In this document: one piece after another, positions 1 to 64,000 of the stretch
Numbering within the stretch: the first letter of the stretch is position 1
Layout: each line of letters starts with the position of its first letter
Source of the DNA: Candidatus Cloacimonetes bacterium HGW-Cloacimonetes-2
GTDB lineage: Bacteria; Cloacimonadota; Cloacimonadia; Cloacimonadales; Cloacimonadaceae
Assembly: GCA_002842035.1 (NCBI GenBank)
Contig: PHBP01000001.1
Span: 295,198-359,197 of the forward strand
Direction: 5' to 3'
Length of the DNA: 64,000 nt
Made by a program: the position numbers and the translations under genes
The notes under the pieces: generated by a model
Databases searched by the model: none
Seen by the model: the letters and a program-made list of their open reading frames with translations, nothing else
Told to the model about the DNA's origin: nothing

Positions 1-369
1 GTACTCAAGCCTGAGAAGCTGATCGAGATGCGTAGGGTGATCGATAATATCTATATGGAAGCCAAGCTCAAAGACTATATACTCCACCTGGTGCAGGCAA
101 CCCGTCATCCGGAGCGCTATCCCAGGCTGACCTCGCTCAAGGGATTGATCGAGTATGGAGCATCACCCCGAGCCGTGATCTATATGGCAAGAGCTGCCAA
201 GGCCAATGCTTATATCGAGCACCGTGGCTATGTTATCCCTGATGATATCAAGGCAGTGGGAAGAGATGTTCTGCGGCACCGAGTGATACTATCCTACGAA
301 GCAGAAGCAGAACAGCTCAATACAGAAGAAATAGTAGCCAGGATCTTTGACGAGATAGAAGTCCCCTGA
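1..369 (+). CDS. MoxR-family AAA+ ATPase, C-terminal part (5' truncated by window edge)
   Basis: The reading frame is open from base 1 and ends at the TGA at 367-369. About 122 C-terminal residues are visible. They match the lid region of MoxR ATPases: the run TSLKGLIEYGASPRA followed by AKANAYIEHRGYVIPDDI is characteristic of the family. The Walker motifs would lie upstream of the window. MoxR ATPases act as chaperones for von Willebrand factor A (VWA) proteins encoded beside them, and two VWA genes plus a DUF58 gene follow here. The stop codon overlaps the next ATG (TGATG), so the gene is the visible head of the Bat operon. Confidence 0.9.
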   Translation, partial: VLKPEKLIEMRRVIDNIYMEAKLKDYILHLVQATRHPERYPRLTSLKGLIEYGASPRAVIYMARAAKANAYIEHRGYVIPDDIKAVGRDVLRHRVILSYEAEAEQLNTEEIVARIFDEIEVP

Positions 370-1265
370 TGCAAACCCAAAGCCCATCGGAAATCCTCAA
401 GCGAATACGCAAGATAGAGATACGAACCGCCGGGATAGTGAATGAACTATTCAGTGGGGAGTATCACTCTTCTTTCCGTGGGCAGGGCTTGGAATTTGCC
501 GAAGTAAGGGAGTATCAACCCGGGGACAATTACAAGAGTATAGATTGGAATGTGTCGGCTAGATTTGGCATCCCTTATATCAAGAAGTTTCAAGAAACAC
601 GTGAACTATCGGTCTTTTTCATCATTGACAGCAGTGCCTCGCTTGATTTTGGCACCAAGGTTGCCTTCAAGCGCGAGAGACTTGCAGAAATAGCAGCCGT
701 GCTGTCCTTCTCCGCTCTATCCAATAACGACAAGGTGGGGCTGATAATGCACTCCACCAAGCTGGAAAAATATCTCCCTGCCAGAAAGGGCAGAAACAGC
801 GCGCTGCAGATCCTGAGAGAAATCCTCTATCATCAGGCATCAGAACACGGCACCTCTCTCAGTGGAGCCTTTGAGTATGCAGCGAGAGTGCTGAAGAAGC
901 GCTCTATCATCTTCATTATGTCAGATTTCTTTGACCAGGAATATGAAAAACCCCTTAGAATCTTGGCACGCAAGCACGATGTGATTGCCCTGCAGATCCT
1001 GGATGATGCAGATCTGGAACTTCCCGATGCAGGAATCCTGAGACTCAAGGATCCGGAAACCGGCAATATAGTAACGGTCAATAGCTCATCAGCTTATATC
1101 CGACAAGCATATAAGAAGCAAGCTGCCATAGAACAGGAGAAACTGATCCAAAGCCTGAGAGGGATGAAGGTAGAACACGTACTAATCCGCAGCAGTGATT
1201 CCTATATTGATGAACTGCGTAAGCTCTTTGAGAAACGTGCGCGCAGGAGTCGTAGCCGCAGATGA
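369..1265 (+). CDS. DUF58 family protein (MoxR-associated VWA-like)
   Basis: 298 residues. The DUF58 signature is visible around residues 37-75 (GQGLEFAEVREYQPGD, then SIDWNVSAR). A VWA-like fold follows with a MIDAS-type DxSxS at residues 87-91 (DSSAS). There is no signal peptide or membrane span, so it is probably cytoplasmic. DUF58 genes almost always follow moxR and are thought to be MoxR partners; the exact function is not known. The start ATG overlaps the moxR stop, and the 3' end overlaps the next gene by 4 bases (ATGA), which indicates translational coupling. The C-terminus is strongly basic (RARRSRSRR). Confidence 0.9.
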   Translation: MQTQSPSEILKRIRKIEIRTAGIVNELFSGEYHSSFRGQGLEFAEVREYQPGDNYKSIDWNVSARFGIPYIKKFQETRELSVFFIIDSSASLDFGTKVAFKRERLAEIAAVLSFSALSNNDKVGLIMHSTKLEKYLPARKGRNSALQILREILYHQASEHGTSLSGAFEYAARVLKKRSIIFIMSDFFDQEYEKPLRILARKHDVIALQILDDADLELPDAGILRLKDPETGNIVTVNSSSAYIRQAYKKQAAIEQEKLIQSLRGMKVEHVLIRSSDSYIDELRKLFEKRARRSRSRR

Positions 1266-2194
1266 GGAAGCCAGTCCTGATACTAGTGATGCTCTTTTAC
1301 ACTGCCATTATGGTAGCTGGGATCAGCCAAACGCTGGAAGACGCAGATTCGCTTACAGTGGGTTCTCGCTTCAAACTGAGCGTGAAGGCAGATTTTGCTA
1401 TCAATCGAGTAGTGATTCCTGACAGCCTAAGTGGATTTGAAGTAATCAGCAATCAACGTATCACCAAAAATGCAGATTTCCCCTATGTAGAACTTAGCAT
1501 CGTGCCTTTACAAACTGGTGCCCTTAGCTTTCCTCCTCTTGTCGTGGAGCCTGTAGTGCCTGCCGGACAGACATTCAGCACCGATAGATTCAGGATAAAC
1601 GTGTTGGAAGTACGCGCCAGGGAAGACGAGACACTGCGGGATATCAAGCCACCCAAACGCTATCCCTGGCAGAAAGCTTGGTGGATATATATCGCTGCCT
1701 TGTTAATGGCAATTGCTGCCGGGATTTGGCAGCTTAGCAGCTATCTGGCTAGCCGAAAGAAGCCTGTCCGTGTAATCGACGTTCCCAAGACCAAGCCTGT
1801 AGAACGCGTTCTCGAACCTTGGGAGCTAGCTTTGCAACGCTTGGAGCAAGTCCTGTCGCTAAACCTGGCAGAACAAGGACAGATTACTGAGCTCCATTTC
1901 CGTCTAGCCCAAATCCTAAGAGCCTATCTGGAACAGGTCTATCGCTTCCCTGCCCTCGAGATGACAACTAATGAGACACTTAGAAGCCTACATCGGATTC
2001 AGGTATCACGCTTTCAGGAGATCAGAGCGTTTCTGCAAGCCTGCGATATTATCAAATTTGCCAAAGGGAGCACGAACTCCCAAGACTTGGACAAACGTAT
2101 AGACTGGCTGAGAGAGTATTTCCTCGCTCAGGATCCCTTGAAAAGCAGAATCAGTATCAGTAAAGAGGGAGATGACAGTGTTTCGTCTGGCTAA
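1262..2194 (+). CDS. Membrane-anchored BatD/DUF4381-like protein of the Bat operon
   Basis: 310 residues. An N-terminal signal peptide (about 1-20) precedes a periplasmic beta-sandwich-like region (about 25-120) resembling the protective-antigen-like repeats of BatD. One membrane span follows at about 140-160 and a cytoplasmic helical domain at about 180-300. The architecture is that of a short BatD or DUF4381 protein, which normally sits between DUF58 and the VWA genes in such operons. It overlaps both neighbours (ATGA upstream; 23 bases with batA downstream). Family placement comes from architecture and position, not from a catalytic motif; none was seen. Confidence 0.65.
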   Translation: MRKPVLILVMLFYTAIMVAGISQTLEDADSLTVGSRFKLSVKADFAINRVVIPDSLSGFEVISNQRITKNADFPYVELSIVPLQTGALSFPPLVVEPVVPAGQTFSTDRFRINVLEVRAREDETLRDIKPPKRYPWQKAWWIYIAALLMAIAAGIWQLSSYLASRKKPVRVIDVPKTKPVERVLEPWELALQRLEQVLSLNLAEQGQITELHFRLAQILRAYLEQVYRFPALEMTTNETLRSLHRIQVSRFQEIRAFLQACDIIKFAKGSTNSQDLDKRIDWLREYFLAQDPLKSRISISKEGDDSVSSG

Positions 2195-3167
2195 TCCAAT
2201 CTATCTTCTGGGTCTCCTGCTGATACCCCTCTACCTCTATCTCCAATTTGGCAAACGTGAAAGCCTAAGCCTACCCTTTGCCAGACTGCGTATCCTATTG
2301 CAGCTAAAAGCTGATAAGAAGCTATGGCGCTTCATCTTTCCAATACTCCATTGCCTGATGATCTTGTTTCTGGTACTTGCTCTTGCCAGACCCCAATGGG
2401 GACGAGGCATCAGGGATATCAGCCAGAAAGGCGTAGATATAGTAATAGCAATTGATGTAAGCGGATCAATGCTGGCTATGGATTTTGCCCCGGATAACCG
2501 CCTCAAAGCTGCTGTCCGGGTAGCATCCGATTTTGTAAACAGACGCCCCAACGACCGCTTTGGACTGATTGCCTTCTCTGAGTTTGCAATCACGCAAAGC
2601 CCCCTCACATTTGACCAACGCGCAATGCTAGACCAGCTTGATAAACTCGAAGTCAATATTGATGCATCCGGAACAGCTATTGGCCTAGGCTTGGCAAAAG
2701 CTGTCGCAAGACTAAAGGATTCCAAAGCAAAGACCCGCCTGGTGATTTTGATCACAGATGGAGTAAACAATTCAGGCGAGATCGATCCCCTCAGCGCAGC
2801 ACAGATGGCAAAAGCCTTTGGCATCAAGGTATATCCTATCGGAGTCGGCAGCACCGGACTCGTAAATTTCCCATTTCAACACCCTCTGTTTGGCACCCAG
2901 TATCAAAGAGTCCAGATCGAGCTCGATATGGTGACTCTGGATCGTATTGCGGAGCTTACCGGAACAGGTAAAGCAGCACTTGCGACCGACGCAGCCCAGT
3001 TCAAAGCAATTATGCAGCAGATCGATCAGATGGAAAAGACGGAATTTGATATAAAGCTCCAATACGACTGGCGGGATCGCTATCACAATCTCCTCTGGCT
3101 TGCTCTATTGTTAATGATCCTGGATCTCGGCCTCAAACTAATCTTAATCCCCATCCTTCCGGATTGA
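2172..3167 (+). CDS. batA: BatA-like VWA domain membrane protein
   Basis: 331 residues. Two N-terminal membrane spans (about 7-25 and 55-73) are followed by a VWA domain of about 190 residues with a complete MIDAS DxSxS (DVSGS, residues 95-99) and a final span near the C-terminus (about 308-328). This is the BatA layout of Bacteroidetes Bat operons, where BatA and BatB form membrane complexes implicated in stress or aerotolerance. The ATG at 2172 lies inside the preceding gene and has a purine-rich site (agaggga) just upstream, so translation is probably coupled. The VWA domain faces the periplasm by topology prediction (inference). Confidence 0.85.
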   Translation: MTVFRLANPIYLLGLLLIPLYLYLQFGKRESLSLPFARLRILLQLKADKKLWRFIFPILHCLMILFLVLALARPQWGRGIRDISQKGVDIVIAIDVSGSMLAMDFAPDNRLKAAVRVASDFVNRRPNDRFGLIAFSEFAITQSPLTFDQRAMLDQLDKLEVNIDASGTAIGLGLAKAVARLKDSKAKTRLVILITDGVNNSGEIDPLSAAQMAKAFGIKVYPIGVGSTGLVNFPFQHPLFGTQYQRVQIELDMVTLDRIAELTGTGKAALATDAAQFKAIMQQIDQMEKTEFDIKLQYDWRDRYHNLLWLALLLMILDLGLKLILIPILPD

Positions 3168-3170
3168 CCT

Positions 3171-4145
3171 ATGCGATTTGAGAATCCCTGGCTACTACTG
3201 CTATTAATACTGGTCCTGCCGATGATCTGGCTCTTGTGGAGGCTCAAGCATACCCGCAACAGGCGTTTTCTGTCATTTGCCCAAGAACAATTCTACTCCC
3301 AATATTACAGCTCTTTGTCACCCTTCTATTCTGTTCTGAAGCTCGTGATGCAGATTCTGGCATTTGGCTTCCTGATCATTGCTCTTGCAGGTCCACAGTG
3401 GGATTATCAGGTAGAAGAGATAAAGACCTCCGGTCTGGATATAATATGTGCCATAGACATTTCCCGCAGTATGGATGCCACTGATATGCTCCCCAGCCGT
3501 CTGGCACGGGCAAAACTGCAGATATCATCCTTTATCGACGAGCTTGAGGGCGATCGGATCGGCATTATAGCTTTTGCCGGAAATGCTACATTGGAAGCTC
3601 CCCTTACAGACGACTATGAGGCCGTACGAATGGTCATCAGCAGCCTTAGCAGCTCGATGGCTGTGAAGCTGGGAACCGATATAGGATCGGCTCTGGATCT
3701 TGCTGCTAAGTCATTTGATGCCAGCGAAGGCAACAGCATCCTGATCCTGATCTCCGATGGAGAAAACCTGGGATCTGAAGCAATTGAGAAAGCCCGAAAA
3801 CTTAGCTCAATGGGTGTAAGCATCCACACTATGGGCGTAGGCACTGAAAGCGGAACCAAGATCTCCAATCCCGAGACAGGTGATGAGATCACCAGCTACC
3901 TGGATGTCAAAAGCCTTAGCCGGATTGCCTCAGCCGGAGGCGGTGAGTTCTTTAACGTAACCCCCGGGCAAAGCGAAATCGGCGAGCTTCTGAGCCGGCT
4001 ATATGGAAAGGAACGCAGCCGTTTGGATGGTCGCCGCGTGCAGAGCTTGAAAGATCAGTACCAGCTATTTCTGATGATGTCTTTGATCTTTATCCTGATC
4101 GATATCTTGATCGTTCCATACCGTAAAAAAGGTCTAGTCCAGTGA
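3171..4145 (+). CDS. batB: BatB-like VWA domain membrane protein
   Basis: 324 residues, paralogous in layout to the preceding BatA: two N-terminal spans (about 6-25 and 56-73), a VWA domain with MIDAS DxSxS (DISRS, residues 96-100) and a C-terminal span (about 300-317). The sequence RPQW/GPQW just before the VWA domain is shared by both proteins. Only 3 bases separate it from batA, and its TGA overlaps the GTG start of batC. BatB is the usual partner of BatA in the MoxR-controlled complex. Confidence 0.85.
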   Translation: MRFENPWLLLLLILVLPMIWLLWRLKHTRNRRFLSFAQEQFYSQYYSSLSPFYSVLKLVMQILAFGFLIIALAGPQWDYQVEEIKTSGLDIICAIDISRSMDATDMLPSRLARAKLQISSFIDELEGDRIGIIAFAGNATLEAPLTDDYEAVRMVISSLSSSMAVKLGTDIGSALDLAAKSFDASEGNSILILISDGENLGSEAIEKARKLSSMGVSIHTMGVGTESGTKISNPETGDEITSYLDVKSLSRIASAGGGEFFNVTPGQSEIGELLSRLYGKERSRLDGRRVQSLKDQYQLFLMMSLIFILIDILIVPYRKKGLVQ

Positions 4146-4765
4146 AAAAGCCTAAACACTTGAAATTAATACTTGTTATTGTAGCGATACTTCCACTGCT
4201 CGTCCTCCTGATCGAGTCGCTGCTGTTTCCGCATCTAATCAAGAACAGCATCGCAGACTTGCTGTTTAAAAGCGGAGACTACGCTAACGCCCAGGATATA
4301 TACCAAAAGCTCAATGCCCGAGCTGATATGGATTCCATCGCAACCGCGAATATAGCCAAAACACTCTATAAACAAGGTTCTTATCCTGCTGCTCTGGACA
4401 GCCTGAAGATACTGGAGCGCCAATCAGAACTAGGAAGCGACATCCTCTACGACCTGGGCAACATAGCTTTCCAACTGGAACGTTACCAGGATGCGCTCAA
4501 TTACTACAAACGAGCCTTGCTCCAAAACCCAGCAGATTACGATCTGAAAGCAAACTACGAGCTTGCTTTGCGTAAGCTGAATCAGCAAAACCCTCCCCCA
4601 CCTCCCCCTCAAGGTGGAAAAGATAATGAGGAAGAAGACCAAGAGCCTGATCCCGCCAGGCAGGAAGATCTGAGAAACATACTGGAGGGATTGGACCAGA
4701 AGGAATCCCGCGATAGGCAAAACCAACAGCAAAACCGCGAAGGCAGCTCCGGTAAGTGGTGGTAG
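4142..4765 (+). CDS. batC: BatC-like TPR protein
   Basis: 207 residues, GTG start overlapping the batB stop (GTGA). An N-terminal membrane anchor or signal (about 8-28) precedes three TPR-like repeats (about 35-145) and a low-complexity tail containing a run of six prolines and many Glu, Gln and Asp residues. BatC proteins in Bat operons are TPR proteins with the same signal-TPR layout and presumably act as a periplasmic scaffold for BatA/B. The charged, proline-rich tail is typical and not conserved in sequence. Confidence 0.75.
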   Translation: MKKPKHLKLILVIVAILPLLVLLIESLLFPHLIKNSIADLLFKSGDYANAQDIYQKLNARADMDSIATANIAKTLYKQGSYPAALDSLKILERQSELGSDILYDLGNIAFQLERYQDALNYYKRALLQNPADYDLKANYELALRKLNQQNPPPPPPQGGKDNEEEDQEPDPARQEDLRNILEGLDQKESRDRQNQQQNREGSSGKWW

Positions 4766-4766
4766 A

Positions 4767-6536
4767 ATGAAACGCCTGATACCTTTGATCTTGCTTTGTA
4801 TCATGGCAATCCCGGCTCTTGGAGCGATCAGGGTGATGAGCAGTGTAAACAAAAATACCATTGCCCTCGATGAACAAGTCCAGTTTACAATAAAAGTCAC
4901 CAGCGACAGCGAACTAAAGATGGATGATCCACCTGCTCCGCGCATCTCAGGATTCAGCTTCCGTAATATGTTTACCCGGAGCTCACAGCAGATCAGTATC
5001 ATCAATCTTAGACGTCAAATAGAGCTAAGTAAAGAGTATGTTTATGTTTATCTTCCGGGTACTACCGGAGATTTCTTGATACCTGCTCAGAGCATAAGAA
5101 TTGCCGGAAACACATACTCTACCAATCCAATCAAGATAAAAGTCGTAGCCGCCGGGGCAGGCTCACCTGCTCCCAGCCGTAGCTACAGCCCCTTCAATCC
5201 TTTCAGCTTTGATGAGCCGGATTTTGAACCGGATTACAGATCACTTGATGACGTCTTTCTGATCAGCATTCCCGCTACCAATACAATCTACCGGGGTGAA
5301 CCGGTGGTCGTGTCCTACTATCTATATGCCAGCTCCCCCATCGGATCCTTCCAGCTTAGAGGCGAGGAAGACTTTCCCGGATATGGCAAGTCTATCTTCT
5401 ATCAACCGGACAAGCTGGATTTTGAGCGGGTGACTTACAACGGACGCAATTATACCCGGGCTTTGATCAAACGCATAGCCCTCTCTCCCCAAAGCACCGG
5501 ACAGATCAGGGTTCCGCGGATCAGCGGTTCTGCCAGGCTGTACAACTACGGCTATCAGAGCAAAGCGGTACAATCTGCAGATAGCAGGATAAACGTCTTA
5601 CCGCTCCCGGATAACGGACGTCCCACAAACTTCAGCGGAGCAGTAGGTCGCTTTAGCATCAGCGAAAGCCTGAGCCCCAAAGGGATCAATCTGGGAGATG
5701 CGATCACCTATAGCCTGGTGATCGAAGGCAGAGGCAATTTTAACCAGTTTGCCGCAAATCCTGCCGTAACACAGCCCAATCTCAAGATCTCAAGCCCACA
5801 GATTGTCGATAACCTTACCGCCGGCATAGATGGCAGACGTACCGTAATCTATACGATCCTGCCTCAGGCAGCCGGCAGCTATGAGATACCCGATCTCAGC
5901 TTCAATTGGTTTGATTCCGCCAGTGGACGCTACCGGGTGTTTCAGAGCAAGAGATTTATGGTTGAGGTAAAACCAGCCACTGTATTCTCTCAATTCAACG
6001 ATCTGATCAGCCGGGACGCCCCTCTTTCGATTGGTGATTACAGTGGTGATAAGGCATTTGGCAATTACCCTATTCTGATCCGGAGCATAATCTATTGGCT
6101 CCCGGTTTGTCTGATTTTGATAGCTGTAATCATCTCAGCAATGTGGGCAAGGGAGAAAAGCCTCAAGCTAAAGAATCCCACCCGTTATGCCAAGATACAA
6201 GCTGAGAGGCAATTAGCCAGACATTTCAAGGAAGCCCAGGCTGCTGCTCAAAATCTCTCTATGGATTTTTACAGTTTGGCAGAAAAGGGCTTATCCGGCT
6301 TTATTGAAGAACGATACGGCCTGTCAAACCGTCTATCAAATGCCCAGAAACTGCAGTCTCTGGGCGAAATGCAGATATCTGAAAAGGTCATCAGGAATCT
6401 CGATGCCTTCCTGGAACGTTGCCAAAAGGTAAAGTTTATGCCTGGAGCAGCGGATGCAGCTTCACTCAATGAGGATCTGGTTCTCTTGCAGAATCTGGTA
6501 AGGCTGATCTCAGATGAACGGAGTAGCGGTATATGA
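4767..6536 (+). CDS. batD: BatD family protein
   Basis: 589 residues. A signal peptide (1-19, ending ALGA) precedes a long periplasmic beta-rich region (about 20-420) with the two-part BatD architecture, one membrane span at about 440-460 and a cytoplasmic helical tail. BatD is a large exported component of the MoxR/BatA/BatB system whose molecular role is not defined. The gene begins 1 base after batC and its TGA overlaps batE (ATGA), consistent with a single transcript from moxR to batE. Confidence 0.85.
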   Translation: MKRLIPLILLCIMAIPALGAIRVMSSVNKNTIALDEQVQFTIKVTSDSELKMDDPPAPRISGFSFRNMFTRSSQQISIINLRRQIELSKEYVYVYLPGTTGDFLIPAQSIRIAGNTYSTNPIKIKVVAAGAGSPAPSRSYSPFNPFSFDEPDFEPDYRSLDDVFLISIPATNTIYRGEPVVVSYYLYASSPIGSFQLRGEEDFPGYGKSIFYQPDKLDFERVTYNGRNYTRALIKRIALSPQSTGQIRVPRISGSARLYNYGYQSKAVQSADSRINVLPLPDNGRPTNFSGAVGRFSISESLSPKGINLGDAITYSLVIEGRGNFNQFAANPAVTQPNLKISSPQIVDNLTAGIDGRRTVIYTILPQAAGSYEIPDLSFNWFDSASGRYRVFQSKRFMVEVKPATVFSQFNDLISRDAPLSIGDYSGDKAFGNYPILIRSIIYWLPVCLILIAVIISAMWAREKSLKLKNPTRYAKIQAERQLARHFKEAQAAAQNLSMDFYSLAEKGLSGFIEERYGLSNRLSNAQKLQSLGEMQISEKVIRNLDAFLERCQKVKFMPGAADAASLNEDLVLLQNLVRLISDERSSGI

Positions 6537-7246
6537 AAGCGAGAGTTTTCCTGATCCTGTGCGCCTTGTCCTGTATTTTTACCCTTAACGCAGTCGATCA
6601 TTCAGCCAAGCTGGATGCTCTCAAAGCTGTTGAAGCAAAGGGGATAGAAAATCCTGATCTGTTTAACGATATAGGCTTGGCAAATTACCACCTAAACCGT
6701 CCTGCCCAAGCTAATCTCTACTTCCTGAAAGCTCTCAATCTCAATTCAGCTCACCGGGAAGCAGCGCACAACCTGGATTTCGTCTGCCGTCTGAGTAGAG
6801 ACCGGGAGCTTTATCCCCAAAGGCAGTTCCTTGAAACTGTTTTTTATGGAATATACGACTTCTTCAATCTAAACAGGGCTGCCATCGCTGCCCTGATAAT
6901 GCTACTCCTCTCCGCTCTCTGTCTGCATTGGTTGATGCACTGCGATCCGGATAAAGAGCGTGGCTTGCCCACCCTGCTCTTGATCATCAGTCTGCTCTTC
7001 TTGCTCTTTTTTTCTGGGCTTACAGCCACGAAAGCTTACCGGATGAGCCACAACAACAAAGCCGTAGTCAAAAGCGACAATACAGCTCTTTATAGCCGCC
7101 CGGAACGCACAGCCAGGAGCTCGATAGTGGTAAATGAAGCTCTTGTAGTACTGATTGGAGAACATCAGGCAGATTGGTCAAGAATCATCCTTCCTGATGG
7201 CAGTAGCCACTGGGTGCCAAGCTCCGCTTTACTGGCTGTCAGATAG
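6533..7246 (+). CDS. batE: BatE-like TPR/SH3b membrane protein
   Basis: 237 residues. A signal peptide (1-20) and a short TPR region (about 25-85) are followed by two membrane spans (about 117-137 and 145-168) and a C-terminal bacterial SH3-like domain (about 178-237) with the typical ALYSRPE start and HWVPSSALL end. The signal-TPR-2TM-SH3 order is that of BatE. It is the last gene of the Bat operon; the TAG at 7244-7246 is followed by a non-coding gap. Confidence 0.8.
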   Translation: MKARVFLILCALSCIFTLNAVDHSAKLDALKAVEAKGIENPDLFNDIGLANYHLNRPAQANLYFLKALNLNSAHREAAHNLDFVCRLSRDRELYPQRQFLETVFYGIYDFFNLNRAAIAALIMLLLSALCLHWLMHCDPDKERGLPTLLLIISLLFLLFFSGLTATKAYRMSHNNKAVVKSDNTALYSRPERTARSSIVVNEALVVLIGEHQADWSRIILPDGSSHWVPSSALLAVR

Positions 7247-7293
7247 CATCTTTCAGACAGTTTTCCCCATTCGGAGTAGCTGGTCTTCTTGAG

Positions 7294-7376
7294 ATCACCA
7301 GCAGATCAAGCCGAAATCAAGTCGAACGTGGTTCGAGGTGATTTCGGCTTGATTTGCTGATGATATGCTGTAGATC
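7294..7376. repeat. Intergenic palindromic repeat, copy 1
   Basis: Two arms of about 34 bases (7294-7327 and 7331-7364) are near-perfect reverse complements around a 3-base loop, with TCGAAC/GTTCGA at the tip and AATCAAG-type units in the stem. An outer box ATGCTGTAGATC follows at 7365-7376. Related copies lie at 44839, 53788 and 61160. It sits between the convergent ends of batE and rplQ. No open frame of note overlaps it. Confidence 0.9.
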
Positions 7377-7388
7377 ATAGGCAAGTGA

Positions 7389-7620
7389 TAGGTATCCCAT
7401 TGAGTCCTGAAGGGACGATATCTCTTAGCTAGGGTGTGGATACCCCTCGTAATAGTGGTGATACGAGATGAATGAAATCCCACTCCCAAGCACAAGGATA
7501 TTATCCTTATGCCTGGGAGTAGGGTGGCGGGGAGGAATTATCGGTATGTAACTCCGGTACCCAAGGCTCACGCCCTGGGCTATGGCACTTTCATTCCACC
7601 TTTCGCTGACGCTCCAATAC
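7389..7620. other. Hairpin-rich non-coding element in the batE-rplQ gap
   Basis: No credible gene lies here; short open frames on both strands lack ribosome sites and family resemblance. Several inverted repeats are visible: GTCC...GGAC near 7406-7418, a compound hairpin at 7482-7520 (ACTCCCA with TGGGAGT, enclosing the 15-base palindrome at 7494-7508), and a GGCTCACGCCCTGGGCTA motif near 7565-7582. From memory, similar CCTGGGCTA-containing elements are dispersed in other environmental genomes, but this could not be verified here. Confidence 0.4.
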
Positions 7621-7624
7621 TCCT

Positions 7625-7660
7625 TAAACGACAAGGCGGAGATGCTTTCGCATCTCCGCC
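7625..7660 (-). terminator. Terminator of the S10-spc-alpha operon
   Basis: Just beyond the rplQ stop on the minus strand, an 11-bp perfect stem (7635-7645 with 7650-7660, GGCGGAGATGC) closes a 4-base loop. On the minus strand it is followed by a moderately T-rich stretch (TTGTCGTTT). The strong stem and position support a factor-independent terminator. Confidence 0.7.
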
Positions 7661-7682
7661 ATTATATCTTCAAGACAGTGGT

Positions 7683-8090
7683 TTACTTGGCCAAGTCTTT
7701 GGCTTTGATTTTGTCTTTCTTGGGTTTTACAGCAGCCTCGCCAACGAATTCGATGATTGCCATAGGGGCTGAATCACCTTTGCGGAATCCGGCTTTGAGG
7801 ACGCGGGTATAACCTCCCGGGCGATCTGCGAAAGCCGGGGCGATTTCGTCGAACAACTTCTTGACCAGGGTTCTATCACCCAGCACGCTGTAAGCCAGAC
7901 GGCGTGAGTGGACAGTATTGGCCTTTCCGTAGGTAATGACGCGTTCGACATAGCGTCTCATCTCTTTTGCTTTGGGCAAGGTAGTCGTAAGTCTGCCGTG
8001 TTCGATCATGGATTTGACCAGGTTTCGCATCATCAGACGCAGCTGGTCGGTTTCCCTGCCGAAATTTCTACCTTCAACTCTGTGTCGCAT
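7683..8090 (-). CDS. rplQ: 50S ribosomal protein L17
   Basis: 135 residues; the N-terminus MRHRVEGRNFGRET and following LMMRNLVKSMI are the L17 core. L17 sits near the peptide exit tunnel. The C-terminus has a short Lys/Ala-rich extension beyond the usual 120-130 residues. The start overlaps the end of rpoA by 17 bases, with AAGGTG as ribosome site. It is the last gene of the cluster, directly before the terminator hairpin at 7625-7660. Confidence 0.97.
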   Translation of the reverse strand: MRHRVEGRNFGRETDQLRLMMRNLVKSMIEHGRLTTTLPKAKEMRRYVERVITYGKANTVHSRRLAYSVLGDRTLVKKLFDEIAPAFADRPGGYTRVLKAGFRKGDSAPMAIIEFVGEAAVKPKKDKIKAKDLAK

Positions 8091-9192
8091 GTTTCACCTT
8101 CTTTTTAGCTGACGGAACCGGTTTTCTGGGAGTAGCGGGCTCATCTTCCTCGATCATTGTAGCTTCATTGCCTTCTTCATCGATGGGTTTTACACCACGA
8201 CTTTTAGCTTCCTTGATCTTACGATAGATGGTATCGACATCCATACCTAGTTCCAGATCGTACTTCTTGAGTTTTTGAATGATTTCTTCGAGCGATTTCT
8301 TACCGAAATTGCGGTACTTGAGCATTTCTGCTTCTGACTTGGAGACCAGTTCTCCGATCGTATAGATCTTGGCTGCGTCGAGACAATTGGCAGCGCGAAC
8401 TGTAAGCTCAATTTCTTTTACGCTCATTGAGAGAATGCGTTCCTTTTCTTCCAAATCCGGATCAAGCTCGACATCCTTGATATATTCGGGCTCTGTGTCA
8501 AACAGCGAGAGTCTGGCGAACATATCTTTGAGGATCTTGCCGGACAAGAAAAGGGCTATCTTGGGTTCGACGGCACCATTGGTATGGATTTCGAGGATCA
8601 AGCGGTCGAAATTCATACGTTCCTTCACACGTTGGTGAGTAACGCTGAAATTAACCTTGAGGACCGGAGAATAGACCGAATCGATCGGAATAAATCCGAT
8701 TGGATGGCCTTCTGTGGTCTGGCGGTCTGCCGGGACGTAGCCACGGCCGATGCCGATGATCAGCTCGATCCTGAGATCTGTATCTTCGGTGACTTCGAGC
8801 AAGTAGAGGTCTTTGTTGATAATCTTGATGTGAGCATTTTCCTGAATCTGAGAGGCAGTAATCACGCCCTTGCCTTTCTGCTCCAGAACGACTGTTACTT
8901 CTTCCACAGAGGTGGAATGAATCACAAGCTGTTTGAGGCGCAGGATCAGGTCGATATAATCGGAATTGGTGCCCGGTATGGGAGTGAACTCGTGGTGCAA
9001 GCCCTCAATACGGACAAAGCGCACGGCTGCTCCCTGGATCGAGGAGAGGAGGACACGACGCAGCGTATTGCCGATCGTGGTACCAAATCCGGGTTCCAAC
9101 GGGCCAATTTCGAATTTTCCAAAAGTACTGGAGTAAGAATCTTTATCATGCTCCAGTGATTCAGGCATCTGTAAGGGTTCGAGATACATCAT
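8074..9192 (-). CDS. rpoA: DNA-directed RNA polymerase subunit alpha
   Basis: 372 residues from the start chosen here. The longer frame to 9222 was rejected because GAGGAG lies 6 bases before the ATG at 9192. Alpha N-terminal domain: GPLEPGFGTTIGNTLRRVLL (RNAP dimerisation). Alpha C-terminal domain: about 255-320 with ELTVRAANCL and KYRNFGKKSL, which contact UP elements and activators. Beyond residue 325 is a charged, Lys/Pro-rich tail of about 45 residues that makes the protein longer than the usual 315-345. The order rpsD-rpoA-rplQ is the standard alpha-operon order. Confidence 0.97.
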   Translation of the reverse strand: MMYLEPLQMPESLEHDKDSYSSTFGKFEIGPLEPGFGTTIGNTLRRVLLSSIQGAAVRFVRIEGLHHEFTPIPGTNSDYIDLILRLKQLVIHSTSVEEVTVVLEQKGKGVITASQIQENAHIKIINKDLYLLEVTEDTDLRIELIIGIGRGYVPADRQTTEGHPIGFIPIDSVYSPVLKVNFSVTHQRVKERMNFDRLILEIHTNGAVEPKIALFLSGKILKDMFARLSLFDTEPEYIKDVELDPDLEEKERILSMSVKEIELTVRAANCLDAAKIYTIGELVSKSEAEMLKYRNFGKKSLEEIIQKLKKYDLELGMDVDTIYRKIKEAKSRGVKPIDEEGNEATMIEEDEPATPRKPVPSAKKKVKHATQS

Positions 9193-9221
9193 AGTGGACT
9201 CCTCGCTTTTATCCAAAAGCA

Positions 9222-9839
9222 TTATTTGGAGTAATACTCAACGATCAGACGAGTATCAACATTAACCGGGATCTCGCTAGCCGCCGGCACTGTCAAGAAT
9301 TCGCCTCTCATATTCTCTTTATCTACTGAAAGCCAGGCAAAGGGCGATGTGCTTTCAGTGCGTTCCACCGCTTCTATGATGGCTTTGATGCTTCTGCTCT
9401 TTTCACGGACTTCGATGACGTCGCCCGGCTTCACGAGGAAGGACGGGATATCAACTTTCTTTCCGTTTACCCTGATGTGACCGTGATTTACAAACTGACG
9501 GGCCTGCATGCGGGTGACCGCAAAACCGAGACGATAGACCACGTTGTCAAGTCTGCGCTCAAGAATCTGCATCAAAATATCGCCGGTCACACCGGTCATC
9601 TTGGCAGCCTTGAAGAAGTAGTTACGGAATTGCTTTTCGAGCAAGCCGTAAGTAAGGCGCAGCTTTTGTTTTTCACGAAGGTGGACACCATAATCGCTAA
9701 GTTTGCGACGCAAGGTGCGGCCATGCTGTCCGGGAGGGAACTTGCGTTTGTTTAAAATGCGATCAAACTTGGCAGAACCAAAGATGTTCTCTCCAAACTT
9801 GCGGCATATCTTTGCTTTTGGTCCGGTATATCTTGCCAT
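9222..9839 (-). CDS. rpsD: 30S ribosomal protein S4
   Basis: 205 residues, full length. N-terminal [20 protein letters not shown] and the S4 RNA-binding domain ([22 protein letters not shown], split at the domain centre) are clear. S4 is a primary 16S rRNA binder and in many bacteria represses its own alpha operon. The N-terminal zinc-binding Cys motif of some S4 proteins is absent (only one Cys). Gap to rpsK is 12 bases. Confidence 0.97.
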
Positions 9840-9851
9840 TTCTCTTCTCCC

Positions 9852-10241
9852 TTATATCCTTCTGGTTTTAGGCGGACGGCAACCATTATGAGGAATGGGT
9901 GTTTCGTCCTTGATCAAGGTCACTTTCAGACCAGTGGCGTTGATGGAGCGAATGGAAGATTCTCGGCCTCCGCCGGGACCTTTTACAATCACGCTGACGC
10001 GAGCGATACCCATTTCAAGACCAGCTTTGGCAACTTCAGCCGCAGCGATCTGGGCAGCGTAAGGGGTGCTTTTACGGGAGCCTTTGTTACCAATCTTACC
10101 ACCGCTGGACCAGGCAAGCACGTTGCCGGCACGGTCGGTAAGGCTGATAATCGTGTTGTTGAAGCTGGAATGTACGAAGATGATACCTTCGTCAAATGCC
10201 AGACGAACACGTTTCTTTTTAATTCTGGTTTTCTTTGCCAT
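9852..10241 (-). CDS. rpsK: 30S ribosomal protein S11
   Basis: 129 residues. Recognised by [19 protein letters not shown], the glycine-rich [12 protein letters not shown] and the C-terminal [13 protein letters not shown]11 forms part of the 30S platform and contacts mRNA near the E site. Operon spacing: 8 bases after rpsM. Confidence 0.97.
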
Positions 10242-10249
10242 TATAGCTC

Positions 10250-10618
10250 CTATTTCTTCTTCTTAATCGCGCCTGATTTGGGTCCCTTGCGGGTGCGGGC
10301 ATTGGTATGAGTTCTCTGTCCGCGAACCGGAAGACCACGTTTGTGGCGAAGCCCACGATAGCAGCCAATCTCCATCAATCGTTTGATGTTCATAGCTGTC
10401 TGGGTGCGCAGCGATCCTTCCACGACATATTCGTTTTGCACGATGTCACGGATAGCCTTTTCTTCTTCGACTGTCAGATCTTCAACCTTCTTCATTTCGT
10501 CGATATTGGCCTTTTTGCAAATCTCCTTCGCAAAAGTGGGGCCGATACCAAAGATATAGGTAAGACCAATGAACAGCCGTTTGTTCTTGGGAATTTCGAT
10601 ACCTGCAATGTGTGCCAA
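10250..10618 (-). CDS. rpsM: 30S ribosomal protein S13
   Basis: 122 residues. [14 protein letters not shown], the helix-hairpin-helix region [16 protein letters not shown] and the C-terminal [15 protein letters not shown] identify S13, which bridges the subunits and contacts the P-site tRNA. Spacing to rpmJ is 11 bases. Confidence 0.97.
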
Positions 10619-10629
10619 GTTGGTCCTCC

Positions 10630-10746
10630 TTATCCCTGTCTTTGTTTATGTTTAGGGTTGGTGCTGCAGATAACACGGATTACGCCGTGGCGTTTGATAA
10701 TTCTACAATCTTTGCAGATGATTTTTACGGATGCTCGTACTTTCAT
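10630..10746 (-). CDS. rpmJ: 50S ribosomal protein L36
   Basis: 38 residues, the family's normal size. Zinc ligands C11, C14, C27 and H33 are all present (KDC and [11 protein letters not shown] around them), so this is the zinc-binding (C+) form. The ATG at 10746 has a GGGAG ribosome site upstream. The frame stays open further upstream, but that extension has no family counterpart. Confidence 0.95.
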
Positions 10747-10792
10747 TGTATTCTCCCTGCATTGAGAAACCTTGTAAGGGTTAATGCATTCA

Positions 10793-11011
10793 TTATTTAT
10801 AACGATATGTAATCCTGCCGCGAGTAAGATCATAGGGAGAAAGCTCGACCTTGACCTTGTCACCCGGGAGGATGCGAATATAGTTCATACGCATTTTACC
10901 GGAGGAATGAGCAAGTATCTCATGTCCATTTTCCAGCTCTACGCGAAACGTCGTATTGGGAAGGGCTTCTGTCACTACGCCTTCGACTTCGATCACACCT
11001 GATTTTGACAT
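10793..11011 (-). CDS. infA: Translation initiation factor IF-1
   Basis: 72 residues, exactly the usual length. S1-like OB fold with [31 protein letters not shown] and the end [17 protein letters not shown]-1 blocks the A site during initiation. It lies 2 bases after map and 46 bases before rpmJ; the larger gap may hold a regulatory or processing site, but nothing distinct was seen. Confidence 0.97.
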
Positions 11012-11013
11012 AA

Positions 11014-11778
11014 CTAACCTCTTATCATTGTAAGAATTACCGGATCACTATCAGTGACCAGGATGCTGTGTTCAAAGTGCGCTGAAAGACTGTTGTCAGC
11101 GACGAAGAATTCCCAGCCTATCTCTTTGACACGGTTTGTACCAATATTGACCATAGGCTCGATCGCCAAGGTCATACCGGCCTTGATACGGGGACCACGT
11201 CCGGGCTTGCCGCTGTTTGGAATCTGTGGCTCTTCGTGCAGAGATCTACCGATACCATGACCGGTAAGATTATCCGCCACGAAGTATCCCATTTGGCTCA
11301 CGTACGAACCAATGGCATACGAAATGTCACCAATGCGGTTGTCCACTCTGGCAGCATCAATTCCAAGCCTGAGGGCTTCCTGGGTGACATTCATCAGGCG
11401 TTCGGCAGATGCATCTATCTTTCCGACCGCATAAGTGCGGGCTGCGTCACCATAAAAACCATCCAGCAAGACACCAACATCGATACCAATGATATCTCCT
11501 TCGACCAAAATTGCTTTGGAAGAAGGGATCCCGTGAACGATACCGGAATTGATAGATGCACAAATACTGCCAGGAAATGGTTTGAGTCCATCTACAGTGT
11601 AGCCCTTGAAGGCGGGGCTGGCACCATTACTGCGGATAAAATCCTCAGAGAATTGGTCCAGTTCCAGCGTGCTGACACCGGGAACAATCCTGGATTCCAG
11701 CGCTTCAAAGAGCTTGGCGATCAACTCACAGCTTCTTTGCATCTTTACAATGTCCGTGTCGTTTTTGAGATAAATCAT
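11014..11778 (-). CDS. map: Type I methionine aminopeptidase
   Basis: 254 residues, the compact type Ia form. Pita-bread metal ligands are visible in context: two Asp in [17 protein letters not shown], His in [14 protein letters not shown] and the two Glu sites ([10 protein letters not shown], and Glu near the C-terminus around FEHSILV). It removes the initiator methionine from nascent proteins. The start overlaps the last base of secY. In many bacteria adk lies between secY and map; it is absent here. Confidence 0.95.
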
Positions 11779-13088
11779 TAGTTCGAACGTCCGCGCAGTT
11801 TACCTTTCTTCATAAAGCCATCATAATGGCGCATCACCAGGTGAGACTCAATCTGTTGCAGAGTATCCAGCGCTACACCGACCACGATGATCAGACCTGT
11901 GCCTCCGAAGTAGAAGGGCAAGCCGAGGATCTTGGTCATGACTTCGGGAAGTAATGCGATGAAGGCATAGAAGATAGCACCCGGAAGAGTGATACGAACC
12001 AATACCGAATTGATATAATCCGCAGTCTTCTTTCCAGGCTTCTTGCCGGGTATATGACCACCATATTTTACCATATTCTCTGCCATCTCGGTGGGATTGA
12101 GCACCAGAGCTGTATAGAAATAGGCAAAGAAGATGATCAATCCGACGTACAGCAGAGTATATAGCGCTGCACCCGGAGAAAGCCATCTCTGCAGTGTGGC
12201 CCAGAAACCACCGCTCTTACCGAAGAACATAGCAATGGTAGCGGGGAACATAATGACCGACTGAGCAAAGATGATGGGAATCACACCAGCTGTATTCACA
12301 CGCAGGGGGATAAATGTGCTCTGACCGCCGTAAACACGACGTCCAACTATACGCTTTGCATATTGTACCGGTATCTTGCGAACTGCTTCAGTCACAAGAA
12401 TCACAGCGGCAGTTACGCCAACCATTATGACCAGTGCAAGTATTCTAAGCAACCAGTTTTGGACGCTATTGCCAGCGGTTTGGAACATCCTGATAAATCC
12501 TTCGGGATATCTTGCGATAATACCGGCAAAGATGATAAGGGATATGCCGTTGCCTATGCCATTCTCGGTGATCTGCTCACCCAGCCACATCACGATCATC
12601 GTACCTGTAATCAGAGTAACGACTCCCAGGAAGTGGAAGATGAAACCGGGATTGGGAACCACGCCGGGAAGATTGGTGAGCCAGAGTGTAATTGTTACGG
12701 CGTTGAAGGCTGCAAGGCCGACAGTGCCATAACGAGTGATCTGGTTCAACTTCTTCTGACCATCAGCACCTTCCTTGCGCAGCTTCTCAAAATAAGGGAT
12801 AATGCTTCCCAGAAGCTGAATAACGATTGACGCTGTGATATAGGGCATAATACCCAAAGCAAAGACGGAAGCACGCTCAAAGTTACCACCGACAAAGAGA
12901 TCGAGCAGACCGTAGATCGTGCCCTGTCCTCCCTGGGGACTGGCAAAGAAATCTTTGAGAGCACCGGCGTCTATGCCGGGAACGGGCACAAAGCTGCCCA
13001 GACGATAGAGCACCAAGAACAATGCTGTAAAGAGTATCTTCTTCTTCAAGTCCGGAATCCGGAACATGTTAGCAATTGTCTTAAACAA
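11778..13088 (-). CDS. secY: Protein translocase subunit SecY
   Basis: 436 residues with ten predicted membrane spans, the SecY size. The N-terminal GSFVPVPGID, the plug-region GGNFERASVFALGIMPYI, and the cytoplasmic loop residues around RRVYGGQSTFIPLRVN are typical. SecY is the channel of the SecYEG translocon in the inner membrane and would export the many signal-peptide proteins of this window. One base separates it from rplO. Confidence 0.97.
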   Translation of the reverse strand: MFKTIANMFRIPDLKKKILFTALFLVLYRLGSFVPVPGIDAGALKDFFASPQGGQGTIYGLLDLFVGGNFERASVFALGIMPYITASIVIQLLGSIIPYFEKLRKEGADGQKKLNQITRYGTVGLAAFNAVTITLWLTNLPGVVPNPGFIFHFLGVVTLITGTMIVMWLGEQITENGIGNGISLIIFAGIIARYPEGFIRMFQTAGNSVQNWLLRILALVIMVGVTAAVILVTEAVRKIPVQYAKRIVGRRVYGGQSTFIPLRVNTAGVIPIIFAQSVIMFPATIAMFFGKSGGFWATLQRWLSPGAALYTLLYVGLIIFFAYFYTALVLNPTEMAENMVKYGGHIPGKKPGKKTADYINSVLVRITLPGAIFYAFIALLPEVMTKILGLPFYFGGTGLIIVVGVALDTLQQIESHLVMRHYDGFMKKGKLRGRSN

Positions 13089-13089
13089 G

Positions 13090-13545
13090 TTACACTACCT
13101 CCGCCTTGCCGCCGCTCTTCTCAATAATCTCTTTTGCACGTTTGGAAAAGGCGTTTGCCTTGATATGAACGGCTTTGGTGAATTCTTCATTAAGAGCTGC
13201 CAAGACCTTGACGGGAGCTTTAGCTTTTTGTCCCTTTGAGGGAATAAAGCCCATAGCTTCGAGTTTTGCGATATCGAATTCGCTCTCTTCAACGGTCATC
13301 AGGCGGTTCAGATTCAAGGTACGGTAGGTAACCTTGAAGATGTTTTTGAAGCCACGCTTGGGTAGGCGACGATGGATGGGCATCTGACCACCTTCAAAGG
13401 CGGCAGGTACTGTTCCACCGGCACGGGCTTTGGTACCTTTGTGTCCACGGCCAGCTTGATGGCCGTGTCCGCTACCTTGTCCCTTACCAAGACGTTTCTT
13501 GTTTTTCCTTCCGGCAGGTTTCCCCAGATTGTGTAAGGTCAACAT
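13090..13545 (-). CDS. rplO: 50S ribosomal protein L15
   Basis: 151 residues. The glycine/basic N-terminus (KRLGKGQGSGHGHQAGRGHKG) and the RRLPKRGFKN segment are diagnostic of L15, a late-assembly 50S protein. Spacing to rpmD is 2 bases. Confidence 0.96.
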   Translation of the reverse strand: MLTLHNLGKPAGRKNKKRLGKGQGSGHGHQAGRGHKGTKARAGGTVPAAFEGGQMPIHRRLPKRGFKNIFKVTYRTLNLNRLMTVEESEFDIAKLEAMGFIPSKGQKAKAPVKVLAALNEEFTKAVHIKANAFSKRAKEIIEKSGGKAEVV

Positions 13546-13547
13546 AA

Positions 13548-13733
13548 TTATTCTCCCTGCACGTTTTCAACTTTCAAAAGGTAGGATACTTTCTTGATCA
13601 TACCCATGATGGAAGGGCTATCATCGTGGATACGGCTTTTGCCGATCTTGCCCAGACCAAGAGCTTCGATAACCCGCTTGTGGTCTTCTTTACGATTTAT
13701 AGTGCTGCGTATTTGGGTCACTTTAATCTTCAT
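13548..13733 (-). CDS. rpmD: 50S ribosomal protein L30
   Basis: 61 residues. MKIKVTQIRSTINRKEDHKR and ALGLGKIGKSR are the L30 core. The start overlaps the rpsE stop by 4 bases (ATGA). Confidence 0.95.
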   Translation of the reverse strand: MKIKVTQIRSTINRKEDHKRVIEALGLGKIGKSRIHDDSPSIMGMIKKVSYLLKVENVQGE

Positions 13734-14248
13734 TTTTCCTCCTGCCCGGTAAGCTCCGCGACAGTTTTATTACGAAGACGGGAGATGTCTTGCACGGTTC
13801 TCAGGGATTTGAGCCCGATAATCGTGGCTTTGACAACGTTTGTGGGTGTGTTTGAGCCCAAGGATTTGCAGAGGATGTTCTCGATACCGGCTGCTTCGAA
13901 GATGGCGCGGGTGGTCCCTCCGGCGATAACACCGGTACCGGGACGAGCAGGCTTCATCATAATGCGGGAAGCACCATAACGTGCGACATATTCGTGAGGA
14001 ATTGTACCTTTCACGATCGGCACCTTGAACATTGACTTCATAGCCTTTTCTTTGGCTTTGCGGATGGCGTCAACGATTTCATTGGCTTTACCGGAACCGA
14101 CTCCGATATTGCCTTGACGATCCCCAACCACTACGATGGCGCTAAAGCTAAAGTTTCTTCCACCTTTCACAACTTTGGCGACACGCTTGGTCTCGATAAT
14201 CTTCTCGATAAAGGGACTTTCTTCGACGTTGTTTCTTTCGTAATTCAC
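13730..14248 (-). CDS. rpsE: 30S ribosomal protein S5
   Basis: 172 residues. The S5 double-stranded-RNA-binding domain (ETKRVAKVVKGGRNFSFSAI) and the C-terminal fold (GASRIMMKPARPGTGVIAGG) are clear. S5 contributes to decoding accuracy and, with S4, to mRNA helicase activity at the entry site. Gap to rplR is 12 bases. Confidence 0.97.
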   Translation of the reverse strand: MNYERNNVEESPFIEKIIETKRVAKVVKGGRNFSFSAIVVVGDRQGNIGVGSGKANEIVDAIRKAKEKAMKSMFKVPIVKGTIPHEYVARYGASRIMMKPARPGTGVIAGGTTRAIFEAAGIENILCKSLGSNTPTNVVKATIIGLKSLRTVQDISRLRNKTVAELTGQEEK

Positions 14249-14260
14249 GCTATCCTCCTC

Positions 14261-14632
14261 TTAAAATTCCAGGCCGGCTTTGCGAGCGCCATCAGCAAGA
14301 GCCTTGACTCTGCCGTGGTACTTGTAGCCTGAGCGGTCGAATGCGACTTTGGTGATACCGGCGGCGATAGCTTTTTCGCCCAACTTTTGTCCTACCATTA
14401 GGCTCTGCTCTGTCTTCTTGAGACCAGCAGCGAGATCAATCTCTTTGGAGATGGAGGACATCGATACTAAGGTTACACCTTTCACATCGTCAATAATCTG
14501 GGCGTAAATTCCCTTGTTACTGCGGAATACTGCCAGTCTTGGACGTTCGGCAGTGCCACTAAGACGCTTCCGGATGGCTGCTCTGCGACGAGTGCGAAGG
14601 CGGGTTTTTTCTATATTGCTTTGTTTTATCAT
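14261..14632 (-). CDS. rplR: 50S ribosomal protein L18
   Basis: 123 residues. [20 protein letters not shown] and [20 protein letters not shown] identify L18, a 5S rRNA-binding protein of the central protuberance. Normal length and spacing (13 bases after rplF). Confidence 0.97.
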
Positions 14633-14645
14633 CTTAGTGCCTCAT

Positions 14646-15218
14646 TTACTTGGAGCCAGCCTTACCGGCTTTGATGGGAACATACTCGTTCTCGTAGCGG
14701 ATGCCTTTGCCCTTGTAGTTTTCAGGGGGACGGCATGCGCGCACTTCAGCAGAAAATTCGCCCACCAGTTGCTTATCGATCCCTTTGATGCGGATGATGC
14801 TGGTGAGATCACTACGAGTTCCCTTGGAGCGTGGTACAGCCTGAGCTTCCACACTGAGTCCTTCGGGAATCTTGTACATAATGTCGTGGGAGTATCCCAG
14901 GGAGAGTTTCAACCAAGGTCCAATAACCTCGGAAGAATAACCGGTACCGATAATATGAAGAGTCTTCATAAAACCTTCAGTCACGCCTGTGACCATATTC
15001 TGCACCAAAGCACGAGTCAAACCGTGATAGGCGCGCAGAGTCTTGGTTTCTTCAGCTCTCTTGATATGAACAATTCCGTCTTCCTGTTCTAAAGTGATCC
15101 CTTCGAGAAGCTCGTAATGCAGCTCGCCGAGGGCTCCCTTGACGGTGACATTGCTACCGGATACAGAAACAGTAGTTCCGGCGGCTAGCTTGATAGGGGC
15201 TCTTCCTATTCTGGACAT
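14646..15218 (-). CDS. rplF: 50S ribosomal protein L6
   Basis: 190 residues, slightly longer than the usual 177 because of a C-terminal Lys/Gly tail. MSRIGRAPIKL, the two-fold repeated L6 domains and RPPENYKGKGIRYENE are typical. L6 lies near the factor-binding site of the 50S subunit. Spacing to rpsH is 8 bases. Confidence 0.97.
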   Translation of the reverse strand: MSRIGRAPIKLAAGTTVSVSGSNVTVKGALGELHYELLEGITLEQEDGIVHIKRAEETKTLRAYHGLTRALVQNMVTGVTEGFMKTLHIIGTGYSSEVIGPWLKLSLGYSHDIMYKIPEGLSVEAQAVPRSKGTRSDLTSIIRIKGIDKQLVGEFSAEVRACRPPENYKGKGIRYENEYVPIKAGKAGSK

Positions 15219-15226
15219 CTATCCTC

Positions 15227-15640
15227 CTACCAAACCCGGCAGACATACTCGCCGCCGACTTTATTGATTCTGGCATCCCGATCGACCATCACACCGTTTG
15301 AACTCGAGATGATCGCACAACCCGTATTGTTGAACACGCTGGGGAGTTTGTCGCTTTTGACATAAACTCTGCGTCCGGGCTTGGATACGCGAACCAATCC
15401 CTTCATCACGGGCTCACCGCTATTGGTATAGCGGAGGTTTACCAGGATACGTCTGTAATTAATCTTGTTTTGCGGGTCTTTCTCAAGTACCTGCACGCTA
15501 TTTACAAAGTTCTCGTTTGCAAGGATCCTCACAATCGCCTCTACAAGCTTGTTGTGATTAACGATCACCTGCGTATGACCGGCACGATATGCATTACGGA
15601 TCTTGGTTAATGCATCAGCTATCGGATCACTAACGCTCAT
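15227..15640 (-). CDS. rpsH: 30S ribosomal protein S8
   Basis: 137 residues. MSVSDPIADALTKIRNAYRA and the C-terminal SSNGVMVDRDARINKVGGE with the final VCRVW are the S8 signature. S8 binds helix 21 of 16S rRNA and is the spc-operon repressor in E. coli; whether it regulates here is not visible. Confidence 0.97.
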   Translation of the reverse strand: MSVSDPIADALTKIRNAYRAGHTQVIVNHNKLVEAIVRILANENFVNSVQVLEKDPQNKINYRRILVNLRYTNSGEPVMKGLVRVSKPGRRVYVKSDKLPSVFNNTGCAIISSSNGVMVDRDARINKVGGEYVCRVW

Positions 15641-15655
15641 TCTTTCTCCTTATTT

Positions 15656-15841
15656 TTACCAGCTCGACCTGGTGATACCGGGAATCTGCCCCATTGAGGC
15701 ATACTTGCGGAAGCACAGACGGCACATCCCGAAATCTCTCATATAAGCACGGGGGCGGCCGCAGATCATACAGCGGTTATATTTTCTGACTTGGAACTTG
15801 GGAGTTCTTTGTTGTTTTAAGATAAGTGATTTCTTTGCCAA
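15656..15841 (-). CDS. rpsN: 30S ribosomal protein S14, zinc-binding form
   Basis: 61 residues, the length of the short zinc-dependent (type Z) S14. All four Cys ligands are present (C24, C27, C40, C43 in CMICGRP and [10 protein letters not shown]). The end [11 protein letters not shown] is the family C-terminus. Located between rplE and rpsH as usual. Confidence 0.96.
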
Positions 15842-15852
15842 AATAAATCTCC

Positions 15853-16398
15853 TTATTGATTCTTCTGGAAGGGCATACCAAGTTCGGCGAGTAGTTCACG
15901 GCACTCTTCATCGGTGTGTGCTGTGGTTACAATAGTGATATTCAACCCGCGGATGGCGTCTATCTTGTCGTATTCGATCTCCGGGAACACAGTCTGCTCT
16001 TTGAGACCAAAGGAGAAGTTTCCTCTGCCGTCAAATGAATCGGACGGGATACCGTGGAAGTCCCTAATACGAGGGATTACGATGGAGATCAGTCTGTCAA
16101 AGAACTCAAACATCACTTCAGAGCGGAGCGTCACTTTACAGCCAATCGGCATACCTTGACGAAGCTTGAAGTTAGATATTGATTTGCGTGCTTTTGTCAC
16201 GACTGCCTTACGGCCGGTGATCTGTTCCATATCTTTTACAGCATTATCGAGCAAAGCCTTGTTTTGTGTGGCATGACCGACGCCCATGGAGACCACGATT
16301 TTGACCATCTTGGGGACCATATGTGGATTGGTGTAATCAAAGCGTTTTTGCAACGCTGGAATCACCTGATCTTTATAGTGTACTTGTAAACGATTCAT
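15853..16398 (-). CDS. rplE: 50S ribosomal protein L5
   Basis: 181 residues, full length. [19 protein letters not shown] and [18 protein letters not shown] are L5 hallmarks. L5 binds 5S rRNA and contacts the P-site tRNA elbow. Operon gap 11 bases on each side. Confidence 0.97.
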
Positions 16399-16409
16399 TC
16401 CATTCTCCT

Positions 16410-16730
16410 CTACAGCTCGTCACCGGATTTCTTGCAGACGCGGACGCGTTTGCCTTCGCGAACCTGGAAGACGGCCTTGGAAACGGTATTCAGCTTCTCG
16501 TTAAAGAGCATGACGTTTGATGCATTCACAGGAGCTTCCATATGGATGATACCACCCTGGGGATTGCGCTGGGAGGGCTTGGCATGCTTTTTAATCATAT
16601 TTACTTTTTCGATAATGACGCGATTGGTCTTGGGATAAGCCTTGAGGACTCTGCCCTTTTTGCCTTTATCAGCGCCGGAGATCACGATCACGTAATCACC
16701 TTTCTTGAGATGCAATTTAGCTTCTGCCAT
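16410..16730 (-). CDS. rplX: 50S ribosomal protein L24
   Basis: 106 residues. A KOW motif ([20 protein letters not shown]) and [17 protein letters not shown] identify L24, an assembly initiator of the 50S subunit at the tunnel exit. Gap to rplN 8 bases. Confidence 0.97.
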
Positions 16731-16738
16731 CTTTCCTC

Positions 16739-17107
16739 CTACAATACTTCCGGGGCCAGCGAGACTATTTTCATATAGCCAACTTCGCGGAGTTCCCTGG
16801 CAACGGGTCCAAAGATACGGGTACCCTTGGGCTCGTGTTTATCGTCGATGATGACGGCTGCATTGTCTGCAAAGCGGATATAGGATCCGTCCGGACGACG
16901 CACTTCTTTGGAAGTACGCACGATCACGGCTTTTTCCACCGCACCTTTCTTTACTTTTCCGCCGGGTGAAGCGGATTTTATCGCTATCACAATCACATCA
17001 CCAACTGATGCATACTTGCGCCTGGTGCCACCAAGAACCTTGATACACATGGCTTTCTTGGCACCGGAGTTATCAGCGATATTCAACACGGTTTGTACTT
17101 GAATCAT
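16739..17107 (-). CDS. rplN: 50S ribosomal protein L14
   Basis: 122 residues. [18 protein letters not shown] and the C-terminal [14 protein letters not shown] are diagnostic. L14 forms an intersubunit bridge with 16S rRNA. Confidence 0.97.
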
Positions 17108-17118
17108 TCCATAACCCC

Positions 17119-17373
17119 TTATTTAACTCTCTCTACAATCTTGTGCAGAGTCCATCTTTTACGGGCACTGAGGGGACGTGATTCCATAATCTGTACCACA
17201 TCTCCGACATGTGCATCATTAGTCTCGTCGTGCGCCATGAATTTCTTGTGGCGACGAACTGTCTTTTTATACAAAGGATGGATATACTGGCGTTCGACTC
17301 TTACAACGATGGTTTTATCGTTCTTGTCGCTCACGACTATACCCTGTCTGATCATTTTACGATTTTCAGCCAT
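17119..17373 (-). CDS. rpsQ: 30S ribosomal protein S17
   Basis: 84 residues. OB-fold protein with [20 protein letters not shown] and the [20 protein letters not shown] segment typical of S17. Eleven bases separate it from rplN. Confidence 0.97.
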
Positions 17374-17381
17374 TTCTTACC

Positions 17382-17576
17382 TCACGCCTTTTGCGTTTTC
17401 TCTTTGATGATGGTGTTGATCCGGGCGATGTCTCTGCGGACGATGCGGATGCGATCGTTGCGATCCAGGAGATTCTTCGCCTTTTGAAAACGCAGGTTGA
17501 AAAGCTCGATACGGGCTTCTTCGCGCTTGGCTTCCAATTCGGCTATACTTAGCTCACGAATTTCATCAGCTTTCAT
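17382..17576 (-). CDS. rpmC: 50S ribosomal protein L29
   Basis: 64 residues, two-helix hairpin. [20 protein letters not shown] and the central RFQKA identify L29, located at the tunnel exit near the SRP/trigger-factor site. ATG overlaps the rplP stop (ATGA). Confidence 0.96.
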
Positions 17577-17992
17577 AATTCTACTCCTTCACGAGCCACC
17601 AAACGGGTCTTGATCGGCAACTTATGAGCTGCCAGACGCATGGCTTCTTTGGCTATTTTGACGTCAACGCCTTCGATTTCAAACAGGACTCTGCCGGGAA
17701 GTACGACGGCTACCCAATATTCGGGAGCGCCTTTACCTTTTCCCATACGGGTTTCGGCAGGTTTCTTGGTGACGGGTTTGTCCGGGAATATACGAATCCA
17801 GACTTTACCGATACGCTTCATATGACGAGTGATGGCAATACGAGCAGCTTCGATCTGACGGCTTGTGAGCCATGCAGCTTCGAGCGCTACCAATCCGTAA
17901 TCGCCAAAATCGATGTCAGAGCCGTTCCAGGCGAGCCCGTTGCGGCGTCCTTTCATCTGTTTACGATATTTTATCTTCTTTGGTGCTAACAC
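17573..17992 (-). CDS. rplP: 50S ribosomal protein L16
   Basis: 139 residues. [19 protein letters not shown] and [16 protein letters not shown] are L16 signatures; the Arg of the conserved hydroxylation-site region is within this segment. L16 supports A-site tRNA positioning. The end is coupled to rpmC. Confidence 0.97.
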
Positions 17993-18003
17993 TTAATCAC
18001 TCC

Positions 18004-18651
18004 TTAACCTAAAATATCGCCCTTGTAGATCCATACCTTGATGCCGATCACGCCATAAGTGGTATTGGCTTCGATGATGGCATAATCAATATTGGCACGG
18101 ATCGTATGAAGCGGGGTGCGTCCCTGTTTGTAACGTTCGCTGCGGGCAATTTCTGCTCCACCAAGACGTCCGGAAACCTGGACTTTGATGCCTTGGGCAC
18201 CTTCTTTCATCACATTACGAATAGCCATTTTCATAGCACGGCGGAAAGAGACACGCTCTTCGAGCTGGCGGGAGATTTCCAAGCCAACCAGGCGTGCATC
18301 CAGCCACATCTTATCGATTTGCTCGATATTAATCGCAACTGTGATGGGCGATTTACGGTTCTTATTGATCAACAGATTCAGCTCATTACGAAGCTTTTCG
18401 ATGTCTTCGCCTTTCTTACCGATCACCAGACCCGGACGGGCGGTATAAACATCGATAGTGATCGAGCTGGTCTTTCTAGAGATCTTAACGGTCGATACCA
18501 TCTTGCCGGCAAGGCGCTTATGGATATAGGACCTGATCTTAATATCTTCTTGCAGGGCATCCACGTAGGCATTGCCTTGGGCAAACCATATGGACTCGGT
18601 GTCACGATTGACGCCGACACGGTAAAGGATAGGATTTATTTTCTGTCCCAA
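18004..18651 (-). CDS. rpsC: 30S ribosomal protein S3 (TTG start)
   Basis: 215 residues from the start chosen here. AGGAGG lies exactly 6 bases upstream of a TTG at 18651, and the protein then begins (M)GQKINPILYRVGV, the canonical S3 N-terminus. The ATG at 18681 would add ten residues, overlap rplV and place the ribosome site inside the gene, so it was rejected. The KH domain (ARPGLVIGKKGEDIEKLR) is intact. S3 forms the mRNA entry channel. Confidence 0.95.
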   Translation of the reverse strand: MGQKINPILYRVGVNRDTESIWFAQGNAYVDALQEDIKIRSYIHKRLAGKMVSTVKISRKTSSITIDVYTARPGLVIGKKGEDIEKLRNELNLLINKNRKSPITVAINIEQIDKMWLDARLVGLEISRQLEERVSFRRAMKMAIRNVMKEGAQGIKVQVSGRLGGAEIARSERYKQGRTPLHTIRANIDYAIIEANTTYGVIGIKVWIYKGDILG

Positions 18652-18661
18652 GGTCTTCCTC

Positions 18662-18997
18662 CTAATTACTATGGATCTCAAGCGTAATATGACAAGTCGG
18701 ACGACGAATCATAAATGCTCTTCCCTGAGCTCTGGGCATAAAACGCTTCATCGCGGGGCCTTCATCTGCCATGGCTACTGCCACAAAGACGTTGGTAAGG
18801 TCAATCTTAGGTTCTTTGACCTGTGCATTGGCGATCGCTGAAGCGAGTAATTTGCCTATCTGTCCCGCTGCTCTGCGACGGGAGAATTTCAATATATTCT
18901 GTGCTTCGGTTACCTGACGGCCACGAATCTGATCGAGGACCAGGCGGGCTTTTCGGGCAGAACCACGGACAAAACGAAGTTTAGCAGTTGCTTCCAT
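18662..18997 (-). CDS. rplV: 50S ribosomal protein L22
   Basis: 111 residues. RGSARKARLVLDQIRGR, AIANAQ and the beta-hairpin RFMPRAQGRAFMIRRPTCH, which lines the exit tunnel, identify L22. Its TAG overlaps the AGGAGG ribosome site of rpsC. Confidence 0.97.
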   Translation of the reverse strand: MEATAKLRFVRGSARKARLVLDQIRGRQVTEAQNILKFSRRRAAGQIGKLLASAIANAQVKEPKIDLTNVFVAVAMADEGPAMKRFMPRAQGRAFMIRRPTCHITLEIHSN

Positions 18998-19007
18998 TTC
19001 TTATCTC

Positions 19008-19283
19008 CTATTTGCCCTTTTTCTTTTTCTCTTTGTGTCCACGATAGGTGCGGGTCGGAGAAAACTCTCCCAGCTTGTGCCCTACCATGTTCTCTGTGAC
19101 ATATACGGGAACAAATTTATGGCCGTTGTGCACGGAGAAGGTATGGCCAATGAAGGACGGGGTGATTACGGAGCGACGAGACCAAGTCTTGATCACGTTT
19201 TTCTTAGCTTCTGTATTCAATACTTCGACCTTCTTAAGGAGATGAGCGTCAATGAAAGGACCTTTTTTAATTGAACGTGCCAT
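19008..19283 (-). CDS. rpsS: 30S ribosomal protein S19
   Basis: 91 residues. [34 protein letters not shown] and [16 protein letters not shown] are diagnostic. S19 forms a bridge with the 50S central protuberance. A Lys-rich C-terminus follows. Confidence 0.97.
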
Positions 19284-19295
19284 TATCTATTCCCC

Positions 19296-20126
19296 TTATC
19301 TCTTTTTCACTGCTTTCACGATATACTTATCGGAATACTTGCGGGTCTTACGGGTCTTTCCGCCCTTGGCAGGCTTGCCCCAGGGGGAAACCGGATGACG
19401 TCCACCGCTGGATTTACCTTCGCCACCACCCATGGGGTGATCGACAGGATTCATAGCGACACCGCGAACGGTCGGACGGATGCCCAACCAGCGTTTACGG
19501 CCGGCTTTACCCAGCTTGATCAGACTGTGATCGCCATTTGAAACCTGACCAATGGTCGCCAGGCATTCGCGGCGAATCAGATGTACGTCGTTGGACGGCA
19601 TCTTGACGTGCACATAATCTCCATCCTTGGCGATAACTTGGCCATAGGCTCCGGCGCTACGTGCAATCTGGCCACCCTTGCCCTTCTTCAGCTCAACATT
19701 GTGAACGAAGGAACCAAGAGGAACCTTTTCTAACGGGATAGCATTTCCGATAGAGATTTCGGCTTCGGGTCCGGACATAACGCGGGATCCGACTGCGAGA
19801 CCTTCGGGGGCGATGATATATCTCTTTTCTCCATCAGCATAATGAAGAAGTGCGATTCGGGCTGTACGATTGGGATCGTATTCGATTGTGGCGACTTTGG
19901 CAGGGATGCCAAACTTATCGCGCTTGAAATCGATGATACGATAATGGCGACGGTGTCCGCCTCCACGGTGACGGCAAGTGATGCGGCCCTGATTATTACG
20001 TCCGCCGGATTTGCGTACTGCCACCAGCAAGCTCTTTTCGGGCTCAACCTTGCTCAACTCGTTAAAGTTGTATCCGGTTTTGAAGCGAAGCGTCGGAGTG
20101 ATCGGTTTGTAGTGTTTTACTGCCAT
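19296..20126 (-). CDS. rplB: 50S ribosomal protein L2
   Basis: 276 residues, full length. The catalytic-region segment around [18 protein letters not shown], with the conserved His, and [19 protein letters not shown] identify L2, which is essential for subunit association and peptidyl transfer. Gap 11 bases after rplW. Confidence 0.98.
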
Positions 20127-20137
20127 TTCAAATCCTC

Positions 20138-20425
20138 TTATACTTCAAAATCAGCAATCCGGTCACCACTGCGAAGGGTAACAATTGCTTTCTTCCAATC
20201 AGGACGTCTGCCGGCATAACGGCCCAATCTCTTGGGCTTGCCAAACATACGTATGGTGTTTACATTCAGGACCTTGACGGAGAAGATTCTCTCCACGGCC
20301 TGTTTAATCTCAATCTTGTTGGCATTGATACTTACCTTGAAGGTATAAGTATTGGTAGCCTCTTGTTGGGCTCCGCTCTTTTCAGTGATCAGCGGAGCAA
20401 TCAGGATATTACGCGGATGGATCAT
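20138..20425 (-). CDS. rplW: 50S ribosomal protein L23
   Basis: 95 residues. [21 protein letters not shown] and the central [20 protein letters not shown] identify L23, the trigger-factor and SRP docking site at the tunnel exit. ATG overlaps the rplD stop (ATGA). Confidence 0.97.
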
Positions 20426-21057
20426 TTGCTGAATACCTCCTCCACTTTTTTCAGAGCTTCTTCGGTCATAACTATATAGCTACTCTTCAGAACTTCATAC
20501 GCAAAGAGGCAATCAGCCCTGTTGGTCATCACATCAGGAAGATTCGTAAAGGATCTTACGGTCGGGATGTGATTGCCGTTTGTTACGACGAGTTTACGTC
20601 CCCTCTCGGGCACGATTTTGCCCAAAAGCTCACGGGCTTTCTGTGTGTCCGGCTTGTCAAAAGCCATCTGATCAACTATGAAGATCCTGCCTTCGCGGGC
20701 ACGATCGGTCAAACTGACCAGGAGAGCCAAGCGTTTCTTGGTGCGAGGAATCTTGCGATACCAATCTTTGGGGAAGATCGCAAAGGCTTTACCACCGTGG
20801 ACACGGACAGGGGTACGGCGGGTACCCTGACGGGCATTACCGGTTCCCTTTTGCTTGAAAAGCTTCTTGGTGCTACCAGCAGTCATAGCACGATTCTTCT
20901 TCTGAACCGTTCCTTGGCGCTGGTTGCCCAAGTACATTGTGACAACTTCGTGAAGCAACACTTTGGGGGAATTTACATCCACCTCAAAAATGCTGGCAGG
21001 GAGCTCGATCTCGGCAATGCGATCGCCGTTTGAGTTAAATTTAATAGCTGTAGCCAT
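20422..21057 (-). CDS. rplD: 50S ribosomal protein L4
   Basis: 211 residues. The internal loop that reaches the exit tunnel ([20 protein letters not shown]) is clear, as is the globular domain. In E. coli L4 represses the S10 operon by acting on the leader RNA; the structured leader upstream of rpsJ here would be the obvious place for such control, but this is not shown. Confidence 0.97.
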
Positions 21058-21068
21058 TCTGTACTCCC

Positions 21069-21701
21069 TTAGCTCTCTTTATGAATGGTCACAAGACCGT
21101 TGCGAGCACCGGGAACCGCACCGATGATCATCACCAGGCCACGTTCCACATCTACCTTCGCTACTTTCAGGTGACGGGTTGTTACTTTCTTGTTACCATG
21201 CTGACCTGCCATCTTGACGCCTTTGAAGACGCGGGAAGGCTGGGCGCATTGCCCGATGGAACCGGGACCGCGGAAGGACTCGTGAACACCGTGGCTCTGC
21301 TCAAAACCGGCAAATCCGTGGCGCTTCATAACGCCGGTGAAACCACGACCCTTAGACTTTGAGGATACGGTAACAGTCTCGTTTTCACCAAACAAACCGG
21401 CATTCAGTTCATCACCAACATTGTACTGGGTAATGTCCTGGCCAAAGGAAGGGCGAAATTCTTTCAAATGACGATATAGCGGGCTGCCACACTTCTTAAG
21501 GTGACCTTGCTCCGGCTTGCTGATTCGCTTCTCGGGTACTTCTTCATAACCAAGCTGAACAGCTTCATAACCATTCGTCTCTATTGTACGCTTGCAGACT
21601 ACGCGGCAGGGGCCTACCTGGATCACCGTTACCGGCATCACTTTGCCACTGGCGTCAAAAATCTGCGTCATGCCAATCTTTTTTCCAATAAGTCCGATCA
21701 T
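21069..21701 (-). CDS. rplC: 50S ribosomal protein L3
   Basis: 210 residues. [19 protein letters not shown] and [20 protein letters not shown], including the conserved residues of the loop that reaches the peptidyl-transferase centre, identify L3. Starts 2 bases after rpsJ. Confidence 0.98.
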
Positions 21702-21703
21702 GA

Positions 21704-22030
21704 TTAACCTCTGGTATTGGCTTTGATCTCAACGTGAACACCGGCAGGCAGGCTGAGTTTCTTCAAAGCTGTGGTGGTCTGCTGGGTGGGATTCACGATG
21801 TCGATTAATCTCTTGTGAACAAGCATCTGGAATTGATCCTGCGATTTCTTGTCGGCATGGGGTGAACGTAAAATCGTATATACTGACTTATCAGTGGGCA
21901 ATGGAATAGGTCCTACAACCTTGGCACCGGTATTACGGGTGCTCTTCACAATCTCGGCCACGGATTGATCTAGTAAACGATGGTCATAAGCTTTCAACTT
22001 AATGCGGATACGGTTGTCCAGTTTACTCAC
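21704..22030 (-). CDS. rpsJ: 30S ribosomal protein S10 (GTG start)
   Basis: 108 residues. [16 protein letters not shown] and [20 protein letters not shown] are the S10 core. The GTG at 22030 is chosen because GGAGG lies 5 bases upstream; an in-frame GTG at 22042 lies inside that site and has no ribosome site of its own. The chosen start overlaps the last codons of a 59-codon leader ORF (GTGAGTAA), so S10 translation is probably coupled to it. S10 heads the cluster and also serves in antitermination as NusE. Confidence 0.95.
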
Positions 22031-22202
22031 TGATTCCTCCACTTATTGTGCAAAACAGCCCACAAATAGATAAAGCCAGACGGACATAATCCGCCTGTCG
22101 GAGCAGGCTGCTGTACTGCATCGTTTGCGTTAAAGTTTGGTCGCTTCCCAATCGGGAAACACTGCGATACCCCTGCGGGGCATCCCAATTAAAGGATGAC
22201 AT
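22023..22202 (-). CDS. Small leader ORF (59 aa) overlapping rpsJ
   Basis: An ATG at 22202 is preceded by a perfect AGGAGG (22207-22212) at 4 bases. The frame encodes 59 residues (starting [14 protein letters not shown]) and its TAA overlaps the rpsJ GTG start. I recognise no family; residues 35-55 are moderately hydrophobic ([12 protein letters not shown]). The ribosome site and the 8-base overlap with rpsJ argue for real translation and coupling. It could be a regulatory leader peptide or a small ribosome-associated protein. Alternatively, it may be an accidental frame inside a structured leader RNA. Confidence 0.55.
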
Positions 22203-22222
22203 TGTTCCTCCTAAAGAACTAT

Positions 22223-22246
22223 AAGTCCCTGCAATTTCTGGGACTT
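22223..22246 (-). promoter_or_regulatory. Hairpin in the S10 operon leader
   Basis: AAGTCCC (22223-22229) pairs with GGGACTT (22240-22246) across a 10-base loop. On the minus strand the hairpin ends 10 bases before the AGGAGG of the leader ORF, a suitable place for translational or ribosomal-protein feedback control. Role inferred from position only. Confidence 0.4.
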
Positions 22247-22284
22247 GTGCTATACGGTAAATCCGTTTTTTCTTAGTAAGTGCC

Positions 22285-22313
22285 ACTCTTTTTAATCCTC
22301 GGAAATCTGTCAA
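22285..22313 (-). promoter_or_regulatory. Possible promoter of the ribosomal cluster
   Basis: A consensus TTGACA lies at 22308-22313 on the minus strand. At a 17-base spacer the -10 position reads AAGAGT, only a half match, so the call is weak. It is the best -35-like box upstream of the leader ORF, and the region 22314-22477 upstream holds no gene. Confidence 0.25.
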
Positions 22314-22549
22314 ACCCTTTTTTTCGTAATGTTTTAATTATCTGAATTACCCTTATTCTGACACGCCCTGAATGCGACATAAGAAGGGCCCGGCATACAT
22401 ATCCACTGAAATTTTTTGGCAAAACCACCCGCTCAATATCTGAGGAGTGGTATCCACTAAAGGGGAGTGGAGAGGGTTTGGATCAGGTATATATGGCAAA
22501 ACTTAATGTTTCAGCTTATATTGATTACATAGCAACGAAGGAGTCATAT

Positions 22550-23404
22550 ATGTCTATTGATCCCAAGATTGTACTGGTCAAAAAGGCCTCTGGCCATACT
22601 GAAGCATTTGATAGCAAGAAGCTTATGAAGTCTCTCAGAAACGCCGGAGCAGAGCCGGAAGCTATTACAGAAGTGGTAACAGAGATCGAAGATTGGGTCT
22701 CCGATGGCGTCACAACCTCTCAGATTTACACCAGAGCCTTCAAGCTCTACCGGCAGATTAGTAGTTCGGGTGCATTGCTTTACAAACTGAAACAAGCTAT
22801 TCTTGAGATGGGGCCCTCCGGCTTCCCTTTTGAGCATTTTGTGGGTGAGATCTTCAAACGCCGGGCTTATGACGTGAAAGTGGGGCAAATCATAGAGGGA
22901 GCTTCCGTAAGCCATGAGGTTGATATCATCGCCAGAAAGGACAGAGAGTTGATCCTGGGTGAATGCAAATACTCCCACAAACAAGGATTTAGTGTCAGCG
23001 TCCAGGTTCCGCTTTATGTTCATTCCCGCGTGAATGATATTGTGGACAAGCTGAAAAAAGAGCCGCAATATAAAGGCTTCACATTTGTTCCCTGGCTCTT
23101 TACCAATGGACGCTTCACTCCCGATTCCACCCAATACAGCCACTGCAAAGGAATCAAGCTGATGGGTTGGGACTACCCGGTGGGACAATCGCTAAAAGAC
23201 CAGATAGAAAGAGAGAGGATTTTCCCGATCACGATCCTGAGCAACCTCAACAAAAGCCAGAAAAGCGCTCTATTATCGGAAGGAGTCGTCACTTGCAGCC
23301 AGCTTATGGATCAACCTGCCTGGTTGGAACGTTTGGGGCTAGATAAGGCAAGAAAAGCTGTCCTCAAAGAACTGGAGTCCCTGGCAGATGTATCTAAGCT
23401 ATAA
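22550..23404 (+). CDS. ATP-cone domain plus PD-(D/E)xK (Mrr-like) endonuclease
   Basis: 284 residues. The ATG at 22550 is chosen because AAGGAG lies 6 bases upstream; an in-frame start at 22478 has none. Residues about 7-88 form an ATP-cone (VLVKKASGHTEAFDSKKL), the nucleotide-sensing module best known from ribonucleotide reductases and NrdR. Residues about 93-210 are a restriction-endonuclease-like fold with D125 and E138-x-K140 (EVDII then GECK). The C-terminal ~50 residues look like a helical-hairpin DNA-binding segment (LNKSQKSALLSEGV). The fusion occurs in other bacteria but its role is unknown; a nucleotide-gated nuclease is inference. Confidence 0.75.
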   Translation: MSIDPKIVLVKKASGHTEAFDSKKLMKSLRNAGAEPEAITEVVTEIEDWVSDGVTTSQIYTRAFKLYRQISSSGALLYKLKQAILEMGPSGFPFEHFVGEIFKRRAYDVKVGQIIEGASVSHEVDIIARKDRELILGECKYSHKQGFSVSVQVPLYVHSRVNDIVDKLKKEPQYKGFTFVPWLFTNGRFTPDSTQYSHCKGIKLMGWDYPVGQSLKDQIERERIFPITILSNLNKSQKSALLSEGVVTCSQLMDQPAWLERLGLDKARKAVLKELESLADVSKL

Positions 23405-23545
23405 AGCTGACAAGCACCCACTTCACCAGAGCATACTCCCCAAATGCTACCAAGTAAGAGAGATTATTCTTGACATCAGGATACAGAGCCGTAAGCAGTG
23501 TGCCAAAGAGATGTAATCTCAAACAGAAAGCCTAGGAGCTACGAG

Positions 23546-23959
23546 ATGGAACCCGAAATTGTCAAAGCTGATCCTGTACTGCGAAGGAATTTTACCATAT
23601 TATCAGGGATCATAGTATTGGGGGCTCTAGCCCTAATATACTTCCTCAGTTCCTGGCTTCGCACTATAAGTTCGGAGGGTGATATCAAATCATTGCTCCG
23701 AATTCTCCAGATCTTACTGCCCGCAATGGCAATTATATCCATTCGCATATCCATCTGGATGATCAAACTAGCGCGAACGATCATTTCCGAAGCTGCCTAT
23801 CCTCCTCTGAATCAAAAAGTAATCAAAGACACCCCCAGAGTTTATGGGAAAGCCGCCTTGCAAAAGGCCTATATATTGATCGCCCTCGCCATCATACTCG
23901 TCCTCGGTACAGTATCTTCCTCTCTTCTTGCCTACCGAATCGCTGATTCTTTCATATAA
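23546..23959 (+). CDS. Small three-span membrane protein, unknown function
   Basis: 137 residues from the ATG at 23546, which has AGGAG 8 bases upstream; a longer frame from 23498 lacks a site. Three hydrophobic spans are visible (about 19-38, 54-73, 107-130). No family was recognised and no catalytic motif seen. It stands alone on the plus strand, with its end facing the convergent cyclase gene. Confidence 0.6.
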   Translation: MEPEIVKADPVLRRNFTILSGIIVLGALALIYFLSSWLRTISSEGDIKSLLRILQILLPAMAIISIRISIWMIKLARTIISEAAYPPLNQKVIKDTPRVYGKAALQKAYILIALAIILVLGTVSSSLLAYRIADSFI

Positions 23960-24021
23960 ACTACTGTAAATATATCGGATTTGGCACTTATACCCGATCA
24001 ATATCCGGTGCCTTAGTTATG

Positions 24022-25731
24022 TTACTCGGCAAAATCAACAAAGTACATCGGCATCCTGCCTTTGCCTTTGATTTCGATTTCTCCGCGTTCGATATAGGAG
24101 CAGATATCCTTGGTAAGATGATAGAAACCACCGGACACATTGATTTGCATTGCCAGCGACATTGATTCCATCCGGCTGGCAGTATTGACCGTATCTCCAA
24201 AGACATCGTAGATATACTTCTTGATCCCGACAATTCCTCCCACCAGTTCCCCGGCGTGCAAGCCGATTCTGATCTCCCACCGGTGTTCCGCCACCGCGTT
24301 GCGTTCTTTCAGGGATTGTATCATCCCCTTTGCCAGACGCAGCATTCGCTCAGCATTATCCTCTCTGGCAACAGGGAGTCCACAAACAGCCAGATAAGCA
24401 TCGCCAATGGTTTTGATCCGTTCGCAACCGTTCTCCTCTGCCAAGCGGTCAAAGATGGTAAAGATCTCGGAGAGTTCATTGATCAAGACTTGTGGATCGA
24501 GATTTGAGGAGAGAGATGTAAAGCCAACAATATCAGAAAAAAGTACGCTGACCGCTGGAAAAGTCTGCGCTTCGCTTTTACCCGTGCGTTTCAAATCATC
24601 GGCTACTTTTTTTGGCAGAATATTGAGCAGAAGCGCTTCGCTCTTACGTTTTTCTCGCACTATCAGCATCGTAGTTATCAGAATTAGTGCCAGAAAAGCG
24701 GACAAGCCAATCAGGATAATGCGTCCCTGCCTCACTTTGAGGCTCAAGACTGCATTCTCCAGTTCCTTCTTTTCAATCGCGAATTGAGTTTGCAGATTGG
24801 CGATGTTGCTGGCTGTTTCACTATTGGAAAGGCTATCTGCAATATCTGAATATGCTTTGTAATACTTCAGATGCATCAGCTCCTTGCCATCCTCTTCGTA
24901 GAGTGAGCTGAGGTTTAGCAAGGCATCGCGCTTTACTGCCATTGCCCGGGCCTGATCGGCCCTGCTCAAGACATCCAGATATTGCCTTTCAGCTAATTGA
25001 CGCCTGCCAAGTAGTTGATTTATATATCCTATAATCAGCAGATTGATCGCAGTCCTGTTCTTGTCGCCAAGTTCTTCATAGATTGCCATTGAAGCCTGGT
25101 TATAAGCCAAGGCTTTACCCAGATCGCCACTCAAGAGACTGTGATTTCCCAGATTGTTTAAAGAATGGGCGATCCCGATCCTGTGATTGGCTGTTCTGCT
25201 GAGTGCAAGAGCCTCATTAAAGAAGCTGAGAGCCTGCTCGGGCTGATCCAGAAAATGCAGACTTACGATACCTGAGCTGTTCAAAGCATCAGCCAATTCC
25301 TCAGCTGTTCCGTGACGTCTTCTCAGTTCTAGTGATATTTGATAATACTCTCTTACTTTCGCAGGATTTTGCAATCTCCAGTAAGTGTTTCCGAGTTGTT
25401 CGTAAGTATCCGCCAGATGACGGTAATCCCGTAAACTCTCATAAATTCGCAAGGCTTCCAGTGCCCTTTGGATTGCTTTGTCATAGATTCCTGTTTGGTG
25501 ATGAGCTTTTGCCAGGATCAATAGCGATCTGGCTTGGGCTAGTTCATTAGCTTCAGCTTTTGATACGCTCAGGGCAGAATCCGCAATCTGCATAGCTTCA
25601 GCCGTGGATACAGCCAGCCTCGCTTCCGCGCGCTCCAGCATAGAGCTAAGCTCCTTAGCTGGGCTTGCCCAAAGCAAAGTTATAAAGATGCACGAGATTC
25701 CAAAGGTTATAAGCTTGTGGTGCAGGCGCAT
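24022..25731 (-). CDS. Class III adenylate cyclase with periplasmic TPR domain
   Basis: 569 residues. A signal peptide or N-terminal span (about 8-24) is followed by TPR-type helices (about 60-300), a coiled stretch, one membrane span (about 338-359) and a cytoplasmic class III cyclase domain (about 390-565). Metal ligands D400 (VLFSDIVGFTS) and D444 (IGDAYLAV) are present. So are K440 and D509 (YDVFGD), which specify adenine, and N516/R520 (NTASRMES), which act in catalysis. The protein should therefore make cAMP in response to a ligand bound by the outer TPR region. The neighbours do not indicate the signal. Confidence 0.9.
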   Translation of the reverse strand: MRLHHKLITFGISCIFITLLWASPAKELSSMLERAEARLAVSTAEAMQIADSALSVSKAEANELAQARSLLILAKAHHQTGIYDKAIQRALEALRIYESLRDYRHLADTYEQLGNTYWRLQNPAKVREYYQISLELRRRHGTAEELADALNSSGIVSLHFLDQPEQALSFFNEALALSRTANHRIGIAHSLNNLGNHSLLSGDLGKALAYNQASMAIYEELGDKNRTAINLLIIGYINQLLGRRQLAERQYLDVLSRADQARAMAVKRDALLNLSSLYEEDGKELMHLKYYKAYSDIADSLSNSETASNIANLQTQFAIEKKELENAVLSLKVRQGRIILIGLSAFLALILITTMLIVREKRKSEALLLNILPKKVADDLKRTGKSEAQTFPAVSVLFSDIVGFTSLSSNLDPQVLINELSEIFTIFDRLAEENGCERIKTIGDAYLAVCGLPVAREDNAERMLRLAKGMIQSLKERNAVAEHRWEIRIGLHAGELVGGIVGIKKYIYDVFGDTVNTASRMESMSLAMQINVSGGFYHLTKDICSYIERGEIEIKGKGRMPMYFVDFAE

Positions 25732-25817
25732 ACTACCTCCCTCAGGAGATTATAGATACACTCACAGGAAGATATATCCCACCTTAGATCAAAATTCTAT
25801 ACATCAACGCAGTATGC

Positions 25818-26261
25818 TTACCACATTGACAGCGGGCTTACATCTCCATAGTAGTTTATGTAGTCCTGAATCTCATCCATCAGTTCATTTGGATCCATAT
25901 CCCGATAATCTGAATCATCGAAATTGCTACGGATTTCACTTACCGGGATTTCCACTACAAAGTCCTGATATTCTGTTGACCAGGCAGCAGCAATGGAATC
26001 AATCCCACTGACCCAGCTATTAGCGGAAGAATAAGTCTCCCAGCCTTCACGGGCATAGAGCACAAGCACTGAAGCCCAGGCAACATAGCCATATGCGCTG
26101 CTTTCGCTATCCAGAAAGTCCTTGCCCACCAGCACGGTATCTCCCTCGTGATCAATGATGTCGCTATCAGAGCGCAATTCCGATAGAGCTCCATTGAGAT
26201 TCTCCGCCAATAGAGCTACTCCGATTATGACCAAAATCAAAATCAATACAAGTTTTTTCAT
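25818..26261 (-). CDS. Small exported protein, unknown function
   Basis: 147 residues. The signal peptide is clear (MKKLVLILILVIIGVALLA). The mature part is acidic (many Asp, Glu and Ser) with a Trp/Tyr-rich centre (EGWETYSSANSW). GAGG lies about 8 bases before the ATG, and a second AGAGG lies very close to it. I recognise no family. It lies upstream of the cyclase gene on the same strand, with an 86-base gap, and could share a function with it; this is not shown. Confidence 0.6.
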   Translation of the reverse strand: MKKLVLILILVIIGVALLAENLNGALSELRSDSDIIDHEGDTVLVGKDFLDSESSAYGYVAWASVLVLYAREGWETYSSANSWVSGIDSIAAAWSTEYQDFVVEIPVSEIRSNFDDSDYRDMDPNELMDEIQDYINYYGDVSPLSMW

Positions 26262-26529
26262 ATCCTCTACCTCATTTTTTCGGTTTGCGGCAGACTAATC
26301 AGTAGCTCTCTGCTTGGCAAGAATTTTTTGAATGCATTACTAAGATTGTGTGGAAAAGCATCGAAGTTCCAGCCTTCGAGCGCCACAATCCCTATGCCCA
26401 CAATGCAGTCTTAGTTCATTCGTCTATGTCTCAAATCTGCTAAGCAAAATATGCAATCTCTTAAACACCTTGGTCGCAAAATCCAAGCCCTATTGGTTAA
26501 TGGTACTTTTCGAGAAAACCGCGGACTGA
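26262..26529. other. Non-coding gap before the prophage remnant
   Basis: No gene, ribosome site or strong hairpin was found. It lies upstream of the first recognisable phage-like coding fragment and may contain the left boundary of the decayed prophage. No integrase gene or attachment repeat could be identified by eye. Confidence 0.4.
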
Positions 26530-26664
26530 GCTTGCACGGATCCAATTCCCTGCTATAAACTGATCCTCGATGGCTGTGATGCACTGGCAGGATGTCTGGA
26601 ACGTTTCTCGGAATATGATATTGGCAGGAATAGAGTCAAAGTCCGGAGGCTTGTACCAGCGTAG
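26530..26664 (+). pseudogene. C-terminal fragment of an upstream phage gene
   Basis: A 44-codon open segment without a start reads as plausible protein (LILDGCDALAGCLERF, then RNRVKVRRLVPA) and ends in TAG 14 bases before the head-morphogenesis remnant, the spacing expected of consecutive phage genes. In Mu- and SPP1-like phages the preceding gene encodes the portal protein, so this may be its tail, but the fragment itself is not diagnostic. A perfect 7-bp inverted repeat (TACCAGC/GCTGGTA, 26654-26671) covers its end. Confidence 0.35.
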
Positions 26665-26678
26665 GCTGGTATCCACTT

Positions 26679-27553
26679 ATGAACTACTATGATCAGCTGA
26701 TGCTTGAGTACTATAGGGTCTTGAATAATGCCTGGAAAACCGAGATCAGAGATGCTACCCGGCTTGCCATCCAGATGTTGAGTGACACGCCCCGAGCCGA
26801 GAAGATTAACAAGGACTCCATATATAAGCTTATGGGCATCATCAATACCCAGTTGGGAGATAGGTCGCGGCACTGGTCAATGAGCCCACCAAGGCGATAA
26901 TAGACCGCTGTGTGCGGCTTGGGCTCAAGGATGTCCAAGTGCAAGCCCCAACTAAGACCAGCATCGGACTCTGGGGCATCGAAGATCAGCATCTCTCAAC
27001 CACCATTCAGAAGCAGCAGTTGTTCTGGATCGGCAACCACTTTGAAGCAGACGTCAGGCAGAGCTTCGCAGACACCCTCTCCAAAGCCATCGAGCAGGGC
27101 TATACCAAAGAAATGCTTGCCGATACCCTCAAAGACCAGTTCAATGACCTCGCCAACCGCTCATCCCACTACTGGCAGGGACTTGCAGAGCATACAGCTC
27201 TCAGAATACGTGAGTTCGGCAGGCTGCAAGGTTATAAAAAAACGAAAGCCAGATACTACAAGCTCTTGGTGATCCTGGATGACCGTACAAGCGATATATG
27301 CCGGGCTCTTGCTTCCCAGGATAAGGTCTATCCTCTAAACGATGCCCTGGAAGTGATGGATAATCTGATGGCTCTGGATACCAAGTCCAGTAGCCTGGAT
27401 GATGCCCGGGAATACATTAAAGCACTCGCCCCATGGGTCAAAGACGATCAGATCGATTATGACTCAGAAATGAATCCAGTCGGTGTCTCCGGAGCGCATA
27501 CTCCATTCCCACCTTTTCATTGGAAGTGCCGGACTACAACAGAAATCTGTTAG
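26679..27553 (+). pseudogene. Phage head morphogenesis protein (Mu F / SPP1 gp7-like), frameshifted
   Basis: The N-terminal part (26679 to about 26862, MNYYDQLMLEYYRVL...) and the C-terminal part (about 26864-27553) are in different frames. The second frame reads AALVNEPTKAIIDRC immediately after the break, so a single small indel near 26862-26870 explains it. The C-terminal half carries the family features: long helices, the segment LLVILDDRTSDICRALASQD, and the metal-ligand-like PFPPFHWKCRT end. The intact protein would be about 290 residues. It acts in capsid assembly and DNA delivery in phages. The frameshift marks the prophage as defective. A sequencing error is an alternative. Confidence 0.75.
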
Positions 27554-28136
27554 CTGTTTCCTTCCTTCTAAAGGGAAGTTTACCTTCAAGCCAATCTTCA
27601 AACATTACATAGGTTTTGTTATCTTTTTTTACCCAGAGCGTGCTTTTTTGGGTACCCATGATTGTGTTTTTAGTAACATAACAGTAAAGCCCTAAAAACT
27701 CTAGTCCAATGTATGTTTCAGTCGAGATTAACGACTCAGAAACAGGAAGGACTGCCGCTAGCCCTCCCTTAGCCCCGTCTGCATACCCTAATTCCCAAGG
27801 CATCCACTTAGAGTCTACGGAGTTTTCAGTTGTAACATATATTAAGCATCTGCTTGAATCTATACGATTTCTAATCAAATCCGCAGTGTCCGGCTTGACG
27901 TTTGTTCTATCTAATTGGGGATCATCAATCCAATCAACATATATAGAAAACCCCATGTCTTCAATAATTCGCTTAATTTTTAAAATCATTTTTGCGTCTC
28001 TATATGAATGAGACAAAAATATATCATAACCTTCCTCGTCGAATGAGGCTGCTTCTTTAATGAGGACTTGTTCCGCATCAAGTATTGACTTCTTAACTTG
28101 GTACTCATTGATCTCAGATTTCTTAAACAGAGGCAT
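27534..28136 (-). CDS. TIR domain protein (second TIR of the defence operon)
   Basis: 200 residues. After an N-terminal helical stretch (1-34) comes a TIR domain: YDIFLSHSYRDA (37-48), IYVDWIDDPQLDR (65-77) and SKWMPWELGYADG (109-121), with the putative catalytic glutamate at E115. TIR domains with this Glu hydrolyse or cyclise NAD+. AAGGAG lies 5 bases before the ATG. The gene is 52 bases downstream of the caspase gene on the same strand and ends the defence run. Its 3' end overlaps the convergent phage gene by 20 bases. It may be a second signal producer for the caspase, or an NADase effector itself; the sequence does not decide. Confidence 0.85.
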   Translation of the reverse strand: MPLFKKSEINEYQVKKSILDAEQVLIKEAASFDEEGYDIFLSHSYRDAKMILKIKRIIEDMGFSIYVDWIDDPQLDRTNVKPDTADLIRNRIDSSRCLIYVTTENSVDSKWMPWELGYADGAKGGLAAVLPVSESLISTETYIGLEFLGLYCYVTKNTIMGTQKSTLWVKKDNKTYVMFEDWLEGKLPFRRKETANRFLL

Positions 28137-28188
28137 TACATCTCCTTAATGACTGCATAACATAGTAATATGATATAGGAATGTATAT

Positions 28189-29133
28189 TCAAATCTTATT
28201 CGATTTTACTATTTTCCAATACTGTGCACCAAGTGCTGTTAATTTGCATGATTTAGTGTTGATTGCAGCATAGTACATGTGTTCTTCATCAACCGGTTTT
28301 ACTAGCCCGACGCTAACCATTTTTTGTAGTTCTTTTAGCATTTTTGCATTGTCGGGATTAAACCCAGGAACAGTATCCTCGAATGTTGGGTCTAATTTGA
28401 ATTCATCATAGATTGATTGGAAGTAATCTGTTAATTTTCTTAGTAACGATGTTTCTATAGGTGGAGCAACATTACGTATTGATATAAAACTCGAGATGTT
28501 GGTTTTGAACATCGGTCTCTGTTCCCATTCTCCTAGAGCTCGATCAATAAACGCGTAAACACTTCCAGGGGATATGTGTCCAATTAAGTCAGCACATTGC
28601 CCGCCCAAAGCTTCAATCAACAGTGATGTAAACACTCCATGTCCATCAGATTCCATAGCAACCTCATTGTCTCTACATGCAGCCAGAATTGTAACTCCAT
28701 CTGCAACTTCGGCAATTTTGCTTGTATGCCCATCTGGATTTCCGATTTTACCTGAATAGCAACAATCAAGAATAATAATTTTATGTCTTGCTTTTGAACT
28801 ATTGCACATCTTCATTATTTCATCCATTGAAACCCCTTCATCGTACCTTGTAAAGTCCGGAGTAACAATGTACCCTCCGTATGAGTTTATGCATCCATGA
28901 CCAGAAAAATACAATAAAGCTGCTTCAGAATCTGTGGCAAACAATTCTTCAATCTTCCTCTTGAGAAATGCTCGATTTACAACGCTCGCATCAGTAAAAG
29001 TTCTAACGTCAAAATTCGGTGAGCCATCCGCGTTCCTCTCAAGGAGTTGATGCATGCTATTGGCATCTTTGACGCAACCACTTAATGGGCAACCCGTGTA
29101 GTCATCAATTCCAATGATAAGTGCCTTTTTCAT
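28189..29133 (-). CDS. Caspase-like protease (C14 family), likely TIR-activated effector
   Basis: 314 residues. N-terminal caspase fold (about 1-225) with the catalytic dyad His79 (YFSGHG) and Cys125 (LDCCYSG), plus the typical start KKALIIGIDDY. The C-terminal ~85 residues (KMLKELQKMVSVGLV to LTALGAQYWKIV) look like a winged helix. The AGGAAG ribosome site overlaps the stop codon of the small TIR gene 9 bases upstream, so the two are translationally coupled. In the reported type IV Thoeris systems a TIR enzyme makes a cyclic ADP-ribose-type signal that switches on a caspase-like protease, which then kills the infected cell; composition and order here fit that. Activation here is inference. 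Confidence 0.85.
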   Translation of the reverse strand: MKKALIIGIDDYTGCPLSGCVKDANSMHQLLERNADGSPNFDVRTFTDASVVNRAFLKRKIEELFATDSEAALLYFSGHGCINSYGGYIVTPDFTRYDEGVSMDEIMKMCNSSKARHKIIILDCCYSGKIGNPDGHTSKIAEVADGVTILAACRDNEVAMESDGHGVFTSLLIEALGGQCADLIGHISPGSVYAFIDRALGEWEQRPMFKTNISSFISIRNVAPPIETSLLRKLTDYFQSIYDEFKLDPTFEDTVPGFNPDNAKMLKELQKMVSVGLVKPVDEEHMYYAAINTKSCKLTALGAQYWKIVKSNKI

Positions 29134-29142
29134 TATAACTTC

Positions 29143-29559
29143 CTACAATGAATACTGCCTAATTGCATCAACGATGGACTGAGTATTCCATTTAACAATT
29201 GTGTTAGCATTAGACTTAACGATTGTTGAGGTTTTCTCTGAAGCCCATGGCTCGATTGCAATTACAGGTTTATTGAAGTCTTGTTTGGCGATTTTAATCT
29301 CTTTATCAATCCATTTTGAATAAGTAGCATAAACTCCAGCAAGAATTAATACGCAGTTTACTGGACGGATTTGAGATTTTATTGCCTCATATAATTCACT
29401 GTCTGTCCGTACATTATGAACAGGATCTTCTTTGGGTACAGAGTAGTTTGCATATTGGAAAAACGGTGCACTATTGAGCATAGACACTAATTTCTCGTAA
29501 GCATCACCGTAGTTCCACGAGTGGCTTATAAAAAGCCTATAAGTAAACAATTGTGGCAC
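29143..29559 (-). CDS. ThsB-like TIR protein (DUF1863 / MTH538-type)
   Basis: 138 residues, a single TIR domain with no extension. Start is GTG with a perfect AGGAGG 5 bases upstream. Features: YRLFISHSWNYGDAYEKLV (8-26), NCVLILAGVYATYSKWIDKEI (split around 68-88) with the catalytic glutamate E87, and KPVIAIEPW. This short TIR type is the one found as ThsB in Thoeris, where it senses phage and converts NAD+ into a cyclic signal. It is followed 9 bases later by the caspase gene, which makes a TIR-signal/caspase-effector pair likely. The product of this enzyme cannot be read from sequence. Confidence 0.85.
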   Translation of the reverse strand: MPQLFTYRLFISHSWNYGDAYEKLVSMLNSAPFFQYANYSVPKEDPVHNVRTDSELYEAIKSQIRPVNCVLILAGVYATYSKWIDKEIKIAKQDFNKPVIAIEPWASEKTSTIVKSNANTIVKWNTQSIVDAIRQYSL

Positions 29560-29594
29560 GTTTGCCTCCTTTTGACCATTTATTGAATTGCATG

Positions 29595-30968
29595 TTAATC
29601 CAACAAGTAGGTGGACTTGATTGTAGACATAATCACATCATCAGGCACTTTAATTTGTTTGAAGAGAAGTACTTCGAATAATATGCGTACCTTTTTATAC
29701 AACTCATACAAATCGTATCCATTTGCTGCTGAGAATTCTAGTTCTTTCGTGAAATGAGTATACCAGTTTCTTGAATTGACAATCTGGTTCACGTCATAAG
29801 CGATATCCAAATCCAATATCTGAGAAATGACTTCCTCATTTTCTTTGAATAAAAGTTTTAGCGATGACCTTAGAGTACGCTCATTAGAATATTTTGTGGC
29901 ATTTTTTAATCGTTCAATATAGTCTTGGTTCTCATGGTCGGTAAGATACTCTGAAATATAACGAGTTAGAGGATTATTGTACTTACAGTTAAACTCATCT
30001 TTATCGAAGAAATAGTGGTTTTCGTAAACGTATCTCGAAAAGGACTCCACAGAATAAACAGCAGAAAGGAATTGATACTCAAGTATGGCATCAAACTTAA
30101 TGATTGCCAGATAATTGGAGACTATAACTCGATAGTTTCCTGCAAAAACCATAAAATTTCTAATATAGTCCTTTAGTTCTGGCATCATGTTTCTCAAACA
30201 TTGCATTTTGTTAGATACTATATCTTTATGCTTATTGAAGTATCTGTAGAACACATCAAATTGGTAAGGTCTAGATTCGAACAGTATTTTTACCGATAAC
30301 CTAATTGGGCATAGGTAATGACCAATGAGTATGGAAAAAAAGGCTCCTATACTATTATCAATAAGTTTCAACCAATCTAAGATTCCAATAACAGACGTAT
30401 GTCGTAATTCAATCAAAGTAACTGGGGAAAATTGCGCGGTCGATAGATATGATGAAAACGAACTATCAAACACATAATTGAATCGACATGACAATGAATC
30501 GGTTAAGCTAAAAGAATCATCTGCTGAAGTATACTTGCAGTAATAGCTCTGGGGTTTTAAATCATGACCATGATCAATAGAGCATGTTCCTAAATATTGG
30601 GGCAAGTTATCAAATGAGAAGGTTATATTACTAAACTGCAAATCACTCTCATCGCCAATCAGAATAGGACCTGTGAATATTGTACAGTCGATAAAGTAAC
30701 AATAAGTGTCATCGAAAGATACAGAGTGGAAACTAGTTTGCAGCAATGCAAGTCCCTCCCCACTTCTTAATTGACCGACAATCAGGGAGTGCTGCATTCT
30801 CTTGAAGTGTTCGTTGCAGTATGTAGCCCTGTCAATTGTTGGATCTATAACAGCGTACAAGGTAAGAAGCCCTAATGCTTCATTAATTAGCTCAAAATCT
30901 CCATCTACTTTATGATCAGGGGATTGAGGAAGCCAAAACTCCCCTCTTTGCTTAGTAAACCTGCTCAT
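29595..30968 (-). CDS. ApeA-like abortive-infection protein with C-terminal HEPN domain
   Basis: 457 residues. The HEPN RNase motif R-x4-H is visible at R400-H405 (RNWYTH) in a helical C-terminal domain (about 290-457). The N-terminal ~250 residues are beta-rich and resemble the ApeA N-terminal domain (WLPQSPDHKVDGDFE, then the repeated short-strand pattern). ApeA is a single-gene anti-phage system whose HEPN domain is thought to cleave RNA. The gene is AT-rich compared with the restriction gene upstream. It begins 31 bases after that gene and ends 35 bases before the small TIR gene, so it lies in the same transcription unit. The ribosome site is weak (AAGG). N-terminal family assignment is tentative; the HEPN call is firmer. 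Confidence 0.65.
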   Translation of the reverse strand: MSRFTKQRGEFWLPQSPDHKVDGDFELINEALGLLTLYAVIDPTIDRATYCNEHFKRMQHSLIVGQLRSGEGLALLQTSFHSVSFDDTYCYFIDCTIFTGPILIGDESDLQFSNITFSFDNLPQYLGTCSIDHGHDLKPQSYYCKYTSADDSFSLTDSLSCRFNYVFDSSFSSYLSTAQFSPVTLIELRHTSVIGILDWLKLIDNSIGAFFSILIGHYLCPIRLSVKILFESRPYQFDVFYRYFNKHKDIVSNKMQCLRNMMPELKDYIRNFMVFAGNYRVIVSNYLAIIKFDAILEYQFLSAVYSVESFSRYVYENHYFFDKDEFNCKYNNPLTRYISEYLTDHENQDYIERLKNATKYSNERTLRSSLKLLFKENEEVISQILDLDIAYDVNQIVNSRNWYTHFTKELEFSAANGYDLYELYKKVRILFEVLLFKQIKVPDDVIMSTIKSTYLLD

Positions 30969-30999
30969 TAACCTTACACCATCCCGTATCTCAATGTTT

Positions 31000-33513
31000 T
31001 CACCTCACTTCCACAAACACTTTTTCCAGATCATCATGTTTTAGCACAGTGTCATAGAGTCCAATATCTTCACCTTGGTGTTTGTTAACACCGGTGTAGT
31101 TCAGGCTGGCATCCTCATAACGCTTGAACTTGTAGATAGCATCGTTCATCAGCGCGCTATTGAAGAGTCCCAGGCTCACCAAGAGCTCAAAATCTTTTAC
31201 TGTGAGTCCGGTTACCTTTTTGAACAAGCCCGGCTCCAATTGGGTGATCACATCTTTGAGGGAGCGCTCACGATAGTCCGTGAGATACATAAAGATGGGG
31301 ATGCGCGTGGCAAATTTGATCAGTTTCTCTTGAATCTGCTTACGTTTGGCTTTGAACTCTTTTTCGGTATCGCTAAGCTCTTTCTTCTCTTTTGGGCTCA
31401 GCTCATCTTCACTCTTCTCTTTACGAGTTTTCTTTACCGCCTCGCTCTTATTGATGATGGTCTCAATATCCTGATTCAAATTGCGAAAGCCTTCGATGCT
31501 CATCAGGGCTGTCATCGCGGCTTCGCTATTCATCACCCGTTTCAGGGTATCGTTATCCACATTCACCAATAGGGCGGATTCCCATCTGCGGGCAAGTAGC
31601 GTGGCCGTGGTTCCGCTCATGGCCATATCCAGTATCCCCGCGGCATCGATCTCTTTCATGCTGCTGCCATCGTAAGCGAGCACGGGCAGGAACTTGATGA
31701 ATTCCTCCACCTTTTGCTCAGCGCTATCGCCATTTACGTTTAAGCGGCAGCTATAATCCGCAATTTGCCGCAGAGCTCTATCCGGCGCAAAATCGAAGAC
31801 ATAGCACTCTTCTTTGATGATCTCTTCCTTGTTTGGCGAGAGCCCATCGGGATTGATGATGGTCCAGGGCGATTGCACGCGGAAGGCGGCCTGAAAATAT
31901 GTCTCCGGACTGCTGGTATTGCGCAGCATAAAGATCCCCGTCCAGGGCTTCACGGTAACCCCTGTGGTCAGCTTCCCGCAAGAGAGAGTGATGCTTTTGC
32001 TATTTAGGGGATCGCCCATGGCATCCATCACCGGAGGCAGTGCCGCGGCACCAATCCCCGCTCTGGGCCCCGCTGCCACGATGACCTCATAATCGTGATA
32101 AAACTTGTTTTGGCGTTTGCTCAAGAGATTCTTCATGGCATAGCAGCCGGCCACCGAGGGCAAGAACCAAAAGGTGTGCGACAATATGCCCAAAAGCCGG
32201 ACATCCGAGAATGGCAATGGCGGCTTCTGCGCGCCCAGTTTGAGATTATCGATACTACTGGGCAGAAAAGCACCACGGATCAGATCCAGCCATTTCTGAA
32301 CCTCGGCTTCATAGAGAAAGCGGGCCTTATCCCCCAAGCCCTCAGCCGCAAAGAAGACGTTGAGATCAAACTCATCAAATTCTCCCTTCTTGGCGATATC
32401 GATGATCGCTTCCGGCAATTGGTAGGTGAGCATCACCATGCGCGGCAAAGCGGCATAGGGATTATCCATGCCCACCCAGCTTTCCTTGGTACCTTGTTCA
32501 TCACTATAAGTCCAGTTAAAGATCTGCTCTTCGATGAATTCCCCCGTGGCAATAGCCCGGAACGGAGTGCCGGAAAGATATAGATAGTGCTCTGTGGTGA
32601 TGGGCAGGATGTCCTCATCATAGTATTCGATGCCCTCGCCCTGCGCGTAAGCCTGCTCGCGGGAATCCTCGCTTTCAAAGAGGTCTTTGGCGTTTTCCCG
32701 CCAGGCCCCGTAGTGATATTCATCAAAGATGATTACATCCCAATTTAGCGAATGCACCCATTCATTCTTGGTCTTGATCCCTCCCGTGCTTTTGTTTTTG
32801 CCCAGATAATCCTGAAAGGAGCCAAAACAGACAAAGGGACGCTCCCGATCGATCTCCTCAATTGCCAGGCCTCCGGGTTTGATGAATTGCCAGCCCTCAA
32901 AATCAATGTGACTACTGAGATCCTCTTCCCAGGCGCTTTGCACCGCGGGCTTGAAGGTGAGCACCAATACCCGCTTCCAGCCCAGTCTCTTTGCCAGTTG
33001 ATATGCGGCAAAGGTTTTGCCAAAACGCATCTTGGCATTCCACAAAAAGCGGGGAGGTTGCCCTCTCTTGGCGGGGTCTGTGTACCAGGATTTGTAGTAA
33101 TCCATCGTTCTTACCACCGCTTCCGCCTGCTCCGGCCTCATGCCAAAGCTCTGGCTGCGGTTGAACTCCAGCAGTTGCCCCGTCCTCACGGCATGGATGG
33201 CGCTTCTGAGCTGCTTCAGATCACACTCAAACCATTCCCCGGCTGGATTGGCAATGCCATTGTACTTTAGCATGCGATGCACATCATGATCCGTGAAACT
33301 GCTCCCATCCCCGCGCATGGCAGGCTCGGAGAGCACAATCCGGTATGGTTGCCTGCCCGGCCGCTTGGTGGGATATTGCTGTGCTACCCGCTCTTCCACA
33401 CTGCGAGTGGTAAAGCCAACCTTTAAGAGTCCTTTGTAGTCAGGATTCGTGTCCTCATAAGCATAAATCCGGGGATTTAGCTCCGGGCGGGAAGGGAAAT
33501 ATTCTTTAGGCAT
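31000..33513 (-). CDS. Restriction protein: GIY-YIG-like nuclease domain fused to SF2 helicase
   Basis: 837 residues. N-terminal GIY-YIG/T5orf172-type domain (about 14-112; IYAYED ... GLLKVGFTTRSVEERV). SF2 helicase core with Walker A variant MRFGKT (162-167), motif II DEYH (264-267), LSGTPFRA (motif III region) and a C-terminal RecA-like half (ITLSCGKLTTGVTVKPW, FQAAFRVQSPW). A Glu/Lys-rich linker lies near 690-730. Such proteins are the DNA-translocating and cutting subunits of restriction-modification systems paired with Eco57I-like methyltransferases, as here: it overlaps the methyltransferase gene upstream by 8 bases. GC content is visibly higher than in the ApeA/TIR genes that follow. 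Confidence 0.85.
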   Translation of the reverse strand: MPKEYFPSRPELNPRIYAYEDTNPDYKGLLKVGFTTRSVEERVAQQYPTKRPGRQPYRIVLSEPAMRGDGSSFTDHDVHRMLKYNGIANPAGEWFECDLKQLRSAIHAVRTGQLLEFNRSQSFGMRPEQAEAVVRTMDYYKSWYTDPAKRGQPPRFLWNAKMRFGKTFAAYQLAKRLGWKRVLVLTFKPAVQSAWEEDLSSHIDFEGWQFIKPGGLAIEEIDRERPFVCFGSFQDYLGKNKSTGGIKTKNEWVHSLNWDVIIFDEYHYGAWRENAKDLFESEDSREQAYAQGEGIEYYDEDILPITTEHYLYLSGTPFRAIATGEFIEEQIFNWTYSDEQGTKESWVGMDNPYAALPRMVMLTYQLPEAIIDIAKKGEFDEFDLNVFFAAEGLGDKARFLYEAEVQKWLDLIRGAFLPSSIDNLKLGAQKPPLPFSDVRLLGILSHTFWFLPSVAGCYAMKNLLSKRQNKFYHDYEVIVAAGPRAGIGAAALPPVMDAMGDPLNSKSITLSCGKLTTGVTVKPWTGIFMLRNTSSPETYFQAAFRVQSPWTIINPDGLSPNKEEIIKEECYVFDFAPDRALRQIADYSCRLNVNGDSAEQKVEEFIKFLPVLAYDGSSMKEIDAAGILDMAMSGTTATLLARRWESALLVNVDNDTLKRVMNSEAAMTALMSIEGFRNLNQDIETIINKSEAVKKTRKEKSEDELSPKEKKELSDTEKEFKAKRKQIQEKLIKFATRIPIFMYLTDYRERSLKDVITQLEPGLFKKVTGLTVKDFELLVSLGLFNSALMNDAIYKFKRYEDASLNYTGVNKHQGEDIGLYDTVLKHDDLEKVFVEVR

Positions 33514-35050
33514 CGATTAAATCCAATATATTGTCTTGGTATTCAACTGATTTGATTTTGGAATCTATAAACTCCCATTCTTCGTCCGTGATTCCCCATC
33601 GTTCCCTTAGTATGTCATCTGTATATGTTACATTATATAAGCCAATGTCTGGGACAAACATAAAGTTCTGCCTGGTTACATGTTGAGAAATTACAGCTTG
33701 CAACAATAGGAATCTGACTATTTTTGTGAATAAGTATGATTTATATGAATCTACTTCTTTTTTAGTATCCAAAGCACAAGCAACTATCCACGATTCAGTA
33801 CAGCATTCGCCAGGTTTGGCAATTCGCGTGTTTCCATCATAGTAAAAACCAACAGGCTTCGAAAAATCGGTCTGTCCTGCTATCGGTACGTGTGGTAATA
33901 ATAGCTTCCATTTATCTAGCAGAGACTTTTCATCTTTAACATCATCCTCGTGAGCGAATTGCAAACCAATGCGTTGAATAAACCAACAAGGGATACCCTT
34001 CTTCTTCGGAGGATAATTCGTTGGTAGACCAAAAGGTTTTCTGGACGATACTCTTTCACTCAGCATGGCTCCATTGTTTTCGTTGTGAGAAAGGACTTTC
34101 TTCACAATGGATAACGCTCTGCTCTGCCTTATCAATACAGGATATTCGTTTAACACTCTCTTTGTCGTGACACTTGAATCTTTGGTATGATTAGTCATTT
34201 CGCATTGACCTGCATAATCTCTATCCCACAAGAAATAGCATATTCCCCCGGCTACATCTACACCGGGGAACACATCAGAACTATTTTCGAAATCGGATAA
34301 AGCCCTGATCCTTGTATCAGATAGCATTTTATTCCTGAATTCATCAAGACCCTTTCCCCCAATGTACCATCTTGCAGGAATGATCATACATAAGAATTTT
34401 GGACTCAACTTCATAGCCTGATCAACGAATCTATTATAGATTGGGGATGCACTTCTTCCGTGCCCCCCATCACTCATCTGATAAGGTGGGTTTCCGATAA
34501 TAACGTCAAATTTCATTTTGAATAAGTCCTCCGGATTTTCGGTGTGGATAAAGGAATAGGCATGGCTTTCCCGCTCTTCGCCGCGGTCATAGCCTTGTTC
34601 ATTGGCTCCGCAGAAGAGGCAGCGTCCGTTTTGCCATGTGTGTTCGATGCGGGTGTAGTGGATGTTTCCGCTTTCGCTTTTGAACTGAGAGCAGACGGAG
34701 TATTTGCCATTGGCGGCTTTACTGCAATATAAGGAGCGGCGGGAGAGCAAGCTGGTAAGCCGGGTGATGGCAAGGCCAAAAAGCTGTTTGGTAAAGATGT
34801 GATCGATGCGTTTCTGGCGGTCCGGGATCTGAGCTTCCAGGCCTATATCCAGGCGTTTGGCGATTTCGCGCAGGAAGACGCCGGATTTGCAGGCGGGATC
34901 CAGAAAAGTGCTGCTTTTGTCTCGGAATAGCTCTTGGGGCAAAAGATCCAGCATTTGGTTCACCAGCTCAGGCGGGGTAAAAACCTCGTCACTGCTCAGG
35001 TTTGCGATGCAGGACAATACATCGGGGTTGTAGCTATGATCAGTAAGCAT
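33506..35050 (-). CDS. Eco57I-like N6-adenine DNA methyltransferase
   Basis: 514 residues from the ATG at 35050, with GGAG about 9 bases upstream; a longer frame to 35152 lies inside the preceding gene. SAM motif I-like FLDPACKSGVFL (49-60) and catalytic NPPY (187-190) are present. Cysteines near 109-147, including CLFCG (C144/C147), may bind zinc. The C-terminal ~320 residues should hold the target-recognition domain. That part is clearly more AT-rich than the N-terminal part, with the shift close to 34520. The protein should methylate adenine and protect host DNA from the neighbouring restriction protein. Confidence 0.85.
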   Translation of the reverse strand: MLTDHSYNPDVLSCIANLSSDEVFTPPELVNQMLDLLPQELFRDKSSTFLDPACKSGVFLREIAKRLDIGLEAQIPDRQKRIDHIFTKQLFGLAITRLTSLLSRRSLYCSKAANGKYSVCSQFKSESGNIHYTRIEHTWQNGRCLFCGANEQGYDRGEERESHAYSFIHTENPEDLFKMKFDVIIGNPPYQMSDGGHGRSASPIYNRFVDQAMKLSPKFLCMIIPARWYIGGKGLDEFRNKMLSDTRIRALSDFENSSDVFPGVDVAGGICYFLWDRDYAGQCEMTNHTKDSSVTTKRVLNEYPVLIRQSRALSIVKKVLSHNENNGAMLSERVSSRKPFGLPTNYPPKKKGIPCWFIQRIGLQFAHEDDVKDEKSLLDKWKLLLPHVPIAGQTDFSKPVGFYYDGNTRIAKPGECCTESWIVACALDTKKEVDSYKSYLFTKIVRFLLLQAVISQHVTRQNFMFVPDIGLYNVTYTDDILRERWGITDEEWEFIDSKIKSVEYQDNILDLIDA

Positions 35051-35732
35051 TTGCAAGCTCCAAAAAGTGGATTGGAGGGTAATCCTTTTCCGGTGTGGGG
35101 ATATACACTTCTTCGCCTTGATCCGAGATGTAGGAAAAAAGCTCAAGTTCACCTAGTGATTCATTTTGGATCATGCTATGAAATGTAAAATCCCTTCTTT
35201 TGATCAGGCTGCCATTGATGGGAGACCATTCTGCAAACACAATGTAGCCCGGACGCTCACCCACGGTCATCAGCGATAGAGCGTCACCCCATACGATGTT
35301 GCATGAAAGGATATAATCGACGGACTCGATACAAGCGGCTTTGCAATCTTCAGCATATAATGCCTTGTAGTATTCATCCAGGAATATTGCCGCCAATCGC
35401 TGCCTGCATTCCTGAACATTGTCTTCCTGGACGTCGATGCCGTAGATGGATGATACAGCTATCACAGCGTTTCGTTCAAATTCAAACTGGGATTTGCGAT
35501 AGCGTCTTTTTACCACATCCAGCTTGCGTCTGAGGATTTCTGAAAGGAAGTTGCCGGTACCGCAGGCTGGCTCCAGAAAACGGGATTCGATGCGCTCTGT
35601 TTCCTGTTTCACAAGGTCGAGCATGTCATTTACTTCTCTCTTGGATGTAAATACTTCGCCATGATCCGCTACTCGCTTTCGAGACTTTACTTGTGATATA
35701 TTTGGAGTTATTTGTTCGTTATTACTTCCCAC
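35040..35732 (-). CDS. Companion methyltransferase-like subunit lacking the NPPY motif
   Basis: 230 residues, GTG start overlapping the upstream gene by 11 bases. SAM-binding motif I is strong (RFLEPACGTGNFL, 51-63), followed by SIYGIDVQEDNVQECR, but no (N/D)PPY catalytic motif exists. The end (GYIVFAEWSPINGSLIKRRD) matches, from memory, a conserved companion protein in this R-M type rather than a truncated enzyme. The 3' end overlaps the full methyltransferase gene by 11 bases (ATGCTTACTGA), so the two products are probably made together and may form one complex. Confidence 0.7.
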   Translation of the reverse strand: MGSNNEQITPNISQVKSRKRVADHGEVFTSKREVNDMLDLVKQETERIESRFLEPACGTGNFLSEILRRKLDVVKRRYRKSQFEFERNAVIAVSSIYGIDVQEDNVQECRQRLAAIFLDEYYKALYAEDCKAACIESVDYILSCNIVWGDALSLMTVGERPGYIVFAEWSPINGSLIKRRDFTFHSMIQNESLGELELFSYISDQGEEVYIPTPEKDYPPIHFLELANAY

Positions 35733-36834
35733 AAGCTACCCCTTTGGCTGTATGCGAGAAGCCAACTGTTAGGTCTTTAACTGGATCAAAGCCTGCAGCT
35801 TGCATTGCTTTTCTTGAGTGTCTTACCATGTCTGATGCGCCCAAATTACTTTCGGTAAAGTACCCATCATCAAGAGTTAATGCAGCTCTAAACTCCGTTT
35901 TATCTTTAGAATATCTGAATGATCCGGATATTTGAAAACTGGGCTTGTGCTTGATGATATAGTTGTAAACTGCTCGTTTCACTTCATGCCAATGTCGAGT
36001 TTCAATCTTTTCTTTTCCACATAAGATAATGTGATGTACTTTAGTGAAGCGGTAGTCTTTGAGTGGCTCAGTATGAATCGCAGGATCATCGTCTTTAGTA
36101 CCATTGCCCAGATTAGAGTGTTTTATGCCGGACTGTTTTCTATCCCAAAGGCGTTCTATATCAGCTATTTCTATATCCAGCTTATGGTTCTTCTTTATAA
36201 GCTGCTGTGCAAATAGATAAGGGGAGAGGTCTGTCTTCTCGTGCATATTGATCGCTTCAGCTTTCACGCTGCCGATCAGCTTAATGCGAACCAGTTCATT
36301 ACGCATGTCTTCTGCTGTATTGAGTGCTTTTTTGCGGTAGTTTTCCTTCTTCAGGATCATCTCAAAGGTTAGCGCTACATCATCGGGATCATCTTCCAGG
36401 ATATTGAGTTCATTGAAGAGTTTGTCTTCAAATTCACCTCCGGCAGAGGGAAGGTAGAATCGCCACTTGATCCCATCGGTAAGGATGCTGATAGCAGATT
36501 TGTGATAGGCATTGTAAAGGTGAAGCTGAGTCTCTCCGGCTATGAGGTCAGAATCCAGCTTTCCTGGGGTCTTTACTTCGATAAAGACTTCTGCTCCCTC
36601 TGAGGTCTTCTCCGGAATGAACAGTGCTACATCCACGCGACCTGTTACGTCCTTGGTGATATTCTGTTGGGGTAAACGCTTTACCCTATACTCTGTGTAA
36701 AACTCTTCAGGATTCCAGATGTTCCATCCAAGGGCTTGGCATAGCCTGCCTACCAGAGAAAAGCGAACATGCTGTTCGTCCTTAAATGTTCCGTCTTTCA
36801 GTAAAATACAAATATCTTCAACAATCTGTTTCAT
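35722..36834 (-). CDS. HsdR N-terminal-type PD-(D/E)xK restriction nuclease
   Basis: 370 residues from the ATG at 36834, with GAGG 5 bases upstream; an in-frame ATG at 36912 has no clear site. Residues about 10-140 match the HsdR-N fold: FSLVGRLCQALGW, D68 in GRVDVALF and E86-x-K88 in FIEVKTPGK, the PD-(D/E)xK catalytic set. A helical central part and a C-terminal domain (about 260-370) follow. There is no helicase domain. It is the first gene of the 8-gene minus-strand run and could supply nuclease activity to the R-M module. Confidence 0.75.
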   Translation of the reverse strand: MKQIVEDICILLKDGTFKDEQHVRFSLVGRLCQALGWNIWNPEEFYTEYRVKRLPQQNITKDVTGRVDVALFIPEKTSEGAEVFIEVKTPGKLDSDLIAGETQLHLYNAYHKSAISILTDGIKWRFYLPSAGGEFEDKLFNELNILEDDPDDVALTFEMILKKENYRKKALNTAEDMRNELVRIKLIGSVKAEAINMHEKTDLSPYLFAQQLIKKNHKLDIEIADIERLWDRKQSGIKHSNLGNGTKDDDPAIHTEPLKDYRFTKVHHIILCGKEKIETRHWHEVKRAVYNYIIKHKPSFQISGSFRYSKDKTEFRAALTLDDGYFTESNLGASDMVRHSRKAMQAAGFDPVKDLTVGFSHTAKGVACGK

Positions 36835-36960
36835 TGATGCCTCACAGCCAGATTTGTGTTTTCCACAAGGAATTGTAAAGATGATATCTGTCAACCCTAA
36901 AATCTGTCGCATCCTTATGCATCCTTATTTGTAAGAATACCGGGGGCTGCTTTCATTGCG

Positions 36961-36977
36961 CTGGATCGATGATCCAG
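36961..36977. repeat. Short inverted repeat between defence island and lysozyme remnant
   Basis: CTGGATC (36961-36967) and GATCCAG (36971-36977) form a 7-bp perfect hairpin with a 3-base loop. It lies just upstream of the AAGGAG site of the lysozyme remnant and beside the defence-operon promoter region. Possibly a phage-gene terminator or part of the junction; no evidence for a specific role. Confidence 0.35.
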
Positions 36978-36995
36978 TAAGTTCAAGGAGCATAA

Positions 36996-37489
36996 ATGGA
37001 AGCGAAACTGATGGATAGAATCAAAGAGCAGCTTGTCAGACATGAAGGTCTGAGGCTGAAGCCATACCGCTGCACGGCAGGCAAACTGACAATTGGTATC
37101 GGTCGCAATCTTGATGATAGTGGGATATCCCAATCCGAAGCCCATATCATGCTGATCAATGACATCATGAACTGCGAGAAGCAGCTTCAGGCAAAGATAC
37201 CGGATATCTACGATGGTCTTGATGAAGTCCGTAAGTCTGTGCTGTTGAATATGTGCATAAGCATCCCACAAAGCTGCAAGTGGATAGTATCGGACTTCGT
37301 CCGTGCGCTCCTTTGCGGGAACCCTGCTACCTCGGTATCAATGGCCTGCTTAGCTTCAAGAACACTCTGGCTTTTGTGAAAGCCGGAGACTGGGAGCGTG
37401 CTGCCAATAACATGCTGGCCTCCAAGTGGGCGAAGCAAGTGGGAATGAGAGCAATAGAGCTTTCCGAGATGATGAGGAAGGGCAAGTGA
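36996..37489 (+). pseudogene. Phage lysozyme (T4-type, GH24), interrupted
   Basis: A good start (AAGGAG, 5 bases before the ATG) leads into a GH24 N-terminus with catalytic Glu in RHEGLRLKPYRC and the GIGRNLDDSGIS segment. The match stops at LLNMC (about 37256). The family sequence resumes in another frame with LGINGLLSFKNTLAFVKAGDWERAA from about 37331 to the TGA at 37487-37489. About 71 bases between two TGC trinucleotides (37254 and 37325) have no family counterpart and shift the frame, so the endolysin is probably inactive. Confidence 0.8.
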
Positions 37490-37746
37490 TCCCCATTCCA
37501 GTCGAGACCGATGCCATGCTCGCCATCCTCAACCTGCCCAAGGAGATGTCCAATAATGGCATCTTCAAGGAGCATCAGGGACTGGTGCTGGAGACGATCC
37601 ACTCACTGGTTCTGCAGGATCATTACGATCGGGCAACTCACGATGACCTGCCGGAAGAAGAGCCTTTCCTGATCTCTTTTCGCCACACCCTAAATCCTTT
37701 GCAAGCAAAGTCTCCAGGGAACCCGTTTTTGGGTTCTGTTTCCTGA
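37486..37746 (+). CDS. Small phage-type protein, unknown function
   Basis: 86 residues from a GTG that overlaps the lysozyme stop (GTGA), with a GAGGAAGGG-type site upstream. Sequence is helix-prone in the middle (EMSNNGIFKEHQGLVLETIH) and acidic. The last ~20 residues (HTLNPLQAKSPGNPF) look less protein-like and may result from decay. The stop overlaps the next ATG (TGATG), the usual phage gene packing. No family recognised. Confidence 0.45.
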   Translation: MIPIPVETDAMLAILNLPKEMSNNGIFKEHQGLVLETIHSLVLQDHYDRATHDDLPEEEPFLISFRHTLNPLQAKSPGNPFLGSVS

Positions 37747-38058
37747 TGCTGCACAGCACTTGTGAATTTCTCAATTTGAAGACCCTGGGCGAGGGAATAG
37801 TCAAGACCGTAGGTTTAGACCAATCTGCCACCGAATTGCTCACAGGAAGCGAAATAGACTCCTTCAAAGCCAACCTTGAGCTGAGAGCACTGACAGGGCT
37901 TCGAGACTATCTCAATCAGCAGGGTCAGAATCGCCTGGGTCGAACGTAAACACCTGTCTTGGACTGATAAAGAGACAGGTAAAGCTCTGACCGTAGCCGA
38001 GATCGCTTATCTCATCCGGGGCAAGATCAGATCACTCTCTTATAAACAAAAGTCTTGA
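37746..38058 (+). pseudogene. Small phage protein gene with probable frameshift
   Basis: The first frame (37746-37949) encodes MLHSTCEFLNLKTLGEG... to GLRDYLNQQGQN and stops. From about 37915 another frame, open from a nearby stop to the TGA at 38056-38058, reads SRVRIAWVERKHLSWTDKET and then VAEIAYLIRGKIRSLSYKQ, which is strongly protein-like but has no start of its own. A single-base indel near 37905-37925 would join them into a protein of about 103 residues. Family unknown. Confidence 0.4.
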
Positions 38059-38232
38059 CAGCAGGGGCGTTCACCTAAGACTGGCGTTGTGGTTATCGGA
38101 AACCACATTTGGAGTGCGTATATGTGTACGGGTGCAGTGATTTAATCCCCCTCCGGAGCGAGAGCTCCATATATCCATTTGGGGATTGTTGCGCCAAAAT
38201 TTCGGAATCTATGGAGATATTGGAGGATTACT

Positions 38233-38442
38233 ATGAAGCCGAAAAAATGCCCGAAATGTAAGTCTGACCAGGTCGTACCTATCCTATACGGCCTTGTCAA
38301 AGATCATGATACCTGGGAGCAGAGTAAACGAGGAGAGCTAATTCTGGGAGGAGTCAAGGTAGGTCCGCATCTGCCGACTCACTACTGCAAAGCCTGCCAT
38401 CACAAGTTTCTGGATAAGGAGGCTGCCAAAGGGCGATTTTGA
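38233..38442 (+). CDS. Small zinc-ribbon protein
   Basis: 69 residues. The ATG at 38233 has GGAGG 6 bases upstream. Two Cys pairs, CPKC near the N-terminus and CKAC near the C-terminus, suggest one zinc ribbon; between them lies KRGELILGGVKVG. Found in many bacteria as an uncharacterised small zinc-ribbon protein. The spacer 38059-38232 holds no gene. It follows the prophage remnant and may mark the return to host genes. Confidence 0.65.
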   Translation: MKPKKCPKCKSDQVVPILYGLVKDHDTWEQSKRGELILGGVKVGPHLPTHYCKACHHKFLDKEAAKGRF

Positions 38443-38521
38443 TACGAAGAGGGATTTAGAGCTTGACTGAGTCTGCTTTCCGGATTAGAATAAGTATATC
38501 AAATCAATAGGAGATAGACTA

Positions 38522-39595
38522 ATGAATAGATTGTTCCGTTCGGATTTGTCGGATAAACTGCCTGCCATCATCAGCGTGCCACAACGCAAGCGGATGATGT
38601 GTCTGAATGAAAGCTGCCTCGATCCCTATCAGGCTATTAAAGACCAGTTCTTGCACAGAATGGAAGATATACGCTTAAATCGTTATCTCTCGCCAATCAC
38701 GCAGGATCTGAACGATAAGCTGGCTCAATACGCCGGATGCGGGATCAGCCCAAAGCAAGTGATCTGGGGCAATGGCGCAGATGACGTGCTCTATCATATC
38801 TTCCTCTCGGTAAGGGAGAATGCTGAATCCTTTGCTGTGAGCCTGGCACCTTCGTACTTTGACTACAAGACCTTTTGCGATGCTGTGGGCTTGGGGATCA
38901 AATTCCAAGACCTGGAAGAAGACTTTAGCTTTGATACTGCCAAGTACATCGAGAAAGCCAAGGATCCCAATTGTAAGCTGGCTATATTATGCAATCCTAA
39001 CAACCCGACGGGAAATCTATACAGCAAAGAGCAACTCCGCACTATCGTCGATGCCCTGCCGGAAAAGCTGGTCTTGATCGACGAGACTTATTACGAATTC
39101 TCCGATACCAGCTTTCTGGGTGAGTTGGATCAGCATCCCAATCTGATTCTTACCCGCAGCTTTTCAAAAGCTTTCTCGGGAGCAGGCCTGCGCTTTGGCT
39201 ATGCCCTGTCTTCCGAAGAAAACATCTATGAACTCAGCAAGGTGTTTCAGACCTTTCATACCAGCATCCTGAATCAGGCTTTTGCACTTACCATTCTGGA
39301 AAATGTACCGCTCTTTTGCGCCCAAGTGCTAAAAACCATCGATATGCGGACAGAGATGTATGAAAAGCTGAAAGCTATCCCGGGAATGCGAGTGCACCCA
39401 TCTCATACGAACTTCCTGACCTTCACAATCGGAGAGCGATCCCACGAGCTCTTTGAATATCTCAAAGATAATGAGATTGCGCTACGCGATGTCGGGGCTC
39501 ATCCGAGGCTAAAGAGCTGCCTCAGAGCTACCCTGAGCTGCGAAGAAGACAACGATGCCCTCTACAAAGCCATCCTGGCTTTCCTAAAGCTCTGA
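38522..39595 (+). CDS. hisC: Histidinol-phosphate aminotransferase-like class II aminotransferase
   Basis: 357 residues. PLP fold type I: CNPNNPTG (157-164), D187 in LIDETYYEF (pyridine-N contact), and SFSKAFSGAGLRFGY with the Schiff-base Lys216. The C-terminal RATLS contains the carboxylate-binding Arg region. Size and motifs fit HisC, which transfers the amino group between glutamate and imidazole-acetol phosphate, but no other histidine gene is nearby. Related enzymes with other substrates (aromatic or phosphono amino acids, CobD-like) cannot be excluded. AGGAG lies 8 bases before the ATG. Confidence 0.8.
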   Translation: MNRLFRSDLSDKLPAIISVPQRKRMMCLNESCLDPYQAIKDQFLHRMEDIRLNRYLSPITQDLNDKLAQYAGCGISPKQVIWGNGADDVLYHIFLSVRENAESFAVSLAPSYFDYKTFCDAVGLGIKFQDLEEDFSFDTAKYIEKAKDPNCKLAILCNPNNPTGNLYSKEQLRTIVDALPEKLVLIDETYYEFSDTSFLGELDQHPNLILTRSFSKAFSGAGLRFGYALSSEENIYELSKVFQTFHTSILNQAFALTILENVPLFCAQVLKTIDMRTEMYEKLKAIPGMRVHPSHTNFLTFTIGERSHELFEYLKDNEIALRDVGAHPRLKSCLRATLSCEEDNDALYKAILAFLKL

Positions 39596-39623
39596 AGAAC
39601 CAGTTCATTATTAAACAAACATA

Positions 39624-39655
39624 AAAGGCTGTCCATACGGGCAGCCTTTCATTAT
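39624..39655. terminator. Bidirectional terminator between hisC and the M14 peptidase gene
   Basis: AAAGGCTG (39624-39631) pairs with CAGCCTTT (39642-39649) over a 10-base loop, with A- and T-rich flanks on both sides. It lies between two convergent genes and would serve both. Confidence 0.75.
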
Positions 39656-39669
39656 TGCTTTGGATGAGT

Positions 39670-41964
39670 TTATTTGATCATCACCATCCGGCGGGTAAGG
39701 GTCTGATTGGCTGTCTCAAGGCGATACAGATAGACTCCGCTAGCAACCGGACGACCATTATCATCAGTTCCATTCCATACAACACTGTGCGATCCGGAGT
39801 CTCTGGTATCATCCACCAGAGCCCGTACCAACTGACCACGCAGATTGTAGATACCCAGCTTTACCGGCTGAGCTTGTGCCAGGCTATAGCTAATAGTAGT
39901 GGATGGATTGAAGGGATTGGGATAGTTTGGCATAAGACCTGTCTGGACGATCGGAGCAGTAATATCATGATTTGCCACGGCATTGGAGCCGCCGGTAAGG
40001 ATACGGATATTATCCAGAGTCCAGCCCGGATCGGTAAGATCAACGTGAATTGATTGATCCACCAAGCGGAATCTGAGACGGATGCTTTGTCCGGCGAATG
40101 CCCCCATAGGTACAAATTCACGACGGAAGCTATTCCAAAGACCGGATTTTGTCCAGATTGGCGTCCAGTTCTCACCGTTATCAGTACTGACCTCCACTGT
40201 ACAAGGATCATAATCCCACTCCGTGTAGAGATGCGAATCAAAGCTCAGCATTACATCAGGTCCACCGGGGATGTATATAGGCTCGTTGTAAGTGATATTT
40301 ACATCACAATTCTGCTCGTAAAAACCAAAGCCTTCCCAGCTATCGGTGATGGCTGATCCACTGGCAGAGAGTTCACTCTGGAGTGACCAGGGACCGGTAA
40401 TGGTCCAATCATCCATACCATCTTCCCAATCTTCGTTGACCAAGGCTGTGGCTTGTTCCAGATTGATCACATAGTAGTTGTATCCGGGGTGAAGTGTGAT
40501 GTCACCAATGTAAGGGAAGTATCCATCGGCAAAAATCTCTACCCTGTAAGTACCTTCAAAGCTAAAGTGGTGGAAAGTACCATCACTGATTATGGTATCG
40601 GCATCTTGATCGTAAAAGATTATCTTGGCAGGGATGGGTTGACCGCCACTCTTGATCTCCCCTGCAAAGGCTGCAGAAGGAATAGGTTGCAAAGTGACAT
40701 TGCGGGTAGTCCAGGCATTGTTATTGACCATCACTGAGGCAGTATAGTCTGCATAACCTTCCTTTCGCACTTTTAAAGTGTAAGTGCCGGTAGTCAAAGG
40801 CTTCCAGTATCTACCTGTATCTTCATTACTGAGACGCTTGCGAAACCAGGGAGCATCACGTTCTACAATGATTATCTGAGCTTCCAAAGGATTACCGTCC
40901 GGATCGGTGATCTTACCCGTAAGCATAGAGTTTGATGGTGAACTTGGGCTGAACATCAAGCTGCGGTTCAAGAGCCACCTCACGCCATTGGAGCAGCGAT
41001 TGATCGTATCAACCATCAGCAAAGAATCCGGCTGGATATTGCGAGTACCGCATTCAATCAACATCTGGACAGTGCCCCACTGCTGATACATCCAGTCGTG
41101 CGTGGCACCCTTACGGCTCAGATTGGGCGATGCCTGATAAGTACCACCTCCGGCTTCAGTATTGATCTGGCTGGCTATACCTGTTCCGATTGAGGCAAAG
41201 AACGCCAGATCCGGAGAGGGACGCACGTCTTTCCAATTAAAAGGATAATACAGCTTTTCAGAGAGATTACCCGTCCTGGAAGAGTGCCAGACTATGGAAT
41301 AGACAAACTTCTGCTCATTGCTGAGTTGCTCCAAGGCTTGGCTTTCGGATTCGGACATCGGAGCGGGTCCCCTGTAATAGTCAAATACTTCAAGGCTGCC
41401 CGGTTGCAGGAGAGTGTCTCCGTGTGCCCAGTTGAAGCTCATATTGCGGTTTATATCCACTCCATCTATATCATATCCTACAAGAGGACTAAAGTCGAAA
41501 ATACCATTGAGATTGTTGTCCCGCTTGTTCTTACGATAGGATGTGTCCATATTGGAGGTCACAACGTTGTGTCCTTCCGGGGTAAAGGTCGGCACAAACC
41601 ACATATCAAGCTGTTGAATCCACTGGGAATAAGGCGAGACCTGGCTGTTGCTAAGGATCTCCAGGATATTGGCCATCGTGATCTGTACTCCCAAGACCTC
41701 TTCGGCGTGCACTTGCCCGATAAAGAGGATTGAGGGTTCGTCTTCCTCGACCTGAGGATTATCTGATATCCTGATCGCTTTGATTGGGATATTCTCCTCT
41801 TGAGAATGGCCTATAGTATAGACTTTGCAGAGATTGGGATACTGAGTCTCATATTGACTGAGCATCGTCTGAATCTGGTCATAAGTGTAGTAACAGGTTG
41901 GCAGGTTTTGCGCCATCAGCCAGCCGGCACTTACCAATAGCATTATTAAAAGTATGTTTCTCAT
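39670..41964 (-). CDS. Secreted M14 zinc carboxypeptidase with C-terminal sorting domain
   Basis: 764 residues. Signal peptide (1-18). M14 catalytic domain (about 25-335): zinc ligands H86 and E89 (VHAEE) and H227 (IVWHSS), substrate-binding NRN (172-174) and catalytic E304 (MLIECG). A carboxypeptidase-regulatory-like beta domain (about 350-420) and another (about 430-500) follow, then a jelly-roll-like region (about 505-660). The FlgD-like sorting domain (about 675-764) has YPNPFNPSTT, the GVYLYRL core and the RRMVMIK end. This C-terminus should direct export or surface attachment through a Por-type route. The start overlaps the upstream gene stop by 4 bases. Confidence 0.9.
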   Translation of the reverse strand: MRNILLIMLLVSAGWLMAQNLPTCYYTYDQIQTMLSQYETQYPNLCKVYTIGHSQEENIPIKAIRISDNPQVEEDEPSILFIGQVHAEEVLGVQITMANILEILSNSQVSPYSQWIQQLDMWFVPTFTPEGHNVVTSNMDTSYRKNKRDNNLNGIFDFSPLVGYDIDGVDINRNMSFNWAHGDTLLQPGSLEVFDYYRGPAPMSESESQALEQLSNEQKFVYSIVWHSSRTGNLSEKLYYPFNWKDVRPSPDLAFFASIGTGIASQINTEAGGGTYQASPNLSRKGATHDWMYQQWGTVQMLIECGTRNIQPDSLLMVDTINRCSNGVRWLLNRSLMFSPSSPSNSMLTGKITDPDGNPLEAQIIIVERDAPWFRKRLSNEDTGRYWKPLTTGTYTLKVRKEGYADYTASVMVNNNAWTTRNVTLQPIPSAAFAGEIKSGGQPIPAKIIFYDQDADTIISDGTFHHFSFEGTYRVEIFADGYFPYIGDITLHPGYNYYVINLEQATALVNEDWEDGMDDWTITGPWSLQSELSASGSAITDSWEGFGFYEQNCDVNITYNEPIYIPGGPDVMLSFDSHLYTEWDYDPCTVEVSTDNGENWTPIWTKSGLWNSFRREFVPMGAFAGQSIRLRFRLVDQSIHVDLTDPGWTLDNIRILTGGSNAVANHDITAPIVQTGLMPNYPNPFNPSTTISYSLAQAQPVKLGIYNLRGQLVRALVDDTRDSGSHSVVWNGTDDNGRPVASGVYLYRLETANQTLTRRMVMIK

Positions 41965-43457
41965 CTCTCACCCCCATCAGAAAGTAGTTCTTGCACCCAA
42001 AACCCCAGTATGTCTTCCAATTCTTCGCTGTACCCAGTGTGATCCCATGCCAGATTACCTTCCTGGTCGATCACACAGATATATGGTATGCCATCAAATC
42101 CGTAGCTGCCGGAAAGCTCTCGATCCCCTGCCAGATAAGTCATCGCAAAGTTATTTTCCCTGATATACGCTTTTGCTGCTTCGGGATTGCGTTCCCAGAC
42201 GTTTACGCTGAATACTTGCACACCTGCAGGCATTCTGCTCTTCATCCAGCTATCGATGATCGGCATCGACATCCGGCAAGGGCTGCACCAGGTAGCCCAG
42301 AAATCCAGGATAATAATCTGCCCCCTTAGGGATTCCAAGCTCACCAGATTGCCTTCCATATCAGGTAGATTCCACAGAGGAGCGGGAGTGTTTTTCCGAT
42401 TTGCTATTGCAGCCGCCCTGATCTGAGGCAAAGCTGTCTCATGCTCCAAGCGTGCCCTCTGGACAAGCTCCTGAAAACGCTCTTGAGTAGAAAGCGCACC
42501 CCATCTGCTGCTATCTTCCAAATCTCTCAAACTGATATCGCCCCTTTCAAAGGACGAATTCACCAGCTCAAAAGCCCTGTCATACATAGCTCTGGATATA
42601 TAGATTTCGATCAGGATGCCTTCCATCCTCGCATCTGTCATAATCTGCGGATTATCAGCCAAATACTGATCCAGGATCTGCCAATTCTCGATCTTACGTA
42701 GGGTATCCAGCCGGTAATACTGCAGCATCGCAAGGCTATCCTGAGGCTCAACCTGACGGCTACGCACCATACTGCTCACGAGCTTGGGGAATAGTGTGTC
42801 AAAGACCTGCATATTACCGGAAGTGATGATCAATTCGTTGATTGCCTGGTAATTTGCTTGAATTGCCGAGGGATCGCTCAAACGCATTGCATAAAGTCCT
42901 GCCTGAGCCAGATCGTCTCTATAATACTTGTAGTTCATCAGAGTTACAAGGATATAATCATCGGTGGGAAACTTCTGTAAACCTATCTCCAAGAGCGCCA
43001 TATCGCTATCAATGACCATCGATACATAGTGAGTAAGGCTGGAATCTGCCTCAGCATCGAAGAAATGATTGAGATATGCTCCGCTGAGGCTGCGATAAGC
43101 CCAATAGAACTCCGGCGCTTCGGTAACCAAATCCCGACTTTCAGAGATATAAAGCACAGGATCTTCAAGTGTCCTGGTCCACAGATAGTGCATCTGGGGA
43201 TCTCCCGGAGCTTGCAGATGTCTCTGCCTGAAATACTCGCGGCAAGCCTCGCTATCGAGCTCCATCCAGTAGTTTTGAACCGTACGGAAATCCTCCAACT
43301 GACTCATTTGAGGCAGCATCTCATTGATCACTATCGCTGCTTCGGCGTTGCTCTGAGTATTGCGTATCCTGGCTGTAAAATCATCGCCCAAAGGGCTCGC
43401 TATCAGCAGGATAGGCAGCAAAACAAGCGCCAAGGCTATATATTTCTTTGGAATCAT
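41961..43457 (-). CDS. Exported thioredoxin-domain (TlpA/ResA-like) protein
   Basis: 498 residues. Signal peptide (about 1-21), a long helical, TPR-like region (about 25-330) and a C-terminal TlpA/AhpC-type thioredoxin fold (about 355-495) with the CxxC site C391-C394 (WCSPC) and the cis-proline region GIPYICVID. It would act on disulphides outside the cytoplasm. The gene overlaps the M14 carboxypeptidase gene by 4 bases (ATGA), suggesting that the two exported proteins are made together. A GGAGG-type site precedes the ATG. Confidence 0.85.
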   Translation of the reverse strand: MIPKKYIALALVLLPILLIASPLGDDFTARIRNTQSNAEAAIVINEMLPQMSQLEDFRTVQNYWMELDSEACREYFRQRHLQAPGDPQMHYLWTRTLEDPVLYISESRDLVTEAPEFYWAYRSLSGAYLNHFFDAEADSSLTHYVSMVIDSDMALLEIGLQKFPTDDYILVTLMNYKYYRDDLAQAGLYAMRLSDPSAIQANYQAINELIITSGNMQVFDTLFPKLVSSMVRSRQVEPQDSLAMLQYYRLDTLRKIENWQILDQYLADNPQIMTDARMEGILIEIYISRAMYDRAFELVNSSFERGDISLRDLEDSSRWGALSTQERFQELVQRARLEHETALPQIRAAAIANRKNTPAPLWNLPDMEGNLVSLESLRGQIIILDFWATWCSPCRMSMPIIDSWMKSRMPAGVQVFSVNVWERNPEAAKAYIRENNFAMTYLAGDRELSGSYGFDGIPYICVIDQEGNLAWDHTGYSEELEDILGFWVQELLSDGGER

Positions 43458-43692
43458 TATTCCTCCTGTCTGTACTTCAGTATCTTATGCAAAGTTTATA
43501 CCAAAACAGCCATTTCTATTTTCCGGACTGCACTTTGCCCCACCGTCACCCAGCATAGATTAGTAGTAACACAAGGCTTCATTTTTAATAATACGACCGC
43601 TTGCGGAACAGTTTACTGCATCAAATCAACAAAATCTTCACAGAAAAGGACAGTTTTCTCTTGACCTCATTTGCTGTATCTTCAGCATTGGT

Positions 43693-44568
43693 ATGATGAG
43701 GATGAAAAAAACAATGAGAGCGATTATACTAATAGCAAGCCTGGCATTGGTCTTTGGATTTATCTCCAGAAACGATCCGGCACCGCGTATTTATAGAGTC
43801 CAATCCCCCGAGATTGATGAATGTTCCGGGATGGCATCATCTCGCCTAAACCGCGATCTGCTTTATACCGTTAACGATTCAGGTGGTCAATCTATAGTCT
43901 ATGCACTGGATACACAGGGAAACTTGCGGCATAGAATAGCGCTGCGGGGAACGCAAAATCGAGATTGGGAAGGTCTGGCTATTGGTCCGGGTCCACGCTC
44001 AAACACCTCTTACATCTATGTCGGCGAGATTGGCGACAATAGTGCAAGATATGGCGAGATATATGTTTATCGCTTTGCCGAGCCAAATCTAAGCCAGGCA
44101 GACAGCCTGGTAAGCGTTGACACGGTAGATACCTTGAGTATCGTTTTTGAGGACGGCCCCCGGGATGCTGAAGCCCTGATGGTCGATCCTAAAACCCGCG
44201 ACATTGTGATTATATCAAAGCGTGAAGCTTCCGTGGGTGTCTATCTAATACCTTATCCACAAAGTACTCAGAGTGTCAATACAGCCCGCAAGGTTGCAAC
44301 CCTACCCCTTAGTTGGGTCACCTCATGCGATATTTCGCCCAATGGTCGTACGATCCTGGTCAAAACATATACCAATGTTTACAAGTTTAAACGCGGGAGA
44401 AATCAAAGCCTTTCCCAAGCGTTCGGTGGCAAACTCAAAGCTCTGCCTTACGAGCTGGAACCCCAAGGGGAGGCAATTTGCTTCAGCTCCTCCGGACGTG
44501 GCAGATACACCCTCAGCGAGCGCGCTCAGGGCAAGGATTTGCATCTGTACTTTTACCGCAGAAATTAG
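43693..44568 (+). CDS. Exported beta-propeller-like protein
   Basis: 291 residues. N-terminal signal or anchor (about 8-24), then repeated blade-like strands: SGMASSRLNRDLLYTVNDSG, GLAIGPGPRSNTSYIYVGE, DAEALMVDPKTRDIVIISKR and EGEAICFSSSGRGRY-type segments. The acidic DAEAL and (D)WEGLAI motifs resemble SMP-30/phytase-like propellers; substrate unknown. The start is uncertain among ATGs at 43693, 43696 and 43702, none of which has a well-spaced ribosome site. No operon partner. Confidence 0.65.
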   Translation: MMRMKKTMRAIILIASLALVFGFISRNDPAPRIYRVQSPEIDECSGMASSRLNRDLLYTVNDSGGQSIVYALDTQGNLRHRIALRGTQNRDWEGLAIGPGPRSNTSYIYVGEIGDNSARYGEIYVYRFAEPNLSQADSLVSVDTVDTLSIVFEDGPRDAEALMVDPKTRDIVIISKREASVGVYLIPYPQSTQSVNTARKVATLPLSWVTSCDISPNGRTILVKTYTNVYKFKRGRNQSLSQAFGGKLKALPYELEPQGEAICFSSSGRGRYTLSERAQGKDLHLYFYRRN

Positions 44569-44838
44569 TAGTATAGCACTGGCTTTGAGCCGTAAACAAA
44601 GGACTGATTTGAGCCGTCCAACAATCCCGCGCCATATCCGAATCCACTTTTGCCATAGTCACTTGCATTAGGACAGTAAAGTCCAGAGTCAGTTACGTGA
44701 TTTGAAGGCTCTTTTATGGTTATCCTGCCGGATTCAATGGACTGATTGGACGGTATGGCCACCTTGGGCAAAGGTGTGATGCTTGAATGATTACTGGCGG
44801 GTTATGTGTACCTCGCAAGATTCGTGTCACTTAGCAAT
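44569..44838. other. Non-coding gap, no distinct element
   Basis: No ribosome site, strong hairpin or family-like open frame was found between the propeller gene and palindromic repeat copy 2. Confidence 0.4.
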
Positions 44839-44922
44839 GATCTACAGCATATCACCAGCAAATCAAGCCGAAATCAAGTCGAACCGGGTTCGAGGTGAAT
44901 TCGGCTTGATTTGCTTTTGATC
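44839..44922. repeat. Intergenic palindromic repeat, copy 2
   Basis: Begins with the box GATCTACAGCAT (44839-44850), then arms ATCACCAGCAAATCAAGCCG... and its near-complement around the tip TCGAAC-C-GGGTTCGA. The right arm diverges at its outer end. Lies between two plus-strand genes; 44923-45150 downstream holds no other recognised element apart from the start region of the next gene. Confidence 0.9.
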
Positions 44923-45171
44923 TGCTCCTGATCAAAGGAGGTCGATTAGAGATTTTAAACGTAGATGAGTAAATATGCCCTAATCCAGATCGATAGAGCT
45001 TCTTTTGACAATCTTCAGTAAGCTACAATTTTTTCCTTTACAAGTTCTGGTGATTACAATAACTTGCAAAATGGAAGTGGAGTCGTTAAAAACTCCCAGT
45101 ATATCGTGTTTTGCACGGTCATCTTCGGATGATCAGTTATAGTTCAGTCTCAAAAAACCAAGGAGAATGCA

Positions 45172-48100
45172 ATGAAACACAAGTTCCTAATGCTGGCACT
45201 GCTGGCAATGTTTACCCTTGGCATACTCCCTGCCTGGGGACAGGTTGGTGAGTACAGCTTTAGCGCGACGACAGGGACTTTCACTCCCATAACGGGTGGA
45301 GTTCTGTTGGGAACCGAAACTTCCGACGATCAACGCTTTGTCGATCCGGCAACCCCTGCCGGAGGCACGGTGACGACCGGACCGGGATTGGATATCGGTT
45401 TCAACTTTACCTTTAACGGAGCAGTCTTTGACCGGCTTGCCATCAACAACAATGGATGGATATCGCTCGGTCAATCAGCTCTAACCCCCTCTGTAAACAA
45501 CACCTCATCTTCAGCTTACACTCCCATAGCTTCGACTTCTGTTATCGATCCCCCTCAGCTTTACAACAGAATAGTGGCCTTGGGCAGAGACTTGCAGGCG
45601 CAAACCGGTGCATCATTGAGACTGGAAACTATTGGCACCGCTCCCAATCGGGTCTGCGTAGTTCAGTGGCTGAATTACAAGAAGTACGGAACCTCCGGTA
45701 CCGGAGATGTTCTTAATTTTCAGATTCAGCTACACGAAACGACAAACAACGTAAAAATCGTCTATGGTGTGATGACTCCCAATGCAACCGCCGGGAACTT
45801 CCAGGTCGGTCTGCGCGGGCCTCTCGCCACTGATTTCAATGCCAGGCAGGGAACGACCGGCTGGACCAATACAACCGCTGCTACAGCAAACACTCAGTAT
45901 GTTGTAATGGATGCCACAAACTTCCCGGCCAATGGACTCACTTTCAGTTTTGATTTCCCGATTGCCAATCAGGCACCTAATCCGGCGAATCTCGTAGGTC
46001 CCCCGGATACGGGAACACTGATTAGCCCTACGACTATACTTAGCTGGCTCTCAGGGGGCGGATTGCCCAATGGTTACAGACTCTCATTGGGTACAAACAA
46101 TCCTCCGACCAATATTCTGAACAATCAGGATTTGGGCGCGGTCACAAACTATGATCCCAATCCTGATCTGCAGATAGCCACTACGTACTATTGGAAGGTG
46201 GTGCCTTACAACGCCTTTGGCGATGCGGCGAACTGCCCGGTTTGGAGCTTTACCACTCATGGTGATCCAACCGTCAGCAGCCTTCCTTATACGCAGAACT
46301 TTGATACAGCTGTGACTCCTCCTGCCTTACCTTTTGATTGGACTTCCATAGTGCAGTCATCAGCTACGGCTGCTTCGGTGAATACCTATGGAACCACAGC
46401 AACTTATGCCCACAGCCTGCCAAATTGTGCCAGATTGCAAAACTCTACCGATGCTTCGGCTGTAGTGATGCTGGTAGGACCAAACTTTGGCACGGCATTG
46501 ACGCCAAATACCATCAGAGTCAAGTTCTGGGCAAGAGCAGGTTCTGCAAGTAATCCTGTATCTGTCGGTATGATGACCAATCCTGCCGATCCTGCTACAT
46601 ATGTAGAACTCCAGAATATTCCGCTTACTACGACCGTTGCGGAGTATGTAGTAACCCTCACTTCTTACACCGGTGAAGGCAGATACTTTGCCTTCAAGCA
46701 CGGTCTGGGTGGTACATCACGCACCATCTATCTGGATGATGTAAGCTTTGAGCAGATAGCCGCAAACGACTTGGCAGCAGTCTCTGTGACCGGTAACAGC
46801 ACGCCTACTTCCGGCGTAGCTGCCAACTATACGGTAAACCTCTATAACTGGGGTACTGCCACACAGAATACATATACTGTGAATCTGATGAGCGGTGATA
46901 CTGTATTGGCAACTGCTCCCGGCACCACAATCGCACCCGGAACCAGTGCTGCGGTAGTGGTTACCTGGACTCCCACAGCGGAAGGACCGGTCACTATCTA
47001 CGGAAAAGTGGTGCTCGCGGGAGATATCAATCCTGCAAATGATACCACATCGCCGATCACCGTAGCAGTTCAACCTGCCGGAGCAGTCGTGGTGACAATT
47101 GGTGAGGGTAATGAAGTCGATGGTATTCCTTATGACTTCTATTACAAAAACAGCATTCACGAAGCTCTCTATTATGAAGCTGAGTTCTCCGGAGTTGCGG
47201 GAAATATCACTGCTGTGACTTTCTACAACAACTTCGTGAGTGACCTGCAGAATATGCCAATTAAACTGTGGCTGGGAACTACTCAACTGGCTGATCTCTC
47301 TGGCGGTTGGATACTTCCGGATCAGCTCACAATGGTTTACAACGGCACTATCAACCTGCCTGCCGGGCAAAACTCCATAGTAGTACCGCTTCAGACGCCA
47401 TATCTCTTTACTGGCGGAAACCTGGTGCTCTATGCAAATCGTCCGATGGATACGCAGTATTACAATACAAACGACAACTTCCAAGTGCAGACTATTGGCA
47501 CAAACCGTGGTCGTATCCTGAGAAGCGATAGCGTAGAATATGATCCTGCCAATCCCTCGGCAGCAGGTACGCTCTCCGGCAAGTTTGCCAAGACTTCGTT
47601 TACCTTTGTGGTAACCGATATGGGCTCTCTGGCAGGTACGGTTACCAGTGGTACTACTCTGATCGAGGGTGCGGCTTTACAGATCATTGATACAAACTAT
47701 GCCACGACTACCTCTACCACCGGTCAGTACAACTTCCCCTTCCTGCCCGTAGGGAACTATCAGGTATCAGCCAGCAAGATCGGTTATGAGACACTTACTC
47801 TTCCTGTTACGATCAGTGATGGAGTAGTCAGCACATTGAACTTCAACCTGACACCTTCTGCTAATATCATTGTCTCCGGTACCCTCCGTGGCAGTGATGC
47901 TCCCACAGTTGGTTTGGTTGGAGCAACAATCAACCTGGACGGACCAATTGATTATCAGGGAACCTCAGGTGCCGGCGGTAACTTCTCCATACCCGGAGTC
48001 TTGACCGGTAATACCTATAACTACATCATCGAAATGGTCGGTTATGCAGATCTTACCGGGACTATTACGGTTGGAACCACCAACTATAATATGGGTACCT

Positions 48101-51100
48101 TGATTATGACCGAGGAAGCCCTGCCGCCCGTACAGATCGTTGCTACCGAGAATACAGCCCAAACACAGGTTGCACTTACCTGGCGTCCTCCGGGATCAGG
48201 TGGTGGTGGAGCCGGTGAAGAGGACTTTGAGTTTGATAATGGTGGCTGGGTGCCATCATCCAATTGGACCAATCCTCTGGGTGACTGGGAATGGGGTAAT
48301 AACTACGATATAGCTAATTTTACTTTCAGCTATACAGGTACAAATGTAATTGCTCCTCCGACTGCACACTCCGGAACCGGTATGTGGGGTACCAAATTCC
48401 TCACAAACTATACCAATTCCGGTGGATACAGTTACCTTACAAAGACCTTCAACTTCACTGGAATGAGCAATGCACAGCTCAGGTTCTGGAGCTGGGAGAA
48501 TCTCTTTGGAAACTGGGATTATGCTCAGGTTTCAGTGAATGGAACCCTGGTCTGGGGACCCTCCTGGGACTATACTGCTACCCAGTGGCGTGAAAGAGTA
48601 ATTGACCTCTCTGCTTACGACGGCATCTCCGAAGTCGTCATTCAGTTCCAGATGTTTGCCACCACTACTGTGAACTATGCAGGCTGGTACATAGACGACG
48701 TTTATGTAGGCACTGCCATCAATCCTGTAGTCAGGACCAGCCCTGCTTCCGTGATGCCGGCCGCTTTCAGCAAGCTAAGTGAAACTGATGCTGCTGCTAT
48801 GGCTGAGAATCTCTATCGCAGTACTCCTCGGGAAAGAGCTACTCAAAGCTCAAGTAATCCCAGCAGAAGCCTGATTGGTTACAAAGTCTGGCGCTTCATC
48901 GCAGGTAATGAGAACAATGAAGCCTCCTGGACCCTGCTTACTACAGCCAATATCACCGATACCACCTATGTCGATCTGGCATGGGGAGCACAGACTGACG
49001 GTCTGTACAGATGGGCTGTGAAAGGCATCTATACAAACAACGTCCAAGGACCTGTCGGGTTCTCAAACATCATCAGGATAGAGCGCAACAACCTTGCTGC
49101 CAATACAATCACAGGCTCTACAACACCTACTATGGGCACTGCTGCCATTTATACCATAGGTATAGAGAACGTTGGTACCCAAGCCAAGGCAGCAGGCTCC
49201 TACACAGTGAAACTGATGAATGGTGCTACTGAGCTGGCATCTGTTCCCGGTCCAAACATTGCTCCTGCTGAAGAGCTGGTGGTAGATATTAGCTGGACAC
49301 CTTCCGTAGAAGGCCCGATGGCTCTTACCGGTAAGGTAGTACTTCCTGCAGATACTGCTCCCGCCAATGATGTTACCTCACCTCTGAACATCTCTGTGAT
49401 GCCAGCAGGTGTGATAGCAATTACGGTTGGTGATGGCTCTGCTGTCGAAGGACGTCCCGTGGACTTCTATTACAAGAACAGCCTCTTCGAAACACTCTAC
49501 TATCCTACCGAGATAGGAATGTACGGCAGAATTACTGCCCTCAGTTTCTATAACAACTTCGTCACCAACCTTCCTGACAAACCTACCAAGATTTGGCTGG
49601 GTGAGACTCAATCAGCTTCTCTGGCTGATGGCTGGATCCTGCCTAACAACCTTACCTTGGTTTACGATGGCAACGTGAGCTATCCCAGCGGTGAGAACAC
49701 AGTCACCATCCCGCTGCAGGTTCCGTTTAACTACACCAGTGGAAACCTGGTGCTTTATGCCTATCGCCCCTGGGAAGAAACCAACTATAATACAAACGAT
49801 AACTTCAGAGTGCAGACAGTTGGCAGCAACCGTGCCAGAAAGCTGGTCTCGAGCACTACCCAGTATGATCCCGCAGCTCCTTCTGCTGCCGGCACACTGT
49901 CCGGTCAGTTCCCGATGACTACCTTCCATATGACTGCTATCGGTGAAACCCCGATGTTTGCGATCAATCCTGCTTCACATAACTATGGAACAGTCCTGAT
50001 CAACAACCAATACGACAGGCTCTTTACCATCAGCAATGCCGGTGGTGGTGCCTTGACGGTTAGCAGCATCAGTCTCACAGGCGATGCCTTCTTTACACTG
50101 CAAAACCTGCCCACCCTGCCCGCTACGATCAACTTCGGTCAGGAACTGGAATTCACTCTGAGATACAATCCCACTGCTGCCGGTGCTCATACTGCAACTA
50201 TTACAGTAGTGGACAATATGACCCGTCTGCCTCACACTGTGCTGATCACAGCCAACGCCATCGATACCCAGATTCATACTCTACCTTACGCGCAGAACTT
50301 CGATGCCGTGACTGCTCCCGATCTACCGCCTGACTGGAGCGCTATCATCCAATCCACCTCTACTTCGGCAGTGGTTGCTACTTACAACTCCGCAACCTAT
50401 GCCCACAGTGCTCCAAACAGCGTAAGGCTCTATAATCCTTCGGATGCTGCAGCGACTCTGATCCTGCTGGCACCGCCTTATGATAATACCATCAATACCA
50501 ATACTACCCGCGTGAAGTTCTGGGCAAGATCCAGTAGTGCCGGTTATCCCCTATCAGTAGGTGTGCTGACCAATCCCACTGATCCTGCAACTTACACCGA
50601 AGTGCAGAATATCGCTCTGACTACTACTGTAACTGAGTACGTAGTGACTCTCGCCGGATACGCCGGCACCGGACGCACAGTCGCCTTCAAGCATGGCTTG
50701 GGCGGTACCGGACGCAGCCTCTATATCGACGATGTAATGCTGGAAGTAATCCCGCAAAACGACCTCGCCATCACTTCACTTACCGGTAACTTCACCCCGA
50801 CTGCCGGAGCAGCAGCGACCTATACTGCAAACGTCTTCAACTGGGGTAGCAATGCGCAGAGCACTTACGAAGTAAAGCTCTACAACGCAGCCAATACAGA
50901 GCTTGCCACAGCCGCAGGCGTTACAGTCGCTCCCGGAGCTGCAGTTCAAGTACCGATCTCCTTCACTCCCGCAGCCGCCGGACAGCTCACAATCTATGCC
51001 AAGGTGATACTGGCAGGAGATCAGAACAACCTGAACGACCAAAGCCCCAATATGACTCTCGAAGTCCAGCCCGAAGGTACATATATGCTCGTGATCGGTG

Positions 51101-53667
51101 ATGGCAGCCAGCAAGCCCGTACTCCGATCGATATGTACTACAAATCCAGCATCTTCGAGACCATCTACCTGCAGAGCGAAATCAACGTAGGTATGGTGCA
51201 GGGAATGATCAACGCAGTGACCTTCAGAAAGAACTTCACTTCCAGTGATATCCCTGCTGATCGTCCGATCCAGATCTGGCTCGGAACAACTACGCAGACA
51301 GATCTTGCCACTGATTGGATACCTGCCTCAGCTCTGACTCAGGTCTTCAATGGCACGATGAACTTCACTGCAGGCGAAGGCACAGTCACCTTCAACTTCC
51401 CGACCCCCTATCTCTACTTGGGCGGGAACTTGGTGATGATGGTCTTCAGACCCCAAGATACCCAATATTACGATACTACCGATAACTTCTATGCTCAGAC
51501 CATAGGCACAAACCGCACACGTAAACTCCAAAGTGACTCCACAATCTACGATCCAAACGCCCCAACCGGCGGAACCCCCACCGGTCAATTCCCGCAAACC
51601 TTCTTCCACATCATTCCCGGTGGAGTAGGCCATGTGAACGGAACTGTCCGCGGTCCCGGCAATACTCCTCTGGCAGGTGTGACTGTTAGCTTCGATCACG
51701 GCGGATACAACGTAACTACCAATGCCCAAGGTCAATACGCAATCCAAAACGTCATAGTTGACGATTATCAGGTAAGCTTCAGCAAGCACGGATACATCAC
51801 CCAGACTCTTCCCCTGGCTATAGTGGAAGATCAGACCCACACTCTGGATGCCACCCTTGCCCTGATGCCTCAGGTCCAGGTGACCGGTACCATCCTCGCT
51901 TCCGATACCGGAGCGGGTCTTGCCGGAGCCACGATCTACCTTACCGGATATGAGAATTACAACGCAAACAGCACTGCCACCGGCAGCTTTACCTTCCCAG
52001 CCGTATTTGCAAACCAGACATATAACTACAATATCGTCTGCCCCGGCTATATGGGCGCTACCGGAACAATCAACGTCGGTGCTGCAAACCTAAATATGGG
52101 CCAGATCACACTTGCCGAAGTCGCCTATCCTCCCACGGCAGTAGTCGCAGAAGCCAATACAGCCAATACGGAGGTTTCACTTAGCTGGACTGCTCCGGAT
52201 CCCAATAGCCTGAATATTACTGAAGGCTTTGAGAATGCGACCTTCCCGCCTGTTGACTGGACTCAGGTCATCACAAATACCGGCCCTGCCAATGCCAACG
52301 GCGTCTTCCCCACCTGGGGCAGATTTGGCACCATCACAATCGGCACCAGCACAGTCGCTCCGACTGAAGGTGCATGGCAAGCTGGGCTCTGGTGGAGCTA
52401 TGAACATCAGGATGAATGGCTGATCACACCGAGCTTTGGAGTGCCTCCTCAGGCAATGCTTAGCTTCGATAGCTACGTCTTCCTGGGCTCAACCGCCGGT
52501 GATCACTACTATGTCAAAGCATCTGTCGATAATGGCCAAAACTGGACTATACTATGGGATGCTTCGGCTCAGACCGGAGGTTGGAACTACTATACCACTC
52601 CGATTACGGTCGATCTCGCCAGCTATGCAGGACAGCAAATCAAGCTTGCCTGGAACGCTGTCGATCCTCCCTCAAACGATGGTCTGTGGTACACTTGGTT
52701 CATCGATGATGTCTATATTGGCAACCAGGATACCACTATCCGTTTCGCACCCGAAGAGATGAGCTTTGTCAGCACAAATGCAAACAGTGCTATGACAAAC
52801 ACTACACAGACTCTGCCTTCCAGAGCTATGCAGAATGGCAGCCTGCGTGGTGAGCCCGCTCTTCCCAGAATGATCCGTGATGATAACGACAGCACCCGTG
52901 CTCTGACCGGTTACAAAGTCTGGCGTCTCACTTCCGGCAGCGAAGCTACTCCGGATAGCTGGACCCTGCTGACTGCTCAGGACATCACGCTTACAGAACT
53001 CACCGATCCGGGCTGGGGAACCCTTGCCAATGGAGATTACCGCTGGGCAGTGAAAGCCGTTTATACAAACAACGTGCTTTCCGCACCCGCCTTCAGTAAT
53101 ATCCTGCACAAGGAGACCCTTACCGGTATGATCAGCGGTTTGGTACGCCAGACCAATAATCAGCCGATTCCCGGCGCAACCGTGACAGCAGGTACATACA
53201 CCGCTACTACAAACAACTCCGGTGCATATGTCCTGATCGTCCCGACCGGTGTCTATACCGTCACTGCATCTGCAGCCAACTACCAGACCGGTAGCCAGGC
53301 TGATGTAACCGTAGTCCACAACCAAACTACTACGGTGAACTTCAATCTGATCCCCGGCTCAGATGCTGATGATCCCAATACTCCTGTCGCAAGCACTACC
53401 CTGGTAGGCAATTATCCCAATCCTTTCAACCCCAGAACTACCCTCAGATACGACCTCAAGGACAATAGCCACGTCCGCATCGATATCTATAACTATCGTG
53501 GACAGCTAGTTAAGACCTTGGTCAATACTGATAAGGCAGCCGGACGCCACAGCGTCGATTGGGATGGAACGGATCAACAGGGAATGCCTGTTTCCAGCGG
53601 TGTCTATTACTACAAGATGTTCTCCGGAAGCTATAGCAGCACCCGGAAGATGGTCTTGATGAAGTAA
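45172..53667 (+). CDS. Giant secreted modular adhesin-like protein with sorting domain
   Basis: 2831 residues; AGGAG is 6 bases before the ATG. Signal peptide (1-23). Modules by position: N-terminal jelly-roll-like (about 25-262), Fn3-like (266-367), choice-of-anchor-J/cleaved-adhesin (370-527), CARDB (532-637), V(T)IG(E/D)G module (643-817), two carboxypeptidase-regulatory-like (819-980), MAM-like jelly roll (1017-1183), Fn3 (1227-1302), CARDB (1307-1410), VGDG module (1414-1587), choice-of-anchor-D (1596-1700), anchor-J (1702-1858), CARDB (1864-1968), VGDG module (1972-2147), regulatory-like pair (2152-2313), jelly roll (2347-2517), Fn3 (2573-2647), regulatory-like (2653-2728) and FlgD-like sorting domain (2742-2831, YPNPFNPRTT ... 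RKMVLMK). No protease or glycosidase site was seen. Probably a surface or matrix protein. Confidence 0.9.
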   Translation: MKHKFLMLALLAMFTLGILPAWGQVGEYSFSATTGTFTPITGGVLLGTETSDDQRFVDPATPAGGTVTTGPGLDIGFNFTFNGAVFDRLAINNNGWISLGQSALTPSVNNTSSSAYTPIASTSVIDPPQLYNRIVALGRDLQAQTGASLRLETIGTAPNRVCVVQWLNYKKYGTSGTGDVLNFQIQLHETTNNVKIVYGVMTPNATAGNFQVGLRGPLATDFNARQGTTGWTNTTAATANTQYVVMDATNFPANGLTFSFDFPIANQAPNPANLVGPPDTGTLISPTTILSWLSGGGLPNGYRLSLGTNNPPTNILNNQDLGAVTNYDPNPDLQIATTYYWKVVPYNAFGDAANCPVWSFTTHGDPTVSSLPYTQNFDTAVTPPALPFDWTSIVQSSATAASVNTYGTTATYAHSLPNCARLQNSTDASAVVMLVGPNFGTALTPNTIRVKFWARAGSASNPVSVGMMTNPADPATYVELQNIPLTTTVAEYVVTLTSYTGEGRYFAFKHGLGGTSRTIYLDDVSFEQIAANDLAAVSVTGNSTPTSGVAANYTVNLYNWGTATQNTYTVNLMSGDTVLATAPGTTIAPGTSAAVVVTWTPTAEGPVTIYGKVVLAGDINPANDTTSPITVAVQPAGAVVVTIGEGNEVDGIPYDFYYKNSIHEALYYEAEFSGVAGNITAVTFYNNFVSDLQNMPIKLWLGTTQLADLSGGWILPDQLTMVYNGTINLPAGQNSIVVPLQTPYLFTGGNLVLYANRPMDTQYYNTNDNFQVQTIGTNRGRILRSDSVEYDPANPSAAGTLSGKFAKTSFTFVVTDMGSLAGTVTSGTTLIEGAALQIIDTNYATTTSTTGQYNFPFLPVGNYQVSASKIGYETLTLPVTISDGVVSTLNFNLTPSANIIVSGTLRGSDAPTVGLVGATINLDGPIDYQGTSGAGGNFSIPGVLTGNTYNYIIEMVGYADLTGTITVGTTNYNMGTLIMTEEALPPVQIVATENTAQTQVALTWRPPGSGGGGAGEEDFEFDNGGWVPSSNWTNPLGDWEWGNNYDIANFTFSYTGTNVIAPPTAHSGTGMWGTKFLTNYTNSGGYSYLTKTFNFTGMSNAQLRFWSWENLFGNWDYAQVSVNGTLVWGPSWDYTATQWRERVIDLSAYDGISEVVIQFQMFATTTVNYAGWYIDDVYVGTAINPVVRTSPASVMPAAFSKLSETDAAAMAENLYRSTPRERATQSSSNPSRSLIGYKVWRFIAGNENNEASWTLLTTANITDTTYVDLAWGAQTDGLYRWAVKGIYTNNVQGPVGFSNIIRIERNNLAANTITGSTTPTMGTAAIYTIGIENVGTQAKAAGSYTVKLMNGATELASVPGPNIAPAEELVVDISWTPSVEGPMALTGKVVLPADTAPANDVTSPLNISVMPAGVIAITVGDGSAVEGRPVDFYYKNSLFETLYYPTEIGMYGRITALSFYNNFVTNLPDKPTKIWLGETQSASLADGWILPNNLTLVYDGNVSYPSGENTVTIPLQVPFNYTSGNLVLYAYRPWEETNYNTNDNFRVQTVGSNRARKLVSSTTQYDPAAPSAAGTLSGQFPMTTFHMTAIGETPMFAINPASHNYGTVLINNQYDRLFTISNAGGGALTVSSISLTGDAFFTLQNLPTLPATINFGQELEFTLRYNPTAAGAHTATITVVDNMTRLPHTVLITANAIDTQIHTLPYAQNFDAVTAPDLPPDWSAIIQSTSTSAVVATYNSATYAHSAPNSVRLYNPSDAAATLILLAPPYDNTINTNTTRVKFWARSSSAGYPLSVGVLTNPTDPATYTEVQNIALTTTVTEYVVTLAGYAGTGRTVAFKHGLGGTGRSLYIDDVMLEVIPQNDLAITSLTGNFTPTAGAAATYTANVFNWGSNAQSTYEVKLYNAANTELATAAGVTVAPGAAVQVPISFTPAAAGQLTIYAKVILAGDQNNLNDQSPNMTLEVQPEGTYMLVIGDGSQQARTPIDMYYKSSIFETIYLQSEINVGMVQGMINAVTFRKNFTSSDIPADRPIQIWLGTTTQTDLATDWIPASALTQVFNGTMNFTAGEGTVTFNFPTPYLYLGGNLVMMVFRPQDTQYYDTTDNFYAQTIGTNRTRKLQSDSTIYDPNAPTGGTPTGQFPQTFFHIIPGGVGHVNGTVRGPGNTPLAGVTVSFDHGGYNVTTNAQGQYAIQNVIVDDYQVSFSKHGYITQTLPLAIVEDQTHTLDATLALMPQVQVTGTILASDTGAGLAGATIYLTGYENYNANSTATGSFTFPAVFANQTYNYNIVCPGYMGATGTINVGAANLNMGQITLAEVAYPPTAVVAEANTANTEVSLSWTAPDPNSLNITEGFENATFPPVDWTQVITNTGPANANGVFPTWGRFGTITIGTSTVAPTEGAWQAGLWWSYEHQDEWLITPSFGVPPQAMLSFDSYVFLGSTAGDHYYVKASVDNGQNWTILWDASAQTGGWNYYTTPITVDLASYAGQQIKLAWNAVDPPSNDGLWYTWFIDDVYIGNQDTTIRFAPEEMSFVSTNANSAMTNTTQTLPSRAMQNGSLRGEPALPRMIRDDNDSTRALTGYKVWRLTSGSEATPDSWTLLTAQDITLTELTDPGWGTLANGDYRWAVKAVYTNNVLSAPAFSNILHKETLTGMISGLVRQTNNQPIPGATVTAGTYTATTNNSGAYVLIVPTGVYTVTASAANYQTGSQADVTVVHNQTTTVNFNLIPGSDADDPNTPVASTTLVGNYPNPFNPRTTLRYDLKDNSHVRIDIYNYRGQLVKTLVNTDKAAGRHSVDWDGTDQQGMPVSSGVYYYKMFSGSYSSTRKMVLMK

Positions 53668-53686
53668 ATAAACCAATCTGATAAAG

Positions 53687-53722
53687 AGCGGGATGCCTTT
53701 GGGTGTCCCGCTTTTATTATTT
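53687..53722 (+). terminator. Terminator of the giant secreted protein gene
   Basis: AGCGGGA (53687-53693) pairs with TCCCGCT (53706-53712) over a 12-base loop and is followed by TTTATTATTTG, 20 bases after the TAA. Standard factor-independent layout. Confidence 0.85.
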
Positions 53723-53787
53723 GTTACAAGAGTCTGGATATTAAGTAACGAGACAGGTATGCCCTGGTTCCTATAGGGCATCTGGAT

Positions 53788-53870
53788 ATCACCAGCAGAT
53801 CAAGAGCAAATCAAATCGAACGTGGTTCGAGGTGATTTCGACTTGAATTGCTGGTGATCTGCTGTAGAAC
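53788..53870. repeat. Intergenic palindromic repeat, copy 3
   Basis: Arms 53788-53821 and 53825-53858 around the tip TCGAAC-GTG-GTTCGA, followed by the outer box CTGCTGTAGAAC. More mismatches than copies 1 and 4, so probably older. Lies between the convergent ends of the giant secreted protein gene and phnC. Confidence 0.85.
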
Positions 53871-54267
53871 ATCTAAAGGAATGCAGAGAGACTTATGTTT
53901 TTTGCCTGTGTCTCCGATCAGTAAGTAGTAATCCTATGTGGGTTTAGCATGTATGTATGAAGTGGCTACTTGCTATTGTTATGGCTTATTATTCTGCCTG
54001 ATAAAGTCTCGGATTGATAAGCTATTCTAATTCGGCAGAATTATGAGTTATAACAATGCAAGCAGTGGTTGCCGGATCTGATACGCCGGGCTTTGCTTTT
54101 AACTCAAACAAATGCTGTCCAGATACTCAATCCAGGTTAGATTGCAGAGGCAATAGTAAAAAGTCAAAACGGGTAGCGATCTGCGATCGCTGTGCCAAAT
54201 CAGGAGTTTGCCACCCCAAATGCACGCTGAGCATGGCAATGAGTGATGAGACGGAATGCGCTTTGCG

Positions 54268-54455
54268 CAGTGCAGATGGATTCCTGCCTTCCCACCCCAC
54301 CAAACTTAAATCAGTTTGGCGAGGCCCCGGTCGCAGGAATGACGGTCACTTTATGCTTGCTATAATTATGCGAACAATGCGCAGCGCTAACTTCTAACCC
54401 CGAGGACGCAGTCCTAGCACTGTGCGCAGTGCTAACTTCTAACTGCTTAACTTCT
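54268..54455. other. Non-coding region with nested hairpins and short direct repeats
   Basis: ATTCCTGC (54280-54287) pairs with GCAGGAAT (54333-54340), enclosing CAAACT/AGTTTG (54301-54318). Further on, TAACTTCTAAC occurs three times between about 54388 and 54460, twice preceded by a GCGCAG(C/T)GC box. An open frame across 54056-54397 is Cys/Arg-rich and reads through the hairpins; it is not considered a gene. The rest of 53871-54461 shows nothing distinct. Confidence 0.4.
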
Positions 54456-54461
54456 AACTCC

Positions 54462-55205
54462 CTAGATTATCTGCGCATCCTCGCCATAGATTTGCTTAAA
54501 ACGCGTTTCATCAATATCGGCGGGTTGTCCTTCAAAAGCACAGATGCCATCTTTGAGAGCATAGACGCGATTTCCGTAGCGTCGGGCGAGGCTCAGGAAA
54601 TGCAGGCTGCAAATCACGCTGATGCCATCGCGACGGTTGATCTCTCCGAGGTATTGCATTATGGAATCGGCAGTAGCGGGATCCAGGCTAGCTACCGGTT
54701 CATCCGCCAGGATCAGCTCCGGCTCTTGCATCAGAGCGCGGGCAATAGCTACGCGTTGCTGCTGTCCGCCGGAGAGCTGTTTCACTATACGTTTGCTATA
54801 ATCTGCCAGGCCCACACGCTGCAGGTTGTGCTCTGCCAGCTCCAGATCGTGCTTGTTAAATCCTGATGCCACAGAGTGATATCCCAAGCGACCGGTCAGC
54901 ACATTGGTCATCACAGAGAGGTTTTTTACCAGGTTAAACTGCTGAAAGACCATCGCGATCTTACGCCTGTATGCCCTTAGGTCCTGCCCTTTGAGCCCGA
55001 TAATGGACTGGCCATCATAAATGATATCTCCCCCGGTTGGCTCTATCAGGCGGTTAATACAGCGTAAGAGAGTGGATTTTCCGGAGCCTGACAGGCCCAA
55101 TAGAATGATGAAATCCCCCCGATTGAGCTCCAGCGAGATCTCGTTGACAGCCTTGTAGCTGCCGTCATAGCTTTTGATTAAGTTCTTTACTTCTAGTTGT
55201 TTCAT
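54462..55205 (-). CDS. phnC: ABC transporter ATP-binding protein, PhnC-like
   Basis: 247 residues. Walker [10 protein letters not shown] (37-45), Q-loop FQQFNLV, signature LSGGQQQR, Walker [13 protein letters not shown], then [14 protein letters not shown] with the switch His. The PhnC-type features ([27 protein letters not shown]) point to phosphonate, phosphite or phosphate-type import. It overlaps phnD by one base. The permease gene phnE that normally completes the set is not found on either side. Confidence 0.85.
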
Positions 55206-56131
55206 TACTTTAGCATATCGGCAGGATCCATATCCATTGACTTCAGCGTCTGCCTTACAACGTCGTAATCTTGATCAGTGGCAGGTAGTAATCCATCAAT
55301 ATCATACAGAGCCATCAGAGTCTGAACTCCTGCTTCGGATGCTGCAAACTTTGCCAATGCAGCAGAGACTTTGGTGCTGAGCTCCGCAGGAAGGTCTTTG
55401 CGGAAGGTCACAGTGTCGTTCGGAATCCAATCCGAGAACCCAATGATGGCGACCTTATCGATCACGTCTGGATGAGTCTCAAGCAGTTTCTCACGTGCAT
55501 CTTTGGGACGCCCGGTCTTGTCGTCCGGAGACCAGTAAGAACAAGCAACATCTGCACGTCCGGTATAGACCGCCAGAATAGCTTGCGTATGCCCCCCGGC
55601 AAAGATCATATCGCGAGGTTTGATCCCGCGCTGTTTCAGGATGGCAGAAGGATAGATGTATCCGGAAGTTGAGGCTGCATCAGTATAAGCGATCACCTTG
55701 CCTTCGATATCCTCTATGCTCTTGATGGCTCCGTCTTTGAGTGCTACAAACTGACCCCGGTAATTCTTGAGCCCGTTTCTTACGGTCATAAACTGCACCT
55801 GAGCGTCATACTTTTCGTGAGCCAGGATATAGGCATAAGTCGCCAGCCAGGCTATATCTGCCTGATTGGAGCCCAGGGCCTCAATCACAGCGGCATAGCT
55901 GGTGGGAACGGCAACTTTGAAGTGGTATCCGGTTTCCTTTTGCAAGAAATCCGCTATGGCTTCGCCACTTGCTACGACCTTGCCTGCCTCCAGAGACGGG
56001 ACAAAGTACATCTTGATCGGGTTACGCTTGCTGCCCAGATCGCGGTTAGCACGCTCCAAGCGGGATTGCTCCGTTCCGCAGGAGCTTATAATTATAGCGA
56101 GTACCAGCAAAAACAATATCCTGAATTTCAT
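55205..56131 (-). CDS. phnD: Phosphonate/phosphate-type ABC transporter binding lipoprotein, PhnD-like
   Basis: 308 residues. Lipoprotein signal with lipobox cysteine C18 (ISSC). The PhnD/phosphate-phosphite-binding fold follows: YFVPSLEAGKVVASGEAIAD, ADIAWLATYAYILA, YTDAASTSGYIYPSAIL and AGGHTQAILAVYTGRADVAC. The Ser/Thr cluster in DAASTSGY binds the oxyanion in relatives. Anchored on the outer face of the inner membrane. Ligand cannot be chosen between phosphonate, phosphite and phosphate. AAGGAGT precedes the ATG. Confidence 0.85.
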   Translation of the reverse strand: MKFRILFLLVLAIIISSCGTEQSRLERANRDLGSKRNPIKMYFVPSLEAGKVVASGEAIADFLQKETGYHFKVAVPTSYAAVIEALGSNQADIAWLATYAYILAHEKYDAQVQFMTVRNGLKNYRGQFVALKDGAIKSIEDIEGKVIAYTDAASTSGYIYPSAILKQRGIKPRDMIFAGGHTQAILAVYTGRADVACSYWSPDDKTGRPKDAREKLLETHPDVIDKVAIIGFSDWIPNDTVTFRKDLPAELSTKVSAALAKFAASEAGVQTLMALYDIDGLLPATDQDYDVVRQTLKSMDMDPADMLK

Positions 56132-56159
56132 CTTTACTCCTTAATAAACAAGCTATTCA

Positions 56160-57431
56160 TCACTGCCAATCCCAGTCTTCGAAGAACTGATCGACAATTA
56201 ATAAGTCACGCTGCCACAGCTCTTTCATATCGATCGGGCTGGCACCATCGAGAGTTTTATTTTCGTAATTGAACATCGCAGAGCTGAGGATCGGGATCTC
56301 GTTGGTTTCGAGAACCAGCTGATCCTTGAGGTCACTGAAACTAAGCAGCCCTGCCACGCTGATCTGAGAACCGCAGAAACGGTTTTCGATCTGCAGTACC
56401 CGGATCTTTTGGCTCTCCAGTTTACTATTCAGATATTCGGCAATCCTGGATATCTCTCCGAAGGCGGATTTGCCCGTAAGCATCACGTAATCAGCAGGAT
56501 GCTTGCGCAGTTCCTTGAGAAATCTGGCTTTCTTGCCATTGAACTTGCTCTTGAGCAGTCTCAGCATCCCAATGCCGTTTTCAATCTGAGGAAAGTCGTT
56601 GTAATAGGATGCTTTGGGGATGGGGAGGTCAGCCAGGACGTAGAACTCATCCGCTGCGTAAATATTTGGTACATCAAGCTCCCTGCGGATGGCATCAATC
56701 CTTTGTAAGCAATCCAGCGCCAGCGCTTGATCAAAGGCTCTTAGCTTCGGCAGTGCGTCTCTATAAGCCGTGAGACCTACAGGCACGATACCGATCGAGG
56801 TGACCTGCTCGCCCAGCTCTGTCAAATCTCTCAGGCTGCGGCTAAGCTCTTCCCCATCGTTGTAACCGGGCACACAGACAATCTGGATGTTCATCTCTAT
56901 GCGGTGCTTTACAAGGGTCTTCAATGCTTGCAGGATATTGAAATCCCTACGATAACCCATCATCTTGCGACGAAGACTGCTATCGGTAGTATGCACGGAG
57001 ATATAGAGCGGGCTGATGCGTTGCGTTACAATCCGGCGGAGATCGTTCTCGCTCAGGTTTGTAAGCGAGATGTAATTGCCAAAGACAAAGGAATATACAT
57101 AGTCATCATCTTTTACATAGAGGCTATCGCGCAAGCCGGGAGGCATCTGATCTATAAAGCAAAAGACACAGCGGTTTTGGCATCTGCGGCACTCGTAAGC
57201 CACCGGTTCGATACCCAAGGCTCTGTTCATCTCCCGAGTTACCTGAACTTCCCGTTGATTACCGCCCTTATCCTCAAGCTTGATCAAAAGCTCCGGCTGG
57301 CTGGAATAGAACTGTAGATCAAGAAAGTCTCTGATTGGGTTTCCATTGATGGTAAGTATTGTCTCGCCTGCTTTGATGCCATGCTTGGCAGCAGACGATC
57401 TACTTAGGATTTGAGCTATCTCGAGAGGCAT
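56160..57431 (-). CDS. DUF512 radical-SAM protein with N-terminal PDZ-like domain
   Basis: 423 residues. PDZ-like domain (about 5-65; SAAKHGIKAGETILTING). Cysteines C84, C88 and C91 (CxxxCxxC in CQNRCVFC), with C81 before them, form the likely 4Fe-4S/SAM site. The DUF512 C-terminal domain holds MLTGKSAFGE and ENRFCGSQISVAGL. The family is widespread, often near cell-envelope or GTPase genes; its reaction is unknown. Its start overlaps the amidase stop by one base, so both are probably co-transcribed. Confidence 0.85.
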   Translation of the reverse strand: MPLEIAQILSRSSAAKHGIKAGETILTINGNPIRDFLDLQFYSSQPELLIKLEDKGGNQREVQVTREMNRALGIEPVAYECRRCQNRCVFCFIDQMPPGLRDSLYVKDDDYVYSFVFGNYISLTNLSENDLRRIVTQRISPLYISVHTTDSSLRRKMMGYRRDFNILQALKTLVKHRIEMNIQIVCVPGYNDGEELSRSLRDLTELGEQVTSIGIVPVGLTAYRDALPKLRAFDQALALDCLQRIDAIRRELDVPNIYAADEFYVLADLPIPKASYYNDFPQIENGIGMLRLLKSKFNGKKARFLKELRKHPADYVMLTGKSAFGEISRIAEYLNSKLESQKIRVLQIENRFCGSQISVAGLLSFSDLKDQLVLETNEIPILSSAMFNYENKTLDGASPIDMKELWQRDLLIVDQFFEDWDWQ

Positions 57432-58561
57432 TAGGTGTTCCTGATCCTGTCGTAGCGGTATTTGAAGCGCTTGAGCCCTTCAAAGATAGTGCGGGCAAGA
57501 CGGTTCTGGTATTGAGGATTGACCAGCTTTGCTTCCTCGTCTTCGTTTGAGATAAAGCCCAGTTCAATCAGGATTGCCGGCATAAAAGCTCCTCGCAGCA
57601 CAAAGAAATTAGCTTGGCGCACGCCCCGATCCTGTCCACGTGTACCTGCTACCAGGTTTTGATGCACCAAAGTTGCAAGTGTATTGCTGTTTTCGAGGTG
57701 CTCGGTCTGGCTCAGGTCACTGAGGATAAAGGCAAGCGCATCATACTGCTGACGTGCCCCCGCCTCTTCATAGAGTTCCACTACGTTGTTTTCCAGTGCT
57801 TCAACTGCCCTGGAATCAGATGTCCCTGCAGTAGATAGATAATAAGTCTCGATTCCGTTCCCGGCTCTGCCGGTGGAAGAATTTGTATGAATAGAGACAA
57901 AGAGATCAGCACGATTATCATTGGCAAAGCGTGTGCGAGCTCCCAGAGACATAAACTCATCGTTATCCCTGGTAATCAATACTCGTACGCCCAGTTCCCT
58001 CTCCAGCATCGCTTTAAGCTGTCTGGCAACTGCCAGATTGATATCTTTCTCCTTGGCTCTGAGGGTTCTTCCTACTGCTCCCGGATCTCTGCCACCGTGT
58101 CCCGGATCCAGCACGATTGTCTGCACCGAGCGATCGGGCGGAACGTCCACTTGCAGACCGCTACCACTCCTGCTGATTTTGTCCGAAAGCCTTTGTGGAA
58201 GATGTTCCCGGATAAAGACTGCCGGCAGCCAGGTCTTGGATTGTCTCAGCAGGATTGGATACTGCATATTGTAATGATTGTTGCCAAAGGTATAGTAAGG
58301 TGTATCCAACAGGAAGAGGAACTGCTCTCCATAGATGTAGAGAAAGACCTTGTTATCGCTATACTCGTGTTTCAGCATCGATTTAAATACAGGATTGATG
58401 ACCTCCGTATCTACATAATCGATGCCGTCGATACTTTGTGTGCGGAGATTATGAGGACGTGTGGTACCCCTGATCTGCACTGAAATATCCGCAAACAAGG
58501 AGCTATATAGAGCTACAATAATGATAGTAAATACAAAGATAACTTTATTATTCATAAGCAT
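57431..58561 (-). CDS. N-acetylmuramoyl-L-alanine amidase (Amidase_3)
   Basis: 376 residues from the ATG at 58561, which has AGGGA 5 bases upstream; the longer frame to 58687 overlaps the upstream gene heavily. Signal peptide (about 1-23), an N-terminal AMIN-like or copper-amine-oxidase-N-like region (about 25-150), then the zinc amidase domain: LDPGHGGRDPGA (His), AKEKDINL (Glu), VSIHTNSS (His) and the catalytic Glu in ILIELGFISN. It cleaves the lactyl-peptide bond of peptidoglycan in the periplasm. Overlaps neighbours on both sides. Confidence 0.9.
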   Translation of the reverse strand: MLMNNKVIFVFTIIIVALYSSLFADISVQIRGTTRPHNLRTQSIDGIDYVDTEVINPVFKSMLKHEYSDNKVFLYIYGEQFLFLLDTPYYTFGNNHYNMQYPILLRQSKTWLPAVFIREHLPQRLSDKISRSGSGLQVDVPPDRSVQTIVLDPGHGGRDPGAVGRTLRAKEKDINLAVARQLKAMLERELGVRVLITRDNDEFMSLGARTRFANDNRADLFVSIHTNSSTGRAGNGIETYYLSTAGTSDSRAVEALENNVVELYEEAGARQQYDALAFILSDLSQTEHLENSNTLATLVHQNLVAGTRGQDRGVRQANFFVLRGAFMPAILIELGFISNEDEEAKLVNPQYQNRLARTIFEGLKRFKYRYDRIRNT

Positions 58562-59477
58562 TTGATTCCCTGTGTTCATCTGAGTTCGGGGCGAAGAAAT
58601 CCGGAGTCCAGTCCGAACTGCAGGAGAGCTCCTGTATCCAGACATTCCTAAATCCCCTGGCGTGGACAGCATCCAGTGCCTGTTCATATTCAGCGATAGT
58701 GATACCGCGATTGAGCTCCTGATATTGAGCTGCCTGGTGCGTGGGATAATACTGTGCCATCAGGCTAAGCTGTGGCTCTGTTCCAAGCTCATCCGCAATA
58801 TGATCCAGTATTCGCGATACTCCGGCAAGATTGTTTGGGAGTACCAGGATTCTGATGATCAGACCCCTTTTAGCTATGCCATCCTGATCCAAAGTGATTA
58901 GCCCTACTTGCTTCTGCATTTCTGCGATTGCCTCGATAGCTAGTTTCGGATAATCTGCCGCCAGGCTGTATTTCTTGCTATACGCGGAATATGCATACTT
59001 GAAATCAGGCAGAAAGATATCGACAATACCATTTAGAGCACGTATCGAATCCCGTGTCTCATAAGCGTTTGAATTCCAGACTATAGGAATTGTCAGCCCC
59101 TGATCTTTGGCAAGCAGGATGGATTGGACAATCTGCGGTTGATAGTGGCTGGGGCTCACGAGATTTATATTATGTGCTCCCTGAGTCTGCAGATCGAGCA
59201 TCATCGCTGCGAGCTGATCCTCAGAAAGCCTCTCGCCCCAACCCAAAGCCGAGATCTCATAATTCTGACAAAAGACACACTTCAGATTGCAATGCGAAAA
59301 GAAGATCGTTCCGCTGCCACGAGTTCCGCTGATGACCGGCTCTTCTCCATAATGAAGCTGCCCCAAATTGACCTCAAGCTCTGCCCCGGCTCCACAAAAG
59401 CCGGTACTCTGATAACGATCCACTCCGCAATTTCTGGGGCAGATTCGGCAAGCAGTGAGCTCGGAATAATGCTTCAT
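58548..59477 (-). CDS. Radical-SAM protein, PflA-like
   Basis: 309 residues. The SAM/4Fe-4S motif C63-x3-C67-x2-C70 (CNLKCVFC) is intact. Four more N-terminal cysteines (C10, C13, C17, C28; CRICPRNCGVDR) form a second possible cluster site or zinc site, as in the group annotated as putative pyruvate formate-lyase activating enzymes. No glycyl-radical enzyme is encoded nearby, so the substrate is unknown. It shares its first base with the cdd stop region and overlaps the amidase gene by 14 bases. Confidence 0.85.
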   Translation of the reverse strand: MKHYSELTACRICPRNCGVDRYQSTGFCGAGAELEVNLGQLHYGEEPVISGTRGSGTIFFSHCNLKCVFCQNYEISALGWGERLSEDQLAAMMLDLQTQGAHNINLVSPSHYQPQIVQSILLAKDQGLTIPIVWNSNAYETRDSIRALNGIVDIFLPDFKYAYSAYSKKYSLAADYPKLAIEAIAEMQKQVGLITLDQDGIAKRGLIIRILVLPNNLAGVSRILDHIADELGTEPQLSLMAQYYPTHQAAQYQELNRGITIAEYEQALDAVHARGFRNVWIQELSCSSDWTPDFFAPNSDEHRESNAYE

Positions 59478-59866
59478 CAGAGCTTGAACTGACCCGGTAA
59501 CAAAGTCTTCAGATCGGTTACCTGAAAACCGTTTAAATTGGCATAGATCACTTTGAGATCCGGGCTAAATTCTGCCATTACCTGGCGGCAAGCACCACAG
59601 GGCGGAAAATCCCGGTCGCTATCGACATAGATGGCAATCGCCGAAAAATCTTTGTAGCCGGCGTTTACTGCCTTGAAGATCGCACTACGCTCGGCACAAA
59701 TAGTTAGGGAATATGAGGCATTTTCGACGTTTGCACCCGTGAAGATCTCACCTGAAGCCGTTAATATAGCTGATCCCACCCGATATCCCGAATAGGGGGC
59801 ATAAGCATTGATTGCTGCTTCTTTGGCAAGTGCGAGCAACTTCTGATCTGTATTATCCAGATTCAT
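59477..59866 (-). CDS. cdd: Cytidine deaminase
   Basis: 129 residues, the homotetrameric short form. Zinc ligands C57, C90 and C93 and catalytic Glu59 (TICAERSAI, PPCGACRQVM). FTGANVENASY contains the nucleoside-binding Asn/Glu. It converts (deoxy)cytidine to (deoxy)uridine in pyrimidine salvage. One base separates it from oadB, and its end touches the radical-SAM gene. Confidence 0.95.
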   Translation of the reverse strand: MNLDNTDQKLLALAKEAAINAYAPYSGYRVGSAILTASGEIFTGANVENASYSLTICAERSAIFKAVNAGYKDFSAIAIYVDSDRDFPPCGACRQVMAEFSPDLKVIYANLNGFQVTDLKTLLPGQFKL

Positions 59867-59867
59867 T

Positions 59868-60968
59868 TTATCCTACCAAAGCCAGTATCAGACCACCAGC
59901 GATAACGCTGCCAATTTGACCGCCGACATTGACGCTTACTGCAGGCATCAACAGGAAGTTGAAAGGATCTTCTTTCTGCCCCATCTGGTGAATCACCCGG
60001 GCAGACATCGGGAAGGCTGAAATCCCGCAAGCACCGATCATCGGATTGATCTTGTGTTTGCGGAAGACATTCAATAGCTTGGCAAAAAGTACTCCGCCGG
60101 CTGTGTCAAAGACGAAAGCCACTATACCCAGCATCATTATATACAAAGTCTGCGGCTTCAGGAAGGCAGGACCCTGCATCGTAGAAGCAATCGTGATGCC
60201 CAGGAGGATAGTCACGATATTGCCCAGCTCTCCCTGAGCAGTCTTGGAAAGCCCTTCCAAAACTCCGCATTCGCGGATTAGATTGCCAAACATCAAAAAG
60301 CCAATCAGCGCCACAGAGGAAGGCACAAAGATCCCCGCTATCAGGGTTATAGCTATAGGAAAAATGATCTTGATGATCTTGGGAACGTCATCAGCGTGGT
60401 AATCCATATGGATCAGGCGCTCTTTTTTGGATGTAAGCAGCTTGATGATGGGAGGCTGGATCAGTGGTACCAGCGCCATATAAGAATATGCCGCGACAGA
60501 TATCGGACCCAAGAGATTGGGAGCGAATTTATTAGCAACATAGATCGATGTAGGCCCATCCGCTGCTCCGATGATGCCGATTGAGGCTGCTTCCTTGAGA
60601 TCAAATCCCAAAAGGGTCGCGCCGATTATCGTGACAAAGATGCCCAATTGCGCAGCCGCTCCAAAAAGCAGCATAAAAGGATTCTTGAGTAGTGGTGAGA
60701 AATCTATCATAGCGCCAATAGCGATGAAGATCAAAAGCGGAAACAACTCCGTACTGATGCCAGCTTTGAACAGCACAGTCAGAGCTCCGTGCTCGCCAAC
60801 AGCGGCAGAGCCGGGTATATTGGTCAAAATCGTGCCAAAACCTATTGGTAAAAGCAATGCCGGCTCGTATTTCTTGCTGATTGCCAGCCAGATCAGGACG
60901 AGCCCGACAACGATCATTATCAGTTCTTGATAGGGGAAGCCGGAGGCTCCCGCAAAGCTTATACCCAT
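59868..60968 (-). CDS. oadB: Sodium-translocating decarboxylase beta subunit
   Basis: 366 residues, very hydrophobic, about 9-10 spans. The conserved segment IGIIGAADGPTSIYVANKFAP contains the Asp that couples Na+ movement. AALIQ-type and GGQIGSVIAGG segments are also typical. The beta subunit pumps Na+ across the inner membrane using decarboxylation of oxaloacetate, methylmalonyl-CoA or glutaconyl-CoA. The alpha, gamma and biotin-carrier genes are not adjacent, so the substrate is open. AAGGAG lies 8 bases upstream of the ATG. Confidence 0.9.
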   Translation of the reverse strand: MGISFAGASGFPYQELIMIVVGLVLIWLAISKKYEPALLLPIGFGTILTNIPGSAAVGEHGALTVLFKAGISTELFPLLIFIAIGAMIDFSPLLKNPFMLLFGAAAQLGIFVTIIGATLLGFDLKEAASIGIIGAADGPTSIYVANKFAPNLLGPISVAAYSYMALVPLIQPPIIKLLTSKKERLIHMDYHADDVPKIIKIIFPIAITLIAGIFVPSSVALIGFLMFGNLIRECGVLEGLSKTAQGELGNIVTILLGITIASTMQGPAFLKPQTLYIMMLGIVAFVFDTAGGVLFAKLLNVFRKHKINPMIGACGISAFPMSARVIHQMGQKEDPFNFLLMPAVSVNVGGQIGSVIAGGLILALVG

Positions 60969-61159
60969 CGTATAAACTCCTTCTTTTAGTATGAAGGCAA
61001 TTCAAATACAAGTCTTGTCTGTGTCAATTCTTTTCCTGAAGACACCCACCAATTATCCTCTCTCTCACTGTTTTCACAAGTATAAACAGAGCCCAAACAC
61101 AGCGCTGATTGTGCAGAATGTGTGCCTTGCGACTGAAGTTATTCCCCATTTTCCCTATA

Positions 61160-61243
61160 GATCTACAGCATATCAAGAGCAAATCAAGAGCAAATCACCT
61201 CGAACCCGGTTCGACTTGATTTGCTCTTGATTTGCTCTTGATA
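61160..61243. repeat. Intergenic palindromic repeat, copy 4 (reverse orientation)
   Basis: Box GATCTACAGCA (61160-61170), then arms of about 35 bases (61171-61205 and 61209-61243) that differ only at two central positions. The stem is made of tandem AGCAAATCAAG units; the tip is TCGAACCCGGTTCGA. The asymmetric central mismatch is on the opposite side relative to copies 1-3, so this copy is inverted. Flanks 60969-61159 and 61244-61399 hold no other recognised feature. Confidence 0.9.
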
Positions 61244-61399
61244 TCCAGTTGACTAAGCTGAGAGTATAGAGAGAGAACAGTCATCCTGGCTGATAGGAAA
61301 TTTGTCCATAGACGGATGGATATTATGGACGTGATGGACTACAAGCTGGACGCTCACACCATCTCGTCACTTGTATCAGCGCTACTGATCACTGATCAC

Positions 61400-63859
61400 T
61401 TATCTAATAATTGCTATTTTGCCACGCTTGGTATTACCTTGGGAATCGGTCACTACAAAGAAATAGATCCCGCTGGAAACGTTTGAACCTCCGGCAGATT
61501 TGCCGTCCCACTCAAAGCGGGCAAATTCGTTTTCCCTGAGTTCTATCACGATCGCTCCACTGCTATCGTAGATACGGCAGCGATTGTCCCCTTGGGGCAT
61601 ACTATCGGCAGGCAAATTGACGATCGAAACACTGCCATCACGCTCCGGACGGAAGGGGTTGGGGAAGGCTTTGACCTGCTCCAGATTGGTCTCCGGCTTG
61701 ATGTATCTGCCAATCTTGAGGGTATTTAAGCCATCGGGAGTACCGATGTAAAGCAAGCCATCCACCGGCTCATATCCCAGAGCCGTTACGTAGTTTGAAA
61801 CCAGGGGATTCTTTGGCAAATAGTAGTTTGTAAATCTATCAGTATCAGGATCATACATCGTGACACCGGCTGAGAGGCTGCCGATCCAGACCCTGCCAAA
61901 GGGATCAAGATAGAGGCTGGCAGGTAAGGTGCGAACGCTGCCATAGAGACGCTCTTCATCCACGTAGTAAAGCTGGTCTTGAGCCCAGCTCATCGTAATG
62001 GTATTATAGCGATATCGCTTGATTGAGGTGTCATAACGATACCAACCGCTACCACCATCCCACATATAGAGTCCATTGCTGGCAGCAATCCAGTGCTGAG
62101 TGCCTTCGTAACGTGTTTTGACGGTCGCAACGCCGTAGATCACACAGTTTTTCAGCTCAGGAACAGGGATATTTACCCAATAAGCGCCGCCTGTGCTAGG
62201 TATGGAGGCATCATTCCAGATCGCCAGGCCGGGATCATTGTTTGTGCCAAAGAAATAGCGCTCTCCGTCATGATAAGTATTGAAAACGCGTTGGTAAGTG
62301 CTGCCGGGGATAGTAAACTGGCTCAGGAGTGTGTAATCCGGAGATATGACGTTGAAACCTCTATTGTAGGAAGCGACAAAGACATTACCGTGTTTATCGG
62401 TATCCAGTCCGCCGATAGTATTACCGGAGAGGCTTGCCATCCCGGCTATCAGGGGTCCCCATGCCTGGGTCTCGGGATTCCATTCCCGCATCCCGGAACT
62501 ATTGAGATACCACCACTTGTCTTCATCGAGATCATAGATCGTGATGCCATGAGCCCAGCCCTGGGGGTTGTTGATTCCAACGTCCCAAGCACCAAACCAG
62601 ACACGGTTGTTTGCATCTACTGTAAGACTGTGGGCAGAATCATTGTGCAAAGGGCTGTTTTCGACTGTTCTGGTCTCCCAAACCCCATCATCCAAAAAGC
62701 TGATCCCGAGGCTGCCTTTCTTGACCGGCAGAGGGTTTATATAACCGCTTACAAACCACATATTGCTATCTTGATCAGTAGCTATCTCCGTGATTTTGGG
62801 GAAGGCTATGCTATTTGTGATCACCTGGCTAAAGCTATCTTGATACTCCTGATAAAAGCCGTTGCCCCAGGAGCCAAGATAGGTCTTGCCATCGATAAAG
62901 CGGATCGCTGTGATAGTTTTATTGCCCAGTCCACCCTGGTCTTTGTAAAATTGTGTCTGCGTGCCATCACTCTCGAAGCGGGAAATCAGGATATTGCCTG
63001 TGGTGCTGAATGCTGATAAATCCTCGTTCCATTTACCATAAGCCACCCAGGGACGATTCTGTTCATCCAGTGCTATGGCAGAAATATCCAGCAAGCCAGA
63101 GGTGTAATAGGCAGCCCAGCCGTTGTTGAAAGGTACTCCTGCATCACTGACCCAGATCGTCAAGCCTGTTTGAAGCATCAAAGAACCGGAGTTTGACGCC
63201 AGCTTGATCGGTGAACCCAGTGAGAAAGGAATATCTGCAGATGTCCAGCTACGCCAGGATGTATCGACATCCAGCGAGTCCTGATGCACATAGCTGATGC
63301 CGTTTTCAGAAGCCAGGAAAAGGTAGTCGTTGACCAATTGCATTGAAGAGATATGATCGCTGAGCATACCACCGCTGGTATTGGCGCTGTTGTAAAGATG
63401 TAAGAGCAGCGGGAAATTAACTCCCGGAAGATAGTAATACTCTGCCAGACCGATGGTTGTGGAGACTAGTATGCGCGAGCCCAGCTCCTTTATTCCGGTA
63501 ATCTCCAGAGAAGGATAAGCCGATCCAAAACCAAAGCTTTGAATACCTGCAGGATTGACCACACTGATACTATCAGCACAGCTAAGCCAGATCTTATCCC
63601 CTATTGAGACGACATGGCGGACATCGTTTGAGAGGATGCCATCGCCGGTAGTCCACGTACGATAAAGCTCGTAAGCAGTGGGATTTGTATCAGACACAGG
63701 ATCAAGCTCCACCACTCCGCCCCAGGTACTGAATATAATCCTGCCTTCGTGACTGCCAATATCATAGATATGGCTGGTATTGGTGATCGTATCCCACATT
63801 GCGGCACTGAGTCCGATGGATAGGCACAGCAGCATTACTGATATATTTATAATCTTCAT
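61400..63859 (-). CDS. Secreted two-component-propeller protein with sorting domain
   Basis: 819 residues. Signal peptide (1-20). Beta-propeller repeats follow through about residue 710, with the Y_Y_Y/two-component-propeller style pattern (DGILSNDVRHV, NRPWVAYGKW, NRVWFGAWDVG, GRVWIGSLSAG, VDGLLYIGTPDGL). The sorting domain (about 725-819) begins KAFPNPFRPERDG and ends GNTKRGKIAIIR. Unlike sensor-linked propellers it has no membrane span or kinase. Probably a surface or extracellular binding protein. The ATG overlaps the TGA of the upstream membrane protein gene (ATGA). Confidence 0.85.
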   Translation of the reverse strand: MKIINISVMLLCLSIGLSAAMWDTITNTSHIYDIGSHEGRIIFSTWGGVVELDPVSDTNPTAYELYRTWTTGDGILSNDVRHVVSIGDKIWLSCADSISVVNPAGIQSFGFGSAYPSLEITGIKELGSRILVSTTIGLAEYYYLPGVNFPLLLHLYNSANTSGGMLSDHISSMQLVNDYLFLASENGISYVHQDSLDVDTSWRSWTSADIPFSLGSPIKLASNSGSLMLQTGLTIWVSDAGVPFNNGWAAYYTSGLLDISAIALDEQNRPWVAYGKWNEDLSAFSTTGNILISRFESDGTQTQFYKDQGGLGNKTITAIRFIDGKTYLGSWGNGFYQEYQDSFSQVITNSIAFPKITEIATDQDSNMWFVSGYINPLPVKKGSLGISFLDDGVWETRTVENSPLHNDSAHSLTVDANNRVWFGAWDVGINNPQGWAHGITIYDLDEDKWWYLNSSGMREWNPETQAWGPLIAGMASLSGNTIGGLDTDKHGNVFVASYNRGFNVISPDYTLLSQFTIPGSTYQRVFNTYHDGERYFFGTNNDPGLAIWNDASIPSTGGAYWVNIPVPELKNCVIYGVATVKTRYEGTQHWIAASNGLYMWDGGSGWYRYDTSIKRYRYNTITMSWAQDQLYYVDEERLYGSVRTLPASLYLDPFGRVWIGSLSAGVTMYDPDTDRFTNYYLPKNPLVSNYVTALGYEPVDGLLYIGTPDGLNTLKIGRYIKPETNLEQVKAFPNPFRPERDGSVSIVNLPADSMPQGDNRCRIYDSSGAIVIELRENEFARFEWDGKSAGGSNVSSGIYFFVVTDSQGNTKRGKIAIIR

Positions 63860-64000
63860 TTCTTTAGCTCCAGACGCATCAGGATGTAGGCCAGGATCAC
63901 CATCAGGCAGAGCGCTCCCATGAGAACAAGAAAGAGGATCTTCTTGTCTGTAAAGGAAAAGCCGATTGCAATCAAGCCGAAAAGCAGCGTCACTACATAT
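63856..64000 (-). CDS. C-terminal part of a small membrane protein (truncated by window edge)
   Basis: The minus-strand frame is open from the window end to the TGA at 63856-63858. About 47 residues are visible: two hydrophobic segments separated by SFTDKKI and ending LMRLELKK. No family recognised. The overlap with the propeller gene start indicates co-transcription. Confidence 0.55.
   Translation of the reverse strand, partial: YVVTLLFGLIAIGFSFTDKKILFLVLMGALCLMVILAYILMRLELKK

Follow-up and report, generated by a model that had tools for sequence, protein, structure and literature searches.

The window, that is, the whole stretch of 64,000 nucleotides analysed here (positions 295198-359197 of contig C2 of the source genome, a draft of 14 contigs and 2,507,010 bases), contains four long imperfect palindromes, which form its longest repeat family in a window-wide repeat comparison and raise the question of what such elements are doing between genes. 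A preceding sequence-only reading had placed all four copies correctly and had taken a mismatch kept at the same position near the tip as a sign of a recognised, folded structure rather than of simple terminators; the 11-bp architecture, the additional families and the common spacing described below lay beyond its reach.

The core of these palindromes, designated here as family A, covers 93 nt and consists of four 11-bp modules per arm around a 5-nt centre, the two halves being inverted; the tip is the innermost module of an arm, and the strand sign of a copy is that of the orientation placing the CC tip at the left. Copy 1 (7283..7375 of the window, minus strand), delimited by the covariance model and located between convergent ORFs, can be written in elevens, with the left modules at 7283-7293, 7294-7304, 7305-7315 and 7316-7326, the centre C-GTG-G at 7327-7331 and the right modules at 7332-7342, 7343-7353, 7354-7364 and 7365-7375, its tip mismatch (span 7320..7338, no strand assigned) being AG at 7320-7321 facing GG at 7337-7338. 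Copy 2 (44840..44932, minus strand) lies between the ORF 43693-44568(+) and a 2831-aa ORF at 45172-53667(+), copy 3 (53777..53869, minus strand), having AA facing GG at the tip, is positioned downstream of the latter, and copy 4 (61161..61253, plus strand), with the CC tip at the left, is found between two minus-strand ORFs. In terms of modules, the left arm of copy 2 reads ATCTACAGCAT, ATCACCAGCAA, ATCAAGCCGAA and ATCAAGTCGAA, followed by the centre CCGGG and the right arm TTCGAGGTGAA, TTCGGCTTGAT, TTGCTTTTGAT and CTGCTCCTGAT. The outer box ATCTACAGCAT does not track the orientation of the tip, since it represents one variant of the outermost module and may occur on either arm: copies 1 and 3 have it on the right, copies 2 and 4 on the left. 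The opposite orientation ascribed earlier to copy 4 thus holds for its tip but not for its outer box. Beyond the modules, the average over 116 half-elements exhibits a weak extension of ~20 nt, pyrimidine-rich on one side (in copy 1 the left flank, 7262..7282, no strand assigned) and purine-rich on the other, the conservation fading gradually with no sharp terminal inverted repeat.

The 2831-aa ORF, a secreted-type repeat protein with family A copies on both sides, ends with ~95 residues that resemble the C-termini of many proteins in the source genome and in its relative G011, like a sorting domain. The palindrome-free stretch of 37 kb between copies 1 and 2 corresponds to a SecY-containing gene block and a defence-island-like block (22478-36912), the latter with an Mrr-type nuclease, a TPR-cyclase, a caspase-like peptidase, an ApeA HEPN protein, a helicase with T5orf172, an Eco57I methylase and an HSDR_N protein.

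Over the whole 2.5-Mb draft, the covariance model recovered 58 distinct full-length copies, the weakest at 55.8 bits, and no further ones down to E 0.1, and a 23-nt half-site pattern yielded 146 matches versus 0 for the reversed control. Since the model scores drop cleanly and the control is empty, family A is not a product of chance, and the genome-wide count establishes the four palindromes as members of a real family. None of the 58 copies is decayed, and neither solitary half-sites nor an autonomous parent element were found on contig C2. All 58 are intergenic—none lying inside an ORF as called by a simple ORF caller—with 20 between convergent, 23 between co-directional and 14 between divergent genes, and one of undetermined context.

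Concerning the mismatch near the tip, the two tips are unlike in 44 of the 58 copies (43 AG/CC and one AA/CC) and like in the remaining 14 (12 AG/AG and two CC/CC), against 28.4 unlike pairs expected from random pairing, a value of 44 being attained in 0 of 20000 shuffles. The imperfection seen in the window is thus non-random throughout the genome, although it is not absolute. The same applies to G011, a closed relative of one contig (2,246,820 bases, starting with dnaA), where the tips are built from the unrelated words ACGG, GCTA, ACTA and their variants, and match in 0 of 44 elements versus 13.6 expected. With unlike tips prevailing in both genomes, the "conserved mismatch" is therefore better described as the avoidance of a symmetric centre, for which there is a sufficient reason: bacteria do not stably maintain long perfect palindromes, and an asymmetric centre makes cruciforms harder to form. 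The 3-nt loop starts with C in 35 of the 44 copies oriented by their CC tip, the family A elements therefore possessing a polarity.

The idea of a recognised folded structure fared worse. Compensatory changes between the two arms of family A are in no excess over shuffles; the variable positions of the left and right arms are independent or even anti-correlated, as the tips are. The arms that do not covary speak against selection for a paired stem and favour a duplex reading over a hairpin, and recognition as a hairpin or RNA, with no Rfam family matched in the window at the curated gathering score either, was rejected.

Family A is not alone in the source genome. A scan for palindromes with the best lag of 11 revealed six further word families, B-G, the words of which are TGATCCCCTAG for B, AGATTCCCGGG for C, TGTGAATCCCC for D and GTGGGAGAATC for E. 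Genome-wide there are 76 copies of B, 13 of E and seven of D (six by pattern and one by the scan); since the counts of E and D rest largely on fixed patterns, and those of C, F and G cover only part of the genome, the 154 sites of A, B, D and E together represent a lower bound. The scan returned 0 palindromes in 1.5 Mb (strict) and 1 Mb (relaxed) of third-order Markov sequence as well as in 100 kb of E. coli. The families prefer different contigs—A being characteristic of C2, C6 and C9, B of C1, C11, C14, C4 and C13, and E of C3 and C8—with a chi-square of 182 (0 of 20000 permutations). It should be noted that a mixture of two genomes is an unlikely source of this pattern because the completeness is high (99.55%), the contamination low (0.54%), and the two families are interspersed on C5, C6, C9 and C14. 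The first 40000 positions of C2, at the contig start, are of low GC (0.42 versus 0.48) and bear no family A site.

The strongest single result is that elements of different families keep apart from one another. Family A alone leaves no gap below 5 kb (P about 1e-4 on C2 when intergenic positions serve as the null), and the 154 sites of A, B, D and E taken together have a single gap below 4 kb, 34 being expected under uniform placement. Using rotations, a null that preserves the spacing inside each family, cross-family pairs closer than 4 kb number one versus 11.4 expected (0 of 3000 rotations); on C2, all families taken against intergenic positions, there is one such gap versus 9.8 (P<1e-4; for the coefficient of variation, CV, P=0.0017). 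The sites on contig C5 follow one another in the order A,B,A,B,B,B,A,B,B,A in steps of 6-15 kb, and those on C3 in the order E,A,E,D,B,A,E,A,E,D. In G011, the 84 sites of two families show 0 gaps below 9 kb versus 23.8 expected, with 0 cross-family pairs within that distance versus 14.1 expected (P=0.0008). The median spacing is 11.5 kb in the source genome and 18.4 kb in G011. Elements of unrelated sequence therefore behave as one class.

A search of 97 relatives, two of them congeneric, found the exact words of family A in none except for one 4-kb contig of G039; this contig matches C2 at 98.6% identity over 2.6 kb, carries the same site and is therefore probably mis-binned. A family A copy was seen also in L096 (950-974; IMG/VR 3300005804_000102), a contig classed as viral that matches contig C12 of the source genome at 99%. 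In a strain 98.6% identical, the site is kept in place on JAQVMI010000243.1 (L093), its loop triplet and adjacent flank diverging more than the DNA around, suggesting a fast local change at that site. Pattern matches in Acidisoma and Streptomyces lack modules and look like chance.

The architecture, on the other hand, is shared by most of the relatives sampled, so that the circumstance that would have spoken against the original proposal—just four copies, with none in relatives—turned out to be half true, for the words. Relatives were represented by orthologous regions and bulk samples, most of them of 60-160 kb, and the majority of their strong palindromes with an internal period have a period of 11, the exceptions including 15-bp repeats in G021 and classic REPs in G002. 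The two families of G011 are CATTGCTTACC (44 sites) and GTAACACTTCC (40 sites); the same architecture is carried by GACTCTTCACC in G001, by CAGGCACGCTT and CATACCGCTTG in G002, and by TCATTACGGAC and TTAATCAAGCG in G010, the last word being shared across genera with G016, where it is TTAATCAAGCG-like. G005 has two families and G019 at least four, mixed within 80 kb at about one site per 11 kb. In samples of 60-80 kb, no 11-bp palindromes were present in G004 and G021, and G009 offered one weak case, a TGATCCCCTCG-like word resembling family B; in the other families of the order, sampling turned up three AT-rich matches of low complexity and nothing else. The relatedness of module words does not clearly differ within and between genomes (6.2 versus 5.9 matches).

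Positions are conserved between genomes only weakly. Among orthologues on C2 of genes neighbouring G011 sites, 5 of 13 also adjoin a C2 site, versus ~2.3 expected, which is not significant, and the sites of G001 are mostly at other places than those of the source genome. The word territories are not general since the two G011 families interleave (36 like neighbours versus 41.6 expected). On either side of one 11-bp palindrome of G011 (L151:967-1193 and 1536-1850), there are REP-like arrays with an 88-nt period (GTTCCGTAGGAACGACAG...), and many other sites of G011 have comparable arrays nearby.

Based on these observations, the reading preferred here, with a probability of roughly 0.47, is that the palindromes would be spaced, protein-binding duplex arrays serving as marks or anchors on the chromosome at intervals of ~10-15 kb and spreading by copying of the element as such. 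Each element would serve as a landing array in double-stranded DNA, with four 11-bp modules per side, about one helical turn each, facing the centre, and a protein or a related protein family would contact successive modules from a single face of the helix. New copies would arise when the unit of ~95 nt is copied without its flanks, and those too near any other array would not be kept, so that one array per ~10-15 kb would be left between genes all along the chromosome, serving to space it, to anchor it or to bound its domains. Under this reading, selection rather than immunity would cause the spacing. What the families and genomes have in common is the grammar—11-bp modules, inverted halves, a centre avoiding perfect symmetry and mutual exclusion—the words being different. 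An architectural role is favoured because arrays of helical-turn modules suit side-by-side binding and because the spacing is similar to the size of supercoil domains, the diffusible ones in bacteria being of ~10 kb (PMC3420936). A wider formulation, held with less assurance and below even odds, is that any pair of inverted 11-bp-module arrays may count as a site whatever its word, Cloacimonadota chromosomes being partitioned by the grammar with one exclusion distance (~4-5 kb in the source genome, ~9 kb in G011) into a chromosome-wide lattice, the words of which would turn over between species and label territories in the source genome. Against an architectural role stand the weak conservation of position, the absence in G011 of the word territories of the source genome, the draft state of the latter, the samples of G004 and G021 free of such palindromes, and the fact that, in the manner of mobile elements, the families are private to genomes and have been copied from locus to locus.

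This last point leads to the main and serious rival, considered less probable than the preferred reading, in which the palindromes are MITE-like non-autonomous elements without a host function, i.e. back-to-back transposon ends whose 11-bp modules are sites for the transposase, some enzyme other than a RAYT, and which are spaced by target immunity. Tn7, Mu and other transposons showing target immunity have repeated end-binding sites and spaced insertions, and both features find a likeness here. The words private to each genome, several families per genome, and words common to different genera (those of G010 and G016, and the one in G009) would all suit mobility. So would the near-identical copies at unrelated loci with the similarity stopping near the edges of the unit: the copies at C9:18606 and C9:28960 are alike in all but 1 of the 93 core positions and have one flank in common but not the other, and further pairs of similar copies, located far from each other, agree in the unit and in neither flank, which suggests copying at the level of the element. 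Given the constraint on family A, convergence could also account for the more divergent pairs; rare words in common (ATCAAGTGGAG) speak for copying or conversion, and the similarity of nearest-neighbour copies is borderline (P=0.049). The sharp terminal inverted repeats and target-site duplications expected of MITE/DDE elements were, however, not observed: the best z of 3.8-4.1 among about 2700-2900 tests per genome did not exceed the scan noise for duplications, although some enzyme types need no clear duplication. Neither decayed copies nor solitary ends nor an adjacent transposase were seen, and immunity specific to ends does not predict exclusion between unrelated words or an overall density that is similar whichever words fill the set. 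In the small sample of two sites seen in other strains (L093 and L096), both are occupied. The mobile reading thus explains the privacy of words and the copying better than an architectural site does, and the cross-family exclusion, the lack of decay and the missing element ends worse.

Far less probable are bidirectional transcription terminators or mRNA-stabilising hairpins. Long stems are possible, and convergent junctions are preferred on C2, where a family A site occupies 12 of the 32 convergent junctions versus 19 of the 298 others (Fisher P=3.5e-6). The 14 copies between divergent genes do not fit such a role, and just 3 of the 64 gene 3' ends facing a site are within 30 nt of it, the median distance being 124 nt, so that the claim of the sequence-only reading that these are not simple terminators was upheld. 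The arrangement of an intrinsic terminator, a GC-rich hairpin with a T run just after the stop codon, was not found, no T-tract follows the palindrome at any of the four window copies, the arms lack compensatory changes, and terminators would not exclude one another over 4-9 kb.

The least probable candidates, REP/REPIN elements moved by a RAYT with the tip mismatch as a bulge read by the enzyme in single-stranded DNA, fail in size, foot order, RAYT flanking and stem compensation and were rejected. They share with family A a dispersed intergenic location, imperfect palindromy, tens to hundreds of copies per genome, genome-private sequence and, in some families, a stem mismatch, as in the conserved functional bulge of E. 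coli REPs (PMC8266576); GTAG is, in addition, present in many outer modules. The sole Y1_Tnp match of the source genome (C2:456445-456648) belongs to a RAYT-like ORF of 228 aa (C2:456376-457062, i.e. L060:16376-17062, minus strand) located between two DNA-methylase ORFs. The RAYTs described in the literature invariably lie between copies of their REPs (PMC2817692), whereas this one is bracketed by its own GTAG-type 188-nt repeats with the REP-like motifs GTAGGAGCGACATCCTGTCGC and GGTCCGTCATCCTGACGGAC, the nearest family A copy being 1.8 kb off; the RAYT association proposed for the palindromes was thus not borne out. Unlike REPs, BIMEs and REPINs, the palindromes are 93-103 bp long (versus 20-50), are made of 11-bp modules, do not cluster as BIMEs and join several word families in one exclusion zone; their feet, (A/G)TCTAC at the 5' and GTAGA(T/C) at the 3' side, reverse the REP arrangement, many copies having neither.

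Among other known systems, ERIC sequences are intergenic palindromes of ~100-130 bp and thus similar in size, but their sequence is a single one, conserved among enterobacteria, and lacks 11-bp modules. In the 11-bp direct-repeat arrays of plasmid R1 parC and the Pho boxes, the modules are likewise one helical turn apart and bound side by side; these are, however, single loci or promoters, whereas here there are inverted arrays at about 154 chromosomal sites. The matS sites of the MatP system in the E. coli Ter macrodomain, 23 in 800 kb (PMC3330122), resemble the present ones as tens of dispersed palindromes, like protein sites, that mark a region at a spacing of tens of kb; the patterning expected of such sites is seen here as exclusion in both genomes and as contig-specific families in the source genome. 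In contrast, matS is one 13-bp word confined to Ter, and here putative arrays of ~100 bp use many words over the whole chromosome. No description of such palindromes in Cloacimonadota was found in the open-access literature, and the distances kept between palindromes of unrelated sequence suggest an undescribed kind of chromosome-spacing site.

If the mobile reading were true, the palindromes would represent a new class of element, with a family-independent spacing still in need of explanation. The preferred reading as spaced protein-binding arrays matters in that evenly spaced, chromosome-wide systems of sites are hardly known in bacteria, matS covering one macrodomain, and the sequence basis of the ~10-kb topological domains is unsettled. 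An array readable from sequence every 10-15 kb would allow the hypothesis of sequence-encoded domains to be tested directly, and the fast turnover of words would offer a remarkable example of a DNA-binding protein co-evolving with its sites.
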